Origin: Aureliella helgolandensis
GTDB lineage: Bacteria > Planctomycetota > Planctomycetia > Pirellulales > Pirellulaceae
DNA length: 64,000 bases
Assembly (NCBI RefSeq): GCF_007752135.1
Contig: NZ_CP036298.1
Coordinates: forward strand, 1,674,001 to 1,738,000
Direction: 5' to 3'
The translations under genes were made by a program, and so were the position numbers. The notes beneath the pieces were generated by a model. That model worked only from the letters and a program-made list of their open reading frames with translations, had not been told where the DNA came from and searched no databases. Positions 1 to 64,000 of this stretch are shown one piece after another (the stretch's first letter is position 1; every line of letters starts with the position of its first letter).

Positions 1-1
1 G

Positions 2-298
2 TGGGCCGGAGAATTCGGCCGCACTCCGTTTTCGCAAGGCAGCACCGGTCGCGATCATAATCCATTCGGCTTTAGCGTGTGGCTAGCTGGTGGCGGCGTG
101 CAAGGAGGATGCAGCTTGGGAGCCACCGATGAGTTTGGCTACCATGCCATTGAGAATCCTTGCACTGTCTATGACTTGTGGGCGACGGTACTGCATCAGT
201 TGGGCATTGATCATGAACGACTGACGTACCGCTACAGTGGACGCGACTACCGGCTAACTGACGTTCATGGCAATGTGTTGCACAAAGTGCTAGCCTAA
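2..298 (+). CDS. DUF1501 domain protein, C-terminal part (cut by window edge)
   Basis: The open frame runs in from the left edge and ends at TAA 296-298, so only the last ~98 residues are visible. They begin [10 protein letters not shown] and continue with [17 protein letters not shown] and [25 protein letters not shown]. This matches the C-terminus of planctomycete DUF1501 (sulfatase-like, usually Tat-exported) proteins and aligns well with the complete DUF1501 protein at 27246-28688 in this window. DUF1501 genes normally pair with a PSD1 cytochrome c gene; that partner would lie to the left, outside the window. The biochemical role of the family is not established. Confidence 0.9.
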
Positions 299-705
299 CT
301 GGCTTAGCCTAGCGGGTTCTCCAGCGAATCTGCCGCTGTTCGAAGCCCCGAATACCAGTCCGTCCACTGAACACGGAGGACCACTCCATCAACAAACCGC
401 TGGCGCCGCATCGCTGATAGTCGCAGGCCGAGTGCGGACTGGGGCAGAAGTGTTATGCGAATTCTTCCTGTGGGAATGTGCTGAGAAGGACTTCGGTGAG
501 CTTGCATCGTCTGATAGTGAGGGGCTTATTTGCCTGAGCCCCATCTCTGCGTTGGTATCCCGAACCCGCCTCGCCCTCCCAGCTGGGCCACAGCTTCGGG
601 GCACGCCATGAGAGGCATAAGAGCCGCTAGGGCCGCGGAGCGCACCGCGCCACTGGTGGCCGTCTGTAGCACGATGCCGTCGAGGAGACGGCCGTGCCCC
701 TAATT
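299..705. other. intergenic region, no supported gene
   Basis: This stretch lies between the DUF1501 stop and the region behind the PP2C gene. Short minus-strand frames exist, but their Arg/Ser/Pro-rich compositions look like chance reading of GC-rich intergenic DNA. A part around 520-700 reads on the minus strand as 'RAPKLWPSWEGEAGSG', a motif type that recurs in spurious planctomycete ORFs. I see no RNA gene here. Confidence 0.5.
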
Positions 706-822
706 TTACGCGGGATTGAATTCGGGCCAATTCTCAGCAGCCAGGTGTTTATTGAGGACGTGGAACTGCTTGCCTTGTTCGAGGAGAGCGATCCGTAGGA
801 ATTCAACTAGCGAACGAGCGGC
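706..822 (-). other. in-frame, coding-like extension after the PP2C stop codon
   Basis: Directly after the TAG stop of the phosphatase gene (rc 823-825) the same frame stays open for 38 codons, to TAA at rc 706-708. The reading includes LVEFLRIALLEQGKQF and NKHLAAENWPEFNPA, which is amphipathic and protein-like, unlike the other frames nearby. It could be the original C-terminus lost through a nonsense mutation, a readthrough extension, or a chance relic of another gene. The in-frame position and composition are seen; the explanation is open. Confidence 0.35.
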
Positions 823-1809
823 CTACCTCTGAACCGCAGGGGCCGTATCAATGGCGTTCACCGTTTTCTCGCTCAGGACCGGGAATTCTGCTGTATCCTC
901 CAACCCCTCATCGAAGGCTATGGTAGCCTCTTGCAGCTGCACTTGCTTGGGCTCCGCTTCAGAGAAACGGGTCACGACCACGGTGGTGTTGTCTGTGCCG
1001 CCGGCCAAGTTGGCTTGGTCAATCAACTTTTGGCAGACGCTATTCGTCGGCAAATCTTCGGACAGAATTTGGCGGATGGTCGAATGGCTCAAGTGCTTGT
1101 TGAGACCATCGGTGCAGAGCAAGAGCGTGTCTCCCATCCGCAGCTCCAAAGCGGTCGCATCGGGGTGAGGTTCCTTGCCATCGCCGCCGATGACATTCCA
1201 GAGAATGTGCGACATCGCGTTATCGCCGTCGGGGGCGTCTTGATCGGTTGGACGTGGGCTGCCGCTCTCGTTGGCGACCGCTCCGGCCAATTCCGCCAAG
1301 GTGTGATCCCGCGTCAGTTGCTGAAGCACTCCATCGCGTAAGAGATAGCACCGGCTGTCGCCTACATGTACCAGAAACATTCTGGGCCAGACGATGTAGG
1401 CTAACGTTAAGGTCGACCCCATGCCACGGCGCTGAGGAATGGCCGCTGTTTCGCGATTAATTTGCCGTTGGCAAGCGATGAGTCCCTGTTTCAGTTGCGA
1501 TTGGAATTCGTCGTCATCGTCGCAACTCCCCTCAATAAACCAACTCAACCGATTGAGGGTGAAATCCACCATTGTATCGATTACCAGTTGACTGGCGCGC
1601 TCACCCGCTTCGTGCCCACCCATGCCGTCGGCAACCAACACGAGTTTCCCCTTGGTCTCACCGAACAGCCTTGTCTGATGGTCCAAGGCTAACGATGTCT
1701 GGTGGATCCTCATCGATTTAGAAACGTCACTAATCAAGAATTGGTCCTGATTGGACGAGCGTTCGCGTCCAATATCGGAACCACCACAGCAATCCATCAT
1801 CCCACTCAT
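823..1809 (-). CDS. PP2C-family serine/threonine protein phosphatase
   Basis: About 328 residues with the metal-binding motifs of PP2C phosphatases: RSSNQDQF (Asp22), VADGMGGHEAG (Asp61), a GMGSTLTLAYI block, HVGDSRCYLLRDG, LLLCTDGL and GGTDNTTVVV. These Asp residues normally bind two Mn/Mg ions that hydrolyse phospho-Ser/Thr. No membrane segment is seen, so it is probably cytosolic and opposes a Ser/Thr kinase, none of which lies in the window. An open frame extends up to a GTG at 1881 that overlaps the upstream small ORF (GTGA). I prefer the ATG at 1809 because GGAGG (rc 1815-1819) sits 5 nt upstream of it; an adjacent ATG lies at 1812. The frame stays open for 38 codons after the stop (see 706-822). 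Confidence 0.9.
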   Translation of the reverse strand: MSGMMDCCGGSDIGRERSSNQDQFLISDVSKSMRIHQTSLALDHQTRLFGETKGKLVLVADGMGGHEAGERASQLVIDTMVDFTLNRLSWFIEGSCDDDDEFQSQLKQGLIACQRQINRETAAIPQRRGMGSTLTLAYIVWPRMFLVHVGDSRCYLLRDGVLQQLTRDHTLAELAGAVANESGSPRPTDQDAPDGDNAMSHILWNVIGGDGKEPHPDATALELRMGDTLLLCTDGLNKHLSHSTIRQILSEDLPTNSVCQKLIDQANLAGGTDNTTVVVTRFSEAEPKQVQLQEATIAFDEGLEDTAEFPVLSEKTVNAIDTAPAVQR

Positions 1810-1877
1810 CATTGCCTCCAATTGGCCTGGCTGACCAAAGTTATCCGACTGTTGAAATCTACAGCACCGCGTTGGGT

Positions 1878-2075
1878 TCACCCCTCTCCGTTTACTGCAT
1901 CGTCCGCGTCGCGCAGCAAATCCTTCGAGTGGTCAATGGCGGAATCGGTGTCGTGCTGGATTTTGTCGGTCTGGACTTCCACCGACATGCGATTCCCGCT
2001 GAAGTCGAATACGAGCCAACCGGCCAACGTCAGCACGATCGCAATTACGACAATTACTACTATTACACGCATCAT
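1878..2075 (-). CDS. small single-pass membrane protein, unknown function
   Basis: A 65-residue protein: residues 3-24 form one hydrophobic helix (VIVVIVVIAIVLTLAGWLVF), followed by a short acidic, hydrophilic tail with many Asp residues. I do not recognise a family. It lies directly upstream of the PP2C gene on the same strand, and its stop overlaps a possible GTG start of that gene, so the two are probably co-transcribed. The topology would put the charged tail outside a cytoplasmic start. The small size keeps confidence moderate. Confidence 0.5.
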   Translation of the reverse strand: MMRVIVVIVVIAIVLTLAGWLVFDFSGNRMSVEVQTDKIQHDTDSAIDHSKDLLRDADDAVNGEG

Positions 2076-2474
2076 CAGTCTCCAGTGGTTTGAGCTTCGT
2101 TACTCAGCATTCGGTAGTTGCTAGTCGGATGTCGAGTCCACCCGGTCGTTCATCGCCTCGTTGCTTCGCGAGTTGTGGTGGACTGCCTGGCCAACGCCCG
2201 GTCGGGCAACTGCCGTCAGAACCATTGCGAACGCCATTCCGAACGGCTGTAAGCTGGTTTGGACGCAGGAATGTCGCGGGGGAGTGGATGCAAGCAGCTC
2301 AATCTGTCCTGAAAGCGACCAATTCGGCCCGGGGAATGAGTGGTTGGGTGCCAGCGGGTGTAGGCGACTTGTCAGGACAGGTGTGGTCGTCATCGTGCAC
2401 TCGGCTTTGGCATCACATTTGCCAAGTTGCTTCCCAAGACACTCATTCCTACGCTTCCAATTCAGGACTCTGTT
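2076..2474. other. intergenic region between divergent genes
   Basis: This ~400-bp stretch separates the minus-strand small membrane protein from the plus-strand DUF892 gene and should hold both promoters. Frames crossing it have no recognisable domains. I could not pick a promoter with confidence. Confidence 0.4.
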
Positions 2475-2975
2475 ATGAAATTTGATTCCTTAGAAAAGCT
2501 CTACGTCCATGAACTAAAAGATCTGTTCAGCGCGGAACACCAATTCTTAGCGGCTCTTCCCGAATTGAAAGCCCGTGCAACCGACGAAGACCTTTCGAAA
2601 GTTCTCATGGGACAAATGCAAGAAACGAGAGTTCGCATCGGCAGGATTGAGTCGGTCTTCTCGTCTTTAGATTTTGAACCGGGCGGGCATCGCTGTACGG
2701 CCATGGAAGGGCTGATTGAAGAGGGGGGGCAGCTGCTCAGCAGCGACATCGAGCCTCGCGTGATGGATGCTGCCCTTGTCGCTTCCTTGCAGCGGATCGA
2801 ACACTACGGCATGGCCGGCTACGGCACCGCCCGAAGCTTTGCGGAGAAATTGGGGCGGAAAAAGGATGCCGATGTCCTGCAAGTTGCGCTCAACGAGCTG
2901 GGAGAGTCCAATCGACACCTGACCACACTGGCGGAACGCAAGCTGAATTTCTTAGCGCTAAATCTCACCCATTAA
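2475..2975 (+). CDS. DUF892 / YciE-like ferritin-like protein
   Basis: From ATG 2475 the protein has ~166 residues and begins MKFDSLEKLYVHELKDLFSA, the typical start of DUF892 (YciE/YciF) proteins. These are four-helix ferritin-like folds linked in other bacteria to stress responses. Further family features are the Asp/Glu/His pattern in LKDLFSAEHQFLAALPEL and the helical repeats MQETRVRIGRIE and ALVASLQRIEHYGMAGYGTA, which supply carboxylate and His ligands of the presumed di-metal site. A longer frame from 2427 adds 16 unrelated residues and is not preferred. The next gene is a small membrane protein 123 bp downstream, so a stress-related pair is possible but inferred. Confidence 0.88.
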   Translation: MKFDSLEKLYVHELKDLFSAEHQFLAALPELKARATDEDLSKVLMGQMQETRVRIGRIESVFSSLDFEPGGHRCTAMEGLIEEGGQLLSSDIEPRVMDAALVASLQRIEHYGMAGYGTARSFAEKLGRKKDADVLQVALNELGESNRHLTTLAERKLNFLALNLTH

Positions 2976-3098
2976 TTCAGACCGACCTACCTGTGCCAGA
3001 CCTGCCTGCGCAATTTGATTCCAGGCAGGGCCCATGCAGGGCATCGGCAATCGCGTTCCCGTCCGGCTACCTTTGAAGATTTTTAGGAAACTCATGTT

Positions 3099-3296
3099 AT
3101 GGAATTGTATGCGTTGGTGGTGGAACCTGGGGTAGGACTACTGGGCTTGCTCCTCCTGATCTTGGACATCGTGGCTGTCGTCGGAGTGATTCGGGGAGGC
3201 GGTTCCTTAGCCCACAAGTTTTTGTGGATACTGTTGATCTTCTTGCTTCCAATCCTCGGAATGATTTTGTATTTCGTCTACGGCAATCGCCAGTAG
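3099..3296 (+). CDS. small PLDc_N-type membrane protein
   Basis: 65 residues with two hydrophobic segments (about 10-31 and 42-60) joined by RGGGSLAHKFLW and ending in ILGMILYFVYGNRQ. The 'KxLW...llPxlGxilYf..G' pattern is that of the phospholipase D N-terminal (PLDc_N) domain, which also occurs as stand-alone two-helix membrane proteins. No catalytic HKD motif is present, so it is not an enzyme by itself. It probably sits in the cytoplasmic membrane; such proteins often accompany stress genes such as the preceding DUF892 gene. Confidence 0.75.
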   Translation: MELYALVVEPGVGLLGLLLLILDIVAVVGVIRGGGSLAHKFLWILLIFLLPILGMILYFVYGNRQ

Positions 3297-3397
3297 GCTC
3301 TACACCAGTCTGGAACTGGACGACGCAGTCTTTGGAGAATGGACTACCACAGACTAATGCATCGTCAACTCTAATAATCAGGGCTTAGCGAGGGTTC

Positions 3398-3416
3398 GGA
3401 AAAAGGTGTCCGACAT
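3398..3416 (+). repeat. half of a palindromic repeat ending in an 11-bp IS target duplication
   Basis: The bases GGAAAAAGGTGTCCGACAT abut the left end of IS copy A. The last 11 (GTGTCCGACAT, 3406-3416) recur as the reverse complement at 36006-36016, next to the far side of IS copy B. In the present arrangement they are inverted and 32.6 kb apart. Flipping 4945-36016 turns them into direct repeats flanking one IS copy, as expected for a target-site duplication. Confidence 0.75.
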
Positions 3417-4944
3417 GAATGGCACTTAATCGGCCTAAGGTACTGGTGCTTCTAGAGTTAAGTTCGATTGACAGCAGGGGGCTTCACTTGCGATGAGTTT
3501 GGGTAATCTTACCTCCCGAACACACCAAGCAAGGAAGCCCCCGTGTGCCATCATCCGTTTGATTCGTTCCGCTGTCGAGTCCAACATGCGCGCCAACACG
3601 GCGATCTTTACTTCGCCGCCTTGATCTCCAAAGAGACTATCGCGTCAGTCTTTGGCAATGCAAGTGCCATTCTCGATTCGGCCAGAGTTTACAACACATC
3701 GGTCACGCTGTGGGTCTTCCTCTCGCAAGTCATGAGCATCCACCACGGCTGCGTCTCTGCGGTCGCCAAGCTGATCACCCATCGAGTCGCCAACAACCAA
3801 ACTGCTTGCTCTGCCGAAACCGGTGCTTACTGCATTGCTCGAGACAAAATCGACGAGCAATCCATGCAACGTCTTGTGACGGCCAGCGGACTTGCGATTG
3901 AAGACAGCAGTCCCGACCATTGGCGATGGCTGGGGCACCGCGTGATCACCGCCGATGGTGCCACCGTCACGATGGCAGACACGTCGGAGAATCAAGCCGC
4001 CTACCCGCAACTTAGTAGTCAAGCACCCGGTTGTGGATTTCCGATCTTGCGAGTCGTTGTACTGTTCGCGTTGTCGACTGGCGTTGTGCTCGACATGGCG
4101 ATGGGCCGATACAAAGGTAAGTTCACTCACGAAGTAAGTTTGTTTCGTCAGATCGACGCAATCATCGAAGAAACCGATGTTTTCCTAGCTGATCGCGCCT
4201 ATGCGGGTTGGTTCGAGATGGCGAGGATGATTCAACGTGGTGCACACGTCGTTGTTCGCAAACACCAGTTGCGCAAGTCAGATTTTCGGACTGGAATTCG
4301 TTACGGCAAAGACGATCACTCCATCCAAATCGACAAGCCAGCTCGTCCCGACTGGATGAGCATTGAAGAGTACGAGACGTACCCGGACTTCATCACCATT
4401 CGCGAGATCCGTATCCGAGTTGAGAACAACGGATTTCGCACTCGCGAGATTATCGTTCACACATCGCTGTCGGACGATACGGAGTACACGAGGGAGGACA
4501 TCGCGGCCCTGTTCCGTAGAAGGTGGCAAGCAGAACTTCATTTACGGAGCTTGAAAACGGTCATGCAGATGGAACACTTGCGCTGTAAAAAGCCGCATCG
4601 AGTGCGGAACGAAATTCGGACGCACATGTTGGCTTACAATTTGATTCGCGGGGTGATGTCTGAAGCGGCCGTCGAAGGCGACGTTCAACCTTGGCATATC
4701 AGTTTCAAGTCAACACTGACAACGGTGACGGATATGCTTCCGGTTCTAGGCCTAATCAGCAACGCCGATGAATTATGCACGGTGTTGTACCGCTGCTGCT
4801 TGCAACACGCAGTTGGCAATCGACCGGACCGCTACGAGCCCAGGGTGCTCAAGCGAAGACCGAAGAAATACAAGCTGATGCAAAAGCCAAGAAGCGAATA
4901 CAAACCCGGGGAGGCATAGGACTTACGCCGATTAAGTGCCATTC
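3417..4944 (+). mobile_element. IS4-family-like insertion sequence, copy A
   Basis: 1528 bp with terminal inverted repeats: left GAATGGCACTTAATCGGC followed by CTAAG, right (reverse complement) GAATGGCACTTAATCGGC followed by GTAAG. It contains one transposase gene. An internal inverted repeat (3477-3485 with 3534-3542) lies just before the transposase start and could fold over its ribosome binding region. Copy B (36017-37544) has the same length, an identical protein and opposite orientation. The right end abuts the truncated ABC-F gene directly. Confidence 0.92.
3543..4919 (+). CDS. IS4-family-like DDE transposase (copy A)
   Basis: 458 residues starting at a GTG. The DDE-type catalytic core shows ITADGATVTMADT (first Asp region), VFLADRAYAGWFEMA (second Asp) and ALFRRRWQAELHLRSLKTVMQME, whose R-x3-E-x6-K spacing is the YREK signature of IS4-type enzymes. 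The tail is strongly basic. It should cut and paste its own 1528-bp element. It is identical in sequence to the copy at 36042-37418, implying recent duplication, and both look intact. A weak or sequestered GTG start would fit the low expression usual for transposases. Confidence 0.93.
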   Translation: MCHHPFDSFRCRVQHARQHGDLYFAALISKETIASVFGNASAILDSARVYNTSVTLWVFLSQVMSIHHGCVSAVAKLITHRVANNQTACSAETGAYCIARDKIDEQSMQRLVTASGLAIEDSSPDHWRWLGHRVITADGATVTMADTSENQAAYPQLSSQAPGCGFPILRVVVLFALSTGVVLDMAMGRYKGKFTHEVSLFRQIDAIIEETDVFLADRAYAGWFEMARMIQRGAHVVVRKHQLRKSDFRTGIRYGKDDHSIQIDKPARPDWMSIEEYETYPDFITIREIRIRVENNGFRTREIIVHTSLSDDTEYTREDIAALFRRRWQAELHLRSLKTVMQMEHLRCKKPHRVRNEIRTHMLAYNLIRGVMSEAAVEGDVQPWHISFKSTLTTVTDMLPVLGLISNADELCTVLYRCCLQHAVGNRPDRYEPRVLKRRPKKYKLMQKPRSEYKPGEA

Positions 4945-5195
4945 AGGTCTGCCACCGTTTCCGCTTCGTCGACTTGGACGATCTGCCTCAACATACCGAT
5001 GCGACCATCAACCGAAACACCACCCGACGTCGGATGTAGCTCACCGGCAATTAACTTCAATAGCGTCGACTTGCCAACTCCGTTGCGTCCCACCAGTCCG
5101 GCACGTTGGCAGGTAAAACTGAGAGAGAGATTGGAAAAAAGTACCCGGCTGGTCGGAGTCGCCCAGCCGACTTGGGATAATGTGATTGAGGGCAT
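4945..5195 (-). pseudogene. ABC-F ATPase, N-terminal fragment (split gene)
   Basis: Reading on the minus strand from ATG 5195, the fragment starts MPSITLSQVGWATPTSRVLF and has a clear Walker A (GLVGRNGVGKSTLLKLIAGEL), then stops being homologous exactly at the IS border after ...AETVADL. The continuation FGVTDALEILRRAEAG, then the ABC signature, lies at 37555 onwards on the plus strand beyond IS copy B. The two pieces rejoin in frame if the block between the ISs is inverted. ABC-F proteins are soluble twin-ATPase translation factors or antibiotic-resistance factors. This piece lacks Walker B and the signature, so it cannot work alone. Confidence 0.9.
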
Positions 5196-5446
5196 GGCAG
5201 TCCCCTGAAGCGATAACTACGGTGCGATGTCGTGCTTTTATCATCCTCGCACAAACCGCACAACGCCATCGCTCCTTCTGCAGAAATTCCATCGAATGCA
5301 GAAGGTCAGTTACAGGGGGCCGATGCCCCGGTTAGCCTAATTCAGGAGATGCAGGGATACGGCAAGTCTGGAATGTTGGATTGCTCGGCAAATCTACGAC
5401 CAGGGCAACCCGATGTATTTGACGACTTGTTGGTTCAAGAACGAGC

Positions 5447-6016
5447 TCACGTAGCCGAAGCTCTCGTTCCGCGTTGGGCAATCATCAGCGCAATTAGAGC
5501 ACGGCAGAAATCAGGCAAATCCTCCGGTCGACGACTGCTCACATGATGTCCATCCACGATCACACTAGCATCTTGATACAGCCCACCCGCGTTGATCAGG
5601 TCATCTTTAATTCCAGGGGAACCGGTGACCCGCACGCCACGGTAGACTTTAGCACTGATCGGGATCCAGCCTCCGTGACAGATGGCGGCAATGGGCTTAA
5701 CTTGCTGGTGAAACTCTTGCACCAAGCTCAGGACTTTTGCATCTCTGCGGAGTTTGTCTGGCATAAAGCCCCCGGGTACAAGTAGTGCGTCAAAATCGGC
5801 TGAGTCGCAGTCGGCAATCGCAACATCGGACTCACAGGGATAGCCATTCTTGCCTGCATAGACGCGTTGGGCATCGGGGCCTGCAACCGTCACGGAGCAC
5901 CCCTCTTCAATCAATCTGAGTTTGGGATACCACAGTTCCAAGTCTTCGTAGATATCGCCGACAAACGCAAGGACACGGCAACCAGCTAGAGGTAGATTGA
6001 GTTCATCACTGGGCAT
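5447..6016 (-). CDS. DJ-1/PfpI family protein (glyoxalase/deglycase or protease-like)
   Basis: 189 residues, the usual length of PfpI proteins. Motifs: GDIYEDLELWYPKLRLIEEG near the start with the conserved Glu24, DALLVPGGFMPDKLR, the nucleophile elbow AICHGGW with Cys113-His114, and TGSPGIKDDLINAGG followed by DGHHVSSRRPEDLPDF, as in the archaeal PfpI protease. The family includes chaperone/glyoxalase III (Hsp31-like) and peptidase activities; which one applies cannot be told. No signal peptide, so cytosolic. It stands alone, 251 bp from the ABC-F fragment. Confidence 0.92.
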   Translation of the reverse strand: MPSDELNLPLAGCRVLAFVGDIYEDLELWYPKLRLIEEGCSVTVAGPDAQRVYAGKNGYPCESDVAIADCDSADFDALLVPGGFMPDKLRRDAKVLSLVQEFHQQVKPIAAICHGGWIPISAKVYRGVRVTGSPGIKDDLINAGGLYQDASVIVDGHHVSSRRPEDLPDFCRALIALMIAQRGTRASAT

Positions 6017-6537
6017 ATTGTATTCGTTTCTTCGATAGGTTTTGAGGTGAGTCCTACTGATCCTGCGCGGGGCTCAGCGGGTTTGTTGTAGGCGGTTTCT
6101 CTAAATATAAACCGGTCGAGTTGCAGTTTGTTGATTTATTGGGTTCCTTCTTTCGGTCTACGCAATTTTGCACCCTCCAGCCCACGGTCGTGGCGTGCGA
6201 GACAACACTATTATTGCGATGACATTTCAGTCAACAGGCCGACCATTTAGGCGGGAGCGGTCGCCGCAGCATTGAGCTCAGCAGGCGATTCCCCCTAGAG
6301 AACATAAGTATCCGAGTAGACAGACAGGCTGCAAAGCACTGGAGCGCGAATCGCACAGCGCATCTGCCGGGATGCGGCATCCGCGATGGGGCATCCGCAG
6401 AGATGGGAGCGACGGTTAGCAATTCACCAGCATCCGTTGGAGCGGTTGTCGCCGATGCCGGGTAGGATACCTAGTGAAACGAGATGTAGGGTGCCCTGGC
6501 TCTTGCAGCCACGAAACCTAACCTCGCCGCTCCCCGA
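6017..6537. other. intergenic region, no supported gene
   Basis: About 520 bp between two minus-strand genes. Around 6370-6400 there is a short imperfect repeat of GCATCCGC. No RNA gene or convincing ORF is seen. The part next to 6016 should carry the PfpI gene promoter. Confidence 0.4.
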
Positions 6538-9500
6538 CTAGCGTCTTCGACGGTAGCCAAAAATCTCTTCGACCTCCCCATCGGAAAGTCGGGAGTAAGA
6601 GGACTCCAGTCCGTCCCAAGGTGCCGAGAATACTTGATCAATAGCCGATTGCCTAGATATTGGAGCAGAAGCCTCGCCCTCACCGGTATTGTTGTTTAAG
6701 AAATTAATTACTAGCAGAGCGTCAAAGGGAGTGATAAAACCATCCTCGTTCACATCCATAAACACGGACGGTGTAAGGGGCTCGCGGTCGGCCAGATCTT
6801 GATCAAGGTTTGAATTTAGAAAGTTGATCACGAGCAGGGCATCGAGCGGTGAGACGAATCGATCCCCACTAACATCGAGTGGCTGGAACGCATTGTGCCA
6901 CTTCGGAACATCGTTGTCGGTGATGATGATCTGGAGCTTTCCGATAGCCACACCAGGTGCGGTTCCGATGATCTCAACCCACACTTCATTTTCCATGATC
7001 GAGTCGTCAACAATCCCTACGACGAAATCCGTCGACTCCTGGCCAGCGGGGATCGTCACGCTGCTCGGTAGTTGAATCTGTTCGCTCGGAAAGTCACCGA
7101 ATTCGATCGTCAACGCTTGGCTGCTAGACAGACTGTTGCGGTGGACGGAAGCGGTAAAGCTCCCACTAGCTTCGTCCCATGCCTGTTGAGGAGTGCGAAA
7201 TTCGAGGGGCGGCAGGCTAACCACGGGAATCGAAAACTCCGAGTGCCCGGCAGCAAGGTTTCTGGTAGTAGCGATAATTGCTTGCCCATCCGAGAGCGGC
7301 CTCAGGGAGGCCGACCATAGTCCCAAGCCGTTCCCGTCCGTTGTGACCTCCACGGAATTCAAGAACTCCTGGCCTTGCCTGCTTTCAGCGTTCTCAGCGA
7401 CGTACAACTCGATTAGGAAAGTTGTATTCGGTAGGCTGTTCAATACACCTGAAACATTCGTGGACTCCGCTCTTTGCACATACTCGATCACAGGGTAATT
7501 TTGCAAGTCATTGGGGCCACTATCTGCATCCAATAGATCATTCGTGTCCGCTCCATCGAAGGACAAATCGATCCCCAGACCTGTATGACCGAAAATAGCG
7601 TTCTTCGTGATCCAGTTACGAACGGACTTATCTCCTTCGATTGCAACACCAGTGGCACCGTTGAATGCGATGATGTTTGCGCTTAAGTCGCCGATGGAAT
7701 TATCAGCGGCATCTTCGAGCAAGATGCCTCCCAATAAATTCCCCAACTCGGCTCCGGTTGCCGATAGGCCTATCCAATTTCCGTCAATTGCGTTTCCGCC
7801 AGAGTCTTCCTGGATACGGATTCCCCATTCGTTGTTGCCGCTGATCACATTGCGTTCTTGGACAGTCTGGCCACCGATCAGGTTGTCGGTTGCCCCTTCA
7901 AAGCTGCCAATACCGCTGAACCCGTTAGGCAGGGCTCGCTCGCCAGTGGCATCGAGCCCGACCCAATTCCCTCCAACTCGATTTTGTGTTGCTCCCAACC
8001 GAAAACGCAGCCCGAAGATCTGATTGCCTGAGATCAAATTGCCAGCGGCCGAGTCGGCTCGAGACTGATCGGTCGTCCCGACCACATTTTGCCGAGTACC
8101 GGCCCCAAGTAGTATGCCCGTCGATGTGTTGGGAATAGCGGTCGTTCCCAGCGCATCGGTACCAATAAAGTTGCCTGCGATAACGTTGAACTGCGCATTG
8201 GAGTCAAAAATGGCCACGCCCTGATCAAGGTTTCCGGACAATACGTTTCGTTCGCCTTCATCCATCACGGCGTTGTCATCGGTTCCAATGAGATTTCTCG
8301 AGGCGGTGCCACCGATCACCACGCCTCGTCCCGAATTCTTTAATGGGCCGCTTCCCTGAGCGTTGACACCGACCCAATTCCCGCCCACTCGGTTATCATT
8401 CGAGTTCGTGATAAAAATCCCGCTAAACCCATTTCCAGAGATAAGGTTGCCAAGATATTCACCGTTGCGAGTGCCAATGACATTTCCCGAGCTGTTATCG
8501 ACCAGCTCCACGCCCGAGGCCACGTTGCTAACAGGAAACTCCCCTGAGGAATCGGTGCCAATATAATTCCCAGAAACGACATTAGCCGAAGTCATTGCAT
8601 TGGCAAACTCGATTCCGGAATCACCGTTGCCGGAAACGACATTGCGTTCGAGACTGTCGCTCAGTCCGTCAGCATTTGAGCCGATCATATTTCCCGTCGA
8701 TTGCAGGTCGACCAGGATTCCCTGTTTTCCGTTGGCGAGAGCATGGCGACCGCTAGCCGTGAGGCCGATCCAGTTGCCTGAAATCTGATTCGCTTGAGCA
8801 CCATACACCCTCACTCCCACCCCGACATTGCCGGAGATAAGATTCCTTTCGTTAGCGTCCTCGATGCCATCTCCGTTGGTGCCAATGACATTGAGACTGG
8901 CCGCTCCTTCGAGCAGTACGCCGGCCGTTCCGTTGGGTACCGCTTCGATTCCTTGCTGGTCGGTACCGATACGATTCCCCTGAATCCGATTGCCGGTGGA
9001 ACTGCTCCCTTCAATTCGGATACCTTCGGCTCGATTTCCAGAAATAAGATTCCCATCGAGGCCATAGCGTCCTCCAATCACATTGTTGGAAGAGTCCACA
9101 ATGTAGATTCCGGCAAAGTCGTTGGGGACCTCTGTTTCTCCAGTTGCATCCGTCCCGATGTAAGTGTTGGAAATCGTGTTGTTTCCGAGCCCGTCAATTC
9201 GAACTCCAGCCCCGCCGAAGCCTTGGATCACCATCCCCTTGAGGACGCTGTCACCACCAGCGATCGTAATTCCCGACGTCTTCCCCTCCAAGGCGATACC
9301 GGAAAGTACCAGTATGGGCTCTCCAGCAAAGCCAGGTTGGGTCGTTCCGTCTATTGAGACGGGACTTGTCAGTGTTGGCAGCGGGCTGGCCAATTGGATG
9401 GTCAGGGAAGGCGATTGGATATTAAAGACGATGTCATCGGAATCGGGATTCGCATTGGACTGCTCAATTGCTTGTCGAAGCGAACCATCTCCACTATCAC

Positions 9501-9594
9501 TGCTATTGAGCACCGTAAAGGTGGCGAGCAGTCGCCGCTGCTCAAGTTGCTCCACCCGCAACTTCCGAGACTTAGGAAGGGATAGTCGATGCAT
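6538..9594 (-). CDS. giant secreted right-handed beta-helix protein with dockerin-like repeats
   Basis: 1018 residues. The N-terminus has basic residues then LRVEQLEQRRLLATFTVLN, the planctomycete 'LExRRLL' motif of very large exported surface proteins. DGSLRQAIEQSNANP follows, then from ~120 to ~690 many repeats of the type NRIGGNWVGxxxxG / NLISGN / VIGT, typical of NosD/pectate-lyase-like parallel beta-helices. A Calx-beta-like segment (about 805-900, ending LQIIITDND) is followed by two dockerin-like Ca-binding repeats (DVSGDRFVSPLDALLVINFL and DVNEDGFITPFDALLVINFL). It is probably a cell-surface or secreted adhesion/polysaccharide-binding protein. No catalytic residues can be assigned. 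Confidence 0.85.
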   Translation of the reverse strand: MHRLSLPKSRKLRVEQLEQRRLLATFTVLNSSDSGDGSLRQAIEQSNANPDSDDIVFNIQSPSLTIQLASPLPTLTSPVSIDGTTQPGFAGEPILVLSGIALEGKTSGITIAGGDSVLKGMVIQGFGGAGVRIDGLGNNTISNTYIGTDATGETEVPNDFAGIYIVDSSNNVIGGRYGLDGNLISGNRAEGIRIEGSSSTGNRIQGNRIGTDQQGIEAVPNGTAGVLLEGAASLNVIGTNGDGIEDANERNLISGNVGVGVRVYGAQANQISGNWIGLTASGRHALANGKQGILVDLQSTGNMIGSNADGLSDSLERNVVSGNGDSGIEFANAMTSANVVSGNYIGTDSSGEFPVSNVASGVELVDNSSGNVIGTRNGEYLGNLISGNGFSGIFITNSNDNRVGGNWVGVNAQGSGPLKNSGRGVVIGGTASRNLIGTDDNAVMDEGERNVLSGNLDQGVAIFDSNAQFNVIAGNFIGTDALGTTAIPNTSTGILLGAGTRQNVVGTTDQSRADSAAGNLISGNQIFGLRFRLGATQNRVGGNWVGLDATGERALPNGFSGIGSFEGATDNLIGGQTVQERNVISGNNEWGIRIQEDSGGNAIDGNWIGLSATGAELGNLLGGILLEDAADNSIGDLSANIIAFNGATGVAIEGDKSVRNWITKNAIFGHTGLGIDLSFDGADTNDLLDADSGPNDLQNYPVIEYVQRAESTNVSGVLNSLPNTTFLIELYVAENAESRQGQEFLNSVEVTTDGNGLGLWSASLRPLSDGQAIIATTRNLAAGHSEFSIPVVSLPPLEFRTPQQAWDEASGSFTASVHRNSLSSSQALTIEFGDFPSEQIQLPSSVTIPAGQESTDFVVGIVDDSIMENEVWVEIIGTAPGVAIGKLQIIITDNDVPKWHNAFQPLDVSGDRFVSPLDALLVINFLNSNLDQDLADREPLTPSVFMDVNEDGFITPFDALLVINFLNNNTGEGEASAPISRQSAIDQVFSAPWDGLESSYSRLSDGEVEEIFGYRRRR

Positions 9595-10566
9595 AAAAAT
9601 GCCTATAGATTGACTTGATGCGAGCGATTTTGGAGCCGTAGATACATTTTATCCGTCCGCCCGTTTGACCGCAACTTTTCGGACAATCGAAGATTAGGCT
9701 CGCGGCTGGCACCAAGCATTGAAGCCGCAATGATCGAGCGCTGAGGGGTTGCAAGAGAGTTGAAGTCGAGCAGGTCTACCGCAGCGTGTTACGTCCGTTT
9801 GGTTGGAAGGTTTCGCTCGTAGAACACTTGGCGAGCCGATCCAGGTTGGGAAACTTCGCAATGAGCGAGGCACAGCCCTCAACTCCGGACGCAAGTCAGC
9901 AGGCGGCATCAGCAGGATCTTCGAGCATTTCTCGCTGCTTCAGATTGGCGTTCAACTCCGCTGCCGGCGATTTGCAATGTCAGCCAGCATTGCATGCGTT
10001 GGAGCGATAGCGGAATAAGCGTCTCAATTGGTGACTCCACTGCCGCAGCTGGATCGCTACTAGTGAATAGCTGGACGACACCGACTCCCTTTTTCTAGGA
10101 GACCTCTTTCTAGGAGATGCCGCACTAAGATGCAGTTTCCGCAGCGTGATTTACCAAACAATCTGAGAATTTATTCCGTTTTGTTCTGAGAATCGCCATG
10201 AGACACCATTTAGACAGTAGATAATAGTCTACGGATACCACTTCGAAACCGAGCTCCTGGCGGTACCGCCCCCAACCGCAGCAGCCGAGGCGGTGAGACC
10301 CGCCGCGCCAGTGATGGCAGGTGGTGCGAAGCAATGGGTTAAAACAGGTTGTAGGCCTGAGCGGAGGGCGTTCCTGCCTGGAGCATCCGGCGTGGTACGA
10401 GGCAGCCAACCGCTTGGCTTAGCTTGGGTGGCAAAATAGGTTGGCTTGCAACCGTTGTTCGACAAACTGGAACGTATTGGGACCGTTGTCCATGCCCACT
10501 TTCCCCACAGCTCACTCCCCTGCCGGCCCGGCACCAAGACGCGGTCGGTCTGTGTTCGTTCGATCA
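9595..10566. other. long intergenic region between divergent genes
   Basis: Nearly 1 kb without a supportable gene. It separates the beta-helix protein gene from the metalloprotease gene and should hold both promoters. An 11-bp direct repeat TTTCTAGGAGA occurs at 10092-10102 and 10107-10117. A minus-strand frame at 10229-10612 is open but has no domain and overlaps the metalloprotease start. Confidence 0.4.
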
Positions 10567-11937
10567 ATGTGGTGGAGACTTCCTCGCGCAAGAGCGCTGG
10601 CTGCTGCGGCATGCCTCAGGCTGGTGTTCCTCGTGCTAGGGACAGCGGCAATAGGACTACCTTATTGCAGCGCGCAATCTAGCGATTTGCCTGCAGAATT
10701 CTCACGTGTGTCGGGTCGGTACGTTGACGTCATTACCGACATGGAGCTGACAGACAGTCTGCGAGAATTGCCAAGAGTGCTGGATGCCGCCGTCCCGATT
10801 TGGTGCAGCGAATTCGGCATCTCGGAATCGACCGTCGCAGACTGGCACTTGGAAGCCTTCATCATGAAGTCTCGCGAGCGATTTGAGGCGGCCCGTCTAA
10901 TCCCCAACGACATCCCGCACTTCCCGCACGGTTTTCAATGGGGCAATCAAATTTGGGTTACCGAGCAGGCCACCGAGTACTACCGCCGGCATCTGTTCCT
11001 TCACGAGGGGACACACTGGTTTATGAACCGAAAGTACCGCGAAAACGGTCCTCCCTGGCTGATGGAGGGTTTGGCGGAATGGTATGGCACACACACATGG
11101 GATGGGACCGAATTGCGGATGGGCATTATCCCGGCAAGTAAGTTGCAGGTACCGGGCTGGGGACGCATTTCACTCATCCAAGAACAAATGCAAGGAGGAA
11201 TAGCGCCCTCGCTCGAAACGATCATGCGATACGACACGCGGGCCCACAGCCAGGCGGAAGCCTACGCCTGGAGTTGGGCCGCCATCGTACTCTTCAAACA
11301 TCATCCTGAAGTGAAAAGAACCTTTGATCTACTCCTCAAACAACAGATGCAACCTGATGCAACTTTAACTCGCTGGTTTTTTCGTCGAGTGGGGGCCCGA
11401 CGATGGGCCGCCTTGCGACAGAGTTGGAATGCGATGCTGACAGAGGTCGCGTATGGATTCGCCCCATCCGTCGATTTGCTTGTATTTTCCCAAGATCCGA
11501 TCTCGCTGAATACCTCAGCACAAGCCCTAACAATCGACAGCACCCTTGGCTGGCAAGGTAGCGGACTGCTTGTTTCTGCTGGAACGCGCGTGCAACTCTC
11601 CGCTACCGGGGAATGCATCATTCGAGGCATGCCAACCGGCGCGACCGATCCGGAATCCATTTCAGTTCACAAACCATGGATTTGCCAGCCCCAAGGTGTT
11701 ACATTGGAATACCATCATGGTCAGCCGTTGGGACAGTTGCAGATGACAACCGCCGCGCCGCTCCCCACCGAGCCTGACTTTGCGGAACCGCTAACCGCGA
11801 TTCCGATTGGTCGTGGCGGAACGTTTGTGCTTCCAATTGACGGAGAACTGTTCTTCCGTGTCAATGAGTCGAGTGGTGCACGAACCGACAATTCGGGTAA
11901 GTTTGATATCCGTATTTACAAGGACATCGGAAGATGA
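10567..11937 (+). CDS. secreted gluzincin-like metalloprotease (HEGTH motif)
   Basis: From ATG 10567 the protein has 456 residues. It starts with a signal peptide (MWWRLPRARALAAAACLRLVFL...CSAQ). The zinc site is HLFLHEGTHWFM (HExxH) followed 19 residues on by WLMEGLAEWYGTH, with the expected third ligand Glu and an aromatic neighbour as in DUF1570-like peptidases. The C-terminal ~150 residues are beta-rich without recognised domains. An open frame continues upstream to 10441, but the signal peptide decides the start. The stop overlaps the next ATG (ATGA), so the thioredoxin-domain gene is translationally coupled. It is likely periplasmic; the substrate is unknown. Confidence 0.82.
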   Translation: MWWRLPRARALAAAACLRLVFLVLGTAAIGLPYCSAQSSDLPAEFSRVSGRYVDVITDMELTDSLRELPRVLDAAVPIWCSEFGISESTVADWHLEAFIMKSRERFEAARLIPNDIPHFPHGFQWGNQIWVTEQATEYYRRHLFLHEGTHWFMNRKYRENGPPWLMEGLAEWYGTHTWDGTELRMGIIPASKLQVPGWGRISLIQEQMQGGIAPSLETIMRYDTRAHSQAEAYAWSWAAIVLFKHHPEVKRTFDLLLKQQMQPDATLTRWFFRRVGARRWAALRQSWNAMLTEVAYGFAPSVDLLVFSQDPISLNTSAQALTIDSTLGWQGSGLLVSAGTRVQLSATGECIIRGMPTGATDPESISVHKPWICQPQGVTLEYHHGQPLGQLQMTTAAPLPTEPDFAEPLTAIPIGRGGTFVLPIDGELFFRVNESSGARTDNSGKFDIRIYKDIGR

Positions 11938-13490
11938 GTAACGCAATGAAACATTCGCTAGAAGCCGCTGCACCAATCAGTCCAGAATTGCGGACGCGAT
12001 TTTTAGCTTGGACGATTGCCATCGCCAGTTCACTCACGGCGACTGGCGCTGTTAACTTGCGGCCCTCGGCCGCATGGGGCCAAGATGAGTCAGGCAAGGC
12101 GGTTCAAAAGGAAGCCAACACAAAAACGGAGTCTGAGGACAAGAACACGTCAACTCTGACGCGTGCTGAGTTCAATGAGCTTCGGCAGGCAGGTAAACTT
12201 GCAGAGTTGGGGGAACGCATTGATGCATCACTTCAGCAGTCCCCTGGCGACACAAATTTGCTGAGCATGAACCTGTCGTACTCCATGTCGATTGCCAACG
12301 CCAATCCGCAACAAGCAGTGGAAAGATTCTCCAATTTGATCGACTCGATCCTCGAGCGAGATGAACTTGGAATCGTTACGGCAACCTACTTGGTCAATGC
12401 CGCCAATTATTTTGTCGCGATTCCTTCGGATTTAACCGCCGAAGAAAAAGATGCAAAGTTGCAGCAAGTCTTGAGCAAACTGATGGCCTCCCCCAAGGAT
12501 GTCAGCTCCCAAGTCCAGGCCTTGATTACGGCTCGTAGTCGATTTCTCATACGAGAAGGCAAGGCGTCGGAAGCCAAAGACGCGCTGGATGTGCTACTAG
12601 CGCAAGCCCGCGAGAAGCTTAGCGACGACACCGAGGCTTCTCTCAAGAACTACATCTCAATCAGTAGTGTCTACGCTTCAACACTCGGCGAAGACTTTCC
12701 CGAGGAAGCACAAGCCGCGATGCTGGCCGCATCTTCCAATCTGGCCGAGCGACTTGCGCAACCAACAGCGACGGTAGCTGATATCGAGATGCTCTATCAA
12801 TTGACCTCGCCCCGTATTGCCAGCGCGTCCTACACGCAACCCAAGGTTGCTGACCAGTTGCTGAAGCAGGTAGAAGGGGCGATCGAATCCTTTCCAGATC
12901 CCAGTGAAGCAGACACCAAGCAGCTACAGTCCATTGCCAAAAAAGTCAATTCGCTACGTTCGCGGGTCGACGGTGCTTTGAAGCGGGATGCTTTGATTGG
13001 AATCGATGCTCCAGATTTCGAGGCCGAAGCGTTTGTGGGTACCGACCCATTCTCACTAGCTGATGTGCGTGGCAAAGTTGTACTCATCGACTTTTGGGCC
13101 GTGTGGTGCGGTCCCTGCATCGCCACTTTTCCACATCTCATCGAATGGCAGTCAGAATTTGGTGATCAAGGACTCGTGATCGTAGGTGCCACTCGCCAAT
13201 ACAACTACGAGTGGGACGACGAAGCGGGCAAGGCAGTCCGTTCCAAGAAGGAAGTTGATTTAGAAGACGAGGTCGCCATGCTTGAAAAATTTCGTGAACA
13301 CCATCATCTAACCCATGGATTCATCGTCACTCCGGCTAACGGTTCCTTCTCGGCCAGCTATGCCGTATCGGGAATTCCTCAAGCCGTCTTAATTGACAAG
13401 CAAGGCAAGGTTCAAATGATTCGCGTTGGATCCGGCGAGGCCAACGCCCGAGCGCTGCATGAAAAAATCCAAGAGTTACTCGCGGAATAA
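11934..13490 (+). CDS. TlpA/ResA-type thioredoxin-domain protein with helical N-terminal region
   Basis: 518 residues. A hydrophobic segment near residues 20-45 (FLAWTIAIASSLTATGAV) ending around AWGQ is a probable signal peptide or anchor. Residues ~70-350 are helical, Ala/Leu-rich and TPR-like. The C-terminal ~165 residues are a thioredoxin fold: GIDAPDFEAEAF, GKVVLIDFWAVWCGPCIATFPHL (CGPC active site) and the cis-Pro loop VSGIPQAVLIDKQG. This is the architecture of extracytoplasmic TlpA/ResA disulfide reductases, with an insertion EYDDEAGKAV-like before DEVAMLEKF. Start ATG overlaps the metalloprotease stop by 4 nt, so the two act together or are at least co-expressed. Confidence 0.87.
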   Translation: MSNAMKHSLEAAAPISPELRTRFLAWTIAIASSLTATGAVNLRPSAAWGQDESGKAVQKEANTKTESEDKNTSTLTRAEFNELRQAGKLAELGERIDASLQQSPGDTNLLSMNLSYSMSIANANPQQAVERFSNLIDSILERDELGIVTATYLVNAANYFVAIPSDLTAEEKDAKLQQVLSKLMASPKDVSSQVQALITARSRFLIREGKASEAKDALDVLLAQAREKLSDDTEASLKNYISISSVYASTLGEDFPEEAQAAMLAASSNLAERLAQPTATVADIEMLYQLTSPRIASASYTQPKVADQLLKQVEGAIESFPDPSEADTKQLQSIAKKVNSLRSRVDGALKRDALIGIDAPDFEAEAFVGTDPFSLADVRGKVVLIDFWAVWCGPCIATFPHLIEWQSEFGDQGLVIVGATRQYNYEWDDEAGKAVRSKKEVDLEDEVAMLEKFREHHHLTHGFIVTPANGSFSASYAVSGIPQAVLIDKQGKVQMIRVGSGEANARALHEKIQELLAE

Positions 13491-13544
13491 GCTGCAGCCG
13501 TGTGCTGCAGATGCACTATTGAACGCAAGACTCTTGCACCGAAT

Positions 13545-14780
13545 TCAAGAGGTCAATCCCGCTAGCTCCGTTGCCCGTTTCACACGGGCAATGGCTAGCA
13601 CGAAAGCGGCCGTTCTCAGGTCAATCTCTCGTGCGACCGATTCCTGCCAAACCTGCTCAAAGGCATCGCTGAGAGTTCGGTCAAGCTCTTGCCGCACGCG
13701 ATCTAGACTCCACCGATAGTGTTGGCGATTCTGCACCCACTCAAAGTAACTGACCGTGACCCCACCGGCGTTCACTAGGATGTCGGGCAACACGGTTACC
13801 CCCGCCTCGCGGAGCGCAGCGTCAGCCGAGGGGAGCGTCGGACCATTGGCGGCTTCGATAATCAATTTAGCCTTGATTTTATCGACATTTCCTTCGTGAA
13901 TCACGCCACCCAACGCGGCTGGAATCAACACGTCCACGTCCAAGGTAAGTAGATCATCAGCAGGCAGAAGTTCTGCCGCTCGATAACCGTTCAACGAACC
14001 TCTGTCGAGCAGATGCCGCAGTACGGCTGGAATATCTAGGCCATCAGGATTGTAATAGCAACCACTGATGTCGCTCACAGCCACGATAGGCAGAGTTGCT
14101 TCGTGCAGGAACTTTGCAGCATGCGAACCTACATTTCCAAATCCTTGGATCGCGGTACGACACGACTCGGCCCGCATTCCCATCCGTTTTAGGGATTTGA
14201 GCGTGAGGATACCAACCCCTCTGCCCGTAGCCTCCTCGCGTCCCTTGGCGCCATACTCTTCCACCGGCTTTCCCGTAATGACTGCAGGATTGAAACCGTG
14301 GTATTTCTCCCATTGATTGCGGATCCAAGACATCTCTTCGAAGCTGGTCCCCATATCGGGCGCAGGGATATCGGTGTCGGGCCCGATAATGTCATGAATC
14401 CCATCCACGAAGGCACGGGTCATGCGTTCGATTTCCTTACGGGAAAGACTTTTGGGATCCACCGAGATTCCCCCCTTGGCTCCGCCGTAGGGGATGTTGA
14501 CCACTGCGGTCTTCCAAGTCATCAAACTGGCTAGCGAGCGGACTTCGTCGATATCAACCTCGGGGTGATACCGCAGCCCGCCCTTCATCGGACCTCGCGA
14601 ATTATTATGTTGCACGCGATAGCCAAGGTGAGTCTGTACCTCGCCTGTATCCGTTTCGAACGCAACCTGTACGATCACCTCGCGTTTCGGGGTTAACAAC
14701 AGCTTCCGCATACTATCGGTCAAACCGAGCTGCTCTGCTGCTTGTTGGAAGTAAAACTCCGTTGCTTGACTAGCCTTCAC
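13545..14780 (-). CDS. gdhA: glutamate (Glu/Leu/Phe/Val) dehydrogenase
   Basis: 411 residues, normal for the hexameric NAD(P)-dependent enzymes that interconvert glutamate and 2-oxoglutarate plus ammonia. Visible motifs: NNSRGPMKGGLRYHPEV (substrate site Lys), NIPYGGAKGGISVDP with the catalytic Lys, PDTDIPAPDMGT, the dinucleotide fold AIQGFGNVGSHAAKFL and LIPAALGGVIHEGN. The fingerprint GFGNVG with Gly-rich loop is NAD(P)-type; coenzyme preference is not decided here. It is the last gene of a minus-strand cluster, 26 bp after the aldo/keto reductase. Confidence 0.95.
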   Translation of the reverse strand: MKASQATEFYFQQAAEQLGLTDSMRKLLLTPKREVIVQVAFETDTGEVQTHLGYRVQHNNSRGPMKGGLRYHPEVDIDEVRSLASLMTWKTAVVNIPYGGAKGGISVDPKSLSRKEIERMTRAFVDGIHDIIGPDTDIPAPDMGTSFEEMSWIRNQWEKYHGFNPAVITGKPVEEYGAKGREEATGRGVGILTLKSLKRMGMRAESCRTAIQGFGNVGSHAAKFLHEATLPIVAVSDISGCYYNPDGLDIPAVLRHLLDRGSLNGYRAAELLPADDLLTLDVDVLIPAALGGVIHEGNVDKIKAKLIIEAANGPTLPSADAALREAGVTVLPDILVNAGGVTVSYFEWVQNRQHYRWSLDRVRQELDRTLSDAFEQVWQESVAREIDLRTAAFVLAIARVKRATELAGLTS

Positions 14781-14806
14781 AATCGCATCTCCATGGTGTG
14801 CCTAAT

Positions 14807-15784
14807 TTAATCTTGGGCTGAGGTGTTTGACCGACAGCGAGCTACCAAGCGTTCCAGACGTTCCAGCACTGTCGCCTCCAGTTTCAGCTTCATGGCTTGC
14901 GCGGTTTCTCGAATTTGCTCAGGCCGCTTGGCACCACAGAGTGCAACATCGACCGCCGGTTGCGCGAGAGTCCAAGCGATCACCAATTGTGCAACCGTGC
15001 AACCCAGTTGCCCGGCAATCTCTCTCAATTCATCAATGAGGTCGTGCGCCCTCTGCCAAGCCGTCCCTTGGTAAATCGGATACGTCAAACGCCGATCGGC
15101 TGGATCGAAGACATGTTCTCGCGTCATTTTCCCAGCTAGCAATCCCTTCATCAGTACCCAGTAGGCAGCCACCGCAATTCCCTCGAGCTGCAGGTAGCTT
15201 TCTAGTGGCCGCAACGATTCGGGTTGCAACATATTGAAAGGCATTTGAGCCATGATCACGGGACATTCGCGATGAAAGACCTGCAACTGCTCCAGCGTCA
15301 CGTTGCACACACCTGCGTAGCGGGCGGTTCCACGGCGGACCAATTCAGCCACCGCTCCAGCCGACTCGGCCAAGGGAACCTGTGGATCTGGCTGATGCAG
15401 GTACAGCAGATCGAGTTGCTCGATACCCAAGCGGCGCAACAGCTCCTCAGCATGGCGGACCAGCGTTTGTGGCCGACCGTCGACGATTCTTTCATGGGAC
15501 GGAGCGTAGTACATGCCAACTTTATTGGCGATAACGACAGGGTGGCTCCAACTCTTCAGGACGCGGGCAAGCACCGCATCGGCTTCCCCCGTATACCCGT
15601 ACGAGTAGGCAGAATCGAAGAAATTAATTCCCGATTCGAGCGCCGCTCGGACCGTCTGCTCACTAGCCGGAGTCGTAACTCCGAGAGAGGAAACTCCTGA
15701 GATGGGCCAACATCCAAATCCGATTGGACTGACACGCAAGTCGGAATTACCGATCGGCACGAGCTGTAGTGGTTCATCCTGCAT
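14807..15784 (-). CDS. aldo/keto reductase
   Basis: 325 residues with the (beta/alpha)8 aldo/keto reductase pattern: VSPIGFGCWPISG near the start, INFFDSAYSYGYTGEADAVL (catalytic Asp and Tyr), VVIANKVGMYY (catalytic Lys), LDLLYLHQPDPQVPL (catalytic His) and the NADPH-binding tail VALCGAKRPEQIRETAQAM. It reduces aldehydes or ketones with NAD(P)H; the natural substrate is unknown. It lies between the MBL/beta-CASP gene (11 bp upstream) and glutamate dehydrogenase (26 bp downstream), so the three probably form an operon. Confidence 0.93.
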   Translation of the reverse strand: MQDEPLQLVPIGNSDLRVSPIGFGCWPISGVSSLGVTTPASEQTVRAALESGINFFDSAYSYGYTGEADAVLARVLKSWSHPVVIANKVGMYYAPSHERIVDGRPQTLVRHAEELLRRLGIEQLDLLYLHQPDPQVPLAESAGAVAELVRRGTARYAGVCNVTLEQLQVFHRECPVIMAQMPFNMLQPESLRPLESYLQLEGIAVAAYWVLMKGLLAGKMTREHVFDPADRRLTYPIYQGTAWQRAHDLIDELREIAGQLGCTVAQLVIAWTLAQPAVDVALCGAKRPEQIRETAQAMKLKLEATVLERLERLVARCRSNTSAQD

Positions 15785-15795
15785 TCTAAATCCTC

Positions 15796-17124
15796 TTAAA
15801 CCACGTTGTATCCGCGGGCCTCTAATTCACGCTTCAAAGTCGCCTTGGCACGGTCCTCTCCGTGCACGAGGCGAATCGCCTTGGGGGCTTCGGCCATTCC
15901 CTCCACGAAGCGAATTAGGTCGGATTGATCAGCGTGGGCCGAATATCCACTCAGCTGATGCACTTTGGCTGCAATGTCGAAACGCTGTCCATCGAGACGC
16001 ACCCAGTCGGAATCTTGAATGTACCTGCCCGGGGTTCCCGCCGCTTGGTACCCTGCAAAGATCACATCGGTGGTAGGGTCCCCCAAAAAAGCTTTGAGGT
16101 AGTTGACGACTCTTCCCCCAGTACACATTCCACTGGCTGCGATCACGATGGCTGGCAATTTCGAATTCTTCAGGTATTCGACGGTATCGCGATGCTCTGG
16201 GTGATTGTCAATCTGCACTAAGTTTTCAAAGACCAGGGGTTGGGAGTCGTACTCGAGTATCTGCTTTGCTTCATCACCCCAGTAATTCCGTAGACTGTCG
16301 TAGATTTCAGTGAACCGCTGCGCGAGCGGGGAATCGATGATCACGTCCACGGCGTGGAGCATTGAACAGCCGGTCGTATCTGAAAGACGTTCAAAGATGA
16401 GATTCATCTCATACAGGAGTTCTTGCGTCCGACCAACGCTGAATGCCGGGATGATCGTCACTCCCTTATTTTCCAGTGTATGGCAAAGCACGTTTTCCAG
16501 CTGCTGAACTCGCTCCTCGCGTCCCACATGATTACGGTCCCCGTAGGTGCTTTCCAGCACCAAGTAATCCGCCCGTTCTGGGCTCACCGGTTCCTTAAGG
16601 ATCGGCTGATGACGACTCCCTAAATCTCCACTGAATACAAATCGTTCGCCCTCATAATCCAACTCTACGATGGCCGAACCCAGCACATGCCCAGCAGGGG
16701 TCAAACGCATCTCGATTCCCCCATCTAACTTCTGCCATCTCGCAAAGGGCAGGGGACGAATGTATTTGCGCAGGTCATGGAGAAAGCGTTCGATCAGACG
16801 CTTGTTGCGAGTAATCCCCACCCGCATGGCATCCTCCATCATCAACGGCAGTAATTTGGCCGTCGGAGGACTGCAATAAATCGGTCCATTGAAACCTGCA
16901 GCAATCAAATAGGGTATGCGTCCCACATGATCGAGGTGCACGTGCGTCACGATCAACCCCTGAATGCCGTCGAGCGGAAAATCGATTTGCTCTTCGTCCC
17001 GTCCCTTCGCATCGGATCCCTGAAAGAGTCCGCAATCGATCAACAGCGAACGCTTTTCATTAATCACCAGTTGATGACAGGACCCGGTGACGCCATTCAG
17101 AGCGCCATGATGAATTACGTGCAT
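15796..17124 (-). CDS. MBL-fold beta-CASP RNA-processing-type metallohydrolase
   Basis: From ATG 17124 the protein has 442 residues: MHVIHHGALNGVTGSCHQL, the zinc motif THVHLDHVGRIPYL (HxHxDH), AGHVLGSAIVELDY, FSGDLGSRHQP, then the beta-CASP region IIPAFSVGRTQELLYEM, IVIAASGMCTGGRVVNYLKAF and SGYSAHADQSDL. This matches the YSH1/CPSF73-like family of bacterial nucleases (MBL-fold RNA-specificity type). An upstream Met at 17163 adds 13 residues not typical of the family. The enzyme is probably a cytosolic RNase; target RNAs are unknown. It heads the MBL-AKR-GDH cluster. Confidence 0.92.
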   Translation of the reverse strand: MHVIHHGALNGVTGSCHQLVINEKRSLLIDCGLFQGSDAKGRDEEQIDFPLDGIQGLIVTHVHLDHVGRIPYLIAAGFNGPIYCSPPTAKLLPLMMEDAMRVGITRNKRLIERFLHDLRKYIRPLPFARWQKLDGGIEMRLTPAGHVLGSAIVELDYEGERFVFSGDLGSRHQPILKEPVSPERADYLVLESTYGDRNHVGREERVQQLENVLCHTLENKGVTIIPAFSVGRTQELLYEMNLIFERLSDTTGCSMLHAVDVIIDSPLAQRFTEIYDSLRNYWGDEAKQILEYDSQPLVFENLVQIDNHPEHRDTVEYLKNSKLPAIVIAASGMCTGGRVVNYLKAFLGDPTTDVIFAGYQAAGTPGRYIQDSDWVRLDGQRFDIAAKVHQLSGYSAHADQSDLIRFVEGMAEAPKAIRLVHGEDRAKATLKRELEARGYNVV

Positions 17125-17262
17125 TAAATTTCCAAGTCTGGGAAGCATCGCTAAGCCGCCCAAGAACGAGAGTCGCTAAAAAGATACGGACCCCCAATGT
17201 ATCTCGTGATACCAAGCAGCATCAGCCTCTCTATCGTACCCCAGAACTCGTTCAGAAATAAG

Positions 17263-19416
17263 CTATCGCAGCAGTGGCCGGCAGCAACGCACAAATAAAA
17301 ACTCATTGTCCCAACTTGGCACAATCTGAATCGCCCCGATTCCCTGGGCATCTGCCGGAGTCAGTTCCCGCAGTTGCAATTGCCACTGATCTGGTGTCCT
17401 ACCAGCCGATGGAATTACGTAGAGTTGCGTCTGTTCTCGATAGGCCGCTGGCGACGTAATCCACAAACTCTGCTCATCGAGACAGGCGACGGCCACCGGA
17501 AATTGCTCTTGGATGTTGGCCAAGATGCGCGGAAGAGTTCTTCCATGGGTTACGACGGAGACACTCGCTTGAGGACCTACACCTACGCTGCCAACATTAG
17601 CCCAATCAATCCAGCATGCAATCTCGAGCTCCGCGCACACGCGCGTCAACACCTGTCCCACCGGCCTAGTCTGCGGGGTAACCACCGTGCTCGTTGCTGA
17701 CAGCTTGGGAAGTGATGCGGGATTGACGAAATGGGTGACGATTTGATCGCGATGGTTGAATTCAGGCACCGCCGTAGGCAAGCCTCGGACCGAGCGCCAG
17801 GTTTCCAACCACTGCACGACGGCAAACCACTGCTCGAGGGATACCTGCTGGGAATCGAAGGAGAGCTCGTTGTTTTGGATCGACCACGCCTCCCCTGCAA
17901 CAGGGAAGAGGACGCCAAGCGTTTCGATCAACCAAGGGTGTTGCGACTCGGCGACTAAATCACCAATTGGCAGCTTCGGTGGAAGCAACTCGGCCATCGC
18001 TTCTGGCGGAGCCTGCAGCTCCAAATAGCGATTCTCTCGCGAGTGCGGAACGGTACCAATTCGCTGAGCCAGCGTTTCAGCCACCTGACGAATCGTGGCC
18101 TGTTTTTGCGGTGGTACCGTCACCGACTGATTGCGGTCGATATTGCTCGCCGCCAGTGAAGCGAGATCGATCACCGTAGGAACACCACTGATCTGCGTCC
18201 AGAGGTTGACGATTTGCCAGAGTTGAGGCTTTTTCGTTGCCCGCGGATCTCCCAAAATCACTCCCGGCAAGAGCGTTTGGGAGTGAGCCTGATAGTCAAT
18301 CGGTGGAATCGGTTCATAGGTGAGTTCAGGCTTGAGTCCTAAATCCTCGGCAGTGACCGGCGGAGCGGAGGGTACCACGCCCTCATCGGGCAAAGTCGGT
18401 TGGATGGAGAAATCGAGAAACGGCGCAAAATCCCTCAACTGCTTTGGCAGCGATTCGGTGCTGCTAGCGTCGTTTTCCGAGTTCGCACCGTCGGTAGCTT
18501 CAGCAGGAAGTGCGTTGGCTGGCATGTCGCTATCCGGCGTGTCACTGCTAGGCAACTCGGTTGTCTGCGCAGGGGGCACGTCCGTCGAGGCTTCCGCCGA
18601 CTGCTCGGGAGGGACGCCCACTACTGCTCCATCGCTCTCGGCAGCGCTAACTTGGTCCCCCCTACCAGGAGCTTCCGGAACGTCACTCTCATCGACGGAG
18701 TCGGCTGAATCTGGCGGGGTTGAGTCTGCTGAGGGCGAGTCGACGTCGAGACCGGATGGCGCCGTCGGATTTCCCCCATCGACCGGCGCTGACAAATCCG
18801 CTGCCGGAGGCTTGCTTCCACCAGCAACAGCATCCCCTCCGCTCGGCTTGGTGTACCAATTCAAAAACGCGAAGAATCCGATAGCCGCTAGAAGGATTCC
18901 CCCTACTCCAAGAAATCCGATCATCAAATAGAGCCGGCTCTTAGCAGATTGCGGGCTAGTCCACTCCTCAGTCGGCACCAGCGCCTCCTTCGACTCCCAT
19001 GCCGAATCTCGCCCTGCCTCGCCGTGCACCGGAGGTGCATCGCTTCCGGCTCCTGATCGTAGAGAACCTGTCGCGTCCTTCGTCAAGTCCGACGGCCCCG
19101 CCGGCAACTCGGCATCCTCCAGAGCCGCCAAGCGATACTCGTCGTCTACGCCGCGAGTCATCTCCCCAGAATCAACCACGCGATCAGGCAACGTCTCCTT
19201 GGTCATCGCCATCGAATCGACCTGGTGACCAGGCTGGTCCGATTGGTCAATCGCATCGGGCGCAACGATCATCAACATGGACTGACACTTGGGGCAGTTC
19301 ACCACTTGTCCGACCATACTCGCACTGCGAACCCGAATTCGGCTTTGGCAAGTCGTGCATTGAATAGTAAACGGTTCCACAGACAGTGGTTCCCAAGAGA
19401 GGGGGTAGTTTCTCAA
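17263..19416 (-). CDS. zinc-ribbon membrane protein with long disordered segment
   Basis: 717 residues from a TTG; a GTG at 19380 is an alternative start. Near the N-terminus FTIQCTTCQSRIRVRS...VNCPKCQSMLMIVAP is a CxxC...CxxC zinc ribbon of the MJ0042 type. One membrane helix follows (about 160-190: LYLMIGFLGVGGILLAAIGFFAFLNW), then ~150 residues rich in Ser/Pro/Asp/Ala (disordered), then a folded ~370-residue C-terminal region with no family I recognise. The architecture, cytoplasmic zinc ribbon, helix and outer globular part, is common in planctomycetes but functionally unassigned. Confidence 0.72.
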   Translation of the reverse strand: MRNYPLSWEPLSVEPFTIQCTTCQSRIRVRSASMVGQVVNCPKCQSMLMIVAPDAIDQSDQPGHQVDSMAMTKETLPDRVVDSGEMTRGVDDEYRLAALEDAELPAGPSDLTKDATGSLRSGAGSDAPPVHGEAGRDSAWESKEALVPTEEWTSPQSAKSRLYLMIGFLGVGGILLAAIGFFAFLNWYTKPSGGDAVAGGSKPPAADLSAPVDGGNPTAPSGLDVDSPSADSTPPDSADSVDESDVPEAPGRGDQVSAAESDGAVVGVPPEQSAEASTDVPPAQTTELPSSDTPDSDMPANALPAEATDGANSENDASSTESLPKQLRDFAPFLDFSIQPTLPDEGVVPSAPPVTAEDLGLKPELTYEPIPPIDYQAHSQTLLPGVILGDPRATKKPQLWQIVNLWTQISGVPTVIDLASLAASNIDRNQSVTVPPQKQATIRQVAETLAQRIGTVPHSRENRYLELQAPPEAMAELLPPKLPIGDLVAESQHPWLIETLGVLFPVAGEAWSIQNNELSFDSQQVSLEQWFAVVQWLETWRSVRGLPTAVPEFNHRDQIVTHFVNPASLPKLSATSTVVTPQTRPVGQVLTRVCAELEIACWIDWANVGSVGVGPQASVSVVTHGRTLPRILANIQEQFPVAVACLDEQSLWITSPAAYREQTQLYVIPSAGRTPDQWQLQLRELTPADAQGIGAIQIVPSWDNEFLFVRCCRPLLR

Positions 19417-19743
19417 GCTGCCTTCGCAGCTTCCGTAGACCTAAAGCTTAACCGGCTCTGGTCAATTCTACTCTAATCTAAGACCACATCGCTGGACCAC
19501 CGCCCGCCCTGCTGCTGGCCTGAACCGATTGCAACGATCGCATGGATTTTGATGCAGTCCCCCCAGGCCCCAACGCGAGCTTCCGGAAAGGCCCGCAACG
19601 GGTCCCCAGAGCGACGTGTCCCGTGCCAATATTTTCCCCGGCTTGCCGCTTTCCCAGTGTATCGCCAAAATACAGCCATTCGTTCTGCTCAACGACGAAC
19701 CACCTACTACTGAACGCTGTTTTAGAGAGAAGTTTTAAACAAG

Positions 19744-20307
19744 ATGCTTGCTAAAGAAATGAAATCGGGTGTGGTGGTCGTCGAAAAGGACGTACCAATT
19801 ATCATCGAATCGGTAACCGTCCAATCTCCGAGCGCGCGTGGCGCAGCGACGCTGTACAAGTTCCGAGCAAGGAATCTCATTACCAAGCAAAAGGTCGACC
19901 TAACCCTCAAGGGCACCGACAACTTGCCGGAAGCAGACTTCCGCAAACGCGTGGTCAAACTGATGTACAAGGATCAGGAAGCGTTGCACCTGATGGATGA
20001 TGAAGACTACAACCAGTACTCGATCAGCTTGGAGGATGCCGCTGAGCAGGTGCCTTACATGACCGAGTCGCTCGAGGGAACCTACGCCCTGATTTACCAG
20101 GACGAATGCGTCGGCCTGCAACTCCCCACGACGGTCGAGCTGACGATTGCTCAATGCGACCCAGCCATTCGCGGCAACTCCGCCACCGCCCGCACGAAAT
20201 CAGCCTTGCTGGAAACGGGGCTGTCGGTCCACGTGCCCGAATACATCAAGGAGGGCGAGAAGATCAAAGTCGACACGCGCACTGGGGACTTTATTTCCCG
20301 CGCCTAA
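19744..20307 (+). CDS. yeiP: elongation factor P-like protein EfpL (YeiP)
   Basis: 187 residues in three beta-barrel domains (KOW-like, OB, C-terminal OB) as in EF-P. The segment VTVQSPSARGAATLYKFRARN and the C-terminal end LSVHVPEYIKEGEKIKVDTR...FISRA match the YeiP branch (recently named EfpL) rather than classical EF-P. The tip of the first loop has Arg32 where EF-P has a modified Lys, so no EpmA-type lysylation is needed. It should relieve ribosome stalling on proline-rich stretches. It stands alone with AGAGAGAAG upstream of ATG 19744. The branch assignment rests on motif recall, not an alignment. Confidence 0.9.
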   Translation: MLAKEMKSGVVVVEKDVPIIIESVTVQSPSARGAATLYKFRARNLITKQKVDLTLKGTDNLPEADFRKRVVKLMYKDQEALHLMDDEDYNQYSISLEDAAEQVPYMTESLEGTYALIYQDECVGLQLPTTVELTIAQCDPAIRGNSATARTKSALLETGLSVHVPEYIKEGEKIKVDTRTGDFISRA

Positions 20308-20424
20308 TCCCCTGTGTCATAGGCGGCCTGTTGATCTTGCAACCACCGCCTAACGGCTTGTCGATCTAATCGCGATTTTAGTTTTACTGAGTAGGCAATT
20401 TCGCGAATTGGCCTGTAGCGACAA

Positions 20425-20460
20425 TCACTTGTCCTTGCTCACGCTGCGGATTGCGATTTC
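20425..20460 (+). repeat. 36-bp direct repeat, copy 1
   Basis: Reads CACTTGTCCTTGCTCACGCT near its start, followed by GCGGATTGCGATTTC. It recurs at 20725-20760 with about two differences. The surroundings are non-coding. Confidence 0.7.
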
Positions 20461-20724
20461 GACAAACCGGTAAGCAAGCAACGCCGGATCAGTTGCGGAA
20501 CAGAGCGCTCGGGGGGCTGCTGCATTCTCAACCAAACGGACGAAGCTCTTCAGTCAACCAGCCGTCAGCGATTGGTTGCTTGAAGAGCGATTCTATTTTA
20601 TCGCGCAGGCAGTGTGCCTGATTGCCCTACTTCGGCCACGACCTGCACTTGCTCACCCGACGGTGGATTTGAGCGCGTTTTTGAGTTTACCGTGCCGGTA
20701 GCGTCCCAATCCCCATGCCGCGCT

Positions 20725-20760
20725 ATCACTTGTCCTTGCTCACGCTGCGGGTTGCGATTC
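20725..20760 (+). repeat. 36-bp direct repeat, copy 2
   Basis: Same core CACTTGTCCTTGCTCACGCT followed by GCGGGTTGCGATTC, 300 bp from copy 1. A more decayed relative (CACTTGCTCACCCGACGG) lies near 20645. This may be a dispersed intergenic repeat of this genome. Confidence 0.7.
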
Positions 20761-20834
20761 CAACACGTCGTCACGCGACTGGTTCGGTCTCACCGAACTG
20801 TCGGAATTCGCATGCTTCGCGAGTTGTTCACCGT

Positions 20835-21188
20835 CTAGCGTTCGCTCCACACGGCCAGTTCATTTCCATGGGGATCGGCAAACTGAAATCGGCGTCCTCC
20901 TGGAAATGCAAAAATTTCCTGGACGATCTTCGCACCGGCGGAGACCACTCGGCGATACGTCGCTTCTAAGTCAGCCGCGTAGAACACGACGAGCACCGCT
21001 CCGGCAGCCGGCGATGACTGGAGTGGCGAGCGATAGAAGCCACCGTCCATCTTCCCGTCGGTGAACGCCAGATAGTCAGAGCCGTAAGGGGTAAACTTCC
21101 ACTCAAATGCCTGCTCGTAGAAAGCCTGCACTGCAACAAAGTCTTCCGCTGGAAATTCGAGGTAGTCTATTTTCAGATTTGTGGGCAT
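20835..21188 (-). CDS. VOC-superfamily (glyoxalase/bleomycin-resistance-like) protein
   Basis: 117 residues from ATG 21188 (MPTNLKIDYLEFPAEDFVAV); an upstream in-frame Met at 21257 is not supported. The beta-alpha-beta-beta-beta modules of the VOC fold are visible: KIDYLEFPAEDFVAVQAFYEQAFEWKF and AVLVVFYAADLEATYRRVVSAGAKIVQEIFAFPGGRRFQFADPHGNELAVW. The ending 'FADPHGNELAVW' with its Glu is the usual metal ligand site, while the N-terminal module has Asp instead of the usual His. Likely a small cytosolic protein; substrate unknown. Confidence 0.87.
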   Translation of the reverse strand: MPTNLKIDYLEFPAEDFVAVQAFYEQAFEWKFTPYGSDYLAFTDGKMDGGFYRSPLQSSPAAGAVLVVFYAADLEATYRRVVSAGAKIVQEIFAFPGGRRFQFADPHGNELAVWSER

Positions 21189-21642
21189 GCAAGGATTCCC
21201 TAGAAGTTGTGGATGTTTCCTGCAATTTAACGCGTCCTGTAGCGGCGGCAAGACCACACGTTTCCCAGGAGCTGACGGTAAATCCTCGACGTCCTTTTAC
21301 CTGTCAGCCCTTTTTACCCGCCAGCCAATGATCTGAGACATTGGAAGATCTTTTGGATCGGGAGAGCAGCGATCCCCAAGCCTCGACAGCAGCCTAAACG
21401 TTGCAAGCTTGAGCAGAAACATCCTCATTTGGCATCAACGCACGCGTAGAAGAGCAACCGACGATGATTTCGTGGTGCAGCCAGATGACACTTGCCCGAT
21501 GGTCCATGGTGGCAGTCTCCGCGTGCACAGGCTCCGCCTGCAGAGCTGCCGCGTGCTCGCACTGCAAACGAAAATAGCCTAGAAGAATGAACTTCTAGGC
21601 TATTTCGATACTTAGATTCTTACAGCTTTGGACGTCTGATGC
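21189..21642. other. intergenic region with a terminator
   Basis: Separates the VOC gene from the Cys-rich protein gene, both on the minus strand. The part nearest 21642 holds the terminator of the Cys-rich gene; the part nearest 21188 should hold the VOC promoter. No ORF is convincing. Confidence 0.45.
21572..21605 (-). terminator. intrinsic terminator of the Cys-rich protein gene
   Basis: Perfect 14-bp stem AAATAGCCTAGAAG / CTTCTAGGCTATTT with a 6-nt loop, about 37 bp past the stop codon at 21643, with T residues following on the minus strand. It may work in both directions. Confidence 0.8.
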
Positions 21643-22332
21643 TTAAGCAGCAGGGTCAGCTGTAGGAGCAGCTGGTGCTGCAGGAGCAGCAGGTGCTGGA
21701 GGAGCAGCAGCAGGAGCTGCGCTCTCGATGATGACACCGCTGTCAAGCGTTGTGCTACAGCTTGGGCAACCTGGAACGTAACCACCACTGATTACCGAAC
21801 CACCACAGCTGCTGCATCCGCTAACAGGAGCGGCGCAACCGCCACAGCTAGGAGCAGCTTCGCAGCAGTTGCTACGGCGACCCAACAGGCGGCGACGTGG
21901 TTGACCACAAGGATCAGCTTCGCAGCAAGTAGGGGCAGCTTCGCAGCAGGAAGGAGCAGGAGCAGGACAGCAAGCTACAGGAGCAGGTGCACAGCAGCTA
22001 GGTGCTGGCTCGCAGCATGCAACTGGTGCTGGCTCGCAGCATGCAACTGGAGCTGGCTCGCAGCAAGGAGCAGGCTCACCGCAGCACTTCGAAGCGCGAC
22101 GTGAAGCAAGCTTGGCTAGCAAACCACCGCTGCAACGCTCACGCGTTGGACGGCAGGTGTCGCGACGGACTTCTGGTCCACAGCAACGATTCGAACCCAA
22201 ACCAGAAAACAAACCACCGCAGCTGCTACGGCCACTGCAGCTACCAAAACCAGCATAAGCTTCGGTGGACGATACGCTCGCGGTCAAAAGCATGGCCAAG
22301 CCAGCGATGCCCGCAACTAAAACTCGATTCAT
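21643..22332 (-). CDS. secreted Cys/Pro/Ala-rich repeat protein, unknown function
   Basis: 229 residues from ATG 22332, chosen because GGAGG lies 6 nt upstream (GGAGGTATCCG-ATG) and a signal peptide follows (MNRVLVAGIAGLAMLLTASVSSTEAYA). The mature part is remarkably Cys-rich, with many CC pairs in a repeated CCEPAPVA pattern between residues ~80 and 150, a basic spacer (GQPRRRLLGRRSN), CGGC and SCGG motifs and an Ala/Pro tail. No family is recognised. A disulfide-rich cell-wall or surface protein is plausible, because planctomycete envelopes are rich in Cys-crosslinked protein, but this is inference. A strong terminator follows. Confidence 0.72.
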   Translation of the reverse strand: MNRVLVAGIAGLAMLLTASVSSTEAYAGFGSCSGRSSCGGLFSGLGSNRCCGPEVRRDTCRPTRERCSGGLLAKLASRRASKCCGEPAPCCEPAPVACCEPAPVACCEPAPSCCAPAPVACCPAPAPSCCEAAPTCCEADPCGQPRRRLLGRRSNCCEAAPSCGGCAAPVSGCSSCGGSVISGGYVPGCPSCSTTLDSGVIIESAAPAAAPPAPAAPAAPAAPTADPAA

Positions 22333-23015
22333 CGGATACCTCCAATAGGTTACCAACACGCGTTGAATGGCCCAACCGTTGGACCAAAGTGGCGGGACAT
22401 CCGCCTCCAATTGCACGTAATAGGTTGAATTTCTTACTTACACTACCTAAACGACTTGTCAGCTACGCCGAAGATTAACGGTCAAGCGGTTTAGGCAATC
22501 TAAGAAGACTGGCAGATAGATTATCGCTGGCGTGCAGAGTGTCAACAGGCCCAGCTTCGGAAACCCGCGGATACTTGCCGGAACCCCCTTTTTATGTGAA
22601 CTTTCTCACACTTCTACGACCGTAGCTTCCCCAATCCTACGCAGGCCGGACCGGCCAGGCAAAATCAACGTAAATCCAATGCTAGCAAATGCTTGGAGTC
22701 GGCTTGGTGGAATCCCGGCAGCCCCCTAATCATGCGGTCTAGGGAGGGTCGCCCACCCTTCCTTCCAGACGCACCTCACAGTCGGAAAAATCACCACGAA
22801 ACTACGCTTTTTATCAAGTCAGCTTGATCGGCAAGATTTTCCTAGTCTGAATTGCTAGCAATAGCCGAATTAAAGTGTGTAAGCATGCTGGCCGCAGCTC
22901 GACGCAACGCCAAAGTTGGTCGGAACGTGGGCGGCACCGCATGCTTCACTAGCATGGAAGTTTCTCGCGGCTCGGATTGTCGGGTTTCCGCGACTACTAC
23001 AACTTGGAGGTTGTG
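22333..23015. other. intergenic region between divergent genes
   Basis: 683 bp between the Cys-rich gene (minus) and the SDR gene (plus), with the promoters of both. Short frames crossing it lack domains. GGAGG at 23006-23010 is the SDR ribosome binding site. Confidence 0.45.
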
Positions 23016-23801
23016 ATGGCAAAGCGCAGCTTTGCGGGAAAACGGGTCATTCTGACCGGTGCCAGCAGCGGAATTGGTTGGTACCTCGCCTCGGATTTGG
23101 TGCGAGCGGGCGCGTACGTAGTTATCGCAGGGCGGCGTTCGGAACGTCTGCAGCAACTCCGACTGTCGTTCGGCAACCCACAGAAACGCTTGATAGCCGT
23201 GACAGGTGATATTACCGACGCCGAACATCGCCAGACCCTTGTGACGACCGCTGTGGAGCAATTAGGAGGCATTGACCTAGTGATTAACAATGCCGGCATG
23301 GGCGCTATCGGCAATTTTGCCGATGCATCTGCGGAACGCTTGCGGCGGATCATGGAGGTTGACTTTTTTGGTGCAACCGAGCTTACGCGATTGGCGTTGC
23401 CTCATTTGAAACGCGGCAACCAACCGGCGATCGGCATTGTCAGCTCGGTGCTAGCCCACCGGGCTGTACCGGGGAAAAGCGAATACTGCGCTGCCAAATT
23501 CGCTTTACGGGGTTGGGCAGAGTCCTTGAGAGTTGAATTGAAACCGGCGGGGATAGACGTTTGCAACGTTGCTCCGAGCACGACGCGGAGCGAATTTTTC
23601 GACTCCTTGTTGGAAACGGCCCGGGGAACCCAAAGTCGCTCTGCCGGATCGCAGTCTCCAGAGTATGTGGCTAGAAACATCCTCAAGGCGCTGCGGCAGC
23701 GCAAACGCGACCTCATCCTTTCCCCAGGCGGCAAATCGCTCGTTTGGCTTGGAAAATTCGCGCCGCGCTTTACCGACCAATTGCTGCTGAAGTACGCCTG
23801 A
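23016..23801 (+). CDS. short-chain dehydrogenase/reductase (SDR)
   Basis: 261 residues from ATG 23016, fixed by GGAGG 5 nt upstream; the open frame begins earlier at 22977 without support. Classical SDR motifs: VILTGASSGIGWYLA (NAD(P) binding), DLVINNAGMG, and the catalytic Ser-Tyr-Lys in IVSSVLAHRAVPGKSEYCAAKFALRGWAESL. The start AGRRSERLQQL after the second beta strand (Arg pair) suggests NADP preference. It resembles the DltE-like or fatty-acid/sugar reductase SDRs; the substrate is not evident. No operon partner on the plus strand. Confidence 0.92.
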   Translation: MAKRSFAGKRVILTGASSGIGWYLASDLVRAGAYVVIAGRRSERLQQLRLSFGNPQKRLIAVTGDITDAEHRQTLVTTAVEQLGGIDLVINNAGMGAIGNFADASAERLRRIMEVDFFGATELTRLALPHLKRGNQPAIGIVSSVLAHRAVPGKSEYCAAKFALRGWAESLRVELKPAGIDVCNVAPSTTRSEFFDSLLETARGTQSRSAGSQSPEYVARNILKALRQRKRDLILSPGGKSLVWLGKFAPRFTDQLLLKYA

Positions 23802-24213
23802 GCTGGCCTGGGCGCACAAGACCGGAGAAGCCCCCATCGCGACACAACTTGGGGACTTTATCTCCCCGTACCGAATCTTCTTGCCAGAAAACGGATGACT
23901 AAGGGTAACGTCTTGCAGGATAAAACCCAGCTTCCTTCATCTTTTTACACTATCGGAATCGATGGGTCGCAGGTAACCTAGCACGCATCGCCAGCGGTTT
24001 TCCGCGCCCCACAGCCCAACAGAGGCTTGAGTAGGGGCCCTCGACACGCGACCTGATGGGTCAGCGGTCCGAAGAATAAGACCAAGGCGTAAGACCTTGG
24101 GACAATATCTTCCTTTCTCTCTATGCAGCGGATCCTTTGGGAAGCCGGTCCTTCGTATCGTTTCGTGTAATTGCTGCGGCGTTCCCTATCAAGAAAAGCA
24201 CACCGTTCACCCC
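23802..24213. other. intergenic region before the DEAD-box helicase
   Basis: 412 bp that should hold the helicase promoter and a long 5' leader, a position where cold-shock-type RNA helicase genes often have regulatory leaders. I could not pick out a defined structure. AAGAAAAG upstream of ATG 24214 is a weak ribosome binding site. Confidence 0.45.
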
Positions 24214-27048
24214 ATGACTACTGCCTTGTCGAAAAAAACTGAATCCGATCTCGATGCTGAAATCCTCGCTAAACTCAAAGCGGAAATCGCCCAGGAAGCA
24301 GCACAAAAAATCAAGCTGGCCAAAGCCGCTAAGCGTCAAACGCTGACAGATAGCCTGACCGGGTCGAGCCTTCTGCCCGCCGGGGCTCCGCCAGCTCAAG
24401 AAAATGCAGCTGCCGCGCAAACCCATACGGCACAGCCTGAAATCACTCCCGTTCCAACACCTGCAGCACCCGTCGTACAGGCTGCAGTTGCAGCCACCGT
24501 AGAAGTGGCAGCCAAGGCTGCTACGGCAGCGGTCGAAGCCGTGGCAGCCCCCACTGCGGCAATGCCAAGTGCCGTAGCTGACCAAGCCGTAGTCAGCACA
24601 CCGGAAAGCAGTGCTCCCGATACCAGCGAAGCTGAAGCGACCGTCATCGAAGTGCATGCAACCGAAGTCCCAGTGGCGGAAACTCCAGTGGTAGAAGCTC
24701 CAGTGGTAGAAGCTCCAGTGGTAGAAGCTCCTGTCGTAGAAGCTACAGTGGTTGAAGTTGCTGCGAGCTCGAGTGTATCTGAGGAAGCGGTTGAAGCAGC
24801 TCCCATTTCCGCTGCTACGGCCCCGGCCGAAGAGCCAGGCTCCGCAAGCCAGGAAATGGTTTCCGAACCAGTCACCATCGCGGTCGAAGCCGCGGTTAGC
24901 CTTGCCGAACCACCTCGCGCGGCCCCCGCACTCGCTTCCGCACCTTCCGTCATTGAGCAAACGATTGCGGCTGCGGCGCTGCCGACTGCGGCACCAAGTG
25001 ATGCAGTGGACACTCCAGAACTCACACCTCAGCAGATCGCAAAGAAATTGCGGAAGAAGGCCAAGAAAGCTGCTAAGGCCGCGGAAGCAGCTGCCGCTGC
25101 GATGGCCGCCGCCAATTCAGCAGGCACCGCCTCGGACAAGGTTGAGTCTGACAAGGCGACGACCGAGACGGTAGTGCCAAAGCCAGCGACCGCCGAAGAT
25201 GCGCCCGCTGCCGAAGATGTTGGTGTCGTGTTTCGCGACCTAGCGCTCAGCGAAGAAGTGCAGCTCGCGGTTCAGATGTCTGGCTATATCACCCCCACGG
25301 CCGTACAAGCCGAAATCATTCCCTACATGCTCGATGGTCGGGATGTGTTGGCCCAATCGCAAACGGGAACTGGAAAAACAGCAGCCTTTGCGCTGCCGAT
25401 CCTATCCCGCATCAACTTGGACGAAACCAAACCACAAATTTTGGTACTCGCTCCCACTCGAGAGTTGGCCACACAGGTTGCCAAGTCGTTTGAGACCTAC
25501 GCCAAATGCATGCCGAAGTTGAAAGTGGCTGCCATTTATGGTGGTGCGGATTACGATTCGCAACTACGTCTCTTGCGTCGTGGTGTGCAAGTCGTCGTAG
25601 GCACGCCTGGCCGAGTCATCGACCACATTCGTCGCGGCACGTTTCACTTGGATAACATCCAATGCGTCGTCTTGGATGAAGCGGATGAGATGCTCAACAT
25701 GGGCTTCTTCGAAGACGTTGAGTTCGTATTGGCTCAAACTCCGCAGGATAAGCAGGTCGCATTATTCTCCGCAACGATGCCACCGCAGATTCGTCGCATC
25801 GCCGATGAATACTTGAAAGATCCCGCCACCATCACGATCCGCCGCAATACCATTACGGCCGATTCGATTGAGCAAATGTGTGTGTTCGTCGAAGAATACA
25901 ACAAGCCTGAGTTGCTGGCACGCATGTTGGAAATGGAAGATACCGACGGCGTAATTGTCTTCACCAAGACCAAGGAGTCGACCGTCCAAGTGGCGGAACG
26001 CCTCAGCAAAATTGGAATCTCCGCGGCAGCCCTGAACGGCGATCTTCCGCAAGCCCGTCGCCAAAGAGCCGTGGATCAGTTAAAGGCGGGGCAATTGGAC
26101 GTCTTGGTCGCAACCGATGTGGCCGCCCGAGGATTGGACGTGCAACGCATCAGCCACGTTTTCAATTACGACTTACCTCACGACAGCGAATCGTACATTC
26201 ACCGCATCGGGCGAACCGGACGCGCTGGGCGTAGTGGTGTAGCGGTCATCTTCCTGACCCATCGTCAGAGTGGCAAGCTGCGATTGATCGAAAGGGCGAC
26301 CAAGCGGACGATTGATATTATCAATATGCCCACGGCCGAAGTCATCAATAAGAAACGCATCGAACGCTTCAAGCATCAGATCACCCATCAGTTGCAAGGT
26401 GGCGATCTGGGGCCATACCATAAGCTCGTTGGAGAATACCTTGCGGAGACCGGCGAAGCTCCAGAACGCGTTGCCGCCGCGTTGGCTGCTATCAGCCAGG
26501 GCAAGAGTCCCATGTTTGTTAAAGACTTGCCGACCGCACCCGAGCGCCGTAGCAATAGTCGCGAAGATCGTGGTGGCCGTTTCGGAGACCGCGATAGTCG
26601 CTCCAGTGGTGGAGATCGCGACGACCGACCACGCCGCCGTTCGGGGCCACCCAACCGTGGCATGCGTCGCTTTCGGATTGAAGTCGGCAGCCAAGACGGA
26701 GTCCGTCCCGGAAACATCGTCGGCGCCATCGCCAACGAAGCGGGACTTTCCGGACGCGATATTGGACCGATCGATATCCGCAGCCAGTTTAGTATTGTCG
26801 ACCTGCCCGAGCATGTTGAAGGTGAGCTGATGAATCAGCTACAACGCACTTGGGTAGCGGGCAAGCAATTGCAAATCAGTCCGTTTAACGAGCGGTCCTT
26901 CAGCGACAGCGAGAGTGGCGGGCGTCGCGGTCCGCCGGCCGCCAGGCAGGGCAGTGGCGAACGACGCGAGTTCTCCAAGACCTATAAGGGAAAGCCGGCT
27001 GCCGGAAAATTTGAGAAAACCTTCTCGAAGAAACGCAAGAAGCGCTAG
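24214..27048 (+). CDS. DEAD-box RNA helicase (DeaD/CsdA-like) with long N-terminal extension
   Basis: 944 residues from ATG 24214 (MTTALSKKTESDLDAEILAK). Residues ~30-330 are a low-complexity Ala/Val/Glu/Pro-rich extension containing tandem PVVEA repeats and a Lys-rich patch (KKLRKKAKKAAKAAEAA). The helicase core starts near 340: Q-motif GYITPTAVQAEIIPYML, Walker A AQSQTGTGKT (~380), PTRELA, VLDEADEML (~488), SAT, and HRIGRTGRAGR (~664). After it, a basic Arg/Gly/Ser region leads to a DbpA/CsdA-like RNA-binding domain near 819-893 (FRIEVGSQDGVRPGNIVGAI). It should unwind structured RNA in ribosome assembly or decay. A strong terminator follows. The long N-terminal extension is unusual. Confidence 0.93.
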   Translation: MTTALSKKTESDLDAEILAKLKAEIAQEAAQKIKLAKAAKRQTLTDSLTGSSLLPAGAPPAQENAAAAQTHTAQPEITPVPTPAAPVVQAAVAATVEVAAKAATAAVEAVAAPTAAMPSAVADQAVVSTPESSAPDTSEAEATVIEVHATEVPVAETPVVEAPVVEAPVVEAPVVEATVVEVAASSSVSEEAVEAAPISAATAPAEEPGSASQEMVSEPVTIAVEAAVSLAEPPRAAPALASAPSVIEQTIAAAALPTAAPSDAVDTPELTPQQIAKKLRKKAKKAAKAAEAAAAAMAAANSAGTASDKVESDKATTETVVPKPATAEDAPAAEDVGVVFRDLALSEEVQLAVQMSGYITPTAVQAEIIPYMLDGRDVLAQSQTGTGKTAAFALPILSRINLDETKPQILVLAPTRELATQVAKSFETYAKCMPKLKVAAIYGGADYDSQLRLLRRGVQVVVGTPGRVIDHIRRGTFHLDNIQCVVLDEADEMLNMGFFEDVEFVLAQTPQDKQVALFSATMPPQIRRIADEYLKDPATITIRRNTITADSIEQMCVFVEEYNKPELLARMLEMEDTDGVIVFTKTKESTVQVAERLSKIGISAAALNGDLPQARRQRAVDQLKAGQLDVLVATDVAARGLDVQRISHVFNYDLPHDSESYIHRIGRTGRAGRSGVAVIFLTHRQSGKLRLIERATKRTIDIINMPTAEVINKKRIERFKHQITHQLQGGDLGPYHKLVGEYLAETGEAPERVAAALAAISQGKSPMFVKDLPTAPERRSNSREDRGGRFGDRDSRSSGGDRDDRPRRRSGPPNRGMRRFRIEVGSQDGVRPGNIVGAIANEAGLSGRDIGPIDIRSQFSIVDLPEHVEGELMNQLQRTWVAGKQLQISPFNERSFSDSESGGRRGPPAARQGSGERREFSKTYKGKPAAGKFEKTFSKKRKKR

Positions 27049-27076
27049 TTACGGATCCTCGCTCCAATTTTTCATG

Positions 27077-27114
27077 CAAGCCGCTGCGGGGAGCCTCTCC
27101 CCGCAGACGGCTTG
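27077..27114 (+). terminator. intrinsic terminator of the DEAD-box gene
   Basis: Inverted repeat of CAAGCCG and CTGCGGGGA with their complements TCCCCGCAG and CGGCTTG around a 5-nt loop, 15 paired bases with a one-nt bulge, followed by TTGCTTTT. It sits 29 bp after the helicase stop and before the convergent DUF1501 gene. Confidence 0.8.
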
Positions 27115-27245
27115 TTGCTTTTGGTGCATCGACACGTTCGCTCCCTCTGCCGCAATTTGGCGGCACGAGGCGTCGGGCGTTCCCCCATGAAGAATTCGGC
27201 CGTAGACTTCGAGCCAGCCCCGAAGAACATCGGGCTGGGTGAGGA

Positions 27246-28688
27246 CTACGCTAAGATACCTTGCACCACTCGAGCCTCTTCCACCCCCGTCAGGCGTTGG
27301 TCGAGCCCTTTGAATGGGAAGGTAAGACGCGAGTGATCGATTCCGAGCTGATGAAGAATGGTTGCATTTAAATCGCGGACATGCACCGGATCTTCAACAA
27401 TGTTGTAGCTAAAATCATCGGTTTGCCCGTAGGTGATGCCACCTTTGATGCCTCCACCAGCCATCCAAACGCTGAAGCATCTGGGGTGATGATCACGTCC
27501 ATAATCAGTGCGTGTCAACTTGCCTTGGCAATAGGTCGTCCGCCCAAATTCTCCTGCGAAGACGACGAGAGTGTCTTCTAAGAGTCCTCTATTTTTCAAA
27601 TCCAACAGCAACGCGGCTGACGGCTGGTCAACATCATAGGCCTGCCCTCGCAGCTTTTTAGGCAGTCCCACGTGGTGATCCCAGCCACGATGGAAGAGCT
27701 GCACAAAGCGGATGTCCCGCTCAATCATGCGGCGTGCTAGCAAACAATTGCGAGCGAACGAGCCGCTCTTGTGCACTTCGGGGCCGTATGAATCGACAAC
27801 ATGCTTGGGTTCGTTCGTCAAGTCAGTCAATTCCGGCACCGAGGACTGCATTCGAAAGGCCATTTCCTGTTGCGAGATCGTCGCTTGAATTTCAGGATCT
27901 CCGATTTCCTGAAGGTGTTCCTGATTCAGTTTGGCAACGAGGTCGAGCATTCGACGACGGCTCGATGCCGTAACGCCCTCTGGATTGGAAAGAAAGAGCA
28001 CAGGATCCCCGGAGGGCTGAAACGACACCCCCTGGTGCTTGGAAGGCAGGAAACCGGAGCCCCAAAGACGGCTGTAGAGCGCCTGCACATTGCCGGTCCC
28101 CCCAGTCCAAAACGCAGAACTCATGACCACAAAATCTGGCAGATTCTCATTCATGCGGCCCAACCCATAACTCAGCCACGATCCCATGCTGGCTTTTCCA
28201 GGGATTTGTGAACCAGTGCAAATGAGCGTTTTTGCCGGATCGTGATTGATCGCGTCGGTATGCAAGGACTTAATGATGCACAATTCGTCAGCGACAGTCC
28301 CCAGGTGCGGCAACAGTTCACTCATCGCAATGCCGCTTTGTCCTTGGGGAGAGAACTTGAACATTGAAGGCGCGACGATCTGTTCCTTTCCTTTCGTCAT
28401 GGCCGTCACGCGTTGCCCCTGACTGACACTCGGTGGTAGCGGTTGATTGAATTGGTCGACGAGCGCCGGCTTATCGTCAAACAGATCAATTTGGCTTGGT
28501 GCGCCTGCCATAAAAAGAAAGATGACTCGCTTGGCTTTCGCAGGAAAATGTAGGGCATTGGTTGCCCCTGCGTTGTGCGCCGAGCAGACGGTGGCCAGCG
28601 CGGTCGCCCCCAATCCCATGCCGGAGCGTTTGAGGAAGAGGCGTCGATTTTCCAGATCGAAGTGGCTTGGCAAATCGCTGTGGTTCAT
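27246..28688 (-). CDS. DUF1501 protein with twin-arginine signal
   Basis: 480 residues. The N-terminus [21 protein letters not shown] carries an RRxFLK twin-arginine (Tat) signal, so it is exported folded. The body has the sulfatase-like features of DUF1501: [17 protein letters not shown], the conserved [14 protein letters not shown] and [21 protein letters not shown], and [24 protein letters not shown]. Its start overlaps the stop of the upstream PSD1 gene by 4 nt (ATGA), as is usual in planctomycetes. Activity is not established. The similar tail at 2-298 is a second copy of the family. Confidence 0.93.
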
Positions 28689-31150
28689 TCTTGACTCCTG
28701 GTCGCGTCTAAATTGAGAAGGGAGTGAACGACCATCGCTAGCGCCGCAACTCTGGTCGCCGGTTCCTCGACCTTAGCCATCTCAGGCTGGCGGAGCTGGA
28801 GAGCTGCAATCTGCTGAGCCGCGTCGACATCCTGTTCGTAGATCTCTTGGAATTGAGCCAGCGCCTCAACCAGACTCTCTAGACTCGCTTGGCTGGGAAG
28901 GTGGGAGGTGATGCTTTCATGCGCGATTTGGACACGCTGACGATCCGTCAAAGAAGTGTCGTGGAGCAGAGCGCCTGCGTAATTGACGGCAGCCGCAAAA
29001 TATTGCTCTTCGTTCATTAACACCAGTGCCTGCAGCGGCGTGTTGGTGCGTTCACGGCGGGCGATGCAACTCTCCCGGGAGGGCGCGTCGAAAATGGTCA
29101 TTTGGGGCGGCGGTAGGGCGCGTTTCCAAAACGAATAAATACTGCGACGATAGATTTTTTCTCCCGAATCGGCCTCATAGACCCGTGGGTACGAATTCGG
29201 CATGGCGACCACCTCCCACAAACCGGCTGGCTGCGGTGGCTTGACACTCTTGCCGTAGAGCGTGGGGTTGAGCAGACCGCAGACCGCAAGAATTTGGTCG
29301 CGAATGACTTCCGCATCCAATCGATAGCGAGAACCGCGACTCAGCAAGCGATTATTCGGATCGACGCGAAATCGATCCGGCGGTGCCTGAGAGGTTTGTT
29401 GGTACGTCTTCGAAAGTACAATCATTCGAAGCAACCGCTTAACGTCCCACCCAGATTCGATGAATTGGAGTGTTACGTAATCGAGCAACTCTGGGTGACT
29501 GGGCGTTTCCCCCTGAGCACCAAAGTCTTCAGACGTTTTGACAAGTCCGATGCCGAAGAGCTGTTGCCAGAACCGATTCACGGCGACACGGGCGGTAAGT
29601 GGATTGTCGGAAGCGACCATCCATCGCGCCAAATCCATGCGTGTTTTGACTTGCGACTCACTTTGGATGGGTGGCAAAAAGCTGGGTGCATTCCGCTCCA
29701 CCTGCTCACCGAGCTGGTCGTAGTTGCCACGTACATGAATATAAGTGGGGCGCACCTCGCTGCGTTCCTTCATGATCAAGGTGGCCGGAATTCTTCCGAT
29801 CAGCTCGCTTCTTCGTTCTTCTTGTTGCACTAGCTCTCGTTTCAACGTCTCCAGTTGTTCGGTGGCTGCAGGTGTTGGCGACGCAGCAACGTTCGAATCC
29901 CGAGCTTCCTTAGAGCTGCCAGTCTCGAGCTGCTCCAGCGCTGCGCGAATGCGCGAGAGTTCCTTGTCGAGTCGCGTTAGCTCTACCGTTTGTTCCGAAG
30001 TCGGCAGCTCCAGATAGGGTGGCTGAAGTCCTCGCTGAAAATCTAGTCCGCGGCGTCCGCCCGTTTCCGGATCTGCATCCAAGTTATTGAAGAAGGCATA
30101 GAATTGGTAGAAATCGCGTTGCGTGATCGGATCGTATTTATGGTCATGACACACGGCGCATTCAAGCGTCAAACCGAGGAATGCGGTCCCGACCGAAGAA
30201 ACCCGGTCTACGACATTTCGCATGAAGCTCTCCTCCGGCAAGGCCGTACCACGATCAATGATCAAGTGCAGTCGGTGAAACCCCGATGCGATCAGCTGGT
30301 CAACCGTGGGTTGCTCAAACAGGTCACCGGCCATTTGATCTACGATGAAATTGTCGAAAGGCATATTTTCGTTGAACGCACGAATCACCCAATCCCGATA
30401 CGGCGTCATCTCGCGATAGTGATCGTGGTGCAGCCCATTGGTATCTGCGAAACGCACTAGGTCGAGCCAATAGCGTGCCATGTGCTCGCCAAAATGCGGA
30501 CTCTCCAAGAGGCGATCCACGAGCTGCTCAATAGCGTCAGGGGATGAGTCGTTGACGAATTCTTGGATTTCATCGAGCGTGGGAGGCAAGCCCGTTAAGT
30601 CAAGGGATAAGCGTCTCAGCAATGTCCGCCGATCAGCAGCAGGACTCGGACCAAGGCCAGCTCGTTGCAAGCGGGCTAGCACAAATCGATCGATGGGTTG
30701 CTGGCTCCAGTCATTCGGCTGGGGAGCGGGAAGTTCACTGCGTTGCGGGGCCACAAATGCCCAGTGCTCCTGGTACTCCGCACCAGAGGCAATCCAGCGT
30801 TTGATCTTCTCGACCTCCAGTTCGGTCAACTCCTTGTTGGACTCGACCGGCGGCATCTTCAGATCCGCATCCATGGCCGTGATCCGCGCGACAACCTCCT
30901 CCAAGTCCATTGCTGCAGGGATATCCAGTCTCGCATCTGCTTGCCGATTTTCAGCGTCGGGACCATGGCACTGGAAGCAGTTATTGGCGAGTATCGGACG
31001 AATATCACGGTCAAAGCTCAACGAATCGGACGACATGCCCTCCTCATCGGTCAGGCCCAGGGTTGGCATGGCCAGAACAAATACGGCCACTCCACAGACG
31101 ATTCTCAGCGGCCGCTGAATGCCCGACATCAGTAGATATTGCTGCAACAT
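28685..31150 (-). CDS. PSD1-type cytochrome c / DUF1549-DUF1553 protein
   Basis: 821 residues. A signal peptide (about 13-35: [20 protein letters not shown]) is followed by [31 protein letters not shown], with the CxxCH c-type heme site of the PSD1 (cytochrome c-like) domain. DUF1549 ([20 protein letters not shown] ...) and DUF1553 ([18 protein letters not shown] ... [17 protein letters not shown]) follow. The set, coupled to DUF1501 by a 4-nt overlap, is one of the commonest planctomycete gene pairs. It is exported and thought to act in extracytoplasmic redox or polymer degradation; the substrate is unknown. Confidence 0.95.
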
Positions 31151-31204
31151 TTCTCATCATCTCAATTGGGCCAAGTCTAGTTGGCGGTTCCCCTTAGAAC
31201 GTAT

Positions 31205-31621
31205 TTACAGATCGAAAGTAAATACATTCTTGGAGGCATCCGCATCGACAGTGGCCGTGAAACCAGACTTGCTGGGATTGCCATACTTCGCAGGAATGGG
31301 AGAGGGTTCCGATTTTTGCCCCCCGGTGAAGGCTGGCATGTCGGCGATCACATCAGGGACATATTTTAACGATACTTGATAATCGCCAACCCAGGCACCG
31401 TCCCCAGGCTCCAACGTCCGAAGCTTGAAATTCCCTTGCTCATCTGTGGTACCTTCTGCGATCTGCCCGCTACCGCCCACAGGGACGAATGAGACCGAAA
31501 TTTTCGCAATAGGGGAACCATTGAAGGTCACCACCCCTTTAGCCGGAACGGGGCCATCACCCGATCCTCCACATCCCGCTAAAAAACAAGACGCCAACAG
31601 CAGAACACTTAAACAGTTCAT
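31205..31621 (-). CDS. lipoprotein with carboxypeptidase-regulatory-like domain
   Basis: 138 residues from ATG 31621 (MNCLSVLLLASCFLAGCGG), with a clear lipobox LAGC; a start five residues earlier (31636) is equally open. The mature part is one beta-sandwich of the transthyretin/CarboxypepD_reg-like type: VPAKGVVTFNGSPIAKISVSFVP, GTTDEQGNFKLRTLEPGDGAWVGDYQVSLKY. Such small lipoproteins sit between DUF1559 and PSD1 genes in many planctomycetes. It probably anchors at a membrane, extracytoplasmic side. Same strand and 54 bp ahead of the PSD1 gene, so one transcript is likely. Confidence 0.87.
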   Translation of the reverse strand: MNCLSVLLLASCFLAGCGGSGDGPVPAKGVVTFNGSPIAKISVSFVPVGGSGQIAEGTTDEQGNFKLRTLEPGDGAWVGDYQVSLKYVPDVIADMPAFTGGQKSEPSPIPAKYGNPSKSGFTATVDADASKNVFTFDL

Positions 31622-31807
31622 TCGTCGAAATAGCACGACCTTTACTCCAATCAGGGTAGCAGATTACAGTTCCAAGCACACGTACCGAAAGATGCTGCAA
31701 GCCAACGACACGGGCAAAGCCAATACTCCGCGTCGCTGGGATGAATCATTGTTGAAATGAATACAGAGGGGGCATTTCCCAATAGCGAATTGCCGTTCAA
31801 CTTGCGC

Positions 31808-32782
31808 TCAATCGCTGCTGCTCACGACTTCACCGCCACTGATGGTGGCGTAAGCACGATAAACTCCGATGTCGATACTCTCGCTTACGAATCGAACGCT
31901 TCCGTCGCCCAAGCCGAATTGACCGCCGCCTACATGCTTGCTGGCAAAGGAATAATTATTCGGCCAGTCGCCGATGTTCTTCGGTCGCTTCAAAACGGCG
32001 TTGAGTGGTATCGCACAGGTCGCGGTGACTGCATTGGGGTTGTACCACCAATTCCACTGGCTCCAACCTGGCTGCGCCTCACCAATCGCGTAAGTGTTTG
32101 ATGTACCGTCCGTCAAATCGCGCATTCGCGTAACGGGATTGGTTTGGTTCTGATTCGAGCACAGGATACCATTTCCAGAATTCAATCCATCGGTGCTTCC
32201 ACCGTGTCTTCCACCAGGCGACGATACCGGCGAGTAAACTCCCCACGCCCAATTGCTGCCAGCGCAGGCTTTGTAGTTGGTAACGGCCCACGTCCCGGGA
32301 GGATCCACATTGACGTCAGAGCGATTGCCCAGACGACCGTTTTCGCTCTCACCATCGGACGGGCATAGGAATCCTGAAATAACGGTATTGGCAACTATTT
32401 GGTTCTGCAGAATATTTGGCGTAGTCCCCTGAAGTCCAACGCGAAAATCAATTTGATTGAATAACGGCGCTTGCTCAATTTGCGGGAGGATCATCTGCAA
32501 CCAACTCTTGCCGGTATTGGCGATCGCGGGACCACCACCACCACCGCCAGGGATGCTTCGATAGGCACCGTTGATTGGAAAGATTTTGAAGGTGTCATGA
32601 TAGTTGTGAAACGCCAATCCCAGCTGCTTCACATTGTTCGAACATTGCATTCGACGAGCGGCTTCGCGTGCCGCTTGAACCGCTGGGAGAAGCAAGCCAA
32701 CGAGGATACCAATGATTGCAATAACCACTAGAAGTTCGACGAGCGTAAAAGCGGATCGCTGCGATAGAGTACTGCGCTGCAT
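31808..32782 (-). CDS. DUF1559 pseudopilin-like protein
   Basis: 324 residues. N-terminal type IV pilin-like methylation/cleavage segment SAFTLVELLVVIAIIGILVGLLLPAVQAAREAARRMQC, then the DUF1559 (SBP_bac_10-like) domain with NNVKQLGLAFHNYHDTFKIFPINGAY and the typical end ASKHVGGGQFGLGDGSVRFVSESID (H-x9-DG). Such proteins are very numerous in planctomycetes and are processed like prepilins; their function is unclear. It is the first gene of the DUF1559-lipoprotein-PSD1-DUF1501 set (next gene 171 bp on). Confidence 0.93.
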   Translation of the reverse strand: MQRSTLSQRSAFTLVELLVVIAIIGILVGLLLPAVQAAREAARRMQCSNNVKQLGLAFHNYHDTFKIFPINGAYRSIPGGGGGGPAIANTGKSWLQMILPQIEQAPLFNQIDFRVGLQGTTPNILQNQIVANTVISGFLCPSDGESENGRLGNRSDVNVDPPGTWAVTNYKACAGSNWAWGVYSPVSSPGGRHGGSTDGLNSGNGILCSNQNQTNPVTRMRDLTDGTSNTYAIGEAQPGWSQWNWWYNPNAVTATCAIPLNAVLKRPKNIGDWPNNYSFASKHVGGGQFGLGDGSVRFVSESIDIGVYRAYATISGGEVVSSSD

Positions 32783-33534
32783 AAGACGGTTCCTTGCAAG
32801 GTGGGAAAAGTACCGAAGACAGACTGTTAGAGTTGAACAAAGAGTCCTTTCCGCTCAGTGCTCGCCCCCACTCTAACAACTGGAGCCGACAGATACCAGC
32901 GGTGCCCATTCCCACCTTAAGAAACAGTTAGGCGAGCAGAACCACCGCAGACCACGCATGAAATGCGACACCCACGGCGAGTGGTGCCGCCAGCAGGAGT
33001 GCCAACCTGCCCTCCTCGCAAATATCCAGGATCATGTCGGCTTCATTTCTGCAGTGTGAGGAAGCCGCTTCGGACATCCGCTGCGCGAGTTGGCGGTCCC
33101 CGGTGGGGACTGGGGCTCCCCCCAAACCTATTCCGCCATTGCGAGGCCCTTGGGAATTCCTACTGAAGCAGACAGCTACCGACAGACATCTGCCGAGACG
33201 CGAAGGGAACCCAATTCCCAATAGGCGCGAGAGAACGCTACCAGCGGGGTGGCTGTCTGACAATTCTCCTTGGTTCCCAGCCCGATTCTGCTGCTCATCC
33301 AGTTAGAATTAGTGGAGACTTGCGTAGTCTTTTCCTATCCGCGAATGCCCGTGAAAGGAGCCGAACTCAATTCGACTTGGAATCAAAATCTGTTTTTTTG
33401 TTTTTTTGTGCCTGGAATACTAGGTTCCGTGCACTACTTATCTGGCTGCAGGAATTTGAGCTTTGCACTCTAGGAGTGCGGGCTCCTCTCCCCCGCTAAG
33501 CCTCTTTTCACCTTCGAGTTTTCAGGACGCCAAG
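32783..33534. other. intergenic region between divergent genes
   Basis: 750 bp between DUF1559 (minus) and the ECF sigma factor (plus). A minus frame at 32928-33263 is open but has no domain and is probably chance. A T-rich tract (33389-33409) precedes the sigma gene and may be part of its promoter; the exact start site is not visible. Confidence 0.45.
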
Positions 33535-35370
33535 ATGCCCCCACCTGCCTTGCTCTCCCAACTCCAGCGGTTACAGAACTCCGCTGAGTTGGAGCGATTG
33601 CAACCAGATGCCGAGCTCTTGGACCTTTACATCGAGAGTGGGAGTCGCGAGGCGATCGAGAGATTAATCGAGCGCTATGCACCGATGGTGGCCAGCGTAT
33701 GCCGGCTGACCGTCTCCGATCCAACGAGTGCCGAAGATGCCTTTCAGGCAACCTTCCTGATCTTGTTGAAATCGGCCAAAAAGATCCGACGCCATGCGTC
33801 GGTTGGAGCATGGTTGCACGGTGTGGCCTACCGCACCGCCTGCCGCCTCCGAAAACCAGCTCGGGAGCCTGCCTCTAATCCAAGCGATACTGACGTGAGT
33901 GACTATTGTGATTCAACAGCCGAACCAATGACTCAGTTAGCTCGACGCATGGAGCTGGAAGCCCTCGACCGAGAGCTGGAGAGTTTGCCCGACAAGTTGC
34001 GTGAGCCGCTCGTTGAGCACTATTTGCTGGGCTTCACTGCCCCTCAAATTGCAGAGCGAATGGAGTTGAGCACCTCGGCGGTGGAGGGGCGACTCAAACG
34101 TGGCCGCCGGGTTCTCCGGCGACAACTTGCACGGCGGGGAATTAGCCTTTCCGTGCTGTTTGCGGGAAGCACACTTTTCCAACAGCAACTAAAAGCAGCC
34201 GAGGCCACACAGTGGACCGCCAACTTTGTCGAACAGTATCTTCCATCTGAAGGGGAAGGGTGGGAGCATGCCACGCATGATCCTACGCCCCCCTCGCACC
34301 TCTCTTCCCTAGTACGTGGAGAATTACAAATGTTTAGTAGCAGTACTCTTAAGATCGGCCTGTGCACTGGCCTCATGTTGGCCGCCGGTACTCTGGCCGT
34401 AGTGGCCGCAGATCGCCCCTTTGTCTGGAACTCCGATTCCGAGGGAAGTGCGAGCAGTGGCGACGCCACCGGTCCGCTAACGTTACCGGCCTTATCACCC
34501 GAGGCGGCGGTCGTGGCTCAATTCGGCCCGGCAGTCCAGCAAACGACTTCGACAGAGCAGCAAGCGACTCCAGCAGCTACTGTTAGCACGGTGGCTTCCA
34601 ACGCGAGTGCCGCCATTGCACCGGCAACCAACACACCCACTGCCGTGACCTGGGAGCGGGCCGACGGGAGTACTGCTGCTCCCAGTTGGCTGGCGGGAGG
34701 AACGGCCAGTACCCAAGCGATCGAACAGAATCGCCTCAAAATGGCGGAAATGGCTGATTGTAACTTCCGCGAGACGCCGCTTACTACTGTGTTGGATCAG
34801 CTCAGTGACCAATTGCGGATCCCTATCGATATTAACCAAACCGAACTCGCAGCGGTGGGTATCGACCCTGATTTTCCAATAACCCTTGAAGCCACCTGCT
34901 CCTTGCGGGAGGCATTGCGCCGCATTTCCACCCTCATCGACCCTCAGGAGTTGGCCTACCGAATCACCGAAAGCAATATTGAGGTGACGTCCCAAGATAA
35001 AGCAGCCATGAGCACCAACATGCGATTCTACGACTTGGCCTATGTCCTGCCTAATTCGGCCAATGCCATGTCGGTAGTCAACGCCATCGAAAGGTCAATT
35101 GCCAAAGATTCCTGGGAGCCGCAAGGCGGGATGAGCACCATTGCGGTGGTCGGTTCGATGATGATCGTCAATGCTCCCGATCAGACTCACCAGGCAATTG
35201 AAATCCTGCTCGTCAACTTGGCCAAAATGAATCCCGCCAACGCTTCTAAAGAAATTCCCTTTACCAATCCAATCTACGGTGGTGTGGGGGGCGCTGGTAT
35301 GGGAGGCATGGGCGGCGGCATGGGCGGCATGGGTGGCGGGATGGGCGGCATGGGTGGCGGGATGTTCTAA
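33535..35370 (+). CDS. ECF-type RNA polymerase sigma factor with membrane/STN-like C-terminal extension
   Basis: 611 residues from ATG 33535 (MPPPALLSQLQRLQNS). Residues ~25-200 are an ECF sigma-70: sigma2 (EAIERLIERYAPMVASVCRLTV...AEDAFQATFLILLKSAKKIRRHASVGAWLHGVAYRTACRLRK) and sigma4 (LESLPDKLREPLVEHYLLGFTAPQIAERMELSTSAVEGRLKRGRRVLRRQLARRG). One hydrophobic segment follows near 274-295 (LKIGLCTGLMLAAGTLAVVAA), then an Ala/Thr-rich linker and a ~170-residue domain with FRETPLTTVLDQLSDQLRIPIDIN, like secretin/TonB short N-terminal (STN) repeats, ending in a Met/Gly-rich tail. The order suggests sigma factor, anchor and sensing domain in one chain. Function beyond transcription control is inferred. 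Confidence 0.82.
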   Translation: MPPPALLSQLQRLQNSAELERLQPDAELLDLYIESGSREAIERLIERYAPMVASVCRLTVSDPTSAEDAFQATFLILLKSAKKIRRHASVGAWLHGVAYRTACRLRKPAREPASNPSDTDVSDYCDSTAEPMTQLARRMELEALDRELESLPDKLREPLVEHYLLGFTAPQIAERMELSTSAVEGRLKRGRRVLRRQLARRGISLSVLFAGSTLFQQQLKAAEATQWTANFVEQYLPSEGEGWEHATHDPTPPSHLSSLVRGELQMFSSSTLKIGLCTGLMLAAGTLAVVAADRPFVWNSDSEGSASSGDATGPLTLPALSPEAAVVAQFGPAVQQTTSTEQQATPAATVSTVASNASAAIAPATNTPTAVTWERADGSTAAPSWLAGGTASTQAIEQNRLKMAEMADCNFRETPLTTVLDQLSDQLRIPIDINQTELAAVGIDPDFPITLEATCSLREALRRISTLIDPQELAYRITESNIEVTSQDKAAMSTNMRFYDLAYVLPNSANAMSVVNAIERSIAKDSWEPQGGMSTIAVVGSMMIVNAPDQTHQAIEILLVNLAKMNPANASKEIPFTNPIYGGVGGAGMGGMGGGMGGMGGGMGGMGGGMF

Positions 35371-35469
35371 ATCCGCAGTCGATGAAACGCAGTTCGGTTG
35401 ATGAGCTCACCGCGAAAGGACCAGTTCAAAGATAGGCTGAATAAAAACGTGATGCACACCGAGTCGAGT

Positions 35470-35501
35470 AAGCCTGAAGTCGCGAGACTTCAGGCTTTTT
35501 T
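35470..35501 (+). terminator. intrinsic terminator of the ECF sigma gene
   Basis: Perfect stem AAGCCTGAAGTC / GACTTCAGGCTT with a 4-nt GCGA loop, followed by a T-run, about 100 bp after the sigma factor stop codon. Confidence 0.85.
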
Positions 35502-35587
35502 CGTGCAACTCATGAACCCGAAATCTGTCAGTGAGACTCCGCGTCCCCGGTTGCTAGTGCATGTGCCCGGAAATGCATGTGGTAACC

Positions 35588-35670
35588 GTTCACGACCTTC
35601 CTTATCCACTTACAATTTCAACCATTGCTTCAGGTTGGAGTGTAGGTCGCTGACAACGGCGAACAGTTTC
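35588..35670 (+). repeat. imperfect ~80-bp repeat, copy 1
   Basis: The segments CGACCTTCCTTATCCAC, TTCAACCATTGCTTCAGGTT and GCTGACAACGG recur in the same order, with small differences, at 35853-35931. Confidence 0.5.
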
Positions 35671-35852
35671 GAAGCATCCAGGCGGACGTTTTGACAGGAA
35701 GATGGGGGCAGGAAGATGAATTGCTCTGGCTATTTTCCTGCCAACATTTTCCTGCCAACATTTTCTCTGCTGCACTCGACTCGCCCCCATCCAAACTCAA
35801 CAGCGCGGAGTAATACTAAGCAAACTCAGCTCTGCGGAGCATTTAATCGGTC

Positions 35853-35931
35853 GGTCGCGACCTTCCTCATCCACCAGGCAGCTTCAACCGTTGCTTCAGG
35901 TTTGAGCTTAAGTTGCAGACAACCGTGGACG
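35853..35931 (+). repeat. imperfect ~80-bp repeat, copy 2
   Basis: The segments CGACCTTCCTCATCCAC, CTTCAACCGTTGCTTCAGGTT (shifted slightly) and GCAGACAACCG align with copy 1 at 35588-35670, suggesting a dispersed intergenic repeat family. Confidence 0.5.
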
Positions 35932-35947
35932 GTTACTGCATGTACCC

Positions 35948-36016
35948 GGAAAAAGGTGTCCGACACCAAAAGTGCAAAGCACCGGAAAGGCCGTTCGGGC
36001 TTTTGATGTCGGACAC
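35948..36016 (-). repeat. palindromic element with IS target duplication half
   Basis: Arms GTGTCCGACACCAAAAG (35956-35972) and CTTTTGATGTCGGACAC (36000-36016) form a 16-of-17-bp inverted repeat around ~27 nt. The right arm ends exactly at IS copy B, and its outer part would continue as CTTTTTCC. That missing part lies at 3398-3405 (as GGAAAAAG) on the far side of IS copy A. The element was therefore split by an IS insertion and later separated by inversion. Confidence 0.65.
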
Positions 36017-37544
36017 GAATGGCACTTAATCGGCGTAAGTCCTATGCCTCCCCGGGTTTGTATTCGCTTCTTGGCTTTTGCATCAGCTTGTATTTCTTCG
36101 GTCTTCGCTTGAGCACCCTGGGCTCGTAGCGGTCCGGTCGATTGCCAACTGCGTGTTGCAAGCAGCAGCGGTACAACACCGTGCATAATTCATCGGCGTT
36201 GCTGATTAGGCCTAGAACCGGAAGCATATCCGTCACCGTTGTCAGTGTTGACTTGAAACTGATATGCCAAGGTTGAACGTCGCCTTCGACGGCCGCTTCA
36301 GACATCACCCCGCGAATCAAATTGTAAGCCAACATGTGCGTCCGAATTTCGTTCCGCACTCGATGCGGCTTTTTACAGCGCAAGTGTTCCATCTGCATGA
36401 CCGTTTTCAAGCTCCGTAAATGAAGTTCTGCTTGCCACCTTCTACGGAACAGGGCCGCGATGTCCTCCCTCGTGTACTCCGTATCGTCCGACAGCGATGT
36501 GTGAACGATAATCTCGCGAGTGCGAAATCCGTTGTTCTCAACTCGGATACGGATCTCGCGAATGGTGATGAAGTCCGGGTACGTCTCGTACTCTTCAATG
36601 CTCATCCAGTCGGGACGAGCTGGCTTGTCGATTTGGATGGAGTGATCGTCTTTGCCGTAACGAATTCCAGTCCGAAAATCTGACTTGCGCAACTGGTGTT
36701 TGCGAACAACGACGTGTGCACCACGTTGAATCATCCTCGCCATCTCGAACCAACCCGCATAGGCGCGATCAGCTAGGAAAACATCGGTTTCTTCGATGAT
36801 TGCGTCGATCTGACGAAACAAACTTACTTCGTGAGTGAACTTACCTTTGTATCGGCCCATCGCCATGTCGAGCACAACGCCAGTCGACAACGCGAACAGT
36901 ACAACGACTCGCAAGATCGGAAATCCACAACCGGGTGCTTGACTACTAAGTTGCGGGTAGGCGGCTTGATTCTCCGACGTGTCTGCCATCGTGACGGTGG
37001 CACCATCGGCGGTGATCACGCGGTGCCCCAGCCATCGCCAATGGTCGGGACTGCTGTCTTCAATCGCAAGTCCGCTGGCCGTCACAAGACGTTGCATGGA
37101 TTGCTCGTCGATTTTGTCTCGAGCAATGCAGTAAGCACCGGTTTCGGCAGAGCAAGCAGTTTGGTTGTTGGCGACTCGATGGGTGATCAGCTTGGCGACC
37201 GCAGAGACGCAGCCGTGGTGGATGCTCATGACTTGCGAGAGGAAGACCCACAGCGTGACCGATGTGTTGTAAACTCTGGCCGAATCGAGAATGGCACTTG
37301 CATTGCCAAAGACTGACGCGATAGTCTCTTTGGAGATCAAGGCGGCGAAGTAAAGATCGCCGTGTTGGCGCGCATGTTGGACTCGACAGCGGAACGAATC
37401 AAACGGATGATGGCACACGGGGGCTTCCTTGCTTGGTGTGTTCGGGAGGTAAGATTACCCAAACTCATCGCAAGTGAAGCCCCCTGCTGTCAATCGAACT
37501 TAACTCTAGAAGCACCAGTACCTTAGGCCGATTAAGTGCCATTC
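36017..37544 (-). mobile_element. IS4-family-like insertion sequence, copy B
   Basis: 1528 bp, the same as copy A in inverted orientation, with identical transposase protein and matching terminal repeats (GAATGGCACTTAATCGGC at 36017, its complement ending at 37544). The flank at 37545-37555 reads GTGTCCGACAC before ABC-F coding sequence resumes. Confidence 0.92.
36042..37418 (-). CDS. IS4-family-like DDE transposase (copy B)
   Basis: 458 residues, identical to the protein of copy A, with the same GTG start and the DDE/YREK residues described there. It appears intact. Two identical copies in inverted orientation 31 kb apart are good substrates for homologous recombination, which inverts the DNA between them. 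Confidence 0.93.
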   Translation of the reverse strand: MCHHPFDSFRCRVQHARQHGDLYFAALISKETIASVFGNASAILDSARVYNTSVTLWVFLSQVMSIHHGCVSAVAKLITHRVANNQTACSAETGAYCIARDKIDEQSMQRLVTASGLAIEDSSPDHWRWLGHRVITADGATVTMADTSENQAAYPQLSSQAPGCGFPILRVVVLFALSTGVVLDMAMGRYKGKFTHEVSLFRQIDAIIEETDVFLADRAYAGWFEMARMIQRGAHVVVRKHQLRKSDFRTGIRYGKDDHSIQIDKPARPDWMSIEEYETYPDFITIREIRIRVENNGFRTREIIVHTSLSDDTEYTREDIAALFRRRWQAELHLRSLKTVMQMEHLRCKKPHRVRNEIRTHMLAYNLIRGVMSEAAVEGDVQPWHISFKSTLTTVTDMLPVLGLISNADELCTVLYRCCLQHAVGNRPDRYEPRVLKRRPKKYKLMQKPRSEYKPGEA

Positions 37545-38893
37545 GTGTCCGACACCTTTTTGGCGTTACTGATGCACTGGAAATCCTTCGCCGCGCGGAG
37601 GCGGGCGTGGGAACGGCTGAAGAGTTGTCGCAGGCGGATTGGACGCTGGAGGAGCGAATGGCAAGCATCCTCGGCCGAGTTGGCTTGCAGGCGGCTCCTA
37701 GTGCACGGCTCTGCACTTTGTCGGGTGGCCAGCGAACGCGGGCATACTTGGCCGCGGCAATCTTCGCGTCCCCTGATTTTCTAGTGTTGGACGAACCTAC
37801 CAACAATCTGGACCGTCGTGGACGGGACGACGTGATGCGTCTTCTGACAACTTGGCGGGCTGGAGCTATCGTTGCCAGTCACGACCGAGAATTGTTGGCG
37901 CAGATGGATGCAATCGTGGAGCTGACCTCCCTGGGAGCAACCCGCTATGGCGGGAATTGGACTCAGTATCGCCAGCGAAAGGAGGTCGAGTTGGAAGCCG
38001 CGCAGCACGATTTGGCTCATGCTGAAAAGCAGTTGGCTGAAATCAATCGCAAAACACAGCTCACTGCCGAACGAAAGCAACGTCGGGATGCTGCGGGAGT
38101 AAAGCAGCGATCGCGAGGTGATATGCCTCGGGTCTTACTGGGGATGAGGAAGAATCGGGCAGAAGGCAGTCAAGGCGAGAACGCGCGTTTGGCAGAACGT
38201 CAAAAATCCGAAGCATCTGAGTCACTTGCCTCTGCCCGGTCTCGCGTCGAAATCCTGCAGGACTTGTCTATGTCGCTTCCTTCAACAGGGCTGGCAAACG
38301 GCCGTGTCGTACTCGCGCTGGAGGGTGTTGCGGCAGGCTATGAGCCTGCTCGCCCGCTGATTCGCGATTTCTCACTCTCCTTGAGCGGTCCTGAACGCGT
38401 CTCCTTGGCGGGACCGAATGGAGCTGGAAAAACATCACTAATACGCTTGATTTCAGGTGAGTTAACTCCGTTCTGCGGGACGGTAAAGGTTTCGGTTGAA
38501 TTCGCGATGCTTGATCAGCGGGTGAGCTGTCTCGATCCAGAAACCTCGATCCTCGACAACTTTAAGCGACTGAATCCAAGTTCCAGTGAGAATGCTTGTC
38601 GTAGCACGCTTGCCAGTTTTCTCTTTCAGTCGGAGGCGGCGTTGCAGCGAGTTGGGACACTTAGCGGCGGTCAGCTGTTGCGAGCTGGTTTGGCTTGCAT
38701 CCTAGGTGGCTCAGAGCCACCCGCGTTGTTGATGCTCGACGAACCAACAAACCACCTGGACATCGCGTCAATCGAAGCCATTGAAAGAGGGCTGTCTGCC
38801 TACGACGGTGCGCTCCTGGTCATTAGCCACGATGAGACGTTTACGAAAAACGTGGGTATCCATCGAACCGTCGAGCTTACGGGCAATACGTAA
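37545..38893 (+). pseudogene. ABC-F ATPase, C-terminal fragment (split gene)
   Basis: After 10-11 foreign bases at the IS border (GTGTCCGACAC), the frame reads LFGVTDALEILRRAEAG and continues through the first ABC signature LSGGQRTRAYLAAAIF, Walker B FLVLDEPTNNLD, a linker with charged helices, and a full second ABC domain (GPNGAGKTSLIRLISGEL, LSGGQLLRAGLACIL, LLMLDEPTNHLDIASIEAIE). It is the rest of the gene whose start lies at 4945-5195 on the minus strand. The longest in-frame ORF starts at 37607 (428 codons) but lacks the first Walker A, so a functional product is unlikely. Confidence 0.9.
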
Positions 38894-38951
38894 GGAAGCG
38901 GCTGTAGAGATAGGACATCGAAAGGCGTCGCTTTGTGCATTGCGTGCATGG

Positions 38952-39161
38952 TCAGGCAGGAGGCTGGTCGCCATGTGAAACAATATTGCAGCTTTGAGTC
39001 TCTGGATCGTAGTGCAACTCTAGGCCACCGTCCTGCAACTGGCGCATCACTGTGGTGATTCTTGCTTCTTCGGGAGAGTGGTCTGTGCCATCACGCGTCA
39101 CGAATTCTTGGACAATGGCTCGCAACGCGATCGGCGAGAGGAGTGTATGAGATATTTGCAT
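38952..39161 (-). CDS. yheU: UPF0270 family protein (YheU-like)
   Basis: 69 residues: MQISHTLLSPIALRAIVQEFVTRDGTDHSPEEARITTVMRQLQDG..., which follows the YheU pattern (LSPxxLxxlIexFVxREGTDYGxxE...KVxxVxxQLxxGxxxxxxd). The family is small and of unknown function; in E. coli yheU lies close to the ABC-F gene yheS. Here it lies next to the ABC-F remnant, on the opposite strand. No other genes share the transcript. Confidence 0.8.
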   Translation of the reverse strand: MQISHTLLSPIALRAIVQEFVTRDGTDHSPEEARITTVMRQLQDGGLELHYDPETQSCNIVSHGDQPPA

Positions 39162-39561
39162 GCGTTCAGTCTACACTATTCGCGCACATCTGACCCCGGT
39201 CGCCTTCCATTGGTGATCATTGGATGGTCGGGGTTGTCTCGTGAGCTTGGCATGCCGCGTTCAATCGACCTTGCTTTGGAAGAGCATCGAGATGCGTCTG
39301 GGAACGCTGTGACGCGAGAACGTGGCTTCTTTTTCGGCGGCTTTTCATTCTGCCGATTCACCCGGCGTATTCGGGGACCACCGTGAGAGTTTCATTGAGC
39401 AGGGAGAGGCAACGTTGGCATTGCGCGAGTTTATTGCTTCGAAGTTGCATTCCCCTCGCCTTACTACCGACGAGATGCCCCAGGGCATTTCAGGCGTGTG
39501 TTTGATCGCATTGCAGACGGATGTGCATGGTAGGCAAGTCTCACAAACGCCGCTGGCTTAG
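39146..39561 (+). pseudogene. possible frameshifted hypothetical gene
   Basis: One frame starts at an ATG near 39147 (MRYLHAFSLHYSRTSDPGRL ... VTRERGFFFGG) and ends at 39386. A second frame from 39322 continues to 39561 (SFIEQGEATLALREFIASKL ... LIALQTDVHGRQVS). Both look somewhat protein-like, and their overlap suggests one gene with a frameshift near 39330-39380. No family is recognised, and it may be chance. The first frame overlaps the yheU start on the other strand. Confidence 0.25.
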
Positions 39562-39829
39562 ACCTCCTGCAAGTCTTCAGACGCGTCGGAGCAAGAAGTA
39601 CTCAGGTGTGCCGAAAAATACTTGAGTTTGGCGGATCCTCGCCAAAGTTAGGATGTGTTGCGAGGGGGGCATTCCGCTCAATCTGGCAATCTGCTTATAG
39701 TACGAAGTAAGAGATTTGGTAGGGGAAAGGACTTGCTGGGCCACTCTTCAGAGAACACTATCATGATTCACTACTCGGTTATAGCTTGTCCGCAGCTGGG
39801 CTTACGGAATCAGGCTGAATTCAGGCGAA

Positions 39830-40225
39830 ATGATGCGCAGCTTTCCTGAGACGCCCTTTGTGTTGCATGTTTTTGGCGAGCAAGATTTCGCCATGCGCTG
39901 GGAGGCTTGCAGTTTGGCCCTCACGATTTTTGCTTCACTGGATTCTGCCCGGACTTACTCCGAATCGATCCCGTTGGGAAAGTATCGCCGAGTAGAATTG
40001 GTGCATCTCTATCCCGCTTCATTGGTTATCGCCACAATGTTGCTCGCCAGAGAACGCCGTATAGAGATGGTCGTGATCGAACCTGCTCGGCCAACTGCCC
40101 AACCCATTCCGATCGGCCAAGTGATTCGGTATCTTCAGAAGAGACGCGCCTCACAGCTTCTTTCACACCCACCCAATGCCGTGCAATTCTTGGGGGCAGC
40201 TACTCAAACGCCGAACGTCTCATGA
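39830..40225 (+). CDS. hypothetical protein
   Basis: 131 residues, MMRSFPETPFVLHVFGEQDFAMRWEACSLALTIFASLDSARTYSES..., compact and soluble-looking with regular hydrophobic spacing (ELVHLYPASLVIATMLLARERRIEMVVIEPAR). AGGCGAAATG gives a modest ribosome binding site. No family recognised. It lies just outside the left border of the integrated element, so it is host DNA. Reality as a gene is likely but not certain. Confidence 0.45.
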   Translation: MMRSFPETPFVLHVFGEQDFAMRWEACSLALTIFASLDSARTYSESIPLGKYRRVELVHLYPASLVIATMLLARERRIEMVVIEPARPTAQPIPIGQVIRYLQKRRASQLLSHPPNAVQFLGAATQTPNVS

Positions 40226-40370
40226 AGCGGGGGGGAGGGGAATGCTGCGAAGACCTAGTTCCAAGGCAACTGCTCGCATCACTGGGGCAGGTGGCGCCGT
40301 GTGGCTTACGGCCATGGCCAAGCGCCACGACCCTAAATTCATCCTGGAACGGCAACAGAATTAAGGGAAA

Positions 40371-40417
40371 CAAGTAGCGGAGGAGGGATTCGAACCCCCG
40401 ACACGCGGATTATGATT
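40371..40417. repeat. attL: 47-bp copy of the tRNA-Met 3' part
   Basis: 47 bases starting CAAGTAGCGGAGGAGGGATT and ending ATTATGATT are identical to 49649-49695 inside and beside the intact tRNA-Met gene. Downstream the match breaks (TTCAAC instead of CCGCTG). This is the expected duplicated core after site-specific integration. Confidence 0.9.
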
Positions 40418-40581
40418 TCAACTTTTACAAGCTTCAAATTGCTGAAAAACCCTGCATTCCAAGCGTTTTCCATATTACCAGAGTGCAACACTGGTTGCAA
40501 TGATTGACAGTGAATCGCAGTAATTCGGTATTTGTCGGTATGGGGGATGGTACGGAACGCTGCACCCTGAGTTCCAACGAA

Positions 40582-40610
40582 AAAAGCTAGGCCAACTTGA
40601 CCCAGCTTTT
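40582..40610 (-). terminator. intrinsic terminator of the element's minus-strand transcript
   Basis: Stem AAAAGCT...AGCTTTT plus inner GG/CC pairs around CCAACTTG, with a T-run on the minus strand. It lies 66 bp after the stop codon of the last element gene (40677). Confidence 0.7.
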
Positions 40611-40650
40611 CGATTCAATGGTGCCAACTTGGCCCAATTGAATTTTGAGT

Positions 40651-40675
40651 CAATGTGGTCAACTTGACCACATTG
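40651..40675. promoter_or_regulatory. 25-bp near-perfect palindrome
   Basis: 12-bp arms CAATGTGGTCAA / TTGACCACATTG around a single C, right after the stop codon of the last element gene. The symmetry suits a dimeric DNA-binding protein. It could also strengthen transcript folding. Confidence 0.6.
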
Positions 40676-40676
40676 T

Positions 40677-41132
40677 CTATGCGTAGCAGAACGGTGAGCG
40701 GAAGAACTCCTCGAACGGCTTGAACTCCTCGGTGAGGACGTAGAACAACGTCACGTGACCATAGCCGCGGTTGAACGGGTCGTCGGCCTTACCGAGCTGC
40801 CACCAGCGAACTTTGTTAATCACGTGAACCCGCTCCATCCGTAGGCACCAATTGTTGATAGCCTGCCGGTCCTTGGTGACGAGGTAGGCGGCTGTAACGA
40901 GCTCATCGACGGGACCGCAATCCGCATAGGTGACATCCTGCCACGTTTCGGGGTGCGCTTCCTTGCAAGCTCGGCTCTCCAGGTCTGCCAGCTCCTGGGC
41001 GGAGACCGTGGGCATCTCAAAATCATCAGGATTGCGTTCTGCGGGGGCTGCGGCTTCACTTGGCTGGAATGTCACGATCGGCGCGAACGGGACGGTACAG
41101 AGAGACCTTAGAACGTGTCGTCGGCTTAGCAT
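40677..41132 (-). CDS. hypothetical protein with N-terminal signal-like sequence (element)
   Basis: 151 residues. MLSRRHVLRSLCTVPFAPIVTFQPSEAAA resembles a signal peptide with a twin-arginine-like SRRHVLR, though the hydrophobic core is short. The rest (SRACKEAHPETWQDVTYADCGPVDELVTAAYLVTKDRQAIN ... FEEFFRSPFCYA) has several Cys residues and no recognised family. It is the last gene of the element next to attL, and the position suggests an accessory (moron-like) gene. It is followed by a terminator. The intergenic gap to the next gene contains the palindrome array. Confidence 0.6.
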   Translation of the reverse strand: MLSRRHVLRSLCTVPFAPIVTFQPSEAAAPAERNPDDFEMPTVSAQELADLESRACKEAHPETWQDVTYADCGPVDELVTAAYLVTKDRQAINNWCLRMERVHVINKVRWWQLGKADDPFNRGYGHVTLFYVLTEEFKPFEEFFRSPFCYA

Positions 41133-41199
41133 TATCGGCTCCTTGTTAAGAAAGGATCCAAGCTAGGCGTGCCGGTGACACCTTTGGTCATTTTGAAAA

Positions 41200-41368
41200 G
41201 TAGAAGGCTCAATTGAGACTTCTACTCTGTCCTGGAACCAAGGCGCCAATTGGCACTTTGAAAGTAGAAAGGCCAATTGGCCCTTCTACTGAGGCTTTGA
41301 AGTCGGGTTTAAAGTCTCAATTGAGACTTTTTTCTAAGTTGGTTTTAATCCGCCAATTGGCGGTTTTT
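41200..41368. repeat. array of five CAATTG-centred palindromes
   Basis: Five inverted repeats share the centre CAATTG: 41200-41225 (GTAGAAG ... CTCAATTGAG ... CTTCTAC), 41245-41254 (GCCAATTGGC), 41263-41290 (AGTAGAA ... GGCCAATTGGCC ... TTCTACT), 41311-41330 (AAAGTCTCAATTGAGACTTT, then T-run) and 41350-41363 (CCGCCAATTGGCGG, then five T). The first and third share GTAGAA arms. The last lies inside the 3' end of the 66-aa ORF. Some may be terminators; the alternation of CTCAATTGAG and GCCAATTGGC types suggests protein binding. Confidence 0.75.
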
Positions 41369-41534
41369 CCTGCTCCCGTTCTTCCCGCCGCTTCCGTGCT
41401 TTCGTCCGCCAAGCCTCTCGCTCGGCCTCACAGTGTAAGCAACGCATGCCACCCTCGGAGAAAACCGTAGAACGTCGGCCGCACTCTCGGCACAGCTTCG
41501 GACTCAAGTAGACGCGCGGCTGGTGGAGTTTCAT
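41334..41534 (-). CDS. small zinc-ribbon protein (element)
   Basis: 66 residues: LCRECGRRSTVFSEGGMRCLHCEAEREAW (CxxC-x15-CxxC zinc ribbon), then a Lys/Arg/Glu-rich helix and PPIGGLKPT, whose codons form one of the CAATTG palindromes. It is 2 bp downstream of another zinc-ribbon gene and behind the capsid gene. It could be a nucleic-acid-binding or regulatory protein. No closer family recognised. Confidence 0.6.
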   Translation of the reverse strand: MKLHQPRVYLSPKLCRECGRRSTVFSEGGMRCLHCEAEREAWRTKARKRREEREQEKPPIGGLKPT

Positions 41535-41536
41535 CG

Positions 41537-41785
41537 CTATTTCCCAAGTCGTGCGACGCGATTACAGATACATACGAAGAGGGAGCCAGCACCAACATTG
41601 GAACGCATCAGAGGCTCGCGTTTAGGCTTCTCTGGTGCTTCGGCTTGTGCTTGCCGTACTTTCGCCTCGCATGAAACGCAACGGCCGGATGCTGCCCTGG
41701 CTGCAAATTCGCCACACTCGGGACAATATGCGGATGCCATCGGTGCGGCTGACATTCGGCGAATCGCGTTTCTATTTACCAGCAT
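41537..41785 (-). CDS. small zinc-ribbon protein (element)
   Basis: 82 residues: YCPECGEFAARAASGRCVSCEAKVRQAQAEAPEKPKREP, a CxxC-x13-CxxC zinc ribbon followed by a charged linker. It starts about 100 bp after the capsid stop; a Met at ~41752 (MSAAPMASAYC) is an alternative start. It is tandem with the similar 66-aa protein, suggesting an old duplication. Function unknown. Confidence 0.6.
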   Translation of the reverse strand: MLVNRNAIRRMSAAPMASAYCPECGEFAARAASGRCVSCEAKVRQAQAEAPEKPKREPLMRSNVGAGSLFVCICNRVARLGK

Positions 41786-41829
41786 GGTTGAACCCTTTGT
41801 AAAAAACGTCGGCCGGCGATGTTGAAGAT

Positions 41830-41856
41830 GCGAGGGGGTGTTTCAATTTCCCTCGC
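41830..41856 (-). terminator. hairpin between capsid and zinc-ribbon genes
   Basis: Arms GCGAGGG / CCCTCGC with a 13-nt loop in the gap behind the capsid gene. There is no strong T-run, so it may only attenuate transcription or protect the mRNA. Confidence 0.4.
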
Positions 41857-41888
41857 CACCGCCGGCCGCGCTGCTTTTGCGATTCCGC

Positions 41889-43145
41889 TTACAGGGAAAT
41901 GTCTTTCAAGCGATAGAATGCTCCTGTCCGTAGCAGAGCAAAGTCGATGCGAGTGGTGATTTTCACGTGCACCGCATGAGTCTCAAACGCATCCCCGCCG
42001 GTCGTTGTCGACTCGATACGCGCGGAGGAACGAATTCCCCATGCGAGTTGGCTCCAGTCTCCGACAAGCAGGTGGGTATTCGGGATGTTCGTGCTGTGAA
42101 TCATCGGAGAGGTGATTGTGGGCGTTTTGTTCAGCCAGCCTAGCGGAGCGTTGACACCATCACCGATTGTCGAGCTCAACAGGTGGTCGTGCACCTTCGG
42201 GGACATAATCGCCGCGTTCGGCTCCTCGTTGTTCTCGCGAATCTTCGTGAACGCTGTGGACAAATCCAACCAGTCAACTGCCGAGATTGAACCCGTTTCG
42301 CCGATGTCGGCATTGTTCAGCAGGCCAGACCAGGCAGCACCAGTGCCGTGAATCGCGAACCGATCGACCGCCGCCGCAAGGCTCCGCGTCAACGTGTTGT
42401 TAATCATCTCCGAGAAGTTAGGCGCGTCCTCTGCCAGCTCTCGGGAGACTTTGATTCGCGTGGCGACCGTTTTGGCGCTCATCACTACGGCACCCAAGCC
42501 GATGTCTGACTCCGTGATTGGCTCCAACTCAGCGTGCACCTCAAACTCAGGATCGCGCATCACGCGAGCTAAACTGATGTCCCCGGCTGGCATCAACATT
42601 ACTCGCGCTCCAGCCCGCAAGACTGCCGAACGTGCTCGCGCGGCGTCGATGATTTCACCCATCAGAACCTCGGGAACCATGAACCCACCGGACGAATTAT
42701 CGCCGGTCGTCATGGCCGACTTGATGATGTCGTGGGCGCCGCGGCTGCCGACGATAGAGGCTCTGGCAAGCTCTCCAATGCCGTTTTCGATTGGAGCCTG
42801 TCCAAGTGCATCAACTGCCTTGCCGTCGCGTGACAGCATCCGAACGCCACCTCGAAGCGGCTGTGTTGCGCCGACTCCCATATGCTCATTCAACGCGGAC
42901 TCGAGACGTCCGTGCGCCTTTTGATTGCGAGTAGCTTCAACGGACTTCGCTAAACGGATGTCTCCATTCAGCTTGCCGATTTTGCCGCTCTGGCCATCGG
43001 TGCCGTCACCGCCAACCAGGTCCAGGAGCTCCTGCGTTTCGGTCGCGCTCAATTCCCGATTCTCACGCTCAGCGCGTGCCATGATGCCATCGACGACAGC
43101 TAAAAGCTCATCGCGTTGTTCTGTCAAATCTCGTACTGATTTCAT
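41889..43145 (-). CDS. HK97-type phage major capsid protein
   Basis: 418 residues. Residues 1-~95 are a charged coiled-coil (MKSVRDLTEQRDELLAVVDG...), equivalent to the scaffolding delta domain of HK97 gp5. The HK97 fold then follows: SSGGFMVPEVLMGEIIDAARARSAVLRAGARVMLMPAGDISLARV (N-arm/E-loop), VSRELAEDAPNFSEMINNTLTRSLAAAVDRFAIHGTG (spine helix and P domain), and SQLAWGIRSSARIESTTTGG...HVKITTRIDFALLRTGAFYRL. The family assembles icosahedral shells with portal, protease and terminase, but none is seen in this element. Start ATG 43145 is preceded by AGGA. It lies downstream of the AlpA-like HTH gene. Confidence 0.92.
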   Translation of the reverse strand: MKSVRDLTEQRDELLAVVDGIMARAERENRELSATETQELLDLVGGDGTDGQSGKIGKLNGDIRLAKSVEATRNQKAHGRLESALNEHMGVGATQPLRGGVRMLSRDGKAVDALGQAPIENGIGELARASIVGSRGAHDIIKSAMTTGDNSSGGFMVPEVLMGEIIDAARARSAVLRAGARVMLMPAGDISLARVMRDPEFEVHAELEPITESDIGLGAVVMSAKTVATRIKVSRELAEDAPNFSEMINNTLTRSLAAAVDRFAIHGTGAAWSGLLNNADIGETGSISAVDWLDLSTAFTKIRENNEEPNAAIMSPKVHDHLLSSTIGDGVNAPLGWLNKTPTITSPMIHSTNIPNTHLLVGDWSQLAWGIRSSARIESTTTGGDAFETHAVHVKITTRIDFALLRTGAFYRLKDISL

Positions 43146-43255
43146 ATCAAAATTCCTGCCAAAATAGTTCTCAAATTAACAATTCACAACTTCACTTCGG
43201 CCGCACTGCTAAAGAGAACTGGCGGACATTCTTCGGAAACTTCACGTTCGCTTCT

Positions 43256-43465
43256 TCACTTCGATGAATCGCGTTCTGCTATGCGCGATTCGATGTATTG
43301 CTCAAGGTCGCATCGCTGCCAAACCAGCTTCCTCAGTCCCAATCGCAGCGGCTTCGGAAACTCCCCGGCTGCGACCCACTTCGTCAACGTGGCCTCGGAG
43401 ATGCCAAGTTCTGCGGATGTCGCCCCGGCTGTTAGGAATCGTGCTGGAAGGTCGCTGCTCATCAT
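43256..43465 (-). CDS. AlpA-like helix-turn-helix regulator (element)
   Basis: 69 residues from ATG 43465 (MMSSDLPARFLTAGATSAELGISEATLTKWVAAGEFPKPLRL...VWQRCDLEQYIESR). This is the MerR/excisionase-type winged helix of AlpA proteins, with the 'sEatl.kWv..geFP.P' pattern. A longer frame to 43600 is noise. The start overlaps the stop of the upstream 128-aa gene (ATGA). AlpA-type proteins activate integrase/excision genes in prophages and satellites. Confidence 0.85.
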   Translation of the reverse strand: MMSSDLPARFLTAGATSAELGISEATLTKWVAAGEFPKPLRLGLRKLVWQRCDLEQYIESRIAERDSSK

Positions 43466-43848
43466 TGCTCCATGGTCAAGTGGTGGGTTTCGTCGATGCA
43501 GGCCAGGATGGTTGCGACCTGCGAGACAACCTGCAACTCCAAGCTGTCCGCGAACTTGGCCTGCGCATCGCTCAGCGGTGACCTCGCTAGTCCATGACAT
43601 GCAACCAGGGCGTCCGACATAAAGCGGAGGTGCTCCTCCGGAATTTCGACCATCCCCGGCTCTGCTGAACCATCGGCATGCTCCCGTCGCGCGAACTCGT
43701 CACGAAAGACGGTGCTCAGCCAGGGGTGGAACGCGTTCTCGGCTGTGCGGAATGCGCACCGAGCGTTCCAACGGAACAATTCGCTGAGCTCCCGCCGGGA
43801 GAGTTTGGGGAGGAGGTCGCAATTGAGTGTTCGTCGTGTCATGCTCAA
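43462..43848 (-). CDS. hypothetical protein (element)
   Basis: 128 residues, MSMTRRTLNCDLLPKLSRRELSELFRWNARCAFRTAENAFHPW..., mostly helical and soluble, no recognised family. It is translationally coupled (4-nt overlap) to the AlpA-like gene and follows the HTH gene by 30 bp, so it sits inside a tightly packed operon. A DNA-processing or capsid role is possible but not shown. Confidence 0.6.
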   Translation of the reverse strand: MSMTRRTLNCDLLPKLSRRELSELFRWNARCAFRTAENAFHPWLSTVFRDEFARREHADGSAEPGMVEIPEEHLRFMSDALVACHGLARSPLSDAQAKFADSLELQVVSQVATILACIDETHHLTMEQ

Positions 43849-43878
43849 AATCCTATTCGCGGAAAGTGCCGATGTAAA

Positions 43879-44361
43879 CTAGTGTTCGCCCTGTTGCCGC
43901 TCAGTTGTTTGGAAGTGTTCGTTCGCGTTCGTTGGCTTTCTCGCCAACCAGGCATCAACATCCGATTTCAGCCATCGACCACGCATGAACTGCGCTGGCA
44001 TCGTCCCCTCGCGGGCCCATCGCCGGATGGTGTTGGAGGTAACCTCGAACAGCTTCATCAACTCGGTGGTTCTGTAAAACATAATTCTCTTCGCTTTCTG
44101 AAATTCCATTTGCGCGCCTTGCATCACACGCGTGAGACGATAGGTCGTCTGGGGGTCGAATCGCCACAATTCATGCCCCCCCGGGGTAGGTCCGGCCGGG
44201 GGTGCGCCAAAATCTCCAATTTTGTGGAAAGGCGCGCGCGTGAGACGATAGGTCGTTCCGGGTTGGCTCTGGACAAAAGACCCACCCCCGGTGCATACGT
44301 CCGTGAAGGCCTCTGACGTGCCGCCTGTCGCGTCCTGGCCCTGGTGCGGCTCGATGCTCAC
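43879..44361 (-). CDS. helix-turn-helix (excisionase-type) protein with repeat-bearing leader (element)
   Basis: 160 residues from a GTG overlapping the upstream stop (GTGA). The C-terminal half, MFYRTTELMKLFEVTSNTIRRWAREGTMPAQFMRGRWLKSDVDAWLARKP, is a MerR/excisionase-type winged helix. The N-terminal ~90 residues have low complexity and twice read TTYRLTR because of a 20-bp DNA repeat, so they may be a non-coding regulatory stretch. An internal start at MEFQKAKRIMFYRT (near 44109) is equally likely. It is probably a regulator or recombination directionality factor. Confidence 0.65.
   Translation of the reverse strand: MSIEPHQGQDATGGTSEAFTDVCTGGGSFVQSQPGTTYRLTRAPFHKIGDFGAPPAGPTPGGHELWRFDPQTTYRLTRVMQGAQMEFQKAKRIMFYRTTELMKLFEVTSNTIRRWAREGTMPAQFMRGRWLKSDVDAWLARKPTNANEHFQTTERQQGEH
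44129..44148. repeat. 20-bp direct repeat, copy 1
   Basis: CGCGTGAGACGATAGGTCGT recurs exactly at 44237-44256. Either a repeat in the N-terminal part of the HTH ORF or an operator pair in its leader. Confidence 0.7.
44237..44256. repeat. 20-bp direct repeat, copy 2
   Basis: Identical to 44129-44148, 108 bp apart, about ten helical turns, as would suit looping by a dimeric regulator. No tested function. Confidence 0.7.
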
Positions 44362-44537
44362 AATCGGTCCTCATCGTGCGTCTCGTGTGAAGCTGGGGGT
44401 TCGCTTGGTTTGTATCGCAGTCTCGTGCATCGGAGCTCATGACTTCGAAGGAGTCGCTTCAATAGAAGCCGCACGGCTCGGATGTCGTGCTGGCCGTCCA
44501 TTCGTAGCGTTATGGTGATTTCTTTGGGCTCGCTCAT
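44358..44537 (-). CDS. small hypothetical protein (element)
   Basis: 59 residues from ATG 44537 (MSEPKEITITLRMDGQHDIRAVRLLLKRLLRSHELRCTRLR). The ATG overlaps the stop of the primase gene (ATGA), and its stop overlaps the next GTG, so it is part of one coupled operon. The pattern 'ITITLR..d.IRAlR.LLKrLLR.H.LRC' looks like small proteins that travel with DUF3987 primase genes in mobile elements, an impression rather than an established family. Function unknown. Confidence 0.65.
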   Translation of the reverse strand: MSEPKEITITLRMDGQHDIRAVRLLLKRLLRSHELRCTRLRYKPSEPPASHETHDEDRL

Positions 44538-46801
44538 GGCTGCCAAGGCTCCCCGTAGACTGGCGATTCCGGCTCATCCTCTAGCGAATCCTGGACAGAA
44601 CCCTCGTTTTCCCAAGGATTAAGGGGGTTGTGTCCCAACTTTGTAAGAATGAATTTGCGAGTTGGCCTACCGCCAAGCTCAGAGGGGGGAGTCTCTTGCC
44701 AGCTCCCAAGGTCGGCATTCGCGAAACTGGTCAGAAGTGCGTCAGCATGTTCGCAGCTCTCGACAGAGGACCGATTAGCTCGGTAGAACTCTCGCGCCGT
44801 TACTGGTTCAGACTGTGCGGATAGCCATTGGATGAGGCTGCGGTTCTCAGTTGCCGCCTGAGACTCCTGGAGAACGCCATAGACTCGCCGCGCCTCGGAT
44901 TTGAACCACTCAACGATTTGAATCCCGGAAGCCATAGAGTCCAGGTCTACGTGGCTCCTGTCGGCCGTCTCTCCAAGGGCATGACGAATGCAATGGATGA
45001 CCAGTGCAATACGCGCTGCCACCTCTTCCAGTTTTGAGTACGCTGCAAAGAGATCCCCGTCCAGCGCCTGGGATTCTCGATTGTGTCGGTCGTAATATTT
45101 GACGAATACCCGTTTCGCATCGGGTGCAAGTCGGCAAAAGTAGGGCTTGGCCTCGCCTTCCTCATCAATGTTAAGCTCAAGCGATAGCAGGCTTTCGTAG
45201 ATATCACTCACGGACTCTTCGATGTGTTCGGCAATTTCGTCCTCTGTCCATCGGCGAACGATTCTAGGTGGCATTGCGAATAGTAGTCTTGCTGCCAGTC
45301 CAGAGGCCTTATGGTCGGCTGTGAGATGCCCTCGGAGAATCCCCGGCTGAATCGTACCCGTTAGGGAAACGGATGCTCTGTCGATAACGATAGGCCTCTT
45401 GCTGGCAGCTCTATCAATCACGCTCATCTGCGCGCCGTAGAACTCCAGCCACTTCGGCTCGTCGGAAGACTTGCCGCTTTTGTATCGGCTGAAGCTCGAG
45501 AACCATCCTGATAACTCATCGCTTGCACAGAGGAGGCCTCTAGGGTTCTCAGAGAGACGTTTTCCCAATGCCTCAACGGTCGTATCGTCTACCAAGACTC
45601 GCTTGCAAACTGGGGCTATTGGCGGGTCTGGTGGCTCCATGGCGCCCGGCTTGGCCTTCTTGAAGTCTGCGGATGCCTTGGAGTAGATTTCCAGCTCCTT
45701 CGCGTAGGCCTCATACGCAAGGTCGTATTCGCGAACCAACTTCCGCTGTCGAGCTCTCAGAGGACTCAAGGCGAGTCGCTGGGGAGCACTCTTGCCTGAA
45801 CCCGATTCAGCGATGACTACGCACCATAGGATGCTTGGGGCAGTCCAGTTACGCTTGACGGCCAAGGCGGTGGAATTGCCAACTGCCGATGCCAACCCCG
45901 CCAGCAATGGCAGAGCAATGAAACTCTCATCACAGCATGCCGCTCTTGCTCCCTGGCGGATGAATTCCGGTAGGGCTCCCGGCAGGGCATCGGTAGGGAA
46001 TGGAGCGAACTCCACCAGCTCGGGAATTACGTGATTTTCAGATTTCGTTTTAGTATTTGGGGACGAAACCTCACTTTTCCCAGGATTTAAGGGGGTTGTG
46101 TCCGGAGAACTAGAAACGATTTCCCGAAACTGCTCAACTGTCCCACCTCCAGCGAACCAATCAGATACGTCCCCCTTAGGCTGCAATCCTGGCAATTCGA
46201 CAATCACGCCACGGCCTAGCATGGCTTGAACATCCCTGGCGTGGTCTCGGCCTGTGTCGTCGTTGTCCGGCAGGATGTAGACGGTCTTGCCGTTGAAGTA
46301 TCCGCTCCAGTCGGCTTGCCACTTGCCAGCACCTCCCGCGTTGCATGTGGATGTGAAGCCATTCGCTCGCAACGTCTCTGCATCCTTCTCGCCTTCGACG
46401 ATAAAGACGGTGTCGGCCTTGATGACCTCAGGGAGTCGGTAGGGGACTCTGGTAACACCCTTTAGACTCCACTCACCATTCGCCTTGCGTTGCCGAAACT
46501 GCTTCCCCGGCTTGCGAACTACTGTATAGACGTGGTTCCCATCCGCATCGTGGTAGTCGTACTCAAGTGTCGATTCGACCAGAGGGGAAGACTCGCCGCT
46601 CAGGTCGGAATAGCTCAGCCCTGCGCCACTGAGGACGGCTTCGATGTGACAGTTGGCGTGACAATGGAGCAGCCAGCGGTCTGCGGTGCTCGTGATTGTT
46701 AGGCTTGCGGTGCCATCGTCATGAGCTGGGCATTTCGCTTGCCATTTTCCCTGACCAGTTGGCCGCACGTCTTTAAAATAACTTGGAATGTCGTTTCTCA
46801 T
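44534..46801 (-). CDS. CHC2/TOPRIM primase with DUF3987 helicase-like domain (element)
   Basis: 755 residues. Residues ~10-55 hold a CHC2-type zinc finger (WQAKCPAHDDGTASL...LLHCHANCH), ~130-210 a TOPRIM domain (TVFIVEGEKDAETL with Glu and ILPDNDDTGRDHA with the DxD), and ~265-700 a DUF3987 region with Walker A (IAESGSGKSAPQ) and a Walker B-like LLCASDELSGWFSS. Such primase-helicases replicate plasmids, satellites and phages. It is the largest gene of the element. It is coupled by 4-nt overlap to the small downstream gene and preceded by the DUF1580 gene pair. Confidence 0.9.
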   Translation of the reverse strand: MRNDIPSYFKDVRPTGQGKWQAKCPAHDDGTASLTITSTADRWLLHCHANCHIEAVLSGAGLSYSDLSGESSPLVESTLEYDYHDADGNHVYTVVRKPGKQFRQRKANGEWSLKGVTRVPYRLPEVIKADTVFIVEGEKDAETLRANGFTSTCNAGGAGKWQADWSGYFNGKTVYILPDNDDTGRDHARDVQAMLGRGVIVELPGLQPKGDVSDWFAGGGTVEQFREIVSSSPDTTPLNPGKSEVSSPNTKTKSENHVIPELVEFAPFPTDALPGALPEFIRQGARAACCDESFIALPLLAGLASAVGNSTALAVKRNWTAPSILWCVVIAESGSGKSAPQRLALSPLRARQRKLVREYDLAYEAYAKELEIYSKASADFKKAKPGAMEPPDPPIAPVCKRVLVDDTTVEALGKRLSENPRGLLCASDELSGWFSSFSRYKSGKSSDEPKWLEFYGAQMSVIDRAASKRPIVIDRASVSLTGTIQPGILRGHLTADHKASGLAARLLFAMPPRIVRRWTEDEIAEHIEESVSDIYESLLSLELNIDEEGEAKPYFCRLAPDAKRVFVKYYDRHNRESQALDGDLFAAYSKLEEVAARIALVIHCIRHALGETADRSHVDLDSMASGIQIVEWFKSEARRVYGVLQESQAATENRSLIQWLSAQSEPVTAREFYRANRSSVESCEHADALLTSFANADLGSWQETPPSELGGRPTRKFILTKLGHNPLNPWENEGSVQDSLEDEPESPVYGEPWQP

Positions 46802-46898
46802 CGCGTATAATCTTCATGAATGGGTGTCGTGCAGCTTCTCCTCGCTGCGTGATTGAATCGAAACGCTTGGGGCTCGGTAGGCCCTGGGCGTTTTGCAT

Positions 46899-47084
46899 TT
46901 AGCGGCTAACTGGTGGCGTCCAATAGCCACGTGCTGGCCATAGGCAATCGCTGGGCACAATCAGTCGTTCTAGCGTTGGCACTGGGAACTGGGCTTTCCA
47001 CTGCGACTGCAAGGCGGCCTCTAGCTCGGCCGTAAGCTCCAAGCAGTCGATGTTGCGGGACTCAAGCCATTGGATGAATGTCAT
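46899..47084 (-). CDS. small hypothetical protein (element)
   Basis: 61 residues from ATG 47084 (MTFIQWLESRNIDCLELTAELEAALQSQWKAQF...), starting 2 bp after the DUF1580 stop (TGACCATG). An open frame up to 47162 crosses the DUF1580 gene and is not supported. No family recognised; a small acidic/amphipathic protein of the replication operon. Confidence 0.6.
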   Translation of the reverse strand: MTFIQWLESRNIDCLELTAELEAALQSQWKAQFPVPTLERLIVPSDCLWPARGYWTPPVSR

Positions 47085-47086
47085 GG

Positions 47087-47341
47087 TCAGACCCCCACCG
47101 ATTTTTCGGTGCGTGCTGCGATGAATCGCGTTAGCGCCTGCCTGCTGGTGAACAACTGGCATCCCAGCCGAACAGCCTCAAGGCGGACGCCACCCACTCC
47201 CCGGTGAATCCAACGGGTCATCGTGGCCTTATCCGGTCGCTTGCCGGAGATTTTGAAGAGCTCGCTTCGGGCTTGTGCGAGCGTTAGGACGTCCTCACTG
47301 AGGACTTTTGAGACGGTAGATTCTGCCGACGTCTTGTGCAT
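47087..47341 (-). CDS. DUF1580 helix-turn-helix protein (element)
   Basis: 84 residues: DVLTLAQARSELFKISGKRPDKATMTRWIHRGVGGVRLEAVRLGCQLFTSRQALTRFIAART. The 'RRPxxxTlyRWxxrGvrGvrLExvrvGg.l.TSreAL.RF' pattern is that of DUF1580, known mainly from planctomycetes, with a MerR-like winged helix. It is likely a DNA-binding regulator of the primase operon that follows it. The upstream gap contains the 4 x 9-bp repeat array, which could be its target. Confidence 0.85.
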   Translation of the reverse strand: MHKTSAESTVSKVLSEDVLTLAQARSELFKISGKRPDKATMTRWIHRGVGGVRLEAVRLGCQLFTSRQALTRFIAARTEKSVGV

Positions 47342-47424
47342 AAAAAAACTCCCATAACGATGACTTGCAACGCTAGGGAGTATCTACTTGCTTAGCACTT
47401 TGGGCTACGGTTTTATCATGCCCG

Positions 47425-47460
47425 CTGAACGAACTGAACGAACTGAACGAACTGAACGAA
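47425..47460. repeat. iteron-like array: 4 x CTGAACGAA
   Basis: Four perfect tandem copies of the 9-mer CTGAACGAA lie between the 227-aa gene and the DUF1580 gene. Short tandem repeats upstream of a replication operon can be an origin or operator. One alternative is slippage DNA of no function. Confidence 0.85.
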
Positions 47461-47469
47461 AATTTGCAC

Positions 47470-48153
47470 CTATTCCTTTTCGGACTGTTTTTTCAGCCAT
47501 TGGTCGCACTCGTCCGCACGAAAGAAATGCTTTCGTCCGCACTTAATAGGCTCGGGGTGCCCCTGGCTATCGATTCGGTCGTTGAGTGTCGAGCCTGCGA
47601 TATCGTAAAACGCGAGTAAGTCCTTCCGCGCGACTAAGCCATCTTTATTCCGCAGCGCCGCTAATGGACTCTCAGAGTCGGTTTTGCTTGCTACTGCCGG
47701 GCGGGTTGGTGAATCTGGTGAATCCTCCTTGCGTTCAAGCAGGAATAGGAGCCTTCTCGCTCGGCTTAGGATCCGCTCGTATTGGTCAAAAAGGGGCCCT
47801 GTGAAACCAAACACCCTACCAAGCTCCTTTGGCAATTCGTGTTTGATGTGGTCCCACAACCACTGCTCACGTATCTCCCCCGTTTCTCGCATCCAGATTT
47901 TGAGTTCATCCAGGAAGTTCCCAAGCTCGATAACGAGGCTAGCGTCTTCTATGAACTCTAGGGCTGGCGCTCTCCTGGGAGAGATTAGCTTTCCCTCCAG
48001 CCGCACCAATGGCTCATCAGCCAGTGGGCGAATATCAACCTCTCCCTCAATTGCGTAAATCAAGTCTTCCTGCCCGAACGAAAAGTGGTCCCATTGGGTA
48101 ACAGAGAGGAACCGCCTGAGCTCGTCGGCTATGACGTCTTTAATGAATCGCAT
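47470..48153 (-). CDS. hypothetical protein with C-terminal HTH-like segment (element)
   Basis: 227 residues. The first ~170 (MRFIKDVIADELRRFLSVTQWDHFSFGQEDLIYAIEGEVDIRP...) have no recognised family. The last ~50 (RKDLLAFYDIAGSTLNDRIDSQGHPEPIKCGRKHFFRADECDQWLKKQ) look like an excisionase/AlpA-type winged helix with 'F.rade.d.Wl' ending. It may regulate excision or the early operon. Gene starts 108 bp behind the integrase stop. Iterons lie just beyond its stop. Confidence 0.65.
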   Translation of the reverse strand: MRFIKDVIADELRRFLSVTQWDHFSFGQEDLIYAIEGEVDIRPLADEPLVRLEGKLISPRRAPALEFIEDASLVIELGNFLDELKIWMRETGEIREQWLWDHIKHELPKELGRVFGFTGPLFDQYERILSRARRLLFLLERKEDSPDSPTRPAVASKTDSESPLAALRNKDGLVARKDLLAFYDIAGSTLNDRIDSQGHPEPIKCGRKHFFRADECDQWLKKQSEKE

Positions 48154-48261
48154 GCAGAATCCCTTAGGTTTAGAAAGTCGCTGCCAACCCGCACCGCGGC
48201 TAAGGGACCGAAGGACGGGCTGGCGGCGGGGTTAATTAGGCCCCTGGCGACAATGGTCAGA

Positions 48262-49521
48262 TTATAGCTTCGGTGCGGCGGCGGCGGCTCGGGTGGCGGC
48301 CTCAATCGATTCCCTGGCGTAGTGCGCTGTCATTAGAGCGGTAGAGTGCCCTAGAAGTGCCCTAGCCTCTTCGATTCCGAGTGCTGCTCGAACTACCGTT
48401 GCCGTTAGGTGTCGCAGTTGATACGGATGCCACTGGCGAACACTAGCTCGCCTAGCAGCTCGTTGAATCGCCTGCCGGTAGCTTGAAGTATCGTAGCGGT
48501 CCCTCGGCACACTCTTCGGCGTCTCCTTGCGGTTCGAACCAACACGGTTTCCACAGCTATCGGGAGTCACTCGATTCGCTGCTGCTACAGCATGCCGCCA
48601 AGCCATCGCTTCCTTGGGGGAAAAGCAGAAGGCATCGGGAGCTCTCTGTAAGAACTCCGTTACTGCCTCTCTTGCGTCATTCACCAACGGAATCGCCTTC
48701 GCTTTACCGCGAAAGCTGGTCTTATGTCGGCTGGGGTGGTAAATCCAAATATCGCCAGTACGGTCGATGTCGCACGGTCGCATGATGCAGATTTCGCTTG
48801 GCCTTGCTCCTGTCGCAATCTGAATCCGGAGCATCGCCTTGATGATTGGAGAAAGGTGCTCGGCTGTCTTGCGGACATCCTCGATATTGGCTGGCTCAAC
48901 CGCTGGTACTTCGGGGGCAGAGGTTTGCCCATTGCGGAGCGCTTCCAGAGTCTCCAGTCGGTGAACTAGGTCAATTCCTATCAGTTCGCCGGCCACGGCA
49001 TGTCGGAAGATTCCCACCACGCAGCGCACTAGGCGGTTGATATACTTCCGGGCTAGTGGTTTCTTGCCGCTATTGCCCTCGCGAATCAAGAACTCGCGAA
49101 ACGACTTCAACCTGACTGGGCCAAAATCCTGGGCCAATACTTCGCCGAATTGCTCCTCAAGCTGGCTACAAAGTCGCTCATGCCGTCGCATTTCTTGCGG
49201 TACGGTCGCATATTTCAGCTTGATGTGTTCCCGGAAGAGTGCAGTAACGTGCTGAACTTGGACTGGCTGGTCGGCCTGCTGCGCTGGGGTGTCGGCTACT
49301 CCCAGCAGGGTAGCTGCCTTGTGGTCGAGCTCAGCGGGGTCGAAGTCTTCCGGTAGCTTTAAACCGCCTGATTGATAGATTCCGATTAGGACGGCATAGC
49401 GGGCGATGCATTCCGGCGAATCATGCTTGCCTAGATAGATGTCTCGACCGTCAAGGGTGACGATGCTTTGCCCGGAGATGTGGTAGCGCCGTGCGGGCGC
49501 TTTTGCCTTGGGTCTGGCCAT
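48262..49521 (-). CDS. int: tyrosine recombinase / integrase (element)
   Basis: 419 residues with an N-terminal arm-type region (MARPKAKAPARRYHISGQ...), a SAM-like core-binding domain near 90-190 and the catalytic domain: Arg240 (ATGARPSEIC), the Lys beta-hairpin (RGKAKAIP), His365 and Arg370 (WHPYQLRHLTAT), His392 (LLGHS) and Tyr401 (AHYARE). All five conserved catalytic residues are present. It lies 131 bp from the intact tRNA-Met, as in tRNA-targeting integrases, and should insert and excise the element at the 47-bp core. Confidence 0.95.
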   Translation of the reverse strand: MARPKAKAPARRYHISGQSIVTLDGRDIYLGKHDSPECIARYAVLIGIYQSGGLKLPEDFDPAELDHKAATLLGVADTPAQQADQPVQVQHVTALFREHIKLKYATVPQEMRRHERLCSQLEEQFGEVLAQDFGPVRLKSFREFLIREGNSGKKPLARKYINRLVRCVVGIFRHAVAGELIGIDLVHRLETLEALRNGQTSAPEVPAVEPANIEDVRKTAEHLSPIIKAMLRIQIATGARPSEICIMRPCDIDRTGDIWIYHPSRHKTSFRGKAKAIPLVNDAREAVTEFLQRAPDAFCFSPKEAMAWRHAVAAANRVTPDSCGNRVGSNRKETPKSVPRDRYDTSSYRQAIQRAARRASVRQWHPYQLRHLTATVVRAALGIEEARALLGHSTALMTAHYARESIEAATRAAAAAPKL

Positions 49522-49648
49522 AGAAAGGGACTCCCGATTCTGTCGCCCTACCGAGTTTTTCGGTACGACTTCTTGGAAAACGGGGCCGCTCGTCGTGATG
49601 ACGGTAACGCGAAAAGTGCGTTCCAGCCTGTAAAACGTTGATTTTTTG

Positions 49649-49695
49649 CAAGTAGCGGAGGAGGGATTCGAACCCCCGACACGCGGATTATGATT
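49649..49695. repeat. attR: 47-bp core at the intact tRNA-Met
   Basis: Identical to 40371-40417. It covers the 3' part of the tRNA gene, including acceptor 3' strand, T arm and part of the anticodon stem-loop, so the gene stays complete after integration. Confidence 0.9.
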
Positions 49696-49726
49696 CCGCT
49701 GCTCTAACCAACTGAGCTACTCCGCC
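49653..49726 (-). tRNA. tRNA-Met (CAU)
   Basis: 74 nt without CCA. Acceptor GGCGGAG/CTCCGCT, D arm GCTC..GAGC, anticodon stem GCGGA/TCCGC with loop ATCATAA (anticodon CAT), T arm CGGGG/CCCTC-type with GGTTCGAATC. The sequence is that of an elongator tRNA-Met, though CAU could also be a modified Ile tRNA. It is the attachment site of the neighbouring element. Confidence 0.93.
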
Positions 49727-50075
49727 CTCTATTCCAAGTTGGCAAGATGGTAAGCAATTCCAACTAAATCGTTGCATCGCTGCACCTTACCAAACAACCT
49801 TCGAAGACTTGCCATCGACAAACTGCCCTGCATCTCTTCAATGAAGTTGTGTGCAAATGGTAGCGAACTAGCCGCAGTCCTGCAAAGGGGGAAGAAGCCT
49901 TGCGGCGGCATTTTGAAAGGCATTGTCGAGGTTCAGGCTAATTTTTTGCGTATAACCGTTCCTTTCCTTACCGATGTCCTGTCGAGGATGGCTAGGATTG
50001 CGAAGGATTGACAGGCGACCGATAATAGTCTGCCTCGTCTCCTAAACTCTTTCCATCACCTTGAGCGATTTCGCC
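49727..50075. other. intergenic region between tRNA-Met and lutA
   Basis: About 350 bp. No ORF is convincing. It should hold the promoters of the tRNA and of the lutA-like gene. Confidence 0.45.
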
Positions 50076-50840
50076 ATGCGCATTGGGCTATTTATCCCTT
50101 GTTACGTCGATCAATTTTTTCCACAAATTGGTCTGGCCACCGTTGAGATTTTGGAGAGCTTTAGTGGGCTTACCGTTGAGTTTCCGGAGTCGCAAACCTG
50201 CTGTGGACAGCCGATGGCCAACACCGGGTGTATAGAGGACACGCGTCCGATTGCAGAGAAGTTCCTGGACGTTTTTTCCGAATACGACCACGTCGTAAGC
50301 CCCTCGGGAAGCTGTGTATCGATGGTGCGGAATCACTACAAGGGGTTCTTCCACAACGACGCTCGCTTCGAAAAGTTGCGACCTTGTGTCTGGGAATTGT
50401 GTGAATTCTTAGTCGATGTACTGCAGGTCAACGCGTTTACGCAACCGTTTCCCCACCGCGTGGGACTTCACAGCAGCTGCCACGGGCTGCGAGAACTAAG
50501 GCTTGATGCTTGTTCCGAACTGCAAGGGCCCCAAGTTAGCAAAGTTCGGCGGGTGTTAGAGATGGTACCTAAGTTGGAATTGGTCGACTTGGAGCGCTCG
50601 GACGAGTGTTGTGGGTTCGGCGGAACGTTCGCTGTCGCGGAAGAAGGGGTCTCGGTGTTAATGGGAAAGGATCGAGTCGAAGACCACGTGCGTGCCGGGG
50701 CCGAAGTTATGACCGCCACCGATGCCAGTTGTCTCATGCATATGGATGGCCTAATACGCCGCAATCACCGCCCACTGCGGATCATGCACATCGCCGAAAT
50801 TCTTGCCGGACATCCAATCCCATCTGCCCCCCCCACCTGA
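50076..50840 (+). CDS. lutA: LutA/YkgE-like (Fe-S)-binding CCG-domain protein
   Basis: 254 residues from ATG 50076; a TTG at 50061 would add 5 residues. Two CCG domains: CYVDQFFPQIGLATVEILESF...ESQTCCGQPMANTG and SSCHGLRELR...ERSDECCGFGGTFAV. They coordinate an iron-sulfur cluster, as in the LutA subunit of the lactate oxidase complex LutABC. LutB and LutC would normally follow, but none is seen in the ~480 bp after it, so the gene is orphaned or works with distant partners. Confidence 0.87.
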   Translation: MRIGLFIPCYVDQFFPQIGLATVEILESFSGLTVEFPESQTCCGQPMANTGCIEDTRPIAEKFLDVFSEYDHVVSPSGSCVSMVRNHYKGFFHNDARFEKLRPCVWELCEFLVDVLQVNAFTQPFPHRVGLHSSCHGLRELRLDACSELQGPQVSKVRRVLEMVPKLELVDLERSDECCGFGGTFAVAEEGVSVLMGKDRVEDHVRAGAEVMTATDASCLMHMDGLIRRNHRPLRIMHIAEILAGHPIPSAPPT

Positions 50841-50870
50841 ATCCGAACTCCTTCCCACCTCCCCCCATCA

Positions 50871-51041
50871 GTGCCACCCACCTATCCCGATAGGTGCCAT
50901 CCATTGATTGGCAAATGTGGATGGCACCTTTTGGCTGCTTCGCGGGGGAAGCTGCTGCTAGCGAGAGCTCTGTGCTAGCAAAGACGATGAGACCCCGCAT
51001 GAGAGGCGGTGTTTTGCAGAGAGAGGCCGTCGTCTTCCAGC
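50871..51041 (+). repeat. tandem repeat unit, copy 1 (REP-like)
   Basis: 171 bp beginning GTGCCACCCACCTATCCCGA. It contains the inverted repeat CACCTATC/GATAGGTG and GATGGCACCTTTT, and ends CGTCTTCCAGC. It is about 90% repeated in the following copy and lies beside the RAYT transposase gene. Confidence 0.75.
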
Positions 51042-51048
51042 AACAAAT

Positions 51049-51233
51049 GTGCCACCCACCTATCCCGATAGGTGCCATCCACTGATTGGCAAATGTGGAT
51101 GGCACCTTTTGGCTGATTCGCGGGGGAAGCTGCTGCTGGCGAGAGCTCTGTGCTAGCAAAGGCGTCGCTTGTTGGACGATGAGACCCCGCATGAGAGGCG
51201 GTGTCTTGCAGAAAGAGGCCGTCGTCTTCCAGC
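51049..51233 (+). repeat. tandem repeat unit, copy 2 (REP-like)
   Basis: 185 bp aligning with copy 1 (same start and end motifs) with a 14-bp insertion GCGTCGCTTGTTGG near its middle. The pair contains several GGTGCCATCC/GGATGGCACC motifs related to the REPs on the other side of the transposase gene. Confidence 0.75.
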
Positions 51234-51323
51234 GGCGAGCTAGGCGAGCGCACAGCGATCGCGTGCTGCACAGGAGATCGTCGGAAAATGGGGGCTAGCT
51301 GGCAGGAGGCAGCAAGAAGGGGG

Positions 51324-52493
51324 CTACCCAGATGCGAGAAAGCACTCGCTGGCCTTCTGCTGGCCGTGATGGCAACGCCGATTGTGCCGACGTGCGTCGG
51401 CGGACATGGTACTCGGGCGCCCCGCACAGGTACTCCGGCCAAAGTAGCGTTTGTAATCCCACACCAAGTCACGCCACATCGAGACCTCGATCCCAGTCGA
51501 CGCTAAAGCCGACTGCAGTCGCTGCGGTACTTTGGAGGCGGCCTGCTTAATACGCTGGGCCGCCGTCCACTGCAGTAGCTCCAGGTACTTACTCCAGTCC
51601 ATGCACAAGAAGCCGCGGTCGCTGGCTCGCAATCCGCCCGCATGAGCCTGCGGGTCGTTCGACAACGTTTGACTGGCCAGTTCTAGAGGTGCCAGCCAGC
51701 TGTCTCGCAAGACACGCTTGCCGGTGGGATTGCGACGTTTCGCCTTTTGTTCCTGCATCCGCTGCTGCACGGGTGTCTCGCGTATTTTCTTCCCCGCTTC
51801 GGCGGTGGGCACCGCCCGTAGATCGAAGGCTGCTGAATCGATCTTTGCGCCCCGCTCAGCCTGGATGCGATCGTAGGCTGAGGTGTGTTCGGCTTGTTCC
51901 GGGGACTCGGCCATCGCCGCTCGAATGGGATTCAAGTCGACATACATGGCGCAGGCCAGCAAGCCCGCTTCGTCGGCGAGCCGTTGTGCTTTGAAGCGGC
52001 CTTCCCAGAATCGTCCCGTGCATTTCTCTTGAGCGTTCGCGAGCCGCGCGACAGGCTCGGCCAGAGCTCGCATAAACCAAGAGATATCAGACAAACGCGA
52101 GCGAATCACCGCCATGCGCTCCTGGTCTCTAATTAACGCCTGCACATCGGCCTCGGTGGGCTCTGCCAAATGCTCCTCAAACCGACGCCCGGGAAAGACT
52201 TTCAGCCACCGCTGGGCAACCTCTTCCTCCGACCACAGGGCAACCACGTCGGGACGATTTCGCAAGATGATGTGGAGGTGTGAGCTGAGAATGGCATAGG
52301 TCAGTACGTCTATGCCGAACGCGGAAGCGAGGGCTTCCATCCGTCGCCGGATCCACTCGCGGCGGAAGGAGTAATCCTTACCAGAGACGGGGTCGACGCC
52401 AGTCAGGAACGCTCTTCGTACACAACGTTGTATGGCATGCACGATACAGACTTCGCCCGCTTGAAATTGTTCATTACGGTTGGGTCTACTCAT
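51324..52493 (-). CDS. REP-associated tyrosine transposase (RAYT, Y1/HUH-type)
   Basis: About 389 residues from ATG 52493 (MSRPNRNEQF), chosen because AGGAGGT lies 7 nt upstream. The HUH motif is SSHLHIILRNRP, and the catalytic Tyr is probably in LLACAMYVDLNPIRA, with TGRFWEGRFKAQRL between them, as in IS200-like TnpA_REP proteins. The C-terminal ~120 residues are basic. RAYTs mobilise or maintain REP palindromes. GATGGCACC/GGTGGCACC repeats occur on both sides here. It is the only gene in a REP-rich stretch. Confidence 0.9.
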   Translation of the reverse strand: MSRPNRNEQFQAGEVCIVHAIQRCVRRAFLTGVDPVSGKDYSFRREWIRRRMEALASAFGIDVLTYAILSSHLHIILRNRPDVVALWSEEEVAQRWLKVFPGRRFEEHLAEPTEADVQALIRDQERMAVIRSRLSDISWFMRALAEPVARLANAQEKCTGRFWEGRFKAQRLADEAGLLACAMYVDLNPIRAAMAESPEQAEHTSAYDRIQAERGAKIDSAAFDLRAVPTAEAGKKIRETPVQQRMQEQKAKRRNPTGKRVLRDSWLAPLELASQTLSNDPQAHAGGLRASDRGFLCMDWSKYLELLQWTAAQRIKQAASKVPQRLQSALASTGIEVSMWRDLVWDYKRYFGRSTCAGRPSTMSADARRHNRRCHHGQQKASECFLASG

Positions 52494-52590
52494 CACAAGC
52501 ACCTCCTAGGAGCACCGGTTCAGTCTAACATTCTGTCATCCTTCGTCAATTAAAATCTGGCGGATACCTACTTGACAATCCGCGGGAGAT

Positions 52591-52723
52591 GGATGGCACC
52601 TATCGGGGATTGCTAGCAACAGGTGGAAGGTGGGTGGAACCTATTGGGAATAGTGGAAGATGGGTGGCACCTTTCGGGGAGAGGGGGCTGGCAATGGAAT
52701 AGATGGGTGGCACTTTTGAGGAG
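52591..52723 (+). repeat. REP-like array upstream of the RAYT gene
   Basis: Four related motifs: ATGGCACCTATCGGGGAT (52593), GGGTGGAACCTATTGGGAA (52632), GGGTGGCACCTTTCGGGGA (52662) and GGGTGGCACTTTTGAGGAG (52705). They share the core GGTGGCACCTTT and resemble the motifs at 50871-51233. Confidence 0.7.
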
Positions 52724-52800
52724 ACTCCTAGGGGGGGGGGCAGCGGGATAACCTTACTGTTTGCTCCTTCGGTAAATTTGGGGAGGTTCAGCTCACGGAA

Positions 52801-52823
52801 GGGAGGGAGGGAGGAAGGGAGGG
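52801..52823 (+). other. G-quadruplex-type tract
   Basis: GGGAGGGAGGGAGGAAGGGA followed by GGG gives five GGG runs with short A loops, a classic G4-forming sequence, lying downstream of fusA and behind the REP array. Confidence 0.5.
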
Positions 52824-52967
52824 TTCTATACAACGCTGAACGTTGCATGGTTAGATGAGTGGCTTAGAGGTGCGCCTGGTTGTTGCTATGCCGCTGAGTT
52901 CGTTGTGGAGTGTCGCTCTCGCCCCGCCCTCGTGATGCGACGCTGGGGCAGCACGGGCATGGGGATG

Positions 52968-55061
52968 CTAGAACCCAAAGCTTTCGACATCGGACTCGGG
53001 GGCGGCTTGATAGCCGTGGGGTTCCATTGAGCAACCGGCGCGTCCTTGGCTTAGCGAACGAATGGCCGAGGAATATCCAAACAGCTCTTTCAATGGCGCA
53101 AACGCGATTAGCCCTGTCATCGTTCCTCGGGACTCGGTCGATTCGATCGTAGCGCGGCGCTGTTGCAAGTCCCCTGCGATCTCTCCGAGATAGTCTTCAG
53201 GTGTGATGATATCGAGCCGCATTACTGGTTCCAGCAGGGTTGGCGTTCCTTGCTGCAAGGCTTGCTCAAAAGCGTCATTGGCTGCAATGCGAAAGGCAAC
53301 TTCGTCCGATCCAACTTCCCGCATCTCGCCTCCCACGAGAGAGATTTTGAGTCCCGTCAGTGGGAAGCTACCAATCGCTCCACCACCCTGAGCACGGCTG
53401 CGGAGTTCCTCCATCACCGCAGCTTTCAGATTGTCGGGCAACGCGTGCTCTCCGAAGAACTGGTCGAGCACGATCGCATCGGAGGCACGATCCTCCAAGG
53501 GCTCGACAATGATGTCGACTCGCGCGAATAGCTGGGTAGCGCCGATTTGCCGGTTACACTGTCCGGTAACGGTTGCCTTGCTGCCGATCGTTTCCCGGTA
53601 GCTCACGCGTGGCTTGTAGAATTTGACATTCAGATTGAAGTCGCGCGTTAGGCGATGCTTGATTACATCGAGGTGCAATTCTCCCATGCCGCTAATCAGG
53701 GTTTGTCCCGATTCTTCGTTCTCGACTGCGTTGAATGTTGGGTCTTGCCGTTTCAGCATCTCAAGCACTTCAGACAGCTTTTTGCGCTCCGCAGTGTTTT
53801 CGGGCTCGATGGCCATCGAAAGTACGGCTTGCGCGAATTGAATGCTTGGCAACTCAATCATCTCACGGGTGTCGCACAACGTGTCGCCGGTAATCGACAT
53901 GCGAGGACCAATCGCACAGGCGATGTCACCACATTCAAGGGTCTGCACTTGGCCTTGTCGCTCTTTCTTGGTGGCATGGATCTGCCAGAGCTGGGCAATG
54001 TTTTCTTTCTTGTCGCGATTGGGATTGTAGACGCGAGAGTTCGATTCGAGCTTGCCTGAATAGACGCGAATCCAGTACAGGTCGCCGGTCTTAGCAGGCA
54101 GGATTTTGAAGACCAACGCACAAAAGGCCTCATCGACTGAAGGGAGTCGTTGTAGCTCTTTATCTCGCTTCTTCGGGTCGACTCCAATTACGGGGGGGCG
54201 TTCAAGAGGGGTCGGCAGATAATGTCCCACTCCGTCCAGTAGTGGTTGGACTCCCATTCCGTGCAAGGCCGAGCCACAGAGTACGGGTTGGATCTCGCGC
54301 GCGATGCAGCCCGCCCGGAGGGCGCGACGAATAACTTCGGGTGGGATGGGTTTTTCTTCCAGCGCCATTTCCATCATTTCGGTATTGATGGAATACAGGG
54401 ACTCGAGCAACATTTCCCGCCAAGTCTGAGCGTCATCGAGTAGCTCTTCGGGGATAGGCTCATCGGCTACTTGTTTGCCGTCGTCCTCTGCGGAGAATCG
54501 CAGCAGCCGCATGTCGACCAAATCGATAACTCCTCGAAAGGGATCCTTCACGTGCGGAGGGCCCATTCCGACGGGAATTTGAACCGGTACCGGTTGAGCG
54601 TTGAGGCGAGGTCCGATCTCGTCGAGCACGCGATAGAAATCAGCACCTTCGCGATCTAGTTTATTGATAAAGACGATGCGTGGTACGTTGTACTTATCGG
54701 CTTGACGCCAAACCGTTTCGCTCTGAGCCTCAACCCCCTCACGTCCACTGAAAACGACGACGGCCCCATCGAGTACGCGTAGGCAGCGTTCGACTTCCGC
54801 GGTGAAATCGACGTGGCCGGGCGTGTCGAGCAGGTTGATCGTGATCTTTTTCCAATTGAACGTTACGCAGGCGGAGTAGATTGTAATGCCACGCTCTTGT
54901 TCCTCGGGATCGTCGTCGGTCTCCGTGGTTCCGGAGTCGACGCCGCCTGCGCGGTGCTTGGCACCGCTCACGTAGAGCATGCGTTCTGTAACGGTCGTCT
55001 TGCCAGCGTCGATGTGGGCGATGATGCCGATATTTCGCAGCGACTCTAAATCGCGAGCCAT
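52968..55061 (-). CDS. fusA: elongation factor G
   Basis: 697 residues from ATG 55061 (MARDLESLRNIGIIAHIDAGKTT). GTPase motifs: AHIDAGKTT (G1), ERGITI (G2 region), DTPGHVDF (G3) and NKLD (G4), followed by the EF-G domains II-V with RMSITGDTLCD and GMGELHLDVIKHRL. The switch I sequence TTETDDDPEEQERGITIYSA differs from the usual TxDWMEQEQERGITI, so it belongs to a divergent branch of EF-G; planctomycetes have such paralogues. It follows rpsG in the str operon, but a terminator separates them. It should promote translocation on the ribosome. Confidence 0.92.
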   Translation of the reverse strand: MARDLESLRNIGIIAHIDAGKTTVTERMLYVSGAKHRAGGVDSGTTETDDDPEEQERGITIYSACVTFNWKKITINLLDTPGHVDFTAEVERCLRVLDGAVVVFSGREGVEAQSETVWRQADKYNVPRIVFINKLDREGADFYRVLDEIGPRLNAQPVPVQIPVGMGPPHVKDPFRGVIDLVDMRLLRFSAEDDGKQVADEPIPEELLDDAQTWREMLLESLYSINTEMMEMALEEKPIPPEVIRRALRAGCIAREIQPVLCGSALHGMGVQPLLDGVGHYLPTPLERPPVIGVDPKKRDKELQRLPSVDEAFCALVFKILPAKTGDLYWIRVYSGKLESNSRVYNPNRDKKENIAQLWQIHATKKERQGQVQTLECGDIACAIGPRMSITGDTLCDTREMIELPSIQFAQAVLSMAIEPENTAERKKLSEVLEMLKRQDPTFNAVENEESGQTLISGMGELHLDVIKHRLTRDFNLNVKFYKPRVSYRETIGSKATVTGQCNRQIGATQLFARVDIIVEPLEDRASDAIVLDQFFGEHALPDNLKAAVMEELRSRAQGGGAIGSFPLTGLKISLVGGEMREVGSDEVAFRIAANDAFEQALQQGTPTLLEPVMRLDIITPEDYLGEIAGDLQQRRATIESTESRGTMTGLIAFAPLKELFGYSSAIRSLSQGRAGCSMEPHGYQAAPESDVESFGF

Positions 55062-55287
55062 GTCAGGTAGCCTTCCGGTGCATTGGGGTGGATCATGGAT
55101 TTGGGGCGCAGACACCTGAAGCAATGGCACCTGTCGCACTGGACGATTTCACGTTGGCCAGCCAAGCGGGCGGCCCTGACCGTCTCGAGTACGGGGCGCG
55201 TTTGCCCCTCGGACCCAATAATGTACCGGTAGGTCCGTCAAGCTGGAAGCGCAGCGACAGGTCCCAAGAGCAGGTAAGGCGCATAAA

Positions 55288-55317
55288 AAGAGCCGTGTCC
55301 AAACTGGCACGGCTCTT
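55288..55317 (-). terminator. intrinsic terminator between rpsG and fusA
   Basis: On the minus strand: AAGAGCCGTG, a 10-nt loop CCAGTTTGGA, CACGGCTCTT, then TTT. It sits 25 bp after the rpsG stop and implies that fusA has its own promoter or depends on readthrough. Confidence 0.85.
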
Positions 55318-55341
55318 GAATTATCTACTTGGTAGCTTAGC

Positions 55342-55812
55342 TTACCATGCGAAGTGAGCGAAGGCCTTGTTGGCATCAGCCATGCGGTGCGTGTTTTCGC
55401 GACGAGCCATGGCAGTACCTTCCTTGCGGTAGGCTGCTAGCAGTTCTTCAGCCAGCTTCTTGTGGGTTGCGCGACCCTTCTTCTCACGTACTGCCATCAG
55501 CAACCAGCGGATCGCAAGCGATTGTTGACGCGAGCGATTGACTTGCATCGGCACTTGGTAGGAAGCACCACCAACCCGCTTCGAGCGGACTTCGATGAAC
55601 GGCTTGATATTCTCGAGAGCCTGTTCGAAAACTTCGATCGATGGACGATCGGTGATCTTCTCTGCAATCACGTCAAGCGCGTCATAGAATACGATCTGGG
55701 CAGTGCTCTTCTTGCCATCGTACATCAAGCAATTGATGAACTTACCGGCTAGTAGCGATTGATACTTTGGATCTGGACGCAGCGAAGTGCGGCTGGCAGT
55801 AATCTTTCCCAT
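55342..55812 (-). CDS. rpsG: 30S ribosomal protein S7
   Basis: 156 residues, the usual S7 length: [54 protein letters not shown] and [42 protein letters not shown]. It binds 16S rRNA of the small subunit head. It follows rpsL in the str operon, 165 bp on, and is followed by a terminator. Confidence 0.97.
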
Positions 55813-55977
55813 GACTTGCTAATTCAGTTTTCTGTGCGGAGGTTTGTACTGGTCGCGACTGACTGTCGGGTGATTCTAGATCAACTTGGACTGAGATCCT
55901 TTAGTTTCTAGAGCGTCCCGTTCATTCGCTGCAACTATCAATTTACGATTGGCTAATTACGGAGGCGTTAAGAGTTC

Positions 55978-56346
55978 TTATGGTCGCTTGGCACCATAGC
56001 GGCTGCGAGATTGCTTGCGACCGTCTACGCCTAGTGTATCCCGTGCACCACGCACGACTTGATAACGCACACCTGGCAAGTCGCGAACTCGACCACCACG
56101 GATCAAAACAATCGAGTGCTCTTGCAGGTTGTGGCCCTCACCAGGGATGTAAACCGTAACTTCCTTGCCGTTGGACAAGCGAACACGAGTGATTTTCCGC
56201 AAAGCCGAGTTGGGCTTCTTAGGTGTCATCGTACGTACTTGGAGGCAAACACCCTGCTTTTGCGGGCATTTTTCCAGGACGATCGACTTGGTGGTCTTGC
56301 GCTGTACCTGTCGATTCCGTTTGACCAGCTGATTGATCGTTGGCAT
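55978..56346 (-). CDS. rpsL: 30S ribosomal protein S12
   Basis: 122 residues: [85 protein letters not shown]. The KKPNS segment has the wild-type lysines, so no known streptomycin-resistance change. First gene of the str operon here; the tRNA-Leu gene lies upstream. Confidence 0.97.
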
Positions 56347-56535
56347 CTTTTGCTTATTCCGACGTAAGTAATGCTTATCAAATGTTTTACACGCTGGGCT
56401 TACCCAGCAACCACACCGACTCAGTCACGACGCCCACTCGTTCTTTACCGAATGATGCTCTGCCCGAATCAGGCAGCTACGCGGTCTAAGTAAGACCGCA
56501 ACTGTACACTGTTTCGAATATCAAATTCGAATCAG

Positions 56536-56619
<84 letters not shown>

Positions 56620-56943
56620 AAGTGGTCCTGCTAGCTTTGCCCATTCTATTGCGCAAGGCTGCGGACTCAGAAATGTACTCGATCTAGGGCGGATTCCACA
56701 AGCCCCGATTTCGGAAGCTGTGCGAAAATACTAGCACAAGACGAGGAAATAGTTCCAAACATGCAGCTGACAGTCGTTTCCTATGTCGGCTGGCAAAGGC
56801 CACCAAGGCCTTTGAAAACTTCAAAAATAGTCGTGAAGCCCCTCAGGGGAGCGGGTTTGCGTGTTTTAAGCGGCTGTTGCGGCCCGAATTCGGTGCCCCA
56901 ATACTGGGCTGCTCCCGTTCCCTTTTCCCTTATCGCTTTTCGC
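56620..56943. other. intergenic region between tRNA-Leu and metF
   Basis: About 320 bp, with no ORF that looks real and no riboswitch I can identify. It should hold the tRNA promoter. Confidence 0.45.
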
Positions 56944-57819
56944 TTATCGCTGGAGTCCCGTGACGCGACCTAAAATTTGGTTGGTGGCCAAGCATTTGTT
57001 CAGCACGTAGAAGTGGATGCCAGGTACTCCGCTATCGATCAGTCCTTGGGTTTGTTTCGCGGCGTGATCGACCCCAATTTCAAATTGTGCTTCAAGATCT
57101 TCTGTTTGTTGTAGTCGCGACAAGAATTCGTTGGGTAGTTTGGCTTTGCAGAGCGAGGCAATCCGCTGGACCTGCTTGAGGCTCAAAACCGGCAGCAAGC
57201 CAGGGACGATTGGAACGCGAATGCCGGCGGCGACGCACTGATCTCGAAAGCGAAAAAAGTCGTCATTGTCGTAGAATAATTGGGTCACAATGGCATCGGC
57301 GCCTGCGTCAACCTTGCGGACAAGATTGGCCATGTCGGAGGTCGCGTCGACCGCCTCTTGGTGAACTTCCGGGTATCCGGCCACGAGGATTCCGAAATGA
57401 GGAAATTCATTGCGAATGAGCTCCACCAGTTCGTTAGCATACCGCAGCCCTCCTGCGACGGCTGTGAATGAGGCCTCCCCCTTGGGTGGGTCTCCACGCA
57501 GTGCCACGATGTAGTCGATGCCGCGCTCACGGGCTGTCTTCAAGTATTCCCGAAGTTGGTCTCGGGTGGAGCCGACGCAGGTTAAGTGCGACGCGACTGG
57601 AACTTGATGCGTTGCGCGGATTTGCGAGGTGATCGTCAAGGTGCGATCACGCGTAGATCCGCCAGCGCCATAGGTGCAAGTAAAAAAATCGGGGCGCTGT
57701 GCATTGAGCTCCACGACCGTGTTCAGCAAATCTTGCACACCATCGTCCGACTTCGGTGGGAACAATTCAAACGAGAGGACACAACGATCGGGGGAAAAGA
57801 GTTTAGCTAGGCTCATCAA
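56944..57819 (-). CDS. metF: 5,10-methylenetetrahydrofolate reductase
   Basis: 291 residues (E. coli MetF 296). CVLSFELFPPKSDDGVQDLLNTV with the catalytic Glu, TCTYGAGGSTRDRT, SHLTCVGSTRDQLREYL, YIVALRGDPPKGE (FAD/folate pocket), QLFYDNDDFFRFRD and VPIVPGLLPVLSLKQVQRIA. It reduces 5,10-methylene-THF to 5-methyl-THF for methionine synthesis and acts in the cytosol. It is the last gene of a minus-strand run; msrB and a hypothetical gene lie upstream. Confidence 0.97.
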   Translation of the reverse strand: MMSLAKLFSPDRCVLSFELFPPKSDDGVQDLLNTVVELNAQRPDFFTCTYGAGGSTRDRTLTITSQIRATHQVPVASHLTCVGSTRDQLREYLKTARERGIDYIVALRGDPPKGEASFTAVAGGLRYANELVELIRNEFPHFGILVAGYPEVHQEAVDATSDMANLVRKVDAGADAIVTQLFYDNDDFFRFRDQCVAAGIRVPIVPGLLPVLSLKQVQRIASLCKAKLPNEFLSRLQQTEDLEAQFEIGVDHAAKQTQGLIDSGVPGIHFYVLNKCLATNQILGRVTGLQR

Positions 57820-57905
57820 AATCTACGTGGATTGGAGGGGGGCTGGCAAAGTAGCTGCACGGCGGTGGTCTATTCTATCCACCAGCGCTCGGATCAATAG
57901 TGGCG

Positions 57906-58448
57906 TTAGTCCGGCGTTTCGCTGGCTAGCAGCAGTAGTTGCCACTCCCACCACAAGACGCGTTCCAACTCTTCTTGCCAGGGAACATGGTGACGGCTGG
58001 CTTGTTGGCACAGTTCAACCAATCGAGCGGGCAGCTCCTCGGGCGACGCCGAATGCACGTCCGGCAGCCCGGAGGCTTGCAAGGTAGCTTGTTCGGCTTG
58101 GATCTTCTCTGCCAGCGCATCGTAGAGAGCGTGCGGACCAGCGCGGCGATACCAATACAGGGAGTTCGAGAAGTCGCCTTCGCGTCGGTGCATGATGGCA
58201 TGCCACAGCGAACCCTCGGCGGAGGGCTGCGATTGGCTGATTTCATGCGAGCGGTCGAGTTCCCCCGCGAGTAACCATAGACCTGCGATCCTCAAGCTAT
58301 TCCCCGCATCGGTTTGCAATCGCTCGATAGATGCAAAGGTCTGCGGGCATTGAGGGCCGTTTCCCAGCCCTGGCATGGGAGCCTGTTCGATAAGTTCCCG
58401 CAAGGATTGTGGCAAAGCTGACGGCGCAATTAGATCTAGATCGGGCAC
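57906..58448 (-). CDS. hypothetical protein
   Basis: 180 residues, mostly helical (SLRELIEQAPMPG..., EGSLWHAIMHRREGDFSNSLYWYRRAGPHALYDAL). The WHAIMHRREGDFxNSxYWYRRxG segment looks conserved in planctomycetes, by impression only. It starts 7 bp after the msrB stop, so it is co-transcribed with msrB. No catalytic motif recognised. Confidence 0.7.
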   Translation of the reverse strand: MPDLDLIAPSALPQSLRELIEQAPMPGLGNGPQCPQTFASIERLQTDAGNSLRIAGLWLLAGELDRSHEISQSQPSAEGSLWHAIMHRREGDFSNSLYWYRRAGPHALYDALAEKIQAEQATLQASGLPDVHSASPEELPARLVELCQQASRHHVPWQEELERVLWWEWQLLLLASETPD

Positions 58449-58455
58449 GATAGGG

Positions 58456-59148
58456 TTACTCGCCTTTTGCTTCTAGCACGATGACTGGCGGAAGTGGTTC
58501 ATCTTTAGGGACAAACGTCATCGAAATGGAATTCACGCAGTGACGCGTATTTTTCTCGGTGAAGCGTTCGCCCAGGAAAACGTGCCCCAAGTGGCCTTCG
58601 CAATTGGAGCAAACAATCTCGGTTCTGAGTCCATCTTTATCTACAGAGCGAGTGACTGCGCCCTTGAGTTCGTCGTCGAAGCTAGGCCAGCCGCAACCGC
58701 TTTCAAACTTGGACGCACTTTCATACAGCGGGGCATTGCAGCGGCGGCAAAGGTAGGTTCCCGCTTCTTTGTTGTGCTCAAACTCGCCGGTTCCGGCTCG
58801 TTCGGTCCCTTTATGGATGATTACAGCCTCTTCGGATTTGCTTAGTGGATTGTATTCTGTTCGCATGACAGTTTCCGGTTTTTTCGTAGAGGATACGGGG
58901 AGGGCAGCATTTCCATCTTCATGCTGGGAGGTGGCTGCAGCCGAGGCAGCGTCGGTAGAAGCCTTGCTTTCCGATGTTTCAGCTGCGGGGCTAGCCTCTG
59001 CCGCCGATTCGGGGTTCCCTTCTTCGCCCCTCTCACTCCCCTGCGCAGTGGCCGTCGATCCACCAGCCTCGGGTTGGTCAGCGGAATATTCAGCGCAACC
59101 GCTGACGGCGGCCAGTAATAGGCACGCAATACTCAGTCGATGTTTCAT
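58456..59148 (-). CDS. msrB: lipoprotein peptide-methionine (R)-S-oxide reductase MsrB
   Basis: 230 residues from ATG 59148; a Met at 59163 is possible. The N-terminus ([21 protein letters not shown]) is a lipoprotein signal with lipobox VSGC. A ~75-residue Ala/Ser/Glu-rich linker leads to the MsrB domain: [25 protein letters not shown] and [17 protein letters not shown] (zinc Cys4), and [12 protein letters not shown] with the catalytic Cys. It repairs methionine-R-sulfoxide outside the cytoplasm. It is followed by the hypothetical gene with 7 bp between them. Confidence 0.94.
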
Positions 59149-59836
59149 CGCATTCTCTTTCATCGTGTAGTGATTTTTGCAATAGCCAGCGGTTTCGGGA
59201 ACCCTGGATAGGGGGGGGCGGCTTGGGGCTCGGTGGAGCAGCGAGCCAGTGCTGGTCACTGTTGGCTAGTGTCCCCAGAACTGGCATCGTATCCAGGGGA
59301 CTAGTCTCTCGCCTGCCGCATCACGCCCTCGAGCGGGAGGGCCTCTAACAATCGCAAACACTCTATTGCAGACGGAATTCGCTAAGGGGCCGCAACGACA
59401 ACGAGCCCATTCCCGCAACTCCAATCCTAGCAGGTGCAGGTCGTACCAGGACGTGCGGGCAGCCATAATGGCTATACCGCTTCATTCTACCGCACGGGCG
59501 GAGATATTTCGATCGTTGGTTTTCGAGCCGAGGACTACAAGAAGAGCCGGGACTGGTGACAGACCTGGCTCAACGGTGATTGATGTGCAGCGGGTGGGGC
59601 ATCCGTAGGTTGTTGCATCGTTGTCGGAGTGCGCAAGCCGCAGGCAAAATGGAAAGGAGCCCTCCCCCTAGGGATGCCGGGGCTCAACCTATTCAGCAGG
59701 CGTCCGTCCGCTTCTGCGGCCTCCGGGGATAACCTTGAGCCCGCCTCCTTACGGCGGCCAGGCTCTTCCACGAAAATCGACTCGATCAACAGACCGGAGA
59801 ACGAGTGATTGGGCGGTCAGGGGGCATCTCAAGATC
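59149..59836. other. intergenic region between rpoD and msrB
   Basis: Both flanking genes are on the minus strand, so this holds the rpoD 3' end and the msrB promoter. Small frames here (e.g. 59535-59789) look like chance. I see no RNA gene. Confidence 0.45.
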
Positions 59837-61531
59837 CTACATGGCGGGTTTCAAGTAGCCAGCCAAATGCTGCGATCGCACGGGGTTTTGCATTTTGGAG
59901 ACTGCTTTCGCTTCAATTTGCCGCACTCGCTCCCGAGTCACTTTGAAAATTCGCCCCACCTCTTCGAGTGTGTACGAATATCCGTCCACCAATCCATAAC
60001 GCAGCTTGATAATTTCACGCTCGCGGAAGGTCAACGACTTGAGCAAGTCATCGATCTTGTCCCGCAATAAGCCATTGCTGGCGTTGCGAATGGGATTGCC
60101 GTGATCGTTGTCCTCGATGAATTCGCCGAAGCTGTTGTCTTCACCCTCTCCGACCGGACGATCCAGGCTAATGGGATGTCGACCGATATCGAGTACGCGG
60201 CGAACCTCTTCAACCGGCAGGTCGGTCTGGGCGGCGATTTCTTCGGTAGAAGGTTCGCGTTTTAGAGTTTGGGTGAGCGATTTTTGAATGTTTCGCAGCC
60301 GACTCAGGACGTCAATCATATGCACCGGAATGCGGATCGTGCGAGCTTGGTCTGCGATAGCGCGGGTGATGGCTTGGCGAATCCACCAAGTGGCATAGGT
60401 GGAAAACTTGAAGCCCCGGCGGTATTCGTATTTGTCTACCGCCCGCATTAGCCCCGTGTTGCCTTCCTGGATCAGATCGAGAAAGCTCAGTCCGCGATTG
60501 CGATACTTCTTGGCAATGGAAACAACCAACCGCAGGTTTCCTTGGGAGAGTTCGCGCTTTACCGCTTCGTAGTCGGTGAAGTGCTTGCGGAACTCTTTGC
60601 AGCGATTGCGAAGGCTGCGTGGGCTCTCCTGGGTCTGAATGATCAGTTTGCGGAGTTCGGTCCGGAAGCGTTCGCATTCGAAGTGCTGCAGAGGCTCGTC
60701 CTGCAGTTCCTGGATACGTCTTTGCAAGATCTCCATTCGATCTGCAATCTGCTCCAGCTGTTTCATGTTGGGTACGACGCGGCGCGAGCGCAGGCTCAGC
60801 TCTTCGGTCAGTACAATGCACTTGTTTCTCAGACGCACGTACATGCGTACGAGTTCAGCCTTGTGGATGGGGTCGATACTCTTGCGAACGATAGCAGAGA
60901 ACAGTTGTCGTTTCTTAGCCATCAGGGTTCGGAGCGTCGCCAAGTTATGTGGCATGCGTGCCGAGACTTGTTCTTTGGTCAGACGCTCGGTCAGCGAGAC
61001 TTTGATCGTGCGGTCGAAGGGGAGTTGCCCTCGATGGACTCGGCGAAGGATTTGAACCGTTTGATGAAGCGCCAGCTCATTTCCTAACAGGCTACGGCGG
61101 AATCGCTTGCGGGTGATTTCGATCTTTTTAGCCAAGGCGATTTCTTGTTCGCGGGTGAACAAGGGGATTTCGGACATTTGGCTCAGGTATAAGCGAATGG
61201 GGTCGTCGCTGAGTTTGGGCAGCTCGCTGGGGGAGGCGGCTAGGGTGTCGAGTTTTTCCTCGTCGGCGTCGAAGTCGGACAGATTCAGCTCCTCGGAAGC
61301 TTCCTCTTCCAGCAAGTCGTCGCAGACGCCCTTGGCTGCAGATGCCTTTTCGGCCGGAGCCTTATCCAGCAGCGGAATGCCCTTCTTGTCGAGTACGACC
61401 AGGAGGGTGTCCAGCTTGTGGCTGTTGTTGTCTTCATCGGGTAGATAGAGCCCAACTTGTTCATAAGTCAGGAAGCCCTGTGAGCGTCCGGTTGCCAACA
61501 AGGTACGAAGTTCCAGGTCCATTAGTTCCAC
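59837..61531 (-). CDS. rpoD: primary RNA polymerase sigma factor
   Basis: About 564 residues from GTG 61531, chosen because AAAAGGAG lies 8 nt upstream; ATG 61522 is the alternative. It has region 1.1-like and acidic linker parts ([17 protein letters not shown]), region 1.2 ([30 protein letters not shown]), a helical insertion, region 2 ([63 protein letters not shown]), region 3 and region 4 ([15 protein letters not shown]...[28 protein letters not shown]). The whole set defines the housekeeping sigma70/SigA. It follows dnaG, as in the macromolecular synthesis operon. Confidence 0.95.
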
Positions 61532-61659
61532 GATCTCAACTCCTTTTGATGTGTACCACACTTTTTGCGGGAAGTGTGGTGTGGAATGTTCTACGTTCGG
61601 GTTAACTTTTTTGGATACGCCTCTCCAATTCGGCCGTATCCTCTTCTACTTTGGACGCG

Positions 61660-63669
61660 CTACCCAGGTGACGATTGCTCTGATAATGGCACATCGTCTG
61701 AGTTATCGTTCGTCGGCTCCTTCTCATCCAAGGCCTGCGGAGGTACCTCGGGGGAAGAGGGAATGTCGAACAACCCCTGGCGCAAACGCGCTTCTCGAAT
61801 CATGTCTTGCAAAACGTCCATTTCCGCCTTTTCAGACATCTTGTTGTTTTGCAATTCGCTTACTAATTGCTGACGGCGCATCACATCTTGCTGCTCTCCC
61901 ATTCGCTGTGTCAACACTTGCAGGCGGTTCTCGGCAGAGTCTCGCGTGTACTGCAGTTTGGCATTAGCCTGGTCGTGCAGGGTGACCAGCAGGCTTTTCA
62001 AGGAGGAATCCTCCAAGGCAATCATGACGCTTTCAAACTCTAGGGACTGGCCTTCGAATTCGAGTGTTTGGTACGCATCGAGCATTTGACGCGCCGCCTC
62101 GCACTCAAGCCAGCCCGACTGCACTCGTTCGAGTGCAAGCGGGGCAACTTGTGGTGCGACAATAATCAGCTCCAGTAGCTCGCGTTCGAAGGGAGATAAA
62201 TCCCCGGGACGCAACAATCGCGTGGGTTGTGCAGCATCGGCCTGTGAAGGTCGTTTGGTAAGGCGTTCCCCTTTCTTTCGCAAATCGGTTAAGCGGCTGC
62301 GCAGGGAATCTTCGGGAATCGAAAATCGTCGCGCCAGGCGTGGTAGGATTTGGTTCTGCCGCAAGCGAAACGACTCATTGCTGATCAAGCCGCTGCTGGG
62401 AACCTTTGCCAGCAGGGACAGCATTTCCTCGACTGCTTGGTTGGCTCGGTGGGTGTCCACCATTGGGTCAAAACCAGTGCTGACGCGGCGCATCTTGAAT
62501 TCCATGGCATCGACCGAATCCGCCAGCAAATCCTTAAGTGCATCGGTACCATGTTTGAGGAGGAAGTCGGCAGGATCCATTTTGTCGGGTAACGTCAGAA
62601 CTCTTACGTCCATCTGGGCATGCAGGAACAGTTCGAGTACGTCGTCGCTGCGTTTTTGTCCAGCTTCGTCGCCATCGAGCAGCAGTACAATTTGGTCGCA
62701 GTAGTGGCGAAGAAGCTTTAAATGAGCGGTGCCCAATGCGGTGCCGAGTACGGCCACGGAATTGGTGACGCCGAATTGATGGGCAATGATGACGTCGGTG
62801 TACCCCTCCATAACCACCGCTTGACGCGTCTGGCGTATGGGGGTGGCCGCGATATCAAAACCGTAGAGCTGCTGACTCTTCTGAAACAATCGGGTTTCAG
62901 GAGAATTGATGTATTTCGCGCCCTCATCGCTACCGGGCAGGACGCGGCCACCGAAAGCGATGGTCTTCTTGTCGCGATCACGGATGGGAAACATGATCCG
63001 ATTTCGGAAACGGTCATAGTGTCCGCCTCGATCGCGACGAATCACCATGCCAGCCGCTTCTAGCACTTCGGCGGACAGGTTTTGTTTTTTGGCACTATCG
63101 AGCAAGACCGACCATGCGTTGGGAGCCAGTCCCACTTTGAACAGCTCGAGCGACTCGTCCGAAATACCGCGTTGCTTCAGGTATTCCCGAGCGGTGGCGC
63201 CGTCTTGCGAATCCATCAAGTACTTGTGGAACTTCTCTTCGGCCCAAGCCAGCGTGCGATACAACGCGGCCTTGCGCTCGGCGTTGGCTGCGTATTTGCG
63301 CTGGTCGCTTTTACCTTGATCTAAGGCAATGCCCGCTCGGTCGGCCAGCTGTCGCAGAGCATCTCCAAAGCTGAGCCCTTGATCCTGCATGAGGTAGGTG
63401 AAAACGTCGCCACCAATATCGCAAACCCAACACTTCCAGATCTGCTTCTCGGTGTTAACCTGCAGACTTGGGCGGCTGTCCTTGTGCCATGGGCAGAGTG
63501 CAACGTAATTGCGTCCCTGGCGGCGCAGCTCAAGCCGGCTGCCGATCAGGTCGACAATGTCTGTTGCGGCGCGGACGCGCTCTTTGGTATCAGATTCAAA
63601 TGCGAACGACACAGGCACTCCGTAGGCGATCGAGATCGTTGGGTTCGGCACTTGATTAGAGTTCGTCAA
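61660..63669 (-). CDS. dnaG: DNA primase
   Basis: 669 residues. CHC2 zinc finger: YVALCPWHKDSRPSLQVNTEKQIWKCWVCDIGGDVF. Catalytic core: FRNRIMFPIRDRDKKTIAFGGRVL and TOPRIM VVMEGYTDVIIAHQFGV with IVLLLDGDEAGQKRSDD. A C-terminal helicase-binding region follows. It makes RNA primers for replication and works with DnaB. GTG 63612 (SFAFESDTKERV...), with GGAG upstream, is a plausible shorter start. It lies directly before rpoD; the usual rpsU is not seen. Confidence 0.95.
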   Translation of the reverse strand: MTNSNQVPNPTISIAYGVPVSFAFESDTKERVRAATDIVDLIGSRLELRRQGRNYVALCPWHKDSRPSLQVNTEKQIWKCWVCDIGGDVFTYLMQDQGLSFGDALRQLADRAGIALDQGKSDQRKYAANAERKAALYRTLAWAEEKFHKYLMDSQDGATAREYLKQRGISDESLELFKVGLAPNAWSVLLDSAKKQNLSAEVLEAAGMVIRRDRGGHYDRFRNRIMFPIRDRDKKTIAFGGRVLPGSDEGAKYINSPETRLFQKSQQLYGFDIAATPIRQTRQAVVMEGYTDVIIAHQFGVTNSVAVLGTALGTAHLKLLRHYCDQIVLLLDGDEAGQKRSDDVLELFLHAQMDVRVLTLPDKMDPADFLLKHGTDALKDLLADSVDAMEFKMRRVSTGFDPMVDTHRANQAVEEMLSLLAKVPSSGLISNESFRLRQNQILPRLARRFSIPEDSLRSRLTDLRKKGERLTKRPSQADAAQPTRLLRPGDLSPFERELLELIIVAPQVAPLALERVQSGWLECEAARQMLDAYQTLEFEGQSLEFESVMIALEDSSLKSLLVTLHDQANAKLQYTRDSAENRLQVLTQRMGEQQDVMRRQQLVSELQNNKMSEKAEMDVLQDMIREARLRQGLFDIPSSPEVPPQALDEKEPTNDNSDDVPLSEQSSPG

Positions 63670-64000
63670 GCGGTTGAGAGCTCCGCAGAAACCTCATTGC
63701 GACAGGCAAAGCCTGGACAGGTTCCGTGCGGTCAACCACCAGCATACACACCTTCCGTCCATTCAAGCGATATGGCCAACTAGAAAAGATGGCCATCTCT
63801 CTTCAGCTAGAGAACTTTCAGTGGCCGAGTTCAGACTTGCCTCGGGAGGGCAAAGAACTCCATGGAACACTCAAGTTTTTCTCTAACAGGTTCGAATATG
63901 TGGAAAGTGCTCTACTCTAAGCAAGCGGGGTTCCAAGACCACGCCGCCGTGTCGTTAAGGGTCCATCCTAAATTCCAGCCCTTCCGCAAACATGACTCCG
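63670..64000. other. region upstream of dnaG
   Basis: Holds the likely promoter of the dnaG-rpoD unit. I see no rpsU gene and no other ORF that looks real up to the window end. Confidence 0.45.

Follow-up and report, generated by a model that had tools for sequence, protein, structure and literature searches.

Organization of the element

The analysed stretch of 64,000 nucleotides from the chromosome of Aureliella helgolandensis (the window) contains an element of 9.28 kb, which is bounded by exact 47-bp direct repeats with a spacing of 9278 bp (Table 1). A match of this kind is far beyond chance and, because of the location of the tRNA-Met gene, the right copy overlies the 3' part of the tRNA, in line with the attachment repeats and the insertion site proposed in a preliminary description of the sequence. 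Apart from this tRNA, nothing in the window scored above threshold in Rfam.

Table 1. Features of the element and its integration site (positions in the window).
Feature	Position	Strand	Evidence
attL, 47-bp direct repeat	40371-40417	.	exact copy of 49649-49695
Cluster of three hairpins, GGTCAAGTTGACC-like cores	40560-40675	.	fold
151-aa ORF	40677-41132	-	Pfam, PADLOC: no match; one PHROG match at 0.14
Cluster of imperfect palindromes, cores TCTCAATTGAGA / GCCAATTGGC	41197-41330	.	fold
66-aa Cys-containing ORF	41334-41534	-	ORF only; PHROG, PADLOC: no match
82-aa zinc-ribbon-like ORF	41537-41785	-	DZR 0.0019, below cut-off
HK97-type major capsid protein (MCP), 418 aa	41889-43145	-	PF05065 2.1e-26; phrog_10 major head protein 6.7e-38
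AlpA-like HTH protein, start overlaps p128 stop (ATGA)	43256-43465	-	PF05930 2.2e-6
p128, small protein upstream of capsid gene	43462-43842	-	A10 alignment and profile matches
HTH_17/MerR-like regulator (HTH160)	43879-44361	-	PF12728 6.2e-9
62-aa ORF (p62), ATGA overlap with primase end	44358-44546	-	sequence; PHROG: no match
Primase-helicase, DUF3987 and TOPRIM region, 755 aa	44534-46801	-	PF13148 2.3e-72; PHROG helicase 7.3e-43
DUF1580 protein	47087-47341	-	PF07618 8e-10
227-aa protein, C-terminal HTH, probable regulator	47470-48153	-	weak PHROG excisionase/DNA-binding matches 0.006-0.08
Tyrosine integrase, 419 aa, adjoins tRNA	48262-49521	-	PF00589 2.1e-15; PHROG integrase 2.1e-29
attR, 47-bp direct repeat over tRNA-Met 3' part	49649-49695	.	
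tRNA-Met (CAT), integration target	49652-49726	-	ARAGORN; Rfam tRNA 1.6e-13

The integrase, DUF1580 and DUF3987 proteins, several HTH proteins and a single HK97-type MCP, which had been recognized from the sequence, are all confirmed by Pfam with PHROGs in agreement. The integrase has relatives at E ≤ 1e-60 in 47 of the 241 family genomes, its own included, the 227-aa HTH protein shares 35% identity with a protein of locus L098 that adjoins a related integrase, and a homologue of the primase is found in L125 (E = 1.8e-96). Within the composite primase proposed earlier, the DUF3987 region is firmly assigned and a TOPRIM region, though weak in Pfam (0.1), is matched by PHROG primases at residues 78-237, whereas the CHC2-like cysteines at the N-terminus are a reading by eye with no profile match. 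The true start of HTH160 probably lies inside the ORF. As described before, the integrase, DUF1580, primase, HTH, AlpA and MCP genes all reside on the minus strand and overlaps between primase and p62 (ATGA), p62 and HTH160 (GTGA) and p128 and AlpA (ATGA) are consistent with translational coupling; the MCP gene is exempt, being separated by a gap of about 110 bp.

The view that terminase, portal, protease and tail genes are missing was borne out by profile searches with Pfam and PHROGs, where none of ten window ORFs matched portal, TerL, protease or tail families at E ≤ 0.001. Five further ORFs had no PHROG match at E ≤ 0.01 and no member of the Fis family was detected by Pfam among the same ten ORFs. 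TerS was not found in the element; weak PHROG matches of two HTH proteins to TerS (0.0034 and 0.23) are ascribed to the common HTH. PADLOC returned just a weak DnaG-like match on the primase (8.7e-5) in the window.

The left end of the element also contains two clusters of palindromes, which had previously been overlooked. The form with GTAGAAG arms (≤2 mismatches) occurs at two places in the 8.44-Mb genome, both within the cluster closer to the MCP gene. Arm-type repeats common to both ends were not found in the window element; they are present at both ends of its relatives L031, L033, L042 and L047. No empty site was demonstrated for the window; within the genus, matches to the tRNA-Met and to the right-flank gene lie apart from each other. 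In the five congeners of L033 that were examined closely, of 17, the tRNA-Lys and the right flank are kept and the element DNA is absent. The left flank of L033 matches about 4 kb away in two of them (G069, G013), in G108 a left junction of 39 bp adjoins an att copy and G008 and G225 contain neither, hence a clean empty site was not found.

Related elements in other planctomycetes

A search for the same gene logic at tRNA genes of other planctomycetes identified seven att-bounded relatives with repeats of 22-47 bp and spans of 9159-10474 bp, which together with the window element average 9.72 kb (SD 0.47, n=8). Compact elements of like logic recur in other genera at tRNA-Thr, -Lys, -Arg, -Gln and -Ala. 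Among 99 ORFs of the seven relatives, Pfam detected Phage_capsid in all seven elements, Terminase_4 (P27-type TerS) in four and a tape measure protein in one, and portal, TerL and protease in none. An MCP of the window type was seen in none of 20 fetched loci whose integrase is related, three of which are contigs of less than 5 kb, whereas the window element and both elements of genome G286 carry one. The MCP thus looks like a plug-in cassette.

Loci beyond the bounded elements were labelled as satellites if our own HMMs detected no portal or protease in the fetched stretch, some on short contigs (L048, L049 and L053, less than 7 kb). Whole-genome searches with the portal family PF04860 back these labels, with no match near a satellite MCP in any of 14 genomes. 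Planctomycete loci were labelled as phages by a neighbouring portal or protease, in L038 and L064 by a protease alone, and the genome of L038 contains no PF04860 match. For 'TerL', the HMM was derived from two prophage genes, which had been picked by size and place without a profile scan, and the serine recombinases in L034 and L036 were recognized by eye.

Properties and phylogeny of the capsid protein

With 93.4 bits against Phage_capsid (PF05065), compared to a gathering score of 24.2, the MCP belongs to the HK97-type family. The profile of alignment A2 matches capsid proteins in the PDB, one of them across its N-terminal part, and this part of the MCP reads as a delta domain. An AlphaFold model of the protein was poor (pLDDT 46.5) and was set aside. 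MCPs of relatives are under purifying selection, with pN/pS ratios of 0.29-0.58 in five pairs, none of which includes the window MCP and some of which are near silent-site saturation.

Used as lone query, the window MCP found no relative in genome contigs and viral contigs. Closer MCP alignments identified 17 viral contigs in case of A8 and none in case of A7 and A9. From 57 MCP ORFs with many duplicates, 38 sequences entered a first tree, which excludes L035 and L039 as partial MCPs; before the second was built, 6 of 12 sequences labelled 'unknown' were dropped. In the first tree, the window MCP groups with 15 further satellite-context MCPs in a clade with support of 98/94, which is 97/94 after inclusion of four viral-contig sequences and 97/95 after inclusion of the MCP of the Clostridioides difficile plasmid pCD630. 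None of the 14 phage-labelled MCPs of the two larger trees falls inside this clade. These trees add to it a circular-looking 10-kb contig resembling a cf-PICI (L104) and, on a long branch that leaves its position unsure, the lone MCP of pCD630. L104 (10,290 bp with a 127-bp terminal repeat) encodes TerL, HNH, S78 protease, MCP, portal, integrase and an AAA-domain protein. The subgroup of the window contains 10 sequences and no cf-like member (97/99 in the tree with viral contigs, 99/98 with pCD630); cf-like sequences stand beside one subgroup only, and the tree is unrooted. The satellite-context MCPs L059, L063 and L125 (partial) are placed among those of phages. Two of the four viral-contig sequences, L102 and L103, are from short contigs that could be pieces of phages.

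p128 and the capsid cassette

The conserved gene encoding p128 had been overlooked in the preliminary description. It often precedes the MCP gene and in the window sits upstream of the AlpA-MCP pair. In alignment A10, residues E51, R54, R55, E63 and P70 are invariant over seven sequences. With training sequences and the second G286 copy set aside, the p128 profile found two matches below 1e-7 in 397 genomes of the class (G228, 3.1e-10; G221, 2.0e-8), which have a capsid gene as neighbour or else lie where the contig ends and such a gene would be expected. At two weaker matches (G575 and G526, E = 0.006-0.008), our own HMMs found no MCP. The p128-like proteins of L032, L033, L036 and L042 are guesses by position, which are just 11-15% identical to window p128 and not matched by the A10 profile; in genome G128, only the other element was matched. 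Position also underlies the assignment in L048, the candidates of L063 and L059 have no credible alignment, and our own HMM scans labelled no p128 in L034, L037, L052, L053 and L054.

Two elements of G286, whose primases and integrases are only 30% and 63% identical, share at 96% identity a block of 2.3 kb that begins behind the primase gene, spans p128 and reaches into the MCP gene. The two elements are also alike outside this common cassette, over 435 bp at 91% and 94 bp at 96%, and the exchange therefore extends beyond it.

Relationship to known satellites

By gene content, the element resembles the PICIs of Gram-negative bacteria, as both are att-bounded islands of about 10 kb with an integrase, an AlpA-type HTH protein and a primase. 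The gene order differs between the two. Gram-negative PICIs are described as islands of 10-20 kb, often with one MCP and in some cases with terS (PMC6092414, PMC10111431), and a lone MCP homologue is listed for 21 of 29 reference elements (PMC10111431). The MCP of one of them, 11capE (Eco567.11capE), is assigned to the lambda E family, that of the window to PF05065, and the Gram-negative PICIs found in a 2018 paper are from Gammaproteobacteria, whereas our element is from a planctomycete. PmCI172, which carries an MCP homologue, is reported to make small heads (PMC6092414). The capsid genes of PICIs are reportedly dispensable for transfer and EcCICFT073 uses full-size heads (PMC10111431, PMC6092414).

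A second point of comparison is Ccm of SaPIbov5, which as described is, like the window MCP, a lone HK97-type protein with a delta domain in a satellite in which no protease was identified. Ccm is 24% identical to the capsid protein of the helper, is cleaved at its delta domain and provides the pentamers of T=4 procapsids, with the rest of the shell contributed by the helper; in the same account, a phage origin was inferred (PMC8569155). cf-PICIs share with the window element a capsid protein of their own, but they encode MCP, protease, portal, connectors, TerS, TerL and HNH (PMC10690885) at an average size of 14 kb (PMC10803314), whereas the 9.3-kb window element has MCP only and no portal, protease, connector or TerL family was found among its ORFs or among the 99 ORFs of its seven relatives. 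The earlier statement that capsid-forming satellites usually carry more packaging genes is correct with respect to cf-PICIs, but the PICIs and SaPIbov5 introduced above are known examples of satellites that have a lone MCP. PICMIs resemble the window element in size, integrase, AlpA and DUF3987-type primase, but are described as tied to fis and devoid of capsid-remodelling or identifiable packaging genes, whereas the window element contains an MCP and a tRNA-Met site and no Fis was found. Finally, pCD630 (7.9 kb) is likewise small and carries a lone MCP (26% identity, E = 6e-19 among five listed of 18 plasmid records, compared to 2e-8 for the best phage record) but it is a plasmid with a helicase and, in an incomplete gene table, no listed integrase.

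Discussion

We consider it probable (about 0.7) that the element is a phage satellite, belonging to a planctomycete family that replaces or remodels the head of its helper. From the earlier proposal of a little-described satellite lifestyle, a compact satellite-like island that is not a remnant is retained in light of the seven relatives and the constraint on their MCPs, whereas the lifestyle is better described than assumed, since lone-MCP satellites are known. We infer that the integrase inserts the element at tRNA-Met and that it would excise with the aid of an HTH/AlpA-type excisionase, to be amplified by its own primase-helicase once a helper phage is active. The MCP would then supply a satellite-type head to the assembly line of the helper, which would provide portal, delta-domain protease, terminase motor, connectors, tail and lysis, and p128, as a partner of the MCP cassette, would probably act in assembly or in the timing of it. 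As no TerS was found in the window, the terminase of the helper would itself have to recognize the element DNA. As possible helpers, the same chromosome holds two further loci with portal and MCP, although they need not serve as such, as the window MCP has no BLASTP similarity to their phage-type MCPs (E > 1). The TerS gene beside one of these portal loci clusters with satellite TerS genes. The lack in the window of the TerS found in four of the seven relatives, which leaves specific packaging unexplained, counts against the satellite reading, as does the lack of this MCP type in the related-integrase loci.

That the element makes its own small shell, as proposed before, does not follow from a lone capsid gene, as Ccm, in a satellite likewise described without protease, just fills pentamers of the helper shell. 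There is somewhat less than an even chance that a small shell, fitted to a single genome of 9-10 kb, consists wholly or mostly of the MCP. We consider it less likely that it contributes to a mixed shell in the manner of Ccm, where it would co-assemble with the capsid protein of the helper, for example as pentamers, and force small heads without ever forming a shell alone. The window MCP resides in the same bare context as Ccm, but a phage origin was inferred for Ccm whereas the 16 satellite-context MCPs form a clade without tested phages, and the absence of similarity to the resident MCPs argues in the same direction, albeit co-assembly with another helper would still be possible. With respect to this clade, the larger trees include the MCP of a contig with portal, protease and TerL. 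An improbable alternative assigns the MCP no structural role, so that it would disturb head assembly of the helper or serve defence, with the DNA travelling as concatemers in helper heads. Such behaviour would be in line with the reported dispensability of PICI capsid genes and the full-size heads of EcCICFT073, with the existence of PICIs of about 9.2-10.5 kb that use full heads and with the 20 loci devoid of this MCP, whereas the narrow sizes of 9.2-10.5 kb, the constrained full-length MCPs of the relatives and TerS in four of them point to a role in packaging. Least probable by far is a decayed prophage that kept integrase, primase and MCP by chance. Although the element has a single virion gene and resides in a genome with two portal and MCP loci, its att sites are exact and intact, its ORFs are intact, compact elements alike recur at five other tRNA types in other genera, and its MCP belongs to a clade without tested phage members and has no BLASTP similarity to the resident ones.

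With respect to origin, and compatible with the satellite reading, the element might descend from an L104-like ancestor by loss of portal, protease and TerL. The TerL, protease and portal of L104 and the position of its MCP in the same clade are in favour of this doubtful scenario and the lack of cf-like sequences in the subgroup of the window is against it; with an unrooted tree and cf-like sequences beside one subgroup only, loss and gain are not resolved. A tentative extension, to which we assign a chance of little more than one third as a whole, is a separate 'capsid-only' lifestyle between PICI and cf-PICI, where one protein would form a complete small shell on portal, motor and tail of the helper. 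It would comprise a dedicated HK97 lineage apart from phage capsids that reaches from Planctomycetota to a Clostridioides plasmid, with p128 as new assembly factor, a cassette moving between integration and replication platforms, and relatives that retune other steps of the helper by adding a TerS or tape-measure gene.

Satellites with a lone MCP have been described before; the novelty here lies in the capsid lineage, in p128 and in the phylum, and a search of open-licence PMC full text found no literature that joins planctomycetes with phage satellites. If our reading is true, the phylum gains a family of satellites, a capsid lineage of satellites rather than of the phages tested, and a conserved gene in p128. 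It raises the question whether one satellite capsid protein can replace the whole head of a helper that supplies portal, protease and motor. The relative bearing a tape-measure gene suggests that satellites may retune tail length too.

The tRNA-Met element and its host genome

The element at 40371..49695 of the window is real and well bounded. The 47-bp repeats named in the preliminary description are exact and have a spacing of 9278 bp; the right one covers the 3' part of the tRNA-Met gene, with the integrase adjoining the tRNA. Profile scans also recovered the gene set read from the sequence, consisting of an integrase, DUF1580, a primase with DUF3987, regulators of the HTH/AlpA type and a single Phage_capsid match, the HK97-type major capsid protein (MCP). 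They detected no portal, large terminase (TerL), protease or tail family among the ORFs of the element, in agreement with the described lack of other virion genes. It is an island integrated at a specific site, which carries replication genes of its own besides the one capsid gene. In the genome of A. helgolandensis, a single contig of 8.44 Mb, there are three PF05065 capsid genes, the one in the window and two located at most 6 kb from portal genes, near 3.49 Mb and 6.60 Mb.

Clusters of imperfect palindromes are found at 40560-40675 and 41197-41330 of the window, on either side of a 151-aa ORF, and the form with GTAGAAG arms was found only twice in the entire host genome, each time within the element. 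They may serve as origin iterons, terminators or packaging signals. Further repeats at 50863-52502 have copies elsewhere in the genome and lie beside an ORF which, by eye, we take to resemble a REP-associated transposase.

Related islands in planctomycetes

MCP matches were obtained by protein search in 52 of 297 genomes of the class, including the host; outside the host genome, the proteins encoded at the eight top-ranking loci are 28-40% identical to the window MCP. The regions around the closest MCPs are compact islands, most with integrase or recombinase, primase/helicase and HTH genes besides the MCP. Seven are bounded by exact repeats at tRNA ends, and together with the window element have a mean length of 9.72 kb (SD 0.47); at three other loci (L037, L040, L041) no second repeat was found within the stretch fetched.

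Bounded relatives and other capsid-encoding features
Feature	Coordinates	tRNA	Length	Remarks
L031 element		tRNA-Thr	9840 bp	exact repeat
L032 element		tRNA-Lys	9857 bp	exact repeat
L033 element		tRNA-Lys	9159 bp	exact repeat
L042 element		tRNA-Arg	9462 bp	exact repeat
L051 element		tRNA-Ala	9450 bp	exact repeat
L063 element		tRNA-Ala	10252 bp	exact repeat
L047 element		tRNA-Gln	10474 bp	exact repeat, 22 bp only
L104, viral contig	1-10290			circular-looking; 127-bp terminal repeat; MCP in the window's clade
pCD630 (C. difficile plasmid), lone MCP	L145 555-1886			
L092 capsid	6361-8418		685 aa	Phage_capsid_4/gpT-type

Pfam scans of one non-overlapping set of ORFs of at least 50 aa per bounded relative (56 from four elements, 43 from the other three) identified a single Phage_capsid protein in each of the seven and a small terminase (TerS, Terminase_4) in four (L032, L033, L042, L051), a combination that some tycheposons may carry. 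Portal, TerL and protease families were found in none of the seven among these 99 ORFs. Similarly, whole-genome searches with the portal family PF04860 in 14 genomes (the host, G128, G237, G286, G045, G295, G221, G073, G216, G579, G471, G487, G444 and G549) placed no such portal near a satellite-clade MCP, the nearest matches, weak or strong, residing on other contigs or megabases away.

The bounded 10.5-kb L047 element combines its MCP with a tape-measure gene at 11431-13953 (PF20155, 2.8e-21; phrog_9959, 1e-30), without recognised portal or terminase, and could retune the tail length of a helper. A second integrase and a DUF1580 gene directly past the att site of the L051 element (5529-7188) suggest tandem islands at tRNA-Ala. 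At the site occupied by the L033 element, a congener contains two tRNA-Lys copies 1.7 kb apart (L141, 5126-7006).

A conserved gene upstream of the capsid gene

The small protein p128 is conserved upstream of the HTH-MCP pair, with E51, R54, R55, E63 and P70 invariant in a seven-row alignment. Among 397 genomes of the class, seven contain a match to its profile (E<=0.01). Besides the training rows and a second copy in genome G286, two matches are strong: in G228, p128 is flanked by a DUF3987 primase on one side and on the other by an HTH-MCP pair truncated by the contig end, and in G221 the contig stops 565 bp past p128 while another starts with an MCP, from which we infer their adjacency. Two weak matches (0.006, 0.008) look like chance. 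In a phage collection, tblastn with two members as queries returned no p128, and the best PDB match has an E of only 0.62.

Two elements at different tRNA-Arg genes of G286 share a 2.3-kb block of 96% identity, which begins shortly after the primase, includes p128 and reaches into the MCP as far as a contig end. Since their primases are only 30% and their integrases 63% identical, the p128-MCP cassette can, on this comparison, move between platforms, though exchange is not confined to it, as two shorter blocks elsewhere are also common to both elements.

Capsid lineage and the role of the lone capsid protein

In a tree of 38 MCPs, labelled by their neighbouring genes and chosen by similarity to satellite MCPs so that an unsampled phage could still fall in the clade, 16 satellite-context rows including the window's form one clade (support 98/94), with all eight phage-labelled and all twelve unlabelled rows outside. 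The satellite-context MCPs of L059 and L063 are placed among phage MCPs, and the partial MCP of L125 groups with phages. Upon addition of four viral-contig MCPs and more phages, the clade comprises 16 satellite rows and four rows resembling cf-PICIs, which are capsid-forming satellites with own packaging genes (97/94), and none of 14 phage-labelled rows. One of these contigs, L104, looks like a cf-PICI because this small contig with terminal repeat encodes TerL, HNH, an S78 protease, MCP, portal, integrase and an AAA-domain protein. Among 18 plasmid records obtained by tblastn with the MCP, the lone MCP of pCD630 is 26% identical (E 6e-19; the best phage record is weaker, 2e-8) and falls inside the satellite clade (97/95) on a long branch.

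A pN/pS of 0.29-0.58 in five pairs of relatives indicates that their MCP gene is maintained by selection. The remaining head and tail functions would be supplied by a helper phage. The lone MCP might co-assemble with the helper capsid protein into a mixed shell, for which there is precedent in Ccm, the lone capsid homologue of the satellite SaPIbov5, which is 24% identical to the helper protein and occupies pentamers only (PMC8569155). The MCP clade, which holds none of the phages tested, and its cf-PICI-like members speak for a full shell instead, which we consider somewhat more likely than a mixed one. In EcCICFT073, deletion of the capsid gene left interference unrelieved (PMC6092414). The window MCP is too different from the two resident phage-type MCPs for detection by BLASTP, and the helper may thus be found elsewhere than at these loci.

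Satellites with a lone MCP are already known from the literature. A paper linking planctomycetes with phage satellites was not found in open-licence PMC full text. Tycheposons and VEIMEs are mentioned in PMC11389934 and PMC10803314.

Distribution of the integration platform

Integrases of the window type (E<=1e-60) are present in 47 of 241 genomes of the family, including the host. DUF1580 was recognised in 9 of 20 fetched loci with such an integrase, and an MCP of the window type in none of them (L084, L086 and L098 being shorter than 5 kb). A scan of 84 ORFs of at least 100 aa from 11 of the 20 identified a GpA-type terminase nuclease domain in the unbounded locus L089. In the same scan, L092, a bounded island of 9.96 kb with a window-type integrase, proved to carry another type of capsid protein on this platform (Phage_capsid_4, 1.6e-30).
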